Below are positions 1 through 29,904 of a stretch of 29,904 nucleotides of DNA, in pieces. The translations under genes were made by a program, and so were the position numbers. Position 1 is the stretch's first letter; each line of letters opens with the position of its first letter. The stretch is from a virus. The notes under the pieces were generated by a model that worked only from the letters and a program-made list of their open reading frames with translations, was not told where the DNA came from and made no database searches. The stretch covers positions 1-29,904 of IMG/VR virus record IMGVR_UViG_3300025892_001625. The stretch is one strand, 5' to 3'.

Positions 1-28
1 CTTGTATCTGGCTCGTTCTGAAGAGTCC

Positions 29-295
29 ATGAGTCTAGAGCATGAGCAGGACACAGCCGATCAGCCTATCTCACCGGAGCACTTTGAAAAACTCCGAGAA
101 GTTCTAAACAATCAGGAGGATAATGTCATTGAGGCGTCTCGTGCGCATTGGGTGGAGGTTTCAGGAGGAGTTGAGTTCGCTAATGAACACGTGACTCGTG
201 ACTTGCTTAAGGAGATGTTGACCTTTGTTAAGTCGGTAGCAGCGCAGGACAAAGCTGATGACACAGAAGCAGAACTAGAAGCCGATGCAGGATAG
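29..295 (+). CDS. Small acidic hypothetical protein
   Basis: I do not recognise a family. From the ATG at 29 the product is 88 aa, hydrophilic and rich in Glu/Asp, predicted mostly helical, with an acidic tail. The frame stays open to the left edge of the window (TTG at position 2), so the gene could start upstream; ATG 29 is preferred because it follows a weak purine-rich stretch (GAAGAG) and gives a natural N-terminus. The stop overlaps the start of the nuclease gene at 285, so the two are probably translated together. The neighbour suggests a role near DNA recombination or replication, but nothing in the protein shows this. Confidence 0.6.
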   Translation: MSLEHEQDTADQPISPEHFEKLREVLNNQEDNVIEASRAHWVEVSGGVEFANEHVTRDLLKEMLTFVKSVAAQDKADDTEAELEADAG

Positions 296-1073
296 CTTTG
301 ACTTGGGGCCACTCAAGTACGACTACCCAAAGTACATGTCCCCTAGTTCTATCAGCACGTTCCAGCAGTGCCCTTTGAAGTTCAAGTTTTACAAACTGGA
401 TAGGTTACCTACAGAGTCAACTGAAGCGCAACACTTGGGTTCGTTTGTTCACGAGGTGCTTGAAGAACTTTTTACTTATCCACGGGAAGAGAGAACAGAA
501 TCCACTGCTCGCAAGTTAGCCCGTGAGCAGTGGGACAACAAGTGGTCAGCAGAGTTTCATGCGCTTACAGAAAAGTGTGATGAAAACGAGTTCCGCTGGA
601 AGGCGTGGTGGTGTATTGAGAACTATTTCGGTATGGAAGACCCTACGTCGTTTGATGCCGAAGGTATTGAAGCAAAGATGGACGGAGACATCGACGGAGT
701 ACCATTGTTCGGAATCATTGACCGCTACACAATTGAAAACGGAAAGCTAGTCATCTCTGATTACAAGACTGGCAAAAAGCCTCGCAAGCAGTACGAGTGG
801 GAAAAGAAGATGCAGATTACTATCTACAGCATTCTTCTTAAGGCACAGACCGGGCTGGAAGTTGAGCGTGCAGAGTTGCTGTACGTTAAGTCGGGCAAGT
901 TCGCACGTTACGATGTGGACGAGGAGCTTGAAAACGCTGTACGGGTAGAGGTCCGTAAAACGTGGGATCAAGTTAAGACGATGTGCGACTCTGGCGAGTT
1001 TGAAACTCGGACTGGTCCGCTTTGCAACTGGTGCGACTATCAGTCAATTTGTCCTGAATTTGGTGGGGGCTGA
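285..1073 (+). CDS. Cas4/RecB-like PD-(D/E)XK nuclease with Fe-S cysteines
   Basis: A 262-aa protein with the hallmarks of the Cas4/AddB/RecB-type nuclease fold, likely an exonuclease for phage DNA recombination or replication. Visible features: an N-terminal SxSSxxxFxxCP segment with Cys29; GSFVH with His56; the catalytic core Asp146 (GIIDR) and Asp159-Tyr-Lys161 (SDYKTG), followed by a QxTIY helix (Gln177, Tyr181); and a C-terminal cysteine cluster Cys247, Cys250, Cys256. With Cys29 these make the four cysteines expected to hold a 4Fe-4S cluster in this family. Length suits a stand-alone Cas4-like phage nuclease. It overlaps the previous gene by 11 bases. No cas1/cas2 or CRISPR repeats are seen, so a CRISPR role is not supported. 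ATG 336 is an alternative start. Confidence 0.88.
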   Translation: MQDSFDLGPLKYDYPKYMSPSSISTFQQCPLKFKFYKLDRLPTESTEAQHLGSFVHEVLEELFTYPREERTESTARKLAREQWDNKWSAEFHALTEKCDENEFRWKAWWCIENYFGMEDPTSFDAEGIEAKMDGDIDGVPLFGIIDRYTIENGKLVISDYKTGKKPRKQYEWEKKMQITIYSILLKAQTGLEVERAELLYVKSGKFARYDVDEELENAVRVEVRKTWDQVKTMCDSGEFETRTGPLCNWCDYQSICPEFGGG

Positions 1074-1076
1074 TCT

Positions 1077-1535
1077 ATGTCGCAGATGCATAACTTTGCA
1101 ATTATCGTATCCGAGGATATCAAAAACAATGCTTCACAGCATGATAGGGATTTTATTCGCCTGCCTGAAAATCTTTCAATGTGGAAGGACTGCTTGTTAG
1201 AAATCATCAGTACTGTTTCAGAAAAGATTAACGAACTGGAAAGAGACATCAAGTCTTTGCGTTCCTCGTATCCAGATTTCGTTACTGATCCGGCTGCTAG
1301 TATGGAGGATCAAAAAACTAAGTCAGAGCGGTTCAGGTTCTATGCTGAAAAGCGGTTGGCAGAAGTAGACCGCTTGACGGCTCTGGGCCAGCCTGCTGAC
1401 CCCTCTCTTTCGTTAGCCACGTTCTTACGAGATGCTATTTTGGCACATAAGCAACGACTTGAGACTAACGACTTGTCTACTTCAGAAGCCGACGACTGTC
1501 TGTATGCTGCGCTTGATGGAGAGTGGAAGTTCTAA
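1077..1535 (+). CDS. Hypothetical coiled-coil protein
   Basis: A 152-aa protein of unknown function. Residues about 35-65 (SEKINELERDIKSL region) and 80-100 read as amphipathic helices, so a coiled coil or helical bundle is likely. There is no signal peptide or membrane segment. ATG 1077 follows a GGTGGGGGCTG stretch that can act as a Shine-Dalgarno; ATG 1086 is an alternative. The stop codon TAA (1533-1535) shares its last base with the ATG of the glycosyltransferase gene, indicating translational coupling. Confidence 0.7.
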   Translation: MSQMHNFAIIVSEDIKNNASQHDRDFIRLPENLSMWKDCLLEIISTVSEKINELERDIKSLRSSYPDFVTDPAASMEDQKTKSERFRFYAEKRLAEVDRLTALGQPADPSLSLATFLRDAILAHKQRLETNDLSTSEADDCLYAALDGEWKF

Positions 1536-2653
1536 TGAAAATCGGATTCGCTTCTAATGACTGGTCCCGGTCTATGGTCACTCGTGATCAGACGCCGGTC
1601 ATGGGCGGGTCAGGGCACATTCGGATTGGGCAGTACATTTTACCTTTGCGTAAAAAGGGCATTGAGGTTGCTGTGGGGATTCTGGCACACAACTCTATGA
1701 CTGGAACGTTTGGGATTCATTCCTTTGATGCTTCTGGCGATCACTTTGATTGTGATGTGATTGTGATGCAGCGGTACATGCACAAGCAGGTTTTGCCTGA
1801 TATGAAAAGGGCGCAGGATGCGGGTCAGATTATTATCAATGATGTTGACGACTGGTATTGGGGTTTAAGCGAAAAGAATGCAGCGTTTGCTGCGTCTAAT
1901 CCTAAGTTGAATCCTGACGAAAACATTGAGTGGTACAAAACTATTTTACAAGAGTCTGATGCTATTTTTGCGTCTACTCCTTTTCTTGAGAAAAAGTTAT
2001 TGGACTGGAATGACAATGTGTGGCTTCATACAAACTATGTCACTACTGCACAGTATAAGGATGTTCCTCCGTTTGAGTCACCGAACCCTCATAAACTGGT
2101 TGTAGGTTGGATGGGTTCGACTGCCCACAGAAGTGGTGACTTAGAGATACTTAAACCGTATAGTGATCATATAACTAAGTTTGCGACCTTTCATCACACG
2201 GGTGATATCAAAATTCCTAATGTTCCCCGCTTCAATAGGGAAATTGGTGTGAGCGCTGGTATTGTTTCAACAGCGCCATTTCTACCACCGTATCAGTTGC
2301 AGGATGGATTTTTATTTCAAGTTGGGATTGTCCCACTTACAGATATCCCGTTCAATCACGCCAAGTCCTATATTAAGGGGCTGGAGTACGCCGCAGCGGG
2401 TATTCCATTTGTGTGTTCTTACTCGCCACAGTACAAAGAGTTGACTTCAGAGCATGGGATAGGGTTGATGGTCAATGATCCGTCAGAGTACCCTGAGATG
2501 CTTGAGCGGTTCCGGGACGACGACTACCGCAAAGAGACTTCTAAAGATATCCGCAAAAGGGTAAAGAAGTTTGATATTAATGTTGGGGCGGAACACTTGT
2601 ACAAAAAGATTCTGAAGATTCACAAGAACCATTGGCGTCATGAAAAGGGGTAA
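1535..2653 (+). CDS. GT-B fold glycosyltransferase
   Basis: A 372-aa protein with the layout of GT4/GT1-type glycosyltransferases. The N-terminal Rossmann-like half begins MKIGFAS and has a glycine-rich GGSGHIRI loop. The C-terminal half contains VVGWMGS, which opens the second Rossmann domain, and the sugar-nucleotide-binding segment with VGIVPL, the lysine of HAKSYIKGLEYAAAGIP and a final EL. These enzymes transfer a sugar from an activated donor; in a phage the acceptor could be virion protein, modified DNA or a host surface glycan, and the sequence does not say which. An upstream GTG at 1523 is possible, but ATG 1535 overlaps the preceding stop (TAATG) with a GGAG purine stretch upstream. 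The 3' end overlaps the HNH gene by 14 bases. Confidence 0.85.
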   Translation: MKIGFASNDWSRSMVTRDQTPVMGGSGHIRIGQYILPLRKKGIEVAVGILAHNSMTGTFGIHSFDASGDHFDCDVIVMQRYMHKQVLPDMKRAQDAGQIIINDVDDWYWGLSEKNAAFAASNPKLNPDENIEWYKTILQESDAIFASTPFLEKKLLDWNDNVWLHTNYVTTAQYKDVPPFESPNPHKLVVGWMGSTAHRSGDLEILKPYSDHITKFATFHHTGDIKIPNVPRFNREIGVSAGIVSTAPFLPPYQLQDGFLFQVGIVPLTDIPFNHAKSYIKGLEYAAAGIPFVCSYSPQYKELTSEHGIGLMVNDPSEYPEMLERFRDDDYRKETSKDIRKRVKKFDINVGAEHLYKKILKIHKNHWRHEKG

Positions 2654-3098
2654 ACCGCTTCGGCGCACTCCCCTCAAGCGAGGAGACAGTCAGTTGAAGC
2701 GCTCTCCTTTGAATAACCGTTCAAAGAAAATGAGCGATAAGTATGTGGAGCGTCGGTCACTAGTTAAAGAGTTATTGAGCGAGCAACCTTACTGTGAGGC
2801 GTGTTTAATCTTTGCAGTAAAAGATGGTAAGCCGGGGGTGGTGGGAGTCAATCATTCTATGGACATCCACGAGTTAATTAATCGTTCTCAAGGTGGAAGC
2901 ATTCTACAGCGCACCAACCTACTAGCCGTGTGTCGGCTTTGTCATACTAGAATAACAGTTAGCCCCAAAGAGGCTGAGCTACTTGGCCTACATTTAGAAA
3001 GCTGGTGCAATACTGATCAGCACTTTCATGAAGCGAAAAGAGTGAGAAATGAATGGAAAAACGGAACTGCTACAAAACCTTATTGGTTCAGCGACTGA
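2640..3098 (+). CDS. HNH endonuclease
   Basis: A 152-aa protein with a very basic N-terminus (residues 1-45, many Arg/Lys) likely to contact DNA, followed by an HNH (beta-beta-alpha metal) domain. Zinc ligands are visible as Cys52-x2-Cys55 and Cys98-x2-Cys101, and the catalytic region carries His72, Asp75 and His77-Glu78 (DIHELINRSQGG), with Asn93 preceding the second cysteine pair. It could be a structure- or site-specific nuclease helping recombination or packaging, or a stand-alone homing endonuclease. It overlaps the glycosyltransferase by 14 bases and the dioxygenase gene by 50 bases, so it is embedded in an operon rather than inserted between genes. Confidence 0.82.
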   Translation: MKRGKPLRRTPLKRGDSQLKRSPLNNRSKKMSDKYVERRSLVKELLSEQPYCEACLIFAVKDGKPGVVGVNHSMDIHELINRSQGGSILQRTNLLAVCRLCHTRITVSPKEAELLGLHLESWCNTDQHFHEAKRVRNEWKNGTATKPYWFSD

Positions 3099-3948
3099 AA
3101 CACATCCAGACTTATTAAATGATATTAACTTGTTGTCAGGCGGCTTTGCTGACAAGGACTTACCTTGGCTTGATAGAGAAAGCGTTGGCGACTCACTTTT
3201 AAGTCAGGTAGCGGAGACTTGGCGTACTGATGGAGTTTTGGTGTTGGAATCATTCATGCCTGATGATATTATCGACACGTACAAAGAGGCATGGGTTCAA
3301 CATAACCGTATCAACTATGACAGGCCAATGGGCTATCCAGGGGAGTGTGCATACTATCAAGTCCCCAGCCTAATGGAGTTGGCTACTTACAAGCCACTTC
3401 ACGACGTTCTAGAACAACTGATCGGTGACCCAATGGGGATTCATTTGAATCTTACCGGGTGGAAGTCTACTACTCGCAACTGGCATCAAGACGGATACCT
3501 GAACCCGGATTCTAACAACGATCATTATCTTGCAGTATGGGTTGCATTGGATGACATTCATGAAGACTCTGGTCCTTTTGAGTTTGTACGGGGCAGTCAT
3601 GTGTTACCACGCATCACGCAAGAAGGGGCGAAGCAGAGAATTCCGGTTAGTTTACGTGACGATCCAGCGTGGCCGAGGTATTCAGAAGAGTTCCTTACTC
3701 CTATGTTTGAAGATATTCTGACTCGTGGTGAGTTAGAGAAAGAAAAGTTTATTGCTAGCAAGGGTGACGTTCTTATTTGGCACTCTCGTTTAATGCATCG
3801 TGGTACTGTTCCTAATAATCCTGATCTTTGGCGGGAGGCTGTCATTTTGCATTATTCTGGGATTTCTCATCGTCCAGATATGCCTGAGGCTGAACAGCAT
3901 AACGACGGAGGCTGGTTCTTTCCCATTTATCAGGACATTGACTTTTAA
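3049..3948 (+). CDS. Phytanoyl-CoA dioxygenase-like (PhyH) Fe(II)/2-oxoglutarate oxygenase
   Basis: A 299-aa protein of the PhyH family, which hydroxylates substrates using Fe(II), O2 and 2-oxoglutarate. The iron facial triad is visible: His146-x-Asp148 (NWHQDGY) and distal His250 (HSRLMHRG), with Arg262 (LWRE) as a likely 2-oxoglutarate ligand. The family-typical stretch VALDDxHEDSGPFEFVRGSH (residues about 165-184) is intact, so the enzyme is probably active. The substrate cannot be read from sequence; phage relatives occur beside glycosyl- and methyltransferases, as here. ATG 3049 lies inside the HNH gene (50-base overlap) with only a weak purine stretch upstream, so the exact start is uncertain. 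Its stop shares a base with the next ATG (TAATG). Confidence 0.87.
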   Translation: MNGKTELLQNLIGSATETHPDLLNDINLLSGGFADKDLPWLDRESVGDSLLSQVAETWRTDGVLVLESFMPDDIIDTYKEAWVQHNRINYDRPMGYPGECAYYQVPSLMELATYKPLHDVLEQLIGDPMGIHLNLTGWKSTTRNWHQDGYLNPDSNNDHYLAVWVALDDIHEDSGPFEFVRGSHVLPRITQEGAKQRIPVSLRDDPAWPRYSEEFLTPMFEDILTRGELEKEKFIASKGDVLIWHSRLMHRGTVPNNPDLWREAVILHYSGISHRPDMPEAEQHNDGGWFFPIYQDIDF

Positions 3949-4328
3949 TGCCTGCGGACTATGGTAAGAGCGCAAAGGCAAAAGCTACTAAGCTGCATAG
4001 CCTGTATGTGCGTACTAGGGACAACTTTACTTGTCGTTGGTGTGGTGTTACTAAGGAGAGTGGAAAGCAGATTCAGTGCGCTCATATTATTTCTCGTAGT
4101 ATTTCTGCGACTAGGACTGATGAGAGAAACGCCTTGGCGCTGTGCGCTTCGTGCCACTGGGCGCAGTCGAAGAATCCACTAGTTTGGGCACGGTGGTTGG
4201 AAAAAGAATTGGGGCGTAAGTTTTTAGACGAGTTACTTGAGCGAGGTGTTCCGGGTGTTAAGGTTGACTGGAATGATGAAGTTGACCGATTGAAAATCGC
4301 CCTTGACGCTTTGCCATATAGTCAGTAG
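3948..4328 (+). CDS. HNH / NinG-like recombination protein
   Basis: A 126-aa protein with a zinc-bound HNH-type core: Cys29-x2-Cys32, Cys44-Ala-His46, Asn61 and Cys66-x2-Cys69-His70. The arrangement, with RDNFTCRWCG at the start and a NALALCASCH motif, resembles lambda NinG/Rap-type proteins, which act on recombination intermediates, as well as small phage HNH proteins. The C-terminal 50 residues are helical. The start overlaps the stop of the PhyH gene. The stop codon TAG (4326-4328) also forms the first three bases of the predicted -10 element for the next gene. Family membership as HNH is secure; the NinG assignment is a resemblance only. Confidence 0.78.
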   Translation: MPADYGKSAKAKATKLHSLYVRTRDNFTCRWCGVTKESGKQIQCAHIISRSISATRTDERNALALCASCHWAQSKNPLVWARWLEKELGRKFLDELLERGVPGVKVDWNDEVDRLKIALDALPYSQ

Positions 4329-4337
4329 ACTACCCTT
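4303..4337 (+). promoter_or_regulatory. Predicted leaderless promoter for 4338 gene
   Basis: -35 TTGACG (4303-4308), 17-bp spacer, -10 TAGACT (4326-4331), then six bases and ATG at 4338. A +1 seven bases after the -10 falls on the A of the ATG, giving a leaderless mRNA. No Shine-Dalgarno is present. The -10 begins with the TAG stop of the upstream gene. Confidence 0.7.
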
Positions 4338-4688
4338 ATGGATACTGTACGCAACAGGCCAATTACACCTGTAGAAGTGGAGAGCGAGTTATTGCGCTTG
4401 ACAAGTGAAATTGAGTATGAGACAGAAGCGTTTGAAGTTCTAGCCAAGGACCACGCCCAGAAAGAGGCGGCATACAAGAAGCAATGGTTTAAAGAATACC
4501 TTGCGGCGGAAGGTGCAGTCAAACAGAAAGAAAGTTGGGCGGGGTACAAGACCAGTGAGCTATATTATGACGCAATGGTGGCCGAAGCACTCGTTAAGGC
4601 TAAACGAGAAAAGTTGCATTCACTACGTACTGCTTGTGATTCTCTACGCACGATTGCGGCAAACGTTAGATCACAGGCTAAGTTCTGA
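4338..4688 (+). CDS. Small helical hypothetical protein (leaderless start)
   Basis: A 116-aa protein with no recognised domain. It is charged and almost entirely helical by eye, with Glu/Lys/Ala-rich stretches (residues about 12-60 and 80-115) suggesting a coiled coil. There is no membrane segment. It is the first gene after a well-formed promoter whose predicted transcription start is its own ATG, and it lacks a Shine-Dalgarno, so it probably starts a new transcription unit. The methyltransferase gene begins 2 bases after its stop. Function unknown. Confidence 0.72.
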   Translation: MDTVRNRPITPVEVESELLRLTSEIEYETEAFEVLAKDHAQKEAAYKKQWFKEYLAAEGAVKQKESWAGYKTSELYYDAMVAEALVKAKREKLHSLRTACDSLRTIAANVRSQAKF

Positions 4689-4690
4689 AG

Positions 4691-5344
4691 ATGAGCGGCA
4701 TAGTTCCTGACGGTAAGAAATACTTGAATGTGGGGTGTGGTACACACTACATTGATGGATGGGTAAACACCGATGTGTGGGAGGACCACGAGTCTAAGCA
4801 CCAAACTACCCCTGATGTGCTGGTGGATATGGACGAGCCGTACCCTATGGAGGACGACACATTCGACGCCATCTACTTGGGTCACGTCTTAGAGCATATT
4901 CCGTGGCCGAAAGTAGGAGTGTTTCTTAATGACATGAAGCGCATTGCTAAGAACGGTGCCCCCATCTTCGCTGTAGGTCCTGACGTTCACAAGACTATTA
5001 AGCGCTGGGCACAGAATCAAGAGCCTTGGGATATGGTTGTTTCGACTATGGAGCATCAAGACATAGATTCTCAGATTCGCCACATGTCTCCTGACGGAAA
5101 GTTTCTAACGAAGTCACCTCCTGAGTGGTGGGACGGGGCAGCGCACCATTGGAATTGTTACGAAGAGCGTTTAGAGAATGTTATGCGTACACATTTCTCT
5201 AACGTGGAAGTGTATTCTAAGTACGTCGAACAAGGGTTACCCGGCAATCGGGTGAACTGGTACGATGATAGAACAAATATTCGTTGGCCTGTCGTGGGCT
5301 ACTGGTGGTGGCAGTGTGCCGTTATGGGGTATGTAGAAAAATGA
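4691..5344 (+). CDS. Class I SAM-dependent methyltransferase
   Basis: A 217-aa protein with the class I methyltransferase fold. Motif I is LNVGCGTHYIDGWVNTDV (residues about 12-29), where the glycine-rich loop binds S-adenosylmethionine and the Asp ends strand 2; a later DAIYLGHVLEHIP segment corresponds to motif IV. This layout (VGCGxxxxxGWxNxD) is common in small-molecule or sugar methyltransferases encoded beside glycosyltransferases, more than in DNA methyltransferases, and no DPPY or cysteine-type DNA methylase motif is seen. Its stop overlaps the ATG of the ParB-like gene (ATGA), so the two are coupled. Substrate unknown. Confidence 0.85.
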   Translation: MSGIVPDGKKYLNVGCGTHYIDGWVNTDVWEDHESKHQTTPDVLVDMDEPYPMEDDTFDAIYLGHVLEHIPWPKVGVFLNDMKRIAKNGAPIFAVGPDVHKTIKRWAQNQEPWDMVVSTMEHQDIDSQIRHMSPDGKFLTKSPPEWWDGAAHHWNCYEERLENVMRTHFSNVEVYSKYVEQGLPGNRVNWYDDRTNIRWPVVGYWWWQCAVMGYVEK

Positions 5345-6135
5345 TTCACAATATTACTGAAAACATTCAGGGACTTGCTGTAGACATCGAGTTACTTATT
5401 CCCTTGGAAAACAATGCAAGGCGAGGAGATGTAGACGCAATTATGGCGTCGTACTCTAAGTTCGGGCAGGTAAAACCTATTGTGGCTGTTACGGGTGACA
5501 ACGGTGAACTTACGGTGATTGCGGGCAACCACCAACTAGAGGCAGCAAAGCGATTAGGCTGGCAACAGATTGCGGTGTCTGTTGTTGATATGTCAACAAC
5601 AGATGCGTTGGCGTTTGCTCTGGCAGATAACCGGATTTCAGAGTTGGGTGTAACAGACAATGACTTGCTCTACGAAATGCTAACAGATGCTATCGGTGAT
5701 CATGAAGACTTTTTTGAAGTTCTAGGATGGGACGACTTTTCAGTTGCTGCTATTGAAAACAGTGTAATTGCTGATCAGCTTGGAGAAGTGACCGATCCGA
5801 ATGGGGGTTGGACTCCGCCCGAGATTGTTATTAATGATATTACTTCTACAGAACCAGTTCAGACTCCGACGAGTGTTGACCGTCCTGCGTCCGACCCGAC
5901 TGTTTTAACTCCAACTGCATCGACAGAGAGCATTGTCACACAGGGCAGCACTGTCACAGGTAGTTCAGGTACAACGAACGCTGCCATTCAGTTCACTCTC
6001 GTGTTTGAGAATGCTGATCAGCAGTCAAAGTGGTATTCATTTTTACGGTGGTTAAAAGATCAGCCTGCATACGACGGTGACACCACTTCAGAGCGTCTTC
6101 TAGACTTTATTGCTCAACACTCCCCACGAGGCTGA
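5341..6135 (+). CDS. ParB-like protein (ParB/Srx domain), IbrB-like
   Basis: A 264-aa protein with an N-terminal ParB/sulfiredoxin-type domain (residues about 15-100): a PLENNARRGD segment, a GQVKPI strand, GNHQLEAAKRLG (62-73, in place of the usual GxxRxxAA box) and a following ADNR motif. A Thr/Ser/Pro-rich linker (about 155-205) leads to a C-terminal alpha/beta segment (about 215-264) that also ends other phage ParB-like proteins. There is no ParA partner, so plasmid-type segregation is not implied. ATG 5341 overlaps the methyltransferase stop. It is followed after one base by a PAPS-reductase-like gene, the order of IbrB/IbrA-like pairs; these proteins are often linked to regulation or nucleotide chemistry, but the phage role is unproven. 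Confidence 0.85.
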   Translation: MIHNITENIQGLAVDIELLIPLENNARRGDVDAIMASYSKFGQVKPIVAVTGDNGELTVIAGNHQLEAAKRLGWQQIAVSVVDMSTTDALAFALADNRISELGVTDNDLLYEMLTDAIGDHEDFFEVLGWDDFSVAAIENSVIADQLGEVTDPNGGWTPPEIVINDITSTEPVQTPTSVDRPASDPTVLTPTASTESIVTQGSTVTGSSGTTNAAIQFTLVFENADQQSKWYSFLRWLKDQPAYDGDTTSERLLDFIAQHSPRG

Positions 6136-6136
6136 T

Positions 6137-7309
6137 ATGGCACGGCGGCGCATGTTTCTAGACATCAATTGTGTTGAGGCTGCGAGAGAGCGTATGCGCC
6201 ATGTCTATGACACATTTGATACAGTCTGCGTTCAGTTCAGTGGGGGCAAGGATTCTACTGCATGTTTGTATCTTGCAAAAGAGATTCATGAAGAACGTGG
6301 GCTTGGGCCAGTTAAAGTAATCTTCCGGGATGAAGAAATGCTTTCTCCTGCGGTAGAGGACTACGTGAAGCGTGTCAGCAACTACGACTGGGTTGACATG
6401 GAGTGGTATTGTTTACCGCAAGGTCAAGAGTTGTGGGTGTTGGGGCGCAGACAATATGTATTGTTGTGGTCAAAGAAGCGAGAGCGTAGTGGGCGGTTGT
6501 TCAGACCTTTTCCTGAAGGGTCACTTAGGGCAGAGCACTTTGGGTTAAACCCTGAGAAGGCAATTCCCCGCAAGATTGACGAGTATACCATGCACGGTAA
6601 GAAAGGACGAACGGCATTCATCACTGGAATCCGGGCTAATGAGTCTATGATCCGCTACCGGACAGTGACACAGAAGTTGAATGAAAACTATATCAATCGG
6701 CCTTTCAAACTTTCCAAGGCCATCCCAATGCGGTTCGCTAAGGTAATCTATGACTGGACATCTGACGATGTTCTGAAGTTCATCCACGAAGAGCATGACG
6801 GGGAGTACTGCGACTACTACGATTACGCAGCGATGAGTGGGGCTAATCAGCGGGTCGGTATTCCTCTTCATTCAGTTGCTGCTCGCCGTCTGTCGGATGT
6901 TTTGCGTACTGAGCCTGATTTCTATGATGAACTGTATAGATGCTTCCCTAGTATTGAGGCACAGCGTCAGTTGTGGGCAGAGTACGATATTGAAGCGGCT
7001 ATCGACTTTTACGCTTCCGAAGGCTGGAAGGGCGTCAAGCACTGCGTTGATGATAATGTGTTAACACCAGGGCTTCATAGGGCTGCACTGGTGTATGCGA
7101 ACAACTTTAAGAAGAAGCACGCCACAGATTCATACGGGTATCCAGTAGATCATTTGATCAGAACTTTGCTTTTAAACTCTTTCATGGGTTCCCCTAGTCC
7201 GGTTGGACCTAAAACAAAGGCGCACAATAAACGTGTTGCGCTATTAGACGAAGAGACTCAGCAGTTAATGGATGCGGACAGTCTTGACATTCAAGACGAC
7301 ACTCGGTAG
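6137..7309 (+). CDS. PAPS-reductase-like PP-ATPase (IbrA/DUF3440-like)
   Basis: A 390-aa protein of the adenine nucleotide alpha-hydrolase superfamily. The PP-loop SGGKDS (residues 35-40, within VCVQFSGGKDSTA) binds the pyrophosphate of ATP or PAPS. The length and the downstream FITGIRANES segment, containing the conserved GxRxxES, fit IbrA-like/DUF3440 proteins rather than classical CysH of about 240 aa. It could adenylate or sulfurate a substrate, or control expression as proposed for IbrA. ATG 6137 is chosen because GAGG lies just upstream; the frame also opens earlier, inside the ParB-like gene. A ParB-like gene flanks it on each side. Its TAG stop doubles as the first bases of the next promoter's -10. 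Confidence 0.85.
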   Translation: MARRRMFLDINCVEAARERMRHVYDTFDTVCVQFSGGKDSTACLYLAKEIHEERGLGPVKVIFRDEEMLSPAVEDYVKRVSNYDWVDMEWYCLPQGQELWVLGRRQYVLLWSKKRERSGRLFRPFPEGSLRAEHFGLNPEKAIPRKIDEYTMHGKKGRTAFITGIRANESMIRYRTVTQKLNENYINRPFKLSKAIPMRFAKVIYDWTSDDVLKFIHEEHDGEYCDYYDYAAMSGANQRVGIPLHSVAARRLSDVLRTEPDFYDELYRCFPSIEAQRQLWAEYDIEAAIDFYASEGWKGVKHCVDDNVLTPGLHRAALVYANNFKKKHATDSYGYPVDHLIRTLLLNSFMGSPSPVGPKTKAHNKRVALLDEETQQLMDADSLDIQDDTR

Positions 7310-7319
7310 AGTAACGGTA
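7284..7319 (+). promoter_or_regulatory. Predicted leaderless promoter for second ParB-like gene
   Basis: -35 TTGACA (7284-7289), exactly the consensus, 17-bp spacer, -10 TAGAGT (7307-7312), seven bases, then ATG 7320. The predicted +1 is at or one base before the ATG. The -10 begins with the TAG stop of the PAPS-reductase-like gene. No Shine-Dalgarno precedes the ATG. Confidence 0.75.
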
Positions 7320-7841
7320 ATGGATTATTGTAAAACCTCTGAGTTATCCCCTGCGAAGTGGTCGTCTGCGTGTTACATTGTTAAACCCGACTACAAGCGG
7401 CTGTTATCGTCTATAGACACATACGGCATTCTTAGTCCGATTGTAATTCAGAAAAATGGTACAATCATTGACGGGTACCATCGCTGGATTATTGCAAATG
7501 AGTTGAAGATTAAAAAGGTTCCTGTTGCTGTTGTAAATTGCGACGACGTGGAAGCTGTACTGCTACACATTGACATGAATAGATACCGTGGCATTGTTGT
7601 TGCTAAGTACCTCTCTAGGTTGATGCAGCGAATTATGCAGTCACAGCGGTACACCGAAGAAGAATTACGCACCAGGCTAGGCATGACCTACGATGAGTTT
7701 GATGTCTTGCTGGATGGCACACTGATCAAGATGCGTAAAATTAAACAGCATACGTATTCTCCGGCGTGGGTTCCTATTGAATCTAAAAACGGAGAAGACC
7801 TTCACATCGAACGACCCACGGGTCATTCCGAGCAAGCTTAG
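7320..7841 (+). CDS. ParB-like nuclease-domain protein (second copy)
   Basis: A 173-aa protein with a compact ParB/Srx domain: YGILSPIVIQKNGTIIDGYH (residues 35-54), where GILxPI and IIDGYHR are the two family boxes, followed by VPVAVV and a helical C-terminal region (about 95-140) reminiscent of the DNA-binding helices after the ParB core. It is shorter than the ParB-like protein at 5341 and differs in sequence, so it is not a recent duplicate. ATG 7320 is preferred over the upstream ATG 7272 because the promoter's predicted +1 lies there and 7272 would place the -35/-10 inside the coding region. Confidence 0.83.
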   Translation: MDYCKTSELSPAKWSSACYIVKPDYKRLLSSIDTYGILSPIVIQKNGTIIDGYHRWIIANELKIKKVPVAVVNCDDVEAVLLHIDMNRYRGIVVAKYLSRLMQRIMQSQRYTEEELRTRLGMTYDEFDVLLDGTLIKMRKIKQHTYSPAWVPIESKNGEDLHIERPTGHSEQA

Positions 7842-7850
7842 GAGACCGAC

Positions 7851-8177
7851 ATGGAAATGAATGCATATCAAGCGGCAGCAAGGGAAACAGCAGTGTTCCC
7901 CCCGGACCAGGGTATTGTGTATACTGCTTTGGGTCTAGCTAGCGAAGCGGGCGAAGTAGCCGACAAAGTTAAAAAGGCAATCCGAGATAATGATAGTGTT
8001 TTCTCTGAAGAGGTTCAGGGTAGCATCATGAAAGAACTGGGTGATGTGCTGTGGTACGTTTCTGGCCTTGCTTGGGAGCTTGGGTATACTCTGGATCAGG
8101 TAGCCGAGGCTAATATCGCAAAGTTGTCTAGCAGATATGACCGGGGTAAGATTGGTGGATCGGGAGATGACCGATAA
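7851..8177 (+). CDS. MazG-like nucleotide pyrophosphohydrolase
   Basis: A 108-aa MazG-family protein. The metal-binding helices are intact: Glu32-x2-Glu35 (GLASEAGEVADK) and Glu62-x2-Asp65 (KELGDVLWYV), the EXXE...EXXD signature of all-alpha NTP pyrophosphatases. These enzymes hydrolyse (d)NTPs to monophosphates. In phages they are thought to cleanse modified nucleotides or to lower (p)ppGpp-type stress signalling; the sequence does not distinguish these. ATG 7851 has a good Shine-Dalgarno (AGGAGA, about 5 bases upstream). It overlaps the DUF932-like gene by 11 bases. Confidence 0.9.
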   Translation: MEMNAYQAAARETAVFPPDQGIVYTALGLASEAGEVADKVKKAIRDNDSVFSEEVQGSIMKELGDVLWYVSGLAWELGYTLDQVAEANIAKLSSRYDRGKIGGSGDDR

Positions 8178-9126
8178 GGCATGGTCCACCCTTGTAACTG
8201 GTAGGGCAGCGGGCGACGGTACATACGAAGTTGACGATATCTTACGGAAGGGGTTAGCCGACTACTTAGTAGTCACTAACCCTATTTTCGTGTATGACCG
8301 CTTTCAGGATACTTATGTACAAATCCCCAATCGCTTTGCTACTGGACGTGAAGTAGCGTGTGGTGAAACCTGCCGTTTAGACAGTTGGGAAGTTGTTAAA
8401 GACCGTTACGAGGTTGAGCAAAACCGTAAGATTTTGTCTCGGGCTATTTCCTTAGTCAACAAGTATGGTGACGCCGCTAAGTTGATGGGCTGCGGTGTGT
8501 TAGATGGTGGCCGTAAGTTTTTTGCGGTGGTACACACCGGGTCACTATCTATTACCACAGCTAGCAGTGAGACAGACGTAGTTGATTCATACGTGGTCGT
8601 CATGTCATCCCACGATGGCAGTATTCCAATCTGTTACTACAATCTTGACACCCGGCGCAACACTCATAGTGTCTACAGATTTAACGCCTCTAAAGAGTGC
8701 GAGTTCAGTGTGCGTAAGCGCCATACGCCTAGTGAAGCCGACTTAGACGGCGAAGCTAAAGAGGTATTGAACATGCGTGCTTCGTGGTCGCAGCATGTTG
8801 TGAACACTATTAGTAATATGTCTGTTCCAGTTTCAGAGACCTATATTGAAACCGCACTGGAAACCGTGTGGCCTCTTCAGACTGCAAATACAGAGAAGAA
8901 GCGGGAACACATCGAGTCAGTACACAGTAGGGTCAAAACGCTTTACTCGTCTTCGCACAACAGTGGTTCTTATGGGCCTAGTAAGTGGGCTTTATTTAAC
9001 GCCATGACTGAGTATATTGATTTCCATAGAAACATCCCAGACAGGGAAGCGGCACAGCACGCCTTAGAGATTGACAACTTCAGTCATCGCCTAAAACTGG
9101 AGGTGCATAAGTGCTTGAGTTCCTAA
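8167..9126 (+). CDS. DUF932 / phage-plasmid-like protein
   Basis: A 319-aa protein resembling the DUF932 (phage/plasmid-like TIGR03299) family. The central part has the family pattern: KFFAVVHTGSL (residues about 110-120), a DSYVVVMSSHDGS segment with the SxHDGS signature, then a beta-rich stretch with TRRNTHS in place of the usual RVVCxNT. Such proteins are common in phages and plasmids; their biochemical role is unknown. The first start in the open frame is 8137, but ATG 8167 follows a GGTGG purine stretch and gives only a short overlap with mazG. It overlaps the next gene by 16 bases. Confidence 0.75.
   Translation: MTDKAWSTLVTGRAAGDGTYEVDDILRKGLADYLVVTNPIFVYDRFQDTYVQIPNRFATGREVACGETCRLDSWEVVKDRYEVEQNRKILSRAISLVNKYGDAAKLMGCGVLDGGRKFFAVVHTGSLSITTASSETDVVDSYVVVMSSHDGSIPICYYNLDTRRNTHSVYRFNASKECEFSVRKRHTPSEADLDGEAKEVLNMRASWSQHVVNTISNMSVPVSETYIETALETVWPLQTANTEKKREHIESVHSRVKTLYSSSHNSGSYGPSKWALFNAMTEYIDFHRNIPDREAAQHALEIDNFSHRLKLEVHKCLSS
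9099..9104 (+). promoter_or_regulatory. Strong Shine-Dalgarno deciding a GTG start
   Basis: GGAGGT lies seven bases before GTG 9111, inside the end of the DUF932-like gene. It supports GTG 9111 as the start of the oxygenase gene. Confidence 0.75.
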
Positions 9127-9674
9127 GTGACGACTTTGCTTTAATTTACAATTTCTCGCCAGACTGTGAAAGCCTTTTGCATATGGTTCAAAATCCTCGT
9201 GACGGTGAGATTATGGAGATGCCTGACCGGTGCTACAATTTTTTTACTCGGCATCTTATCAATGGCGGCAGTGCTGATAGCGTGGAAGACCAGATCATCT
9301 TGACTTATTCGCAGTCTATAGCTGATGCGTTAAAAGAAGCGTTTGACTTTGATGCTGTAGTGAATAGCTCACTACCTGCTGTGATCTATCCTGAGGGATG
9401 TGATATGGGTTTACATGATGACTTGTATCATAACTCGGATGATCCTGAAAAGCGAGAAAACGTTCATGTATTTAGTTCGGTGCATTACTTGAACAGCGGC
9501 TACGACGGGGGAGAGTTAGTTTTCCCAGACATGGATATTGTCATTACCCCTGAGCAAAACCTATTGCTATTGTTTGCATGTCACTACAAGCACATGGGCA
9601 ACCCGGCAACAAACGGCATCAAAATGTCGTCCACTAAATTTTGGAGAGATAAAAATGCAGAATCAGCAGTTTAG
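9111..9674 (+). CDS. Prolyl-4-hydroxylase-like Fe(II)/2-oxoglutarate oxygenase
   Basis: A 187-aa protein with a P4Hc-type double-stranded beta helix. The iron ligands are His102-x-Asp104 (GLHDD) and distal His161 (YKHMGNPATNG). A SSVHYLNSGYDGGELVFPD segment (residues 122-140) matches the family's YLNxxYxGGELxFP core. The residue that normally binds the 2-oxoglutarate carboxylate (Arg, ten residues after the distal His) appears as Lys171, a known conservative replacement in the family. GTG 9111 is the start, with GGAGGT upstream. Phage P4H-like enzymes are thought to hydroxylate proteins or small molecules; the target here is unknown. It overlaps the FkbM-like gene by 20 bases. Confidence 0.86.
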   Translation: MLEFLSDDFALIYNFSPDCESLLHMVQNPRDGEIMEMPDRCYNFFTRHLINGGSADSVEDQIILTYSQSIADALKEAFDFDAVVNSSLPAVIYPEGCDMGLHDDLYHNSDDPEKRENVHVFSSVHYLNSGYDGGELVFPDMDIVITPEQNLLLLFACHYKHMGNPATNGIKMSSTKFWRDKNAESAV

Positions 9675-10245
9675 CCCTAGCGAGCAAGAGAACTTTGTTA
9701 TCGCAGTGACCCAACTAAAGAAGGGTGGTCATTATGTTGAACTAGGTGCTTTTAATTCCCACGAGGGTAGTAACACCCGTATTCTTGAAGAGGATTTCAA
9801 TTGGAACGGTGTGTCGTTTGAAATTGACTCTGAGCGTAAGGCGCAGTTTGTTTCCAATAGGAAGAACCCTTGTTTTGGTGATGCGCTGAGCTTTGACTAT
9901 ACAGAGTATTTCAAGGCGCAGGAGTGGCCTAAGCAGATTGACTTTCTGCAAGTTGATATTGACAACGGGTATGATCAAGCTATGCGGCCTGAGGGAAGTC
10001 CGTACACTTCTTTGCTTGGGCTGATCTCTTTACCTCTTACTGTTTATCGGTTTTCGGTTATCACGTTTGAGCATGATGCTAACATGTACTTTCGGAACGA
10101 ATCTATTCGTGATGCACAACGAGAGATTCTAGACGCCTTAGGCTACACACTAGTGGTCAGGACTATACATGAAGACTGGTGGGTCGATCCTACTGTTATT
10201 GAGCCAGACACCTACCGGCAACAGTTGAGGTGGGAAGTTCTTTAG
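9655..10245 (+). CDS. FkbM-like methyltransferase
   Basis: A 196-aa protein resembling FkbM-family SAM-dependent methyltransferases. Visible signatures are YVELGAFNSHEGSNT (SAM-binding loop), GVSFEID (acidic residue after strand 2), IDFLQVDIDNGYD (the D/E pair typical of FkbM proteins) and a C-terminal GYTLVVRTIHEDWWVDP segment. FkbM enzymes usually O-methylate sugars or small molecules. ATG 9655 has the Shine-Dalgarno GGAGAG seven bases upstream; the frame also opens at 9538 inside the oxygenase gene, which is less likely. Its TAG stop (10243-10245) overlaps the convergent terminase stop in the four bases TTAG. Confidence 0.83.
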   Translation: MQNQQFSPSEQENFVIAVTQLKKGGHYVELGAFNSHEGSNTRILEEDFNWNGVSFEIDSERKAQFVSNRKNPCFGDALSFDYTEYFKAQEWPKQIDFLQVDIDNGYDQAMRPEGSPYTSLLGLISLPLTVYRFSVITFEHDANMYFRNESIRDAQREILDALGYTLVVRTIHEDWWVDPTVIEPDTYRQQLRWEVL

Positions 10246-11558
10246 ATGATGATTTCAATCTTACGTCGGATACCCATACCTAATCCGGCGCATAGGTTGA
10301 AGGCGTGGGTGGCGGCGTCAACTTGATCGTCGTGGACTCGTGCTTCGGGAAAGGACGACATTTCATCAATGAAGTCTGTGGTCCAGTCGCCTCGTACTAG
10401 CCGCACGTTTCCGTTAGCTACAGCCGCTGCAAATGGCTTTGCTCTCGTTACTTTGTCACCTGTGGCTCGTTGCCCTGAGAAGGTGTAACCGGGTAGGACG
10501 TACCGAGCGTATTGGTCCACTAAGTTTTTACCTGCTGATCCCGGTTCTTGCTCCATCTGGATTGTTATTTCGGGTCCGTCCTCTTCAGCAGTTTCTTTAA
10601 TAAACTTTTCAACCTTCTCGCCTTTCGCACGAATGCGGCGTACATCTAGGATGTAAAAGACACCGTTATCAAATGCTCCGAGGCATCCAACGGTCCAGTC
10701 AGGGTCAGGATTAGAGCTAGACGGTTCGGTTCCGGCCAAGTCCCAGAAGCGTACTACAGTTGTGTCTTTACTTAAGTCAGGCATTTCGCTTGGCTCAATA
10801 ATCTCAAAGCTACTACGATCAAACATTGATCCTAGTGTCGTTGCCCACCAGTCACCAAACTCTAGACGCTTTCGTTCGATGGGGTCTAGCTCTGCGAGCA
10901 TGGTACGGTAGGAATCTGGGTCAATTCCGGGGTTGTCAGTCAGCATTGAGGGAATAAAGATACGCCCCTTGGTTTTACCTTCAACTAGGAAACGTTGACG
11001 GACCCAGTTAGGTGCAGGGTTAGTTGCACAGCGCATTCTGAGAGGGACCGAAGCTAGTGGGCCACTTGCAGGGCGGCGCAAACGTGAGAACATGTACCGA
11101 TAATCTGCTTCTCTAATTTCGGTAACCTCATCCATTCCGATGAACTGAAACTCTGAACCCTTGTACCGCAAATAGTCGTTGACGTTATTTAGGTAACCGA
11201 ATGTTATTCGTGCCCCATTGGGAAACGTTGCAGTGTAAGCATTTGCGTTCCAGTGTACATCGTCAAACTGCATAATCCATTCTCTGAAACGGTCCATTAG
11301 AGCGCCAGGTAGGGCAAGGTCAGCGTATGTACGCCTAAACAAAATAGCACTGTAGTTTGGAATGTCCACGTATTGTAGAGCGGCCATAATCAGTGCTGAG
11401 GATTTGCCTCCACCTGCGGCTCCACCAAACATTACTTCTTGTCCTTCTGATCGGAGAAAAACTTTTTGCGTTAGCGATGGTTCTTCAACCCAGTAATCAG
11501 ATCGCTTTGGTTCCAAGTATGCTTTGATTTTTTCCCAGTCGGGAGTCTCTGTGGACAT
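10242..11558 (-). CDS. terL: Terminase large subunit
   Basis: A 438-aa two-domain packaging motor. N-terminal ATPase: Walker A GGAAGGGKSS (45-54), Walker B FIGMDE with Asp143-Glu144. C-terminal RNase H-like nuclease: Asp273 (FWDLAGT), Glu336 (MEQEPG) and Asp414 (HDDQVD), the three metal-binding acidic residues. It moves DNA into the prohead and cuts the concatemer. The frame opens at TTG 11579, but ATG 11558 is preferred because AGGAG (complement of 11569-11573) lies about ten bases upstream. It is the only - strand gene, convergent with the FkbM gene and divergent from the portal operon. No small terminase is recognised nearby. Confidence 0.95.
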   Translation of the reverse strand: MSTETPDWEKIKAYLEPKRSDYWVEEPSLTQKVFLRSEGQEVMFGGAAGGGKSSALIMAALQYVDIPNYSAILFRRTYADLALPGALMDRFREWIMQFDDVHWNANAYTATFPNGARITFGYLNNVNDYLRYKGSEFQFIGMDEVTEIREADYRYMFSRLRRPASGPLASVPLRMRCATNPAPNWVRQRFLVEGKTKGRIFIPSMLTDNPGIDPDSYRTMLAELDPIERKRLEFGDWWATTLGSMFDRSSFEIIEPSEMPDLSKDTTVVRFWDLAGTEPSSSNPDPDWTVGCLGAFDNGVFYILDVRRIRAKGEKVEKFIKETAEEDGPEITIQMEQEPGSAGKNLVDQYARYVLPGYTFSGQRATGDKVTRAKPFAAAVANGNVRLVRGDWTTDFIDEMSSFPEARVHDDQVDAATHAFNLCAGLGMGIRRKIEIII

Positions 11559-11564
11559 ATCTGC

Positions 11565-11599
11565 TTGTCTCCTAGACAAATAAACGGTACAGTATACTT
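11565..11599 (+). promoter_or_regulatory. Predicted leaderless promoter for the head operon
   Basis: -35 TTGTCT (11565-11570), 17-bp spacer, -10 TACAGT (11588-11593), six bases, then ATG 11600. The predicted +1 is the A of the ATG of the 52-aa membrane protein gene. The -35 overlaps the region encoding the terminase Shine-Dalgarno on the other strand. Confidence 0.6.
11591..11596 (-). promoter_or_regulatory. Possible -10 element for the terminase gene
   Basis: Read on the - strand this is TATACT, about 33 bases from the terminase ATG, leaving a leader that includes the AGGAG site. No good -35 is seen at 16-18 bp (CGATTT at 17 bp), so the call is weak. It overlaps the + strand -10 (11588-11593). 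Confidence 0.35.
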
Positions 11600-11758
11600 A
11601 TGAAGAATCTTCTAAATCGTTCTGGCGCTGCTCATATCATGATGGGCGCTGGTATAGTATTAATAGGCTTTGGTATTAGTATACTCAGTTTGGGGTGGGG
11701 TCTGGCAAGCGCTGGCTTTGCTTGTGGAATTTACGGCTATCTCTTAGGGGCTGAATAA
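11600..11758 (+). CDS. 52-aa small membrane protein
   Basis: A 52-aa protein (MKNLLNRSGAAH start) dominated by hydrophobic residues. Residues about 13-32 (MMGAGIVLIGFGISILSLGW region) form one membrane span, and a second short glycine/alanine-rich stretch (33-50) may form another. It has a basic N-terminus and an acidic C-terminus, as in small phage membrane or holin-like proteins, though a lysis role is only a guess. The ATG coincides with the predicted +1 of a promoter, and the TAA stop shares a base with the portal ATG (TAATG), so it is the first cistron of the head operon and likely couples portal translation. Confidence 0.72.
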   Translation: MKNLLNRSGAAHIMMGAGIVLIGFGISILSLGWGLASAGFACGIYGYLLGAE

Positions 11759-13224
11759 TGGCGTGGAACTCAAGTTCAAATAAATCTCTTCAAGACGCAA
11801 TCTCGGGGCAGCAAAAGGCTGCTTCTGTTTCTGTAGGCGCACCAGTCTCGTACAGCCCGTCGTTGACCGGTAATGATCGTGGGTATCACGATGGTTGGGA
11901 TATCACTAAGGCTTATAAAGAGGGTGTGGCTAAGGTTACTTGGGTGTTCCGCTGTATTGATGTTATTTCATCGAACCAGGCACGTCTACCTATGATGTTC
12001 CGTAAAGACAACAATCCGTTTGGTGAGGTTGTCGGGGATCACTCTATGTTGAAATTGTTCAACAACACTGCAAATGACGGAGAGAATGCGTTTGCCTTCA
12101 GGTATCGTTTATCTGCGCAGTTGCTGATTAGTAGCCGTGGTGTCTTTGTTGAGATTGTTAGGGGACGTGGCGGTAAGCCTATTGCGTTACACCTGCTACC
12201 CCCACAGAACACTTCGCCTATTCCCGATGTAAACAAGTTTGTGAAGGGGTTTGAGGTTAAGATCAGTGCGATGGAAAAGCGTACTATTAAACCTGAGAAC
12301 GTTATTTGGATTCGCCGCCCGCATCCACTAGACCCTTATCTGTCTATGACTCCGATGGAGGCAGCAGGTGTTGCTATTGAGTTAGAGAACTTGGCTAAGA
12401 TTTATAACCGCAACTTCCTGATTAACGATGGACGACCGGGTGGGCTGTTGGTTCTCCGTAGCGAGATTGCTGACGAAGATAAAGAGGAACTTCGTTCCCG
12501 GTTCCGTGGTAATATTGGCCGTGCAGGATCGGTTGGTGTCATCTCATCGGATGACGGTGCCGATTTCGTAGACACTGCTGCCAGTCCACGAGATGCCGCT
12601 TACGTACAGATGCGTACTATTACAAAAGAAGAGATTCTTGCTGCGTTTGGTGTGCCTGAGTCTATCATTGGTAACTCGTCTGGTCGGACTTTCTCTAACG
12701 CTATGGAGGAAGGTAAGGTTTTCTGGATGGAAACCATGTCTCCGCACCTTGACTTGATTGCTCGTTCCTTTGATAAGATTGACGATTCTTTCTTTGTGGA
12801 TTTTGATGTGAACAACGTTCCCATTCTTGTCCTCGCTAAGCAAGAGCGTGAGCGTCACCATCTTACAGAGTTTCAGACTGGCTTGATTAGTGCCAATGAA
12901 TACCGTGAATCATCCGGCAGGAAAAAGGTTGTTTCCGACATTGCGGACTCTCTTCTTTCTAACCCGAACCAGACCCCAATTGCAAATACCGAAAAGCCCA
13001 TGAATGATCAGGGTAATGTCGAAGAGGGTGTGCCGCTAGATGTTCAGGCACAGAATGCGCAGCAGTCAGTGGTCACAGAGTTTAGCCCAGAAGAGGGCGG
13101 CTTTGTTGAAGCCGGTACTGTAACAGGTACTGAAAATATTGAAGCTCCTGCATCCCAAGTTCCAAGCGAATTAGAGGGCGATGAAGCGGAGGGTAAGAAG
13201 AGTGTCCCTTTTCAGCAGGTCTAA
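11758..13224 (+). CDS. Portal protein (HK97-type)
   Basis: A 488-aa HK97/SPP1-type portal, forming the dodecameric ring through which DNA is packaged. Recognisable segments are WVFRCIDVIS near residue 62, a VIWIRRPHPLDPY stretch, the core helices with TPMEAAGVAIELENLAKIYN, the GRPGGLL region, and ILAAFGVPESIIGNSSGRTF, a signature of the family. Residues after about 405 form a Glu/Gln-rich, probably disordered tail. The frame ends at TAA 13222-13224, but a -1 slippery heptamer just before the stop would fuse it to the MuF-type frame, giving a product of about 749 aa. It is likely made in both forms. Confidence 0.94.
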   Translation: MAWNSSSNKSLQDAISGQQKAASVSVGAPVSYSPSLTGNDRGYHDGWDITKAYKEGVAKVTWVFRCIDVISSNQARLPMMFRKDNNPFGEVVGDHSMLKLFNNTANDGENAFAFRYRLSAQLLISSRGVFVEIVRGRGGKPIALHLLPPQNTSPIPDVNKFVKGFEVKISAMEKRTIKPENVIWIRRPHPLDPYLSMTPMEAAGVAIELENLAKIYNRNFLINDGRPGGLLVLRSEIADEDKEELRSRFRGNIGRAGSVGVISSDDGADFVDTAASPRDAAYVQMRTITKEEILAAFGVPESIIGNSSGRTFSNAMEEGKVFWMETMSPHLDLIARSFDKIDDSFFVDFDVNNVPILVLAKQERERHHLTEFQTGLISANEYRESSGRKKVVSDIADSLLSNPNQTPIANTEKPMNDQGNVEEGVPLDVQAQNAQQSVVTEFSPEEGGFVEAGTVTGTENIEAPASQVPSELEGDEAEGKKSVPFQQV

Positions 13225-13237
13225 AGTTTGGTGACCT
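13188..13237 (+). promoter_or_regulatory. Predicted -1 programmed ribosomal frameshift signal
   Basis: In the 28-base overlap of the portal frame and the -1 frame, the heptamer C CCT TTT (13206-13212) matches X XXY YYZ in the portal frame. A Shine-Dalgarno-like GGAGGG (13188-13193) lies 12 bases upstream, as in dnaX-type stimulators. Four bases downstream, AGGTC (13217-13221) can pair with GACCT (13233-13237), a weak hairpin with an 11-base loop. Confidence 0.7.
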
Positions 13238-14006
13238 AGGTAGATACACAACTTGGGAAGAAAAAGCTCTATATAGGATTGAGTCGTTAGAAGATCAACT
13301 GTCTAAGCAGTTAGACGCTATTATTGACGCTCAAGAGCAGACAGTTCTTGATGCCATTAGCACACAGGCCACATCGGCTTTACTGACATTAGGGGAAGAC
13401 GCCAACTTCGCTTCAATTGTCCCTATGTCGGCTTTAGCTGTAAGTACCATCCCTCTCACAGACTCAATGAAAGACATTTACCAGCAGGCAATTTCTGACA
13501 ATATAGAAGAAGGTTATGGGGAATCTGTAACCGCAGAGCAGGCAGATGCCGCAATCTCTGAGCACCTAGCTACGGTAAACAATTTCAACTCCACGACACA
13601 GGACCAAGTTGAAGTTTCCTTGGCCTCTGCATCGTTAGGGCGTGACAAGGACGGTAATGATCTAAACATTACTTTCAAGATTATTTTGGCTACGGTGCTT
13701 GTTAAAGCAGTTTTCAATAAATTGCGGAGTAATCGCAAGTCTATGATTGTAGACTCGGCTGTTCTTGGCCCATATAATCAGGGACTGTATGATTCTGCTG
13801 CTAATGCTGATATTGGTCTGAATAAAGAGTGGATTTCGTTGAAGGACGAGAGCGTGCGGATCAGTCACCGACAATTACACGGCGATAAAGTCCCTGTTAG
13901 TAGTGCCTTTTATGTGGATGGTACTCCGATCAGATTCCCGAAAGACCCTTTGGCCCCTCCGGGATTGACAATTAATTGCCGTTGCGTATTAAAGTTTACG
14001 AGATAA
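13212..14006 (+). CDS. MuF-type head morphogenesis domain (frameshift extension of portal)
   Basis: This frame encodes the C-terminal signature of Mu gpF/SPP1 gp7 head morphogenesis proteins: ISHRQLHGDKVPVSSAF, then PxDPLAPPG and INCRC near the end. Upstream is about 70 residues of clearly protein-like, helical sequence (TWEEKALYRIESLEDQLSKQ). No ATG, GTG or TTG occurs in the frame between its opening (13197) and ATG 13425, well inside the domain. Entry by -1 frameshifting from the portal at 13206-13212 would give a 264-aa extension. Portal-MuF fusions are known as single ORFs in other phages. A lone sequencing indel or reinitiation at ATG 13425 (193 aa) are the alternatives. Confidence 0.8.
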   Translation, partial: SAGLKFGDLGRYTTWEEKALYRIESLEDQLSKQLDAIIDAQEQTVLDAISTQATSALLTLGEDANFASIVPMSALAVSTIPLTDSMKDIYQQAISDNIEEGYGESVTAEQADAAISEHLATVNNFNSTTQDQVEVSLASASLGRDKDGNDLNITFKIILATVLVKAVFNKLRSNRKSMIVDSAVLGPYNQGLYDSAANADIGLNKEWISLKDESVRISHRQLHGDKVPVSSAFYVDGTPIRFPKDPLAPPGLTINCRCVLKFTR

Positions 14007-14035
14007 TATATAAAACCTTCGCACACTTTTATATA
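14007..14035. repeat. Perfect AT-only inverted repeat (hairpin)
   Basis: TATATAAAA (14007-14015) and TTTTATATA (14027-14035) are perfect 9-bp inverted repeats around an 11-base loop, starting directly after the MuF stop codon. The stem has no G-C pair and is not followed by a clean T tract, so it is not a typical terminator. It could be a protein-binding site or an RNA processing site. Confidence 0.55.
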
Positions 14036-14091
14036 AATGCTCTCTAATGGTTCAGTTACAGAGTGTACTATATGAGTGTCGCAGTATTCTT

Positions 14092-14097
14092 AAGGAG
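14092..14097 (+). promoter_or_regulatory. Shine-Dalgarno deciding the protease start
   Basis: AAGGAG lies four to five bases before ATG 14102. It favours this start over the in-frame GTG 14063, which would encode 13 extra residues and lacks a binding site. Confidence 0.8.
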
Positions 14098-14101
14098 AGT
14101 C

Positions 14102-15715
14102 ATGACCAATTTAATTGAGCAGTCAGATGTTGCTGAGAACACTGACCCCGATTTTGATTTTAAGTCAATTTCCGGCCAAATCGGCATTGACAAAGCACAG
14201 GGCGTTGTCGAAGCGTTTGTGTCTGGTATCGGAAACAAAGATTCAGTCGGTGACGTGGTGGTTTCCGGTGCGTTTAATGGCTCCCTTAAACGACGTAAGC
14301 CTCGTGTTGTGTGGGGCCACGATTGGAACCAGCCTATCGGCAAGGTTTTAGAGATTTATGAAGTTCCCAAGAGTGATCCTCGCCTTCCAGACAAGATGAA
14401 GCAGGCAGGCATTGGTGGACTATTTGCCAAGGTTCAGTTCAACCTTAACACCGAGCGTGGTCGTGAAGCTTTCGCTAACGTAGCTTTTTACGGTATGGAC
14501 CAAGAGTGGTCAATCGGTTACAAGACAATTACAGCCGACTTTGATGCTGGGCGTCAAGCAAATATGCTTAAAGAAGTTGAGTTGTACGAGATGTCTCCTG
14601 TTCTGCATGGAGCTAATCAACTGACTGGGACAATTTCTGTCAAAGACGACAGTGAGGGCACTGTTGAAAAGGGGGGAGTATATAGCATGGATGACGACAA
14701 AGACGCTCCTTCTAACCGGGTGGACGCATTGTCAGCGATGATGGGACGGATGCTGTCTCAAGCTCTCAAAAAGCCAGTTACGATTGTAGAGATTAATGGA
14801 AACTCTGTTGTGTTCCAAACGGGGGAGGACATGACGTGGATGGCTACGTTCACTCGTGAGGGCGACCGTATTATGGTAGGCAAGCCCACTCGTGTAAAGC
14901 CGACGACTTCTTACACCCCCGTTGGTGATGAGTCCCCACCATCAATGATGATTAAAGACCCAGACGAGAAAGACGCTGAAGAGCCTGAAGGTATCCGTGA
15001 TGAGAATTCAGAGCAGGGTACTTGGGCTACCCCAGATATTGCTTTAGCGTGGTCAAAGACATTCGGTTGCTCTGGTTACCACTCTCATGGCGGCGGGTAT
15101 TTGCCGTGTGAAACCCATGAAGAGTATGAAGAGGCTCTTGAGAAGTTTGACGATAACGCCAACATTAACGTTCACAACAACTATCTTGAAGGTGTAGATG
15201 TTGATGAAGCCAAAGACGCTGCGTGCGGTTGCGAGTCAGAGAAGGGCGCATGTGCTTGCGGTACCGAGGAAAAGGGTCACATGATGCGTTACCAGAAGCC
15301 CGACTACTTGAAGGACCCAATGGCACTATTGCTAATGGCGTATAATGAGATGCTAAAGATTCGTGGCGCAGGCGAGTTGCGTGAAGCAACGTTGAGCTTG
15401 ATTAACGAAGTTGAGACCTTTTTGACGGAGGCTCCCATGTCTCGTTCAATGGAGCAAGGGGAGAAGGTGACTTCAGGGTTTATTGTGCATGTTAAGTGTT
15501 CAGAGGTGGAGTCGTTTGATGTCAGCAGTGCTGTTGCACAGGTGCCTGTGTTTGCGTTCAAGTCGGAAGACGGCGTTGACCTGCACTTCTCGGCAAAGGT
15601 TGAGCATCAAGAGTTGCTTGAGAAGGTAGCTTCAGCACTTGCTGTGCTTTCTTTTGAGCCTAATATTTCAGTATCCAAGCCCGAGAACCTTGACACTGCT
15701 GCCGGTGTTGAGTAA
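14102..15715 (+). CDS. HK97-type prohead protease with long cysteine-containing extension
   Basis: A 537-aa protein. Residues 20-181 are a caudovirus prohead protease (U35/S78 type), which matures the capsid by cleaving scaffold and capsid N-termini: His73 (WGHDWNQPIGK), Ser137 (QEWSIGYK) and a Glu around 158-163 (EVELYEMSPVLHG) form the likely catalytic set. The usual protein is about 200 aa; here about 350 residues follow. This extension contains an acidic linker, a GCSGYH...PC module (Cys323, His327, Cys336), a CxC-x6-CxC cluster (Cys375, 377, 384, 386) and a helical end. It may act as scaffold or deliver cargo (inference). ATG 14102 has AAGGAG upstream. Confidence 0.92.
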   Translation: MTNLIEQSDVAENTDPDFDFKSISGQIGIDKAQGVVEAFVSGIGNKDSVGDVVVSGAFNGSLKRRKPRVVWGHDWNQPIGKVLEIYEVPKSDPRLPDKMKQAGIGGLFAKVQFNLNTERGREAFANVAFYGMDQEWSIGYKTITADFDAGRQANMLKEVELYEMSPVLHGANQLTGTISVKDDSEGTVEKGGVYSMDDDKDAPSNRVDALSAMMGRMLSQALKKPVTIVEINGNSVVFQTGEDMTWMATFTREGDRIMVGKPTRVKPTTSYTPVGDESPPSMMIKDPDEKDAEEPEGIRDENSEQGTWATPDIALAWSKTFGCSGYHSHGGGYLPCETHEEYEEALEKFDDNANINVHNNYLEGVDVDEAKDAACGCESEKGACACGTEEKGHMMRYQKPDYLKDPMALLLMAYNEMLKIRGAGELREATLSLINEVETFLTEAPMSRSMEQGEKVTSGFIVHVKCSEVESFDVSSAVAQVPVFAFKSEDGVDLHFSAKVEHQELLEKVASALAVLSFEPNISVSKPENLDTAAGVE

Positions 15716-15742
15716 AATACTCAAGAGCAATAGGAGTTCAAA

Positions 15743-17569
15743 ATGAGTGAAAATACCAATGACGATCTTGGCAAGTTTGAAGAAATCGAAGCGCTTCTTT
15801 CTGTTGAGGAAAAGGGTGCTGTTGAAGACGAGAAGGACGCTGCTACTGTCTTTATGACTGACGTTCGATTTAAAGAGGCTGTGGAAACTGGCGATCTTCT
15901 AGACGAGACTGCATTTTCTGCTCTTGATCCCGAGGATCAAAAGGGCTATGAGATGATTAACGTTGTTAACGAAGAGACTAAAGAGCCTATGGGCTGGATG
16001 TTCCGTTACAAGGCTGATGATGCAGATGAAGACGTTGAAGTCAAGGATGACGCCGAGGCAGAAGTCACCACTGATGAGACTGATGGCGAGGTCGTTGAGG
16101 ACATCGCAGACTCGGTTGATGAGAAGGCAGCTTCAATCATGATGCAGATGGCTGCTGATGACGAAGAGAAAATGCCAGAAATGGTCATGACTGATTCCCG
16201 CTTGAAGCAGATGGAAGATGACGACGACCTTATCGCAGAAGAGAAGTATGATAATCTTGACGAGGATGCCAAGGATTCATACGAGGCTGTCGAAGTTATT
16301 GATGAAGATTCTGGCAAGGGATATGGAAAGCGGTATCGCCGCCGTAGCCCGCTTGAAGTTAGCGCCATGCGTAAGGGCGAGTTTGACCTTGACGCAGAGA
16401 AGGCTGACGAGACCCGGCTAGTGGCAATCGCAACCGAACTTCAGCAAAAGGCTGACGGTGACATGGGCGATATGTTTGACACCGAAGAAGACGCTCTTGA
16501 GCGGGCGGCTGCACTTGGCTGTGAAGGCACTCACGGTGCTGGTGATAAGTTCATGCCTTGTGCCACTCACGCCGAGTGGGAGAAGTTGAGTAATGCTAAG
16601 CCAGAAGCCGAGCCTGAGGCTGCTCCTGAGGCGGCAGAAAAGTCAGACGACTTCCTGTGTGGTATGCAACGCAAGTCTGTTGACCAGCCGTGCGATTTCT
16701 GTCAGGGCGGTTGCGCTCCAGAAGACGGTCTGCCCGGTTTGGCTGAGGTTGAGTCAGTCGTTAAGGTGGCGCATCCTGGTGAAATTGTTGGATCAGGCTA
16801 TTCCTCCACGGATGATATGTTTGTCATCGACGTTAAGTGCGAAGACGGGACATGCATTGAAGTGTTCCTGACAGGCGAAGGCGACGAACTTGGTTGGCTG
16901 CGTGTTGACGAGAGCCTAGTAGAAGGTAAGTCAGCCGAAGAACTTAACATCATTTCTTCATCTGACGCAGAAGCCGTTGCGGTCAAAGCCTTTGATGACA
17001 TGGAGCTTGACTCCCTGGCTGAAGTAATGGGCATCATGGTGGACGTATTCGCTGACGAAGACGTGTACGTTGTTGAACTTGACTCCGACAAGAAGAGCTT
17101 TGACTTCTACGTTTCTGTAGAGGGTAAAGTCCTAGGCTACGACGAGTACGACACGATTGAGGACTTTGCGTATGCCATGAGCGAAGAGGAAGAGATCAAG
17201 GCACTTGAAGCCGAGCTTGAAATCAAGCGCATGTACTCACGTGAGCAACGTGAGGCAATGGCTGAGTCTGGTGAAGCTATGGAGGATGGATCATTCCCGA
17301 TTGCTGACGAGGCTGACCTCCAGAATGCCTTGGCTGCTTTCCAGCGTGCTAAGGATGTTGACGCTGCTAAAGCTCACATTGCTAAGCGAGCAAAGGAGTT
17401 GGGTCTTGAGGAAATGCTTCCTGAGGACTTTGCTTCCAGTGAGGGTGAAGCCCCTGAAGCGGACAAGCCCGAAGCCGAGGCAGAGGTGGACGGCGAAAAG
17501 TCTGACGACTCCGAGTTGCTTTCTGCTCTAGATGAGTTCCGCAGTTTGATGGGAGACGATCTTTCCTGA
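15743..17569 (+). CDS. Very acidic modular head protein (scaffold-like?)
   Basis: A 608-aa, strongly acidic protein (long Asp/Glu runs) of unknown function, with an AGGAG Shine-Dalgarno before ATG 15743. Modules seen: an internal duplication (residues about 36-91 and 147-202, each with an FMTD/VMTD start, a DLLDE/DLIAEE middle and a K/RYxxR end); a GCEGTH...PC module (Cys260, His264, Cys273); a Cys cluster in LCGMQRK...CDFCQGGC; a beta-rich pair of domains (about 335-480); and a C-terminal helical module (497-563, with DGSFPI, DLxNA and AKxHIxKRAKxLG) shared with the 26307 gene. Position between protease and capsid genes suggests an internal scaffold, decoration or packaged protein. Confidence 0.85.
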   Translation: MSENTNDDLGKFEEIEALLSVEEKGAVEDEKDAATVFMTDVRFKEAVETGDLLDETAFSALDPEDQKGYEMINVVNEETKEPMGWMFRYKADDADEDVEVKDDAEAEVTTDETDGEVVEDIADSVDEKAASIMMQMAADDEEKMPEMVMTDSRLKQMEDDDDLIAEEKYDNLDEDAKDSYEAVEVIDEDSGKGYGKRYRRRSPLEVSAMRKGEFDLDAEKADETRLVAIATELQQKADGDMGDMFDTEEDALERAAALGCEGTHGAGDKFMPCATHAEWEKLSNAKPEAEPEAAPEAAEKSDDFLCGMQRKSVDQPCDFCQGGCAPEDGLPGLAEVESVVKVAHPGEIVGSGYSSTDDMFVIDVKCEDGTCIEVFLTGEGDELGWLRVDESLVEGKSAEELNIISSSDAEAVAVKAFDDMELDSLAEVMGIMVDVFADEDVYVVELDSDKKSFDFYVSVEGKVLGYDEYDTIEDFAYAMSEEEEIKALEAELEIKRMYSREQREAMAESGEAMEDGSFPIADEADLQNALAAFQRAKDVDAAKAHIAKRAKELGLEEMLPEDFASSEGEAPEADKPEAEAEVDGEKSDDSELLSALDEFRSLMGDDLS

Positions 17570-17586
17570 TTGGGGGTTAGGCTATT

Positions 17587-17766
17587 ATGAGACCCGCAGA
17601 AGTGGGAAACAGGATTAGCCTCGCTAACGAAGCCTTACTTAATGTAGGGTCCAGGATTGTTTTAGGCTCCACGGTAGACATCGAAGCGGTAGAATACCTA
17701 GAGGACGATGGCGTAATTTATGAGTTTAGACCGTTAGAGAGGTTTGGCGATTCTGATGCTGACTGA
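17587..17766 (+). CDS. 59-aa hypothetical protein
   Basis: A 59-aa reading frame (starting MRPAEVGNRI and ending GDSDAD) with a GGGGG-type Shine-Dalgarno about ten bases upstream. The composition is protein-like, with alternating hydrophobic residues and an acidic end. It fills the gap between the acidic head protein and the giant gene and overlaps the latter's ATG 17756 by 11 bases, which suggests translational coupling. No domain recognised. It could be a small linker or chaperone for the giant protein (inference). Confidence 0.65.
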   Translation: MRPAEVGNRISLANEALLNVGSRIVLGSTVDIEAVEYLEDDGVIYEFRPLERFGDSDAD

Positions 17767-20700
17767 AATTGAAAGAGCAGAGGTTGGAGCCTTTACCCTT
17801 AAAGTGGGACCTGAAGTCGGGCCTAACGCTGATGCTCTGACGAGTCTTACTCGTGGACGAGGGCCACGTAGAGGTAACCTAGAAGACCTCTTGAAATACT
17901 GGCGTCCGATCATGAAGAAGCCTGGCGGTTTTCGCCGTTGTGTCGTCATCCTCATGGATAAGCCTCAGTTTGGTGGCAAGCCTCAGCGCATCTGTGCTTG
18001 GTTGCACCATGAGATCACGGGCAAGTGGCCCAACGAAGGCAAAGGCAAAGGCAAAGGTAGTCGTAAGCGTCGTGGCCGGAGTGTAAGGCGTGTTAGTAGT
18101 GCGGCTCGTAGGGGAAAGTCTGGGGAACTCTCTTCACATAATCAGGTGATTGAAGTGTCTCCTTTGCGTATTGCAATTCGGGAGTCTAGAGACTTTGGTG
18201 GCGTGCTGGTTCAGCCTATTGCGGGCCGTCAGGGGGCAGTCGATATGAAGGCTGCGATGTTTTCTACGTATGCCTCAAAAGTCCCTGTCAACGGGGCAGT
18301 AAATGAAAAACGAGTGGGTATTTTTGGCGCTAACTCTCGTACAGGCCAGGCCGCTCAAGCGGCTGGTAGTATTATTCTTCCGGGCGACATCTCAGACATT
18401 CGTAGTCCAATCCGATCACAAATTTATGAAACCTTAACACCCGGTGGCGGTCGTGGTCGTCCGGGTCTTCCTAGTGCTAGGCGTTTGGTTGGTGGGCTAG
18501 GTCGTCGTGGTAGCCGTAGCACTGGTGGTGTGCGTAATAAGTTTAGGTGTCCTCCCGGATTCCAAAAGGGTGGAACCTTTACAAACGCTCAGTTCAGTAC
18601 CTGTGGTGCTCAAATTTTGGGTATTCCTGGTAAGGGTGTAGGCTCACCGTCTTCTGGGGCGCAGCGAGCTTTGGCTGCGTTGGCTCGTGACGCTGCTCTT
18701 GTTCGGGAGATTGGTGACCTTCGGAGTAATCGTAATCCTTATGATATTATTCGTGCGGCTCAGATTCCTGTTGCCCCTAAGAAGGGTAGCCCTACCCGTA
18801 GGCAGACCTCTATCAACAATGTGTTGTCCCGTGCAGACGAGGCCGATTTCAGTTTGCGTGCTGTTAGGCGTGACGGCGTTATTTTGGAACCTGTTGTTTC
18901 TTTGCAGGCTTTGGGTAAGCTTGACGAGTTTGACGATTTAGCTGATGGTACTCTAATTGACCGGTATACTTCCGGGCAGATTGGTAAGGACATTGTTCCT
19001 GCGTTTTCTACAGGTCTTCGTGATGTTTATGTTGACATCCCTGAGTCGGGTTCAGTAAAGATTAGCAGGGTCGGTGGCGAGTTGACACCTACCGAAGTAG
19101 ATAGTCTGCGTAGAAGTTTCCCTACTTCTATGCGTCGGGCAGCTAATTTACCTGACCCAAGCGCCGGAATTCGTGACTATGCAGATAGGTCCGATGGTAG
19201 GTTCTCGGTAGACTTTGGTGAATTGAAAAACAATAAGTTTGAGGTTGTGGGTAACAGGAACAAATTGATTCGTGTTGAAACGGCAGGCGGTAAAACGCTG
19301 AGTGTTCCGCAGTGGGTTTACGATACGTTCCTGTCTCGTTCTGCGCCACGCCGAGCAAAGAACGCTCCGGTATATGAGATGATTTCGGAGGGGAAAGCGG
19401 TAAACCCTTTTTTCTTATCCACCAAGACGATCACGGCGCTGACGCACCGAACGGCTAATTATCATGACTTGATTGAAGTTCGGGCCGCTATTTTTGCGGA
19501 GGGCCGAGATAACATTCAGTTTAAGAAGCGGCGTGCTGGTGGGCGTGCTCGTGCAATGTTCAATCCGGGTCTCAACCGATATCAGTGTCCTCCCGGCACT
19601 CGCTATGGTGGCCGCATTACTGACCAGTTTGGTCGGAACTGTGGTTATTCACTTCCACGAACAGTCGTTAATAGTTTGGTTGACCTTGGTATCCGTATTG
19701 AGGATGGCATGGAACGTCGGCGTAAACGTCGTCAGGAGCGTGGTTCCCGTCGTGAGCGTTTGGGTTCTGCTGTTAAGGAGAAGTACGATAATTCTTTAAA
19801 TAAGCTTGCTGACGTTATGGACAAAATGGCTAGCGTTTTGGATAAGACGGAGGATAAGCGTCCGGGTCGGATTGGTCCGAGTATTCAGGATCGACGGAAT
19901 GCTGCTGAGTTGACAGATGAAGATCGTAATCTTCTGGGGGGTGCGCCTTTAGCTGACGCTTTAGATAATTTAAAGAATGTTGTTAATGGACAAGACTTTA
20001 AGAATCCTGATCTTCCTGAGATTCAAAAAGCCTATAAGGCTGTGGAGAAGGCTGCTGGTTTAGAAGCCGGTCGTCTTACGGATAATCCTCCGAAGACTGA
20101 CAATGACCGCAAGATGGGCAAGCGCATACTTGATTCAATTGCTGGCATTTTGGATCGGATTGCTAATTTTGTTGATCCTGATACATCTCGTCGGGGACGA
20201 AGTGATAACCGTCGTCCTGCTGCGTCTGCTGCTTCGGCTCCGAAGGCTCCGAAAAAGTTTGATTCTCCTCGGAAGCCTAAGAATGTTGACAACTTTGCGC
20301 AGCAGTCTATTGGTGGCCGTCGTAAGAAGGTTGATGTTCCTGAGCTTAAAGACTTGTCTGATGATGACAGGACGAAGTTAGACGCTTCAATTCAGAGTGA
20401 GTTTAATGAGTTGTCATCGTTTTGGGCTAATCGTCTAAATAAAGATATTAATGATTTTTCTGAAAAAGATATTCGGAAGTATTTAAAAGCCAACAAGAAA
20501 GATAAGGACGCCCGTGTTGAGCGTCGCCGTTATAATGATTGGCTAGAACTTAACGAGGTTAAGCGTGCCCAAGATGAAGGGTCATTTAATGGAGATTACG
20601 AAGATTTCGTTGGCCGTCTTGCGCCGAACCGTCGTGATTCTATTGTAAGTTCACTCAAGCCTCCTCAAGACCCTCCGGCTGACGCTAATGTTCCTGATGG

Positions 20701-23700
20701 CGTAAATATGGAGACTCCTGCTGCTGATTTGCCTGCGACTCCTAAAGATTATGGTCCTGACGGGTTCAAAAAAGAACGTGGCAAGATGAAGAACTTGGAG
20801 TTTATCAATAGTCTTTCTGATGAAGAGTTAGAAAGCTATAAGCAGGCACATATTGAGTATAAGAAGCAACGTGAGGCTGATGGTGAGACTGCTTACGGTA
20901 TGAAAAACCGGATTAAGCAGATGGAGCAGATTCAGGCTATACGAAGTAAGCAACGTGGCGAGTCTAAGTCACCTCCAACTTCTAAAGACTTGTCTGTGGA
21001 TGGGTTTACTAAGGAGCGGAACGCTGCCTTATTGAATGATGGCGTTGATGATATTTTTGTTAATCCAGACGAACTGTTTATTAAAACTTTGACTGACGAA
21101 GAGCTTGACGGGTATATTGAGAGCTTCAACAAGGACTTGAACGATCCAAAGAAGCCGCCTATGTCTCCGAGTAAGAAGAAGACCAGAGCGAAACTTTTGG
21201 GTGAGCGTAGTAGGCGTGATAACAACGAAGATTCTAAAACGGCTGTAGACAGCGCCGAGTTGGAGATGGGTGATCCTGATCCAGACGGTTTCCATCCGAT
21301 TGACAAAGTTGACGATGCTGTAAACAATCCTGACCTTAATGATACTACGAATCTTCCCGACGACATCATTAATAGTAGCGCTGATGGGTTGACAGGCTTT
21401 AAGCCTAAAGCGGAGGCGCACGTGTATCGTGAGAGTGTTTACGATGATTCGCCGTTTGATGCAGAGCAGATTGGGAATGTCGATCCAAAGCGTCTGTTTG
21501 ATGATCCTGATTTTGATCTTGATGATCCTAATACTCGTGTTGGTGTGCTAGTGGTGGATAGCGCATCGGGCCATGTGATGATCCGTCACTCTAAAGAAAA
21601 TTTCGGTGGGTTCGGCTGGACTTTCAGTAAGGGCGGAATAGACGGTGGGGAAACTGCTCATGCCGCTGCTATGCGTGAATTGTTTGAGGAAACAGGATTA
21701 ACAGCAGATGATGTTGGCGTTGTGGGTTCCCTCAAAGGCAGTTACGGAGTAGAGGGTGGTTCTAAAAACTACTTCTTTGTTGCACAGGTAGCGGACGGTT
21801 GGGATAAGTTTAATCTTGCAGATAACGATGAAACAGATGATTTAATTTTTGCCAAGCCTGGAGATGTTGCAAGTTTTATTGACAAAGATACGACCAACGT
21901 TAATGGTAAGCAACGTGACTTGAAGATTGCTGACGCTCTAGATGATTGGGTCACTAGTGGCGGTTCTTCTAGCGACGAGATTTACCAAACTAGCATTGCG
22001 TCCAAAATGGCGGCTGACGATATCGGAGGAGGACTCCCTGGCGAGTTTGCGAAGGCGGGCGGGAAAGCTCCTGTCGCTAGTGATACGGCACCGGAACCAA
22101 CATATAAACCATCATGGGTGCCGAACGCTGACGCAAAAAAGAAGTCGAAGCAGACTGATTTACCACTCAAGGCCGATGCGTTGCAGACTGACGAGAACTA
22201 TGCAGAAAAACGTACTGCTGCTGCGGAGTTGCTGGCAGAGAACGGTGTTGATGCTTTGAATGACCCAGAGTTTAAGATTACAGATTTTGATCTTACAGAT
22301 GACTTGTTTGACGCTATCAGTAATGGAGAGGTTTCTCGCTTTGATGAGATTCCTACCGGGGATATGGGTATCAACGGACAGGTTGGTTTCCCGACTAAAA
22401 TGTTCCGTGATTCGGCAAATGGAAATGTGTATGTGTTGAAGAAGCCTGCTCGTAATGATAAAGAGCATTTGTCTGAGTCTTCAGCGGCGATTGTTGCACA
22501 GGATTTAGGTCTTCCTGTTCCTAGCGTTACGTTTGCAGGTAATGACTTCCTTGTGAGTGGTGATGACGTGGCTCCCAACGGTCAAAAAATTACTAAGTTT
22601 GGGGATACAACAAACCGTCCTATGATTATTGAGCATGTTGGTAACGTTCTAGATATGAACGAGGGTGTTGGTAACAAATACAATCATAAACAGATGGGTG
22701 CTATGTTGGCTCAGCAGTATTTGATTAGCGAGCCGGATAATCATTATGCCAACAGACTCACTATGGTCGGTAAAAATGACGATACATCAATCTTTGCTTT
22801 TGACGCTGGTAAGGCATTTATGCCCCACGAAGAGAAGTTTGGTGAGCAGTTCTTCGGCTCCAGGTTCGGTGATAGTATTAAGAATCTTCCTTCAGATGAT
22901 CGTAAGGCCGTCATTGCTGAAGCGCAGAAAGCATTAACCAATTATGATGTTGCCGCTTCACAGAAACGTATTCGGGACCAAGTTGAGGCGGGGAAGTTGA
23001 CGGATGACGAGGCTGGTCGTTTGTTAGAAATTTCTGACTTTGTTGCTCAGCGCCACGGTTCGTGGGAGACTAGCATGTCTAAAGACTTTGGAGACGACAT
23101 GGTTAGTGGTGATGCGTTGCAGAAACTAGTAAGCCCTGTAAGCATGTTTGAACCGCCTGAGTCTTCTAAGAAGTATGGCAAGACTGCTAAGCCGGATAGT
23201 CCTCCGAATGACCCGGCTAGTTACGCTGATGGAGTCGGCCCGCTGGCAGCTAATATGAGTCTTTCCAGTGAAAACGTTTCTACAATTCAAGCTTCTACAG
23301 CGCAGGGTGTGCTTAAGGCGATAAGCAGTCCTTCTAATATCAAGCAGAAGGACGATAGCTTTGACTCATCGCTTCCCATTGTTAGTGAGTTTTCTTTAGA
23401 TGGGCCTGCTCTGCAAGGCCAGAAAGCGTCGTTTACTCCGGGACACTTTGTTAACGAGGGTGGGACTGGTGTTGGGGAAGCGAAGTTTGTTAAAAATGCC
23501 GAGTTTTCTTTCAACCTTTCCCCTGAAGCCCATGAACAGCTTGTGGCTCAAATTGACTCGGGGGTTGCGCCTTCTTACAAGATTAGTGGGTCTGAGCAGA
23601 ATGTATTCCACTTCTCGGGCAGCAGGGTGCCTACTCTAAAAGTTGATTCGACTCTGCAAGGTCAAACACTACAGACAAATAATTTTTCTTCAAATGGTTA

Positions 23701-25087
23701 CTCACTGCTTAGCTCATCATTCGGTCCTAAGTCAGCGGCCAAGATTCAGCCGCCTGCCGATCAGGATATCCGAATTGTTGATTTCGGTGATGTTAAAGCT
23801 ATGATTTATCCTGAAGTGGCTACTAATGGTGGTGGTGAGCATGGGTTGAGTCGGAGAGTTAGATTGTTTGTTGGCGGTGAAGATAGAGAGAAATTGAAAG
23901 ACGCCAGTGAGGTGCAAGCAACTATTGAAAAAGTTTTCAGTAACGTTTCTGTAGACGCCTCACCCCCAACAGAAACTCAAATACGTGATTCGTTGGCACG
24001 AGACTTCCTAACTAAAGGAACTAGTTTGCAGTTAGGGGTGGGTGACGTAGATTTCCATAACGGGTACGGGACGGATTTCAGTACCCCTGATACAATGGAG
24101 AAAAGTTTAAAGGCTTTAGGGTCATACGGTGTTAAGCCAGAAGACATCACATATTCTTTGGCTGGAGGAAAACCCCACCCTGTTTTGAAGCCTGAGGTAG
24201 CAAAGCGTGTAGCTCTTGAATTGGGGGAGATGCGTGTTCAAGAGAAGGGTGGCAAAAACACTAAACACTCAGATGGTTCTCCTAGAGTACCACACTTTTA
24301 TTCAGATCAAAAACTTAGCCTCCTTGGCACGGAGGGGCGTCAGAAGTTTATTGACCGCCTGTATAATGATGGGTCTCATACAGGTTCGTTGGATAGGGCA
24401 GAGAAGTCACAATCCAGTGATGCGTGGAACGGGCGAAAAGGCCAGTCAGGGGAAACTGATTCGGCGCACATGTCGGGTGAAGGAATGTACATTCGTTCAA
24501 GTGATGATGCTACGTCCGGTATCTCGGGCGGTGTGATTCTTTTCAGTGACGATGTGATAAGCAAGTTAGATGCACAGTGGGCCTTCGATGATGTCTGGGG
24601 CAACCCTCATAACACAGATCAGGTAGCTAAATGGAATGTGGGCGGCGGGCCGTGGGGGTCCTACATTGATGGGTTGCAGACTGACGGTAGTGGAAATGAA
24701 ATTTATATTCCACATCAAGTGCCGTGGACTGATTCTGTGGTAGACCTTGGTAAAGTGCCGGGGGATCGTTTAGGGAAGTTAGAAGTAATGGTTGCAGATC
24801 AGAATATTGATATTAGTGTTCTTAACAGTAAGCACATTGTTGTTCAGACCGATCCATCTTCCTCCGATGTGCGTTTTGTGGTTTGGGATCAGCCTGAGGG
24901 CGGAGGTCCCCTTAAAATGACATTTGGTCCTCCCATTAAGCGATCAGCACTTCCTTCTGCCAAGATTCAAGGTAAGCTAGACAAGTACAAGACTGCTGAT
25001 CCAAATGCTCCAGTCCTATTTGGGTCTGGAGTTAAAAAACCCGCCCCGTTGCCCTTGCTGGACATTGACGAAGATGATATGATGTAG
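17756..25087 (+). CDS. Giant multi-domain head-region protein (Nudix + HipA/PI4K-like kinase + possible ART)
   Basis: A protein of about 2443 aa. N-terminus: a Cys/Trp/His-containing domain (FRRCVVIL...ICAWLHHEITGKW), then a basic GKGKGK/Arg-rich tract (three GGCAAA repeats at 18038-18055) likely to bind DNA. Two CPPG-x14-C modules follow (Cys265/Cys283 and Cys611/Cys629), a long charged region with a duplicated segment (about 998-1062 and 1076-1150), a Nudix domain (about 1260-1390, complete Nudix box 1293-1315 with REL-x-EE-x-GL), a HipA/PI4-kinase-like core (Lys1562/1563, Asp1661-x-His1663-x2-Asn1666, Asp1683 in FDAG), and a C-terminal part with GEGMYI (2241) and NEIYIP (Glu2315) suggesting an ADP-ribosyltransferase-like fold (weak). 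ATG 17756 is preferred to TTG 17744. Likely virion-packaged (inference). Confidence 0.9.
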   Translation: MLTEIERAEVGAFTLKVGPEVGPNADALTSLTRGRGPRRGNLEDLLKYWRPIMKKPGGFRRCVVILMDKPQFGGKPQRICAWLHHEITGKWPNEGKGKGKGSRKRRGRSVRRVSSAARRGKSGELSSHNQVIEVSPLRIAIRESRDFGGVLVQPIAGRQGAVDMKAAMFSTYASKVPVNGAVNEKRVGIFGANSRTGQAAQAAGSIILPGDISDIRSPIRSQIYETLTPGGGRGRPGLPSARRLVGGLGRRGSRSTGGVRNKFRCPPGFQKGGTFTNAQFSTCGAQILGIPGKGVGSPSSGAQRALAALARDAALVREIGDLRSNRNPYDIIRAAQIPVAPKKGSPTRRQTSINNVLSRADEADFSLRAVRRDGVILEPVVSLQALGKLDEFDDLADGTLIDRYTSGQIGKDIVPAFSTGLRDVYVDIPESGSVKISRVGGELTPTEVDSLRRSFPTSMRRAANLPDPSAGIRDYADRSDGRFSVDFGELKNNKFEVVGNRNKLIRVETAGGKTLSVPQWVYDTFLSRSAPRRAKNAPVYEMISEGKAVNPFFLSTKTITALTHRTANYHDLIEVRAAIFAEGRDNIQFKKRRAGGRARAMFNPGLNRYQCPPGTRYGGRITDQFGRNCGYSLPRTVVNSLVDLGIRIEDGMERRRKRRQERGSRRERLGSAVKEKYDNSLNKLADVMDKMASVLDKTEDKRPGRIGPSIQDRRNAAELTDEDRNLLGGAPLADALDNLKNVVNGQDFKNPDLPEIQKAYKAVEKAAGLEAGRLTDNPPKTDNDRKMGKRILDSIAGILDRIANFVDPDTSRRGRSDNRRPAASAASAPKAPKKFDSPRKPKNVDNFAQQSIGGRRKKVDVPELKDLSDDDRTKLDASIQSEFNELSSFWANRLNKDINDFSEKDIRKYLKANKKDKDARVERRRYNDWLELNEVKRAQDEGSFNGDYEDFVGRLAPNRRDSIVSSLKPPQDPPADANVPDGVNMETPAADLPATPKDYGPDGFKKERGKMKNLEFINSLSDEELESYKQAHIEYKKQREADGETAYGMKNRIKQMEQIQAIRSKQRGESKSPPTSKDLSVDGFTKERNAALLNDGVDDIFVNPDELFIKTLTDEELDGYIESFNKDLNDPKKPPMSPSKKKTRAKLLGERSRRDNNEDSKTAVDSAELEMGDPDPDGFHPIDKVDDAVNNPDLNDTTNLPDDIINSSADGLTGFKPKAEAHVYRESVYDDSPFDAEQIGNVDPKRLFDDPDFDLDDPNTRVGVLVVDSASGHVMIRHSKENFGGFGWTFSKGGIDGGETAHAAAMRELFEETGLTADDVGVVGSLKGSYGVEGGSKNYFFVAQVADGWDKFNLADNDETDDLIFAKPGDVASFIDKDTTNVNGKQRDLKIADALDDWVTSGGSSSDEIYQTSIASKMAADDIGGGLPGEFAKAGGKAPVASDTAPEPTYKPSWVPNADAKKKSKQTDLPLKADALQTDENYAEKRTAAAELLAENGVDALNDPEFKITDFDLTDDLFDAISNGEVSRFDEIPTGDMGINGQVGFPTKMFRDSANGNVYVLKKPARNDKEHLSESSAAIVAQDLGLPVPSVTFAGNDFLVSGDDVAPNGQKITKFGDTTNRPMIIEHVGNVLDMNEGVGNKYNHKQMGAMLAQQYLISEPDNHYANRLTMVGKNDDTSIFAFDAGKAFMPHEEKFGEQFFGSRFGDSIKNLPSDDRKAVIAEAQKALTNYDVAASQKRIRDQVEAGKLTDDEAGRLLEISDFVAQRHGSWETSMSKDFGDDMVSGDALQKLVSPVSMFEPPESSKKYGKTAKPDSPPNDPASYADGVGPLAANMSLSSENVSTIQASTAQGVLKAISSPSNIKQKDDSFDSSLPIVSEFSLDGPALQGQKASFTPGHFVNEGGTGVGEAKFVKNAEFSFNLSPEAHEQLVAQIDSGVAPSYKISGSEQNVFHFSGSRVPTLKVDSTLQGQTLQTNNFSSNGYSLLSSSFGPKSAAKIQPPADQDIRIVDFGDVKAMIYPEVATNGGGEHGLSRRVRLFVGGEDREKLKDASEVQATIEKVFSNVSVDASPPTETQIRDSLARDFLTKGTSLQLGVGDVDFHNGYGTDFSTPDTMEKSLKALGSYGVKPEDITYSLAGGKPHPVLKPEVAKRVALELGEMRVQEKGGKNTKHSDGSPRVPHFYSDQKLSLLGTEGRQKFIDRLYNDGSHTGSLDRAEKSQSSDAWNGRKGQSGETDSAHMSGEGMYIRSSDDATSGISGGVILFSDDVISKLDAQWAFDDVWGNPHNTDQVAKWNVGGGPWGSYIDGLQTDGSGNEIYIPHQVPWTDSVVDLGKVPGDRLGKLEVMVADQNIDISVLNSKHIVVQTDPSSSDVRFVVWDQPEGGGPLKMTFGPPIKRSALPSAKIQGKLDKYKTADPNAPVLFGSGVKKPAPLPLLDIDEDDMM

Positions 25088-25091
25088 ACCT
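25055..25091 (+). promoter_or_regulatory. Predicted leaderless promoter for 25092 gene
   Basis: -35 TTGCTG (25055-25060), 17-bp spacer, -10 TATGAT (25078-25083), eight bases, then ATG 25092. The predicted +1 is within about two bases of the ATG. No Shine-Dalgarno is seen. It lies inside the last codons of the giant gene. Confidence 0.6.
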
Positions 25092-25556
25092 ATGAGCTTT
25101 TATAAGAAATTACCCACATGGGTCCAAGACCCATCAAATCAAGACACAGATTATATCCAGTTCTTGTCGTTTGCTAAGGCACGTTTATTCTTCGGAGGCA
25201 AGCAACTTGAGCCGTTTGGAGATAGGGTTTTGCCAGATTGGGTAAAATACAGACTGGTTGTTCCCGGTGACGAGATGTCTCGGATTATTAACGGCTTTGT
25301 AATAGATGAAATCCCATTCACCGATTACTATCGAATTACGACTGACACAAACGAGGAGTACGACGTAAAGTTTTTGTATGACTTTGATGCGTCTACTCCA
25401 GAGATACAGGGTGATGATTTGATCTGTGTTCCAGTTACTGATGAGCGACGGCTAAAGAATTATGGGAGTGGTCCCTTCGACAAGATGGTTGTTTCGCCGT
25501 TGTCCACGACAGAGTTGAAAGACGTTCGTGCAGCTTACGGAATGAAAGAGGATTAA
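25092..25556 (+). CDS. Hypothetical head-region protein
   Basis: A 154-aa protein I do not recognise. It is mixed alpha/beta with many aromatic residues (MSFYKKLPTWVQDP start; several Tyr/Phe/Trp) and no signal peptide or membrane segment. It begins four bases after the giant gene, has its own predicted leaderless promoter and lacks a Shine-Dalgarno. The next gene follows after one base. Position among capsid genes makes a minor structural or assembly role possible. Confidence 0.75.
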   Translation: MSFYKKLPTWVQDPSNQDTDYIQFLSFAKARLFFGGKQLEPFGDRVLPDWVKYRLVVPGDEMSRIINGFVIDEIPFTDYYRITTDTNEEYDVKFLYDFDASTPEIQGDDLICVPVTDERRLKNYGSGPFDKMVVSPLSTTELKDVRAAYGMKED

Positions 25557-25557
25557 A

Positions 25558-25896
25558 ATGATCTTTGCATTTGACCTACCTATTACGCCCGTTCGGGCGA
25601 TGGCTCTCCGACAAGTACGTCCTGCGGACAAGCAGTCTGTGAGTTATAGCCCGTTAGCGGCTGAACGTGTTTGGGCGTGGGACCCAAAGAAAGAAGTACT
25701 GAAGGTATTTCTAAAGCCTGACTCGTTTGCTTCTCGTGATCATAAAAACTTTAAAGCCGACTATGGGAAACGGCCTGCTGCGGAGCAGTGGGAAATTGTT
25801 GCTCGTGGCGACATGAAACCAAAATACATTCGCAAGTTTGTTGATGATCCTTCGCTTTTCAACGAGTTAGGGTGGGTTAAGTTGACAGACAAGTAG
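25558..25896 (+). CDS. Hypothetical protein
   Basis: A 112-aa protein with no recognised family. It has a short hydrophobic start (MIFAFDLPITPV) too weak for a secure signal peptide, then a charged region with ERVWAWDPKKEVLKVF (possible beta strands) and a helical end. ATG 25558 follows GAGG near the end of the preceding gene, from which it is separated by one base, so the two form a pair. A consensus -35 for the next promoter lies inside its last codons. Confidence 0.75.
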   Translation: MIFAFDLPITPVRAMALRQVRPADKQSVSYSPLAAERVWAWDPKKEVLKVFLKPDSFASRDHKNFKADYGKRPAAEQWEIVARGDMKPKYIRKFVDDPSLFNELGWVKLTDK

Positions 25897-25911
25897 GAGT
25901 TGTGTTACACT
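25882..25911 (+). promoter_or_regulatory. Predicted leadered promoter for 25940 gene
   Basis: Consensus -35 TTGACA (25882-25887), 18-bp spacer, -10 TACACT (25906-25911). A +1 near 25918 leaves a leader of about 22 bases containing AAAGGAG before ATG 25940. This contrasts with the leaderless sites. Confidence 0.65.
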
Positions 25912-25939
25912 TGTACGATTCACACGAAAGGAGAAAACT

Positions 25940-26290
25940 ATGTGGATGTACACAAAGCACGGCGCTTACTCGGTGGTTGAACATTATTCTGGCGAGGAAA
26001 TGATGGTAAGAACACGTCATCGCCAGTATCTTGAGGATTTGATGGAGGCGGCAGAGGTTTCACACGAAATCGTTGTCACCCCAGACCGAGACTATGAATT
26101 CCGAATTGTGGTAAGCAAGGCGGAGTGGGATGTTATCGGAAAGTATTTGCTTACTTCGATCACATATCCAGACTTTAAGACACATCTGAACCGGTCAGGA
26201 TTTTTTGATGATTCGGTAGAGGAGAGTTACGCAATCTATACAGGCGCATATAATAGTTATGTGAAGAATTCTAATTCTATTTATGCCTAA
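25940..26290 (+). CDS. Conserved small actinobacterial-type protein
   Basis: A 116-aa protein. The pattern W-x-Y/M-T-K-x-G-x-YSVV near the start, MVRTRHRQYLEDL (residues about 22-34), TPDRDYEFRIVVSKAEW and a later YPDFK resembles a family of roughly 100-aa proteins that I associate with Actinobacteria, where no function is known to me. It is therefore useful as a host hint rather than a functional one. It has a strong AAAGGAG Shine-Dalgarno and its own consensus-like promoter. It may be a host-derived accessory gene (moron) within the head region. Confidence 0.75.
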   Translation: MWMYTKHGAYSVVEHYSGEEMMVRTRHRQYLEDLMEAAEVSHEIVVTPDRDYEFRIVVSKAEWDVIGKYLLTSITYPDFKTHLNRSGFFDDSVEESYAIYTGAYNSYVKNSNSIYA

Positions 26291-26306
26291 CGACATGGAG
26301 TAGAAA

Positions 26307-27818
26307 ATGGCAAAGGACCCCTTGGCTGGTCAAACAGTACCAACAAAAGAAATGGCAGAAGAACTGTCACGTATTTTAGGCTGTTCTGGGTCGCACCGTG
26401 TTGGTGATGACACTTGGGGTCCTTGCCAATCTCCACGTGATTTGATGAAACTCATTGAGTTGGGTAACCCTGCTTTCCGTGACTGGAAAAAGAACCAGAC
26501 AGGGAAGAAGGTCGTCGTGGACATTATGCGTATGAAGGCGGCTAAGACTAAGGGTGTTTTTAAGAATCGCCGGGAGGCCGAAGAGACTGCGGCTCGTTTG
26601 GGGTGTGTCGGTGCTCATCAGGTCCGTCAGGGCGTTTGGGCACCTTGCGCTACACCGGAGGAGCACAATGCGGCACACGGTAATGCTGGCTCTGGTCGTT
26701 CTCGGGTGTTGCGGGCACAGCGGCCTGCACGACGTGTTGTTGTGAATCAGCGTGCGTGGGAGAAACTTCGGGAGCGAGGCCCGTTAGGGATTGAGACTTT
26801 GCCGGGTGGCGGTTTGGTTTCAGGTAAGGCTGGCGTGAGTGATTCGTTTAAGCCTACTGGTGGGATGGTTTCAGAAGCGAAGAAGGGGCTTAAGTGGCGG
26901 CGTGAGAATGGCCGTGGCGGTACTATGGTCGGCGTGGCTCGTGCTAGAGACATTGCTAACGGTAAGAACTTGCCGTATGGTACTGTTAAGCGTGTTAAGG
27001 CATACTTTGATCGTCACCAGAGTGATTCTAAAGCTGAGGGTTATCGGCCCGGAGAGAAGGGTTTCCCTTCTAATGGTCGAATTGCTTGGGCGCTTTGGGG
27101 CGGTGACGCTGGCTATACGTGGGCTAAAGACATTGTTGAGCGTGTTGAGGGCAGCAAGAAGTCGTTTGATAGTATTGATGAGAAGCGGTTTTATACCACC
27201 GCTCGTCGTGCCGAGTATGCCAAGCGGGGTATAGCCCTGCCGGATGGGTCGTATCCGATTCGGGATGTTGGCGATTTGCGAAATGCTATTCAGGCGTATG
27301 GTCTTGGTAAAGACAGGGCGGCGGCAAAGGAGCATATCATGAAGCGTGCCCGTTCTTTGGGGCGTACTGATTTGATTCCGGCCAATTGGAAGACTAGAGA
27401 GAAAGCGGCTAGGCGTTATGGGCCTAACGATCCTAAGACGCCTGCTAAGCGTTCGGAGCGAGTCCGTGGTTCACGTCGAAATAAGCCGGGGTCGGCTTCG
27501 GGGTCTAGGGGCGGTATTAAACTTTCGGCGGCGGTTGAAGCGTCTTTGAAGAATAAAGTCAAAGAGCATAACGAGAAGATGGAAAAGCGAAATAAAGATG
27601 GGCGTCGTGTTACTCTAGGTATGTTAAAGGCTGTATGGCGGCGAGGCGCTGGAGCTTTCTCGTCTAGCCACCGACCGGGCATGGGTCGCCAACAGTGGGC
27701 AATGGGACGTGTCAATGCGTTCTTGCGTTTAGTGTCTAGCGGTAAACCGTCTAATCCCAAGTACACGACAGACAACGATCTGCTCCCTAAGAAGCACCCA
27801 CGCAGTACTCGTAAGTAG
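26307..27818 (+). CDS. Modular basic virion-region protein (patchwork of short phage modules)
   Basis: A 503-aa basic protein built from short modules. Residues 25-40 and 99-114 hold two GCxGxH...PC modules (Cys26/His30/Cys40 and Cys100/His104/Cys114). Residues about 185-270 have the EA..GL.WRRE.GRGGT.VGVARARD...GFPS.GRIAWALWGGD pattern seen in other phage head-associated proteins. Residues 295-361 repeat the DGSYPI...DLRNAI...AKEHIMKRARSLG module also found in the acidic 15743 protein. Residues about 405-500 have the RGAGAFSSSHRPGM...RVNAFL pattern. No catalytic motif is evident. Shine-Dalgarno GGAG precedes ATG 26307. It lies just upstream of the capsid gene, so it is probably a head component or packaged protein (inference). 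Confidence 0.85.
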   Translation: MAKDPLAGQTVPTKEMAEELSRILGCSGSHRVGDDTWGPCQSPRDLMKLIELGNPAFRDWKKNQTGKKVVVDIMRMKAAKTKGVFKNRREAEETAARLGCVGAHQVRQGVWAPCATPEEHNAAHGNAGSGRSRVLRAQRPARRVVVNQRAWEKLRERGPLGIETLPGGGLVSGKAGVSDSFKPTGGMVSEAKKGLKWRRENGRGGTMVGVARARDIANGKNLPYGTVKRVKAYFDRHQSDSKAEGYRPGEKGFPSNGRIAWALWGGDAGYTWAKDIVERVEGSKKSFDSIDEKRFYTTARRAEYAKRGIALPDGSYPIRDVGDLRNAIQAYGLGKDRAAAKEHIMKRARSLGRTDLIPANWKTREKAARRYGPNDPKTPAKRSERVRGSRRNKPGSASGSRGGIKLSAAVEASLKNKVKEHNEKMEKRNKDGRRVTLGMLKAVWRRGAGAFSSSHRPGMGRQQWAMGRVNAFLRLVSSGKPSNPKYTTDNDLLPKKHPRSTRK

Positions 27819-27898
27819 ATTAGTTGATCTAACTGAGTGATATACACTACACTATATTTCAGTACTGCATAAACAGATTATTACAAAAGTTCCCGTGA

Positions 27899-27927
27899 TT
27901 GTCTTTACGTTGGTGCTAGCATAATAA
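27899..27927 (+). promoter_or_regulatory. Predicted promoter for the major capsid gene
   Basis: -35 TTGTCT (27899-27904), 17-bp spacer, -10 TAATAA (27922-27927). The predicted +1 near 27934 gives a leader of about 80 bases to the capsid ATG 28014. It lies in the 195-base gap 27819-28013, where no gene is seen. Confidence 0.5.
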
Positions 27928-28001
27928 ATGACTGGTTCCGCCCCCCATTATTTTTGATGTTGGGTCGCCTGTCATTAAACAGTATGTAAAACTCAAACCT
28001 T

Positions 28002-28007
28002 AAGGAG
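28002..28007 (+). promoter_or_regulatory. Strong Shine-Dalgarno of the capsid gene
   Basis: AAGGAG six bases before ATG 28014, the same core as at the protease gene; fits a highly expressed gene. Confidence 0.8.
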
Positions 28008-28013
28008 ACTAAC

Positions 28014-29303
28014 ATGAGTTTTGATGAAAGTCGGCTCAACGAACTGAAGAGCGCCCTGGACTCAAAGATGTCAGAGCAGCAACAGATCGCTGATTCGATC
28101 CAAATGGAGGGTGAAACCCTCATTGCGGACGACGAGAAGAAGGCCGCTTTTCAAGGAAACATGACCCAGATTCGTGAGATCAAGGGTCTTATTGATGACA
28201 TGACTACCCTGCGTGACGTGTCAGCATGGTCATCGGAGGCTGAGTACAAGTCAGTCGCCGCTGAAGTTGCTGCCGGGTTTGAGGCAGAAGTTGCTCACAA
28301 CCGTGGTTCGGTTGGCGAGCAGTTCCTCGGCTCAGATCAGTTCAAGTCACTTGAAGGTGGACGTAACGGTGTGAACATGTCTGCGCCTTTCGAGGCTAAG
28401 TCACTCCACACCAAGGACCTCTACTCAGGACTGCCAACAGGCACCCCTTCAGCCTTCGGTGCTGTTGAGCGTGATGGCATTGTTCCGATTGCACAGCGTC
28501 GTAGCCGTGTTCGTGACCTTTTCCCGGCACGCACGACCAACGCCGCCGTCATTGAGTACTTCCGTCAGACCGGCTTCACTAACGCCGCTTCAGTTGTTCC
28601 TGAGTACTCCTCAGGCAACTTCGGTGCGAAGCCGCAGTCTTCAATGACTTTCGTGGGTGAGCAGGCTCCTGTTCGCACGATTGCTCACTGGGAAGCCGCT
28701 CACCGGAACGTTCTCGCTGACGAGCCGCAGTTGCGTTCGATCATCGACAACGAACTCCTGTACGGTCTTCGTCTGACCGAGGACAACCAGATTCTCTCAG
28801 GTGCTGGCACCGGGGAAGACCTCACTGGTATCCTCAACACGTCGGGCATCCAGACCTATTCATGGTCAGCAGGCGCAACCGCTCCTGTTGCCGACACCAA
28901 GGCTGACGCTCTTCGTCGTGCGGCTACGCTTGCGTACCTCGCCTACTACGAGCCGACCGGCATCATCGTCCACCCTGGTGACTGGGAAGACATCGAACTC
29001 ACCAAGAACTCACAGGGCACGTATCTTCTTGCCATGTCAGTTGCTGGTGGTGCAGAGTCACGTGTCTGGCGGATTCCCGTCATTGACACGCCTGCTATCG
29101 CTGAGGGTACTGCTCTCGTCGGTGCGTTCGGTACTGGTGCTCAGTTGTACGACCGTGAGGCAGCTTCAATCCGTATTTCGGAACAGCACTCAGACTTCTT
29201 CGTCCGCAACGCCATCGTGGTGCTTGCTGAAGAGCGTCTTGCCCTCGCCGTGAAACGGCCAGAAAGTTTTGTCAAGGTTACGTTCGACGCAGCCCCTAGC
29301 TGA
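28014..29303 (+). CDS. Major capsid protein (HK97 fold)
   Basis: A 429-aa HK97-type major capsid protein. Residues about 1-120 are charged and helical (delta/scaffold domain), normally removed by the prohead protease. The mature part begins around residues 125-135 and carries the family features: VPIAQRRSRVRDLFPA, the E-loop/P-domain region with FVGEQAPVRTIAHWEAAHRN, the long helix DEPQLRSIIDNELLYGL, the GAGTGEDLTGIL loop, IIVHPGDWEDIE and a C-terminal EERLALAVKRPESFVKV. Codon use differs from neighbours, with many C-ending Phe, Tyr, Asn and Thr codons, as expected of a very highly expressed gene. It has AAGGAG upstream and an intrinsic terminator downstream. Confidence 0.95.
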   Translation: MSFDESRLNELKSALDSKMSEQQQIADSIQMEGETLIADDEKKAAFQGNMTQIREIKGLIDDMTTLRDVSAWSSEAEYKSVAAEVAAGFEAEVAHNRGSVGEQFLGSDQFKSLEGGRNGVNMSAPFEAKSLHTKDLYSGLPTGTPSAFGAVERDGIVPIAQRRSRVRDLFPARTTNAAVIEYFRQTGFTNAASVVPEYSSGNFGAKPQSSMTFVGEQAPVRTIAHWEAAHRNVLADEPQLRSIIDNELLYGLRLTEDNQILSGAGTGEDLTGILNTSGIQTYSWSAGATAPVADTKADALRRAATLAYLAYYEPTGIIVHPGDWEDIELTKNSQGTYLLAMSVAGGAESRVWRIPVIDTPAIAEGTALVGAFGTGAQLYDREAASIRISEQHSDFFVRNAIVVLAEERLALAVKRPESFVKVTFDAAPS

Positions 29304-29339
29304 GCCGAGTAACTAACACAAATTAAGTTTAAGGGATTG

Positions 29340-29365
29340 CCCCGGCTCTTCGGAGTCGGGGTTTT
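29340..29365 (+). terminator. Intrinsic terminator after the major capsid gene
   Basis: CCCCGGCTC (29340-29348), loop TTCG (29349-29352), GAGTCGGGG (29353-29361): a 9-bp stem with one G-T wobble and a stable UUCG tetraloop, followed by TTTT. It begins 36 bases after the capsid stop and precedes the promoter of the next gene. Confidence 0.92.
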
Positions 29366-29392
29366 CTCTTGCCCCTTTTATAGCGTTTCTTC

Positions 29393-29427
29393 TTGCTTAG
29401 CATTGCAGTATACGCTATACTATGTGT
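29393..29427 (+). promoter_or_regulatory. Predicted leaderless promoter for the terminal HNH gene
   Basis: -35 TTGCTT (29393-29398), 17-bp spacer, -10 TATACT (29416-29421), six bases, then ATG 29428. The predicted +1 is the A of the ATG; no Shine-Dalgarno is present. Confidence 0.7.
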
Positions 29428-29904
29428 ATGGCTACTTTTAAATCTAAACCTTGTGCAACATGTCAAACAGTCTTTACTCCCACCAGTGGGGTGCAAAAGT
29501 ATTGTGAGTTGAAGTGTAAACCCAAATTCTCTTATACCCACACATGCACTCACTGCGGTGCTGCGTTTAAGAGCAAGCAGAAGAAGCAGGTGTTCTGCTC
29601 TCAGCAGTGCTACGGAGCGTCTGGTGCAGCAGCTAAGTCCGGGGCACAAGGTGGCTCAGTGTTCCGTGTCCGTTCGGGCGGTAAAGGGTTTCACCCCAAT
29701 GCTCCTGACATTATCAAAGATGGTAAGTTTGGTACACCTAACTCGTGGTCAGACGATAGAGGTTACATCCTGTATTACTGGGATCATCCTTCCACGACAA
29801 CGAAACGTGTCCATGAGCATCGGGCGGTAGCTTATGCGATGGGTCACAGCATTGCAGGGATGCACATAGATCACATTGACACTGACCGTGGAAACAACGA
29901 TCCG
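29428..29904 (+). CDS. HNH endonuclease with tandem zinc fingers (incomplete at window end)
   Basis: The visible 159 codons run off the right edge. Residues about 9-30 and 38-59 are two zinc fingers with identical spacing, Cys-x2-Cys-x13-Cys-x3-Cys, apparently a tandem duplication for DNA binding. A glycine-rich linker follows, then a mixed region with GYILYYWDHP, and an HNH_3-type core: VHEHRAVAYAMGH, then HIDHIDTDRGNND at the edge, containing the catalytic HxDHID and the conserved NN. This build suits a stand-alone homing endonuclease. It lies directly after the capsid terminator and has its own leaderless promoter, so it is an independently expressed unit within the head-tail gene order. 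Confidence 0.85.
   Translation, partial: MATFKSKPCATCQTVFTPTSGVQKYCELKCKPKFSYTHTCTHCGAAFKSKQKKQVFCSQQCYGASGAAAKSGAQGGSVFRVRSGGKGFHPNAPDIIKDGKFGTPNSWSDDRGYILYYWDHPSTTTKRVHEHRAVAYAMGHSIAGMHIDHIDTDRGNNDP

Follow-up and report, generated by a model that had tools for sequence, protein, structure and literature searches.

The window, by which we mean the whole stretch of 29,904 nucleotides of viral DNA that was analysed, carries on its plus strand a portal protein gene (11758-13224, 488 amino acids) overlapped at its 3' end by a second open reading frame (13197-14006, stop included), which encodes a MuF domain and lies in the -1 frame with respect to the portal. The membership of both families is met: the portal scores 179.1 bits against the Phage_portal profile PF04860 (1.6e-52) for a gathering score of 39.1, with matches to PHROG 2662 and 12, and the second frame scores 36.2 bits against the Phage_Mu_F profile PF04233 (1.1e-8) for a gathering score of 29.6, with a match to PHROG 2468 (7.3e-24), which makes it MuF or SPP1 gp7-like. 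The first-pass annotation had stated that the MuF frame is open from 13197, overlaps the portal by 28 bases and contains no ATG, GTG or TTG before 13425, and re-reading of the coordinates found all three statements exact. The window does not qualify as an in-frame portal-MuF fusion, the portal frame ending at a TAA (13222-13224) and MuF being in the -1 frame. This junction is located between the portal and the prohead protease. Around it, the terminase large subunit (10242-11579, minus strand) is on the strand opposite to that of the portal and the other head genes, and an ORF of 2447 amino acids (17744-25087), with a NUDIX domain in the middle of the protein, lies within the block of head genes, with the protease on one side and the major capsid gene (28014-29303) on the other. 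Short DUF3721 repeats (PF12518) are common to three proteins of this block (14063-15715, 15743-17569 and 26307-27818), in one of which they are carried at the end of the prohead protease ORF.

The last codons of the portal gene (...GAG GGT AAG AAG AGT GTC CCT TTT CAG CAG GTC TAA) contain the elements expected for a programmed -1 frameshift. The heptamer C CCT TTT (13206-13212) follows the X XXY YYZ rule in the portal frame within the overlap of the two ORFs, where it had been placed from the outset, and the stop of the 0 frame comes 16 nt past its start. It is the sole in-frame heptamer of this kind (X≠Y) among the 488 portal codons, and 10 portal codons taken at random would contain one or more with a probability of 0.03; a chance origin is untenable because the heptamer is conserved across relatives. 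Twelve nucleotides upstream, also as first described, stands a Shine-Dalgarno-like GGAGGG (13188-13193), and between the two the -1 frame is closed by a TAA (13194-13196). Both elements have experimental precedents: C_CC.U_UU.U and its variants ending in A and C are among the motifs giving measurable slipping in Escherichia coli, and GAGG or GGAG sequences 6-17 nt before the motif are proven stimulators (Sharma and others, PMC4066793).

The first-pass annotation had proposed looking for the heptamer and the frame relation in related phages. The portal protein, used to scan IMG/VR, matched 80 loci; in 55 of them, as in the window, the portal is followed by a long -1 ORF, and all 56 have the heptamer; another -1 locus, truncated by the end of its contig (L036), brings the loci that keep both features to 57. 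Across these 57 loci, all with MuF in the -1 frame, the element reads GAGGG(T), 11 nt, then CCCTTT(T/A/C). Many contigs are near-copies, and the first set comprises 33 different junctions, all of which have CCCTTT(T/A/C) at the same place, the 0-frame stop being 10-43 nt past the heptamer start. The other arrangements lack the signal. In six loci (L037-L042), MuF is in the +1 frame and starts at an ATG of its own that overlaps the portal stop, and 15 have no MuF beside the portal, the protease coming directly after; in the last 200 portal nucleotides of these 21 loci, neither CCCTTT, nor GAGGG, nor any in-frame heptamer was found. Two loci end before the junction. Scanning with the MuF alignment added further loci obeying the same rule, including one with CCCTTTC (L209) and four in which GAGGAT replaces GAGGGT (L223-L225 and L228). 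CCCTTT is thus invariant and the heptamer ends in T, A or C and never in G, as the slip rule predicts. Finally, a pattern scan of IMG/VR with the right spacing returned 76 matches, 66 of them in the portal/MuF geometry, for 7 matches and none in that geometry when the spacing was one base shorter. No relatives were found in bacterial genomes. Of the marks of a canonical -1 frameshift, a 0-frame heptamer lying where the two ORFs overlap is present in all -1 loci, and a stimulator is provided by the Shine-Dalgarno-like GAGGG at a fixed distance.

Selection on the codons of the signal was estimated by counting synonymous changes on a tree of 39 different portal genes, over 298 columns with a conserved residue. 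These columns present on average 8.6 synonymous changes, and exactly four of them have none: E478 (GAG), G479 (GGT), K481 (AAG) and P484 (CCT), all within the element, so that synonymous-site conservation, a further mark of canonical -1 frameshifting, is met as well. At codon 483 the amino acid varies (L, A, V, D or R), yet the third base is always C, with which the heptamer begins; codon 485 is either TTT or TTA. The absence of synonymous change and the C-ending codon 483 imply a constraint on the nucleotides and not on the protein alone. The comparison of these sequences demonstrates the signal, its conservation and the exact match between its presence and the -1 arrangement. Separately, we observed that in every junction examined a -1-frame stop (TGA, TAG or TAA) precedes the heptamer by exactly 12 nt, while codon 480, where it stands, switches between E, R and K. 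This stop may guard the -1 frame or may reflect a mere purine-purine-G constraint, and the two cannot be distinguished.

The first part of the MuF ORF, about 70 residues without a start codon, is under purifying selection, with a dN/dS for close pairs of 0.12 before the first ATG and 0.09 in the remainder, which demonstrates coding selection on the start-less MuF. The AlphaFold model of MuF has a mean pLDDT of 81, with helices 17-51 and 54-65 at high confidence; the first long helix starts at residue 17 after the heptamer and is preceded by a flexible linker about 9 residues long. A Foldseek search with this model returned viral minor capsid and head morphogenesis proteins, with alignments spanning the whole of MuF (64 with E <= 0.001), and no related solved structure was found. 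Both predictions place the beginning of the MuF domain just past the slip site, the first residues being a linker to the portal, and the start-less segment is predicted to form the first helices of the full MuF fold. These data bear on a first alternative, in which MuF would be made as a separate protein, the ribosome either initiating internally (at a Met in frame or at a non-standard start) or re-initiating after the portal stop, the heptamer being incidental. An invariant Met is indeed found about 85-90 residues into MuF in 38/38 sequences, and the six sister loci mentioned above do use a MuF ATG of their own. However, no conserved start codon precedes this Met in the 38 sequences, a start linked to a Shine-Dalgarno sequence is absent from the first 75 MuF-frame codons in 31 of the 33 junctions, and a protein starting at the Met would lose the segment under purifying selection that is predicted to contain the first helices. 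Since this alternative also leaves the invariant CCCTTT and GAGGGT unexplained, we regard it as improbable.

A second alternative is that the RNA polymerase, rather than the ribosome, slips on the T run. The run within CCCTTTT is short, with only four T, and falls to three in the CCCTTTA and CCCTTTC forms; the T runs known to cause transcriptional slippage are longer than this. Transcriptional slippage would explain neither the GAGGGT at a fixed distance nor the need for CCC, and we give it very little credence. An indel introduced by sequencing or assembly, or the decay of a gene fusion, as might be suspected from the nearest cultured portals (Hanem, Cantare and Gilgamesh), which have MuF in the same frame, is practically ruled out: the -1 relation recurs in dozens of independent contigs, whose junctions take 33 different forms, and both reading frames are under selection. 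For the window this explanation is already refuted by its relatives.

A -1 programmed ribosomal frameshift thus remains the reading that we consider very probable, as a cassette yielding the portal (488 amino acids) and a portal-MuF fusion (749 amino acids); the slippage itself is inferred, no protein or reporter data being available. The conserved stimulator of this cassette is, on comparative grounds, the Shine-Dalgarno-like GGAGGG/GAGGG located 11-12 nt upstream and not a downstream stem. Such a stem of 5 bp (AGGTC/GACCT, 13217-13221/13233-13237) had been proposed as part of the signal and can be drawn from the window, but it did not stand up to analysis: its stability does not differ from that of shuffled sequences (z = +0.38), no covarying pair supports it among 7 close relatives, and no consensus downstream structure emerged over 38 sequences. 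Because no downstream RNA structure is conserved, the efficiency of frameshifting may be modest. Another candidate, a GGAGG/CCTCC hairpin upstream of the slip site, was dropped, since it is broken by the variation of codon 483 (CTC, GCC, GTC, GAC, CGC).

The mechanism that we propose assumes a standard anti-Shine-Dalgarno sequence and standard tRNAs, the host being unidentified. When CCU occupies the P site and UUU the A site (UUA or UUC in certain relatives), base pairing between the 16S rRNA and the GGAGGG, some 12 nt upstream, would hold the ribosome in place; both tRNAs would then re-pair one base back, on CCC and UUU, and reading would continue into MuF, giving a product made of portal residues 1-485 and of 264 residues read from 13212, 749 in all. 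Ribosomes that do not slip would stop 10-43 nt later and release the plain portal of 488 amino acids. Both forms should join the same portal ring, the fused subunits placing MuF inside the head, and as the portal part is shared, the slip rate would set the number of MuF-bearing subunits. Slipping, its rate, the stoichiometry and the effect on head composition all remain inferences, and it is in this sense that the frameshift probably sets the MuF copy number per portal ring. With an assumed ring of 12, a slip rate of roughly 8-17% corresponds to about 1-2 fused subunits. It is tempting to see the slip rate as a counter, which provides a small number (about 1-2) of MuF-bearing subunits and breaks the symmetry of the portal ring at translation, the mixture of the two portal forms being what is selected; we put this forward tentatively, holding it at slightly less than an even chance.

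No more than three changes are required on the portal tree to account for the frameshift class, which is spread across the main branches of the clade, with the MuF-less and separate-gene classes interspersed among it; the rooting is uncertain owing to the great distance of the outgroup. Relatives carrying portal and MuF in a single frame had been named at the outset as what would refute frameshifting, and inside the clade a single contig has such an in-frame fusion (L031:3372-5243). This contig keeps GAGGGT, 11 nt and CCCTTTA, with the 0 frame entering MuF and the -1 frame stopping after 7 codons. If real, a -1 shift would there make the short form, as in dnaX, which a single contig does not establish, and we found no second contig backing the fusion. 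Were the slip rate a counter, selection for the mixture of two portal forms would account for the slip site being kept even with the frames swapped. Outside the portal genes, nearly the same signal (GGAGGGTGAGCAGCGNCTCCCTTTA) ends an unrelated Gln/Glu-rich gene in two phage contigs of about 187 kb, L120 (8038-9605, plus strand) and L130 (reverse strand; 0 frame 6208-7377 and -1 frame 7356-7736 of the reverse complement). It is followed by a -1 ORF of 126 codons without an early start codon, with the 0-frame stop 19 nt on, and judging from these features a second use of the same frameshift cassette is possible.

Among the closest known counterparts is the tail assembly chaperone (lambda G/GT), whose frameshift in tailed phages was reportedly described by Xu, Hendrix and Duda in 2004, and in which a -1 slip at an X XXY YYZ heptamer near the end of a structural gene likewise gives short and extended forms from one start. 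Here, by contrast, portal and MuF belong to the head block and the stimulator is an upstream Shine-Dalgarno-like sequence without conserved downstream structure; the site is not found, as for G/GT, after a major tail gene and just upstream of the tape measure gene. In E. coli dnaX, a Shine-Dalgarno-like sequence also precedes the -1 heptamer, together with a downstream hairpin, and the shift shortens the product, a direction matched only by contig L031. Frameshifting is established in phage tail chaperones and in major capsid proteins (PMC5009743, PMC7881722). T7 gp10A/10B, the major head protein of Lactobacillus phage A2 and that of phiEco32-like phages such as Privateer (PMC7881722) likewise gain by frameshifting a C-terminal extension and a longer minor form, the lengthened protein being in these cases the major capsid protein, whereas here it is the portal, lengthened with MuF. 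In-frame portal-MuF fusions are known in Microbacterium phages of clusters EA3/EA5/EA8/EB (PMC7302621), and these actinophage fusions, with those of Streptomyces Gilgamesh, Gordonia Hanem and Brevibacterium Cantare, present the same domain order as here; they place MuF on every portal subunit, while here the fusion would be optional, via the -1 shift. In SPP1, the portal is a dodecamer to which the MuF protein gp7 binds strongly, with few copies in the procapsid, and gp7 is needed for full infectivity and not for assembly (PMC6316719); unlike the fusion proposed here, gp6 portal and gp7 MuF are two separate genes. The PRFect paper refers to MuF-like genes among unconfirmed predictions, in connection with VIP2-MuF fusion genes (PMC10885494). 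We found no report of a portal/MuF frameshift, or of a fusion made optional by frameshifting, in the open-access literature, a search that did not cover subscription papers or survey supplements and is not proof. The mechanism is known, and the gene pair and the architecture appear undescribed so far.

In practice, gene callers without a frameshift model truncate the portal and miss or shorten MuF, which here would start at 13425. The environmental phage clade offers a natural experiment, since close relatives have an optional fusion, separate genes, no MuF or, in one contig, an in-frame fusion. How the number of MuF on the portal is set is a natural question, and the frameshift would couple this number to portal synthesis, while the covalent fusion would deliver MuF to the head interior. 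The portal vertex is thereby added to the few phage structures whose make-up ribosomal frameshifting probably tunes.
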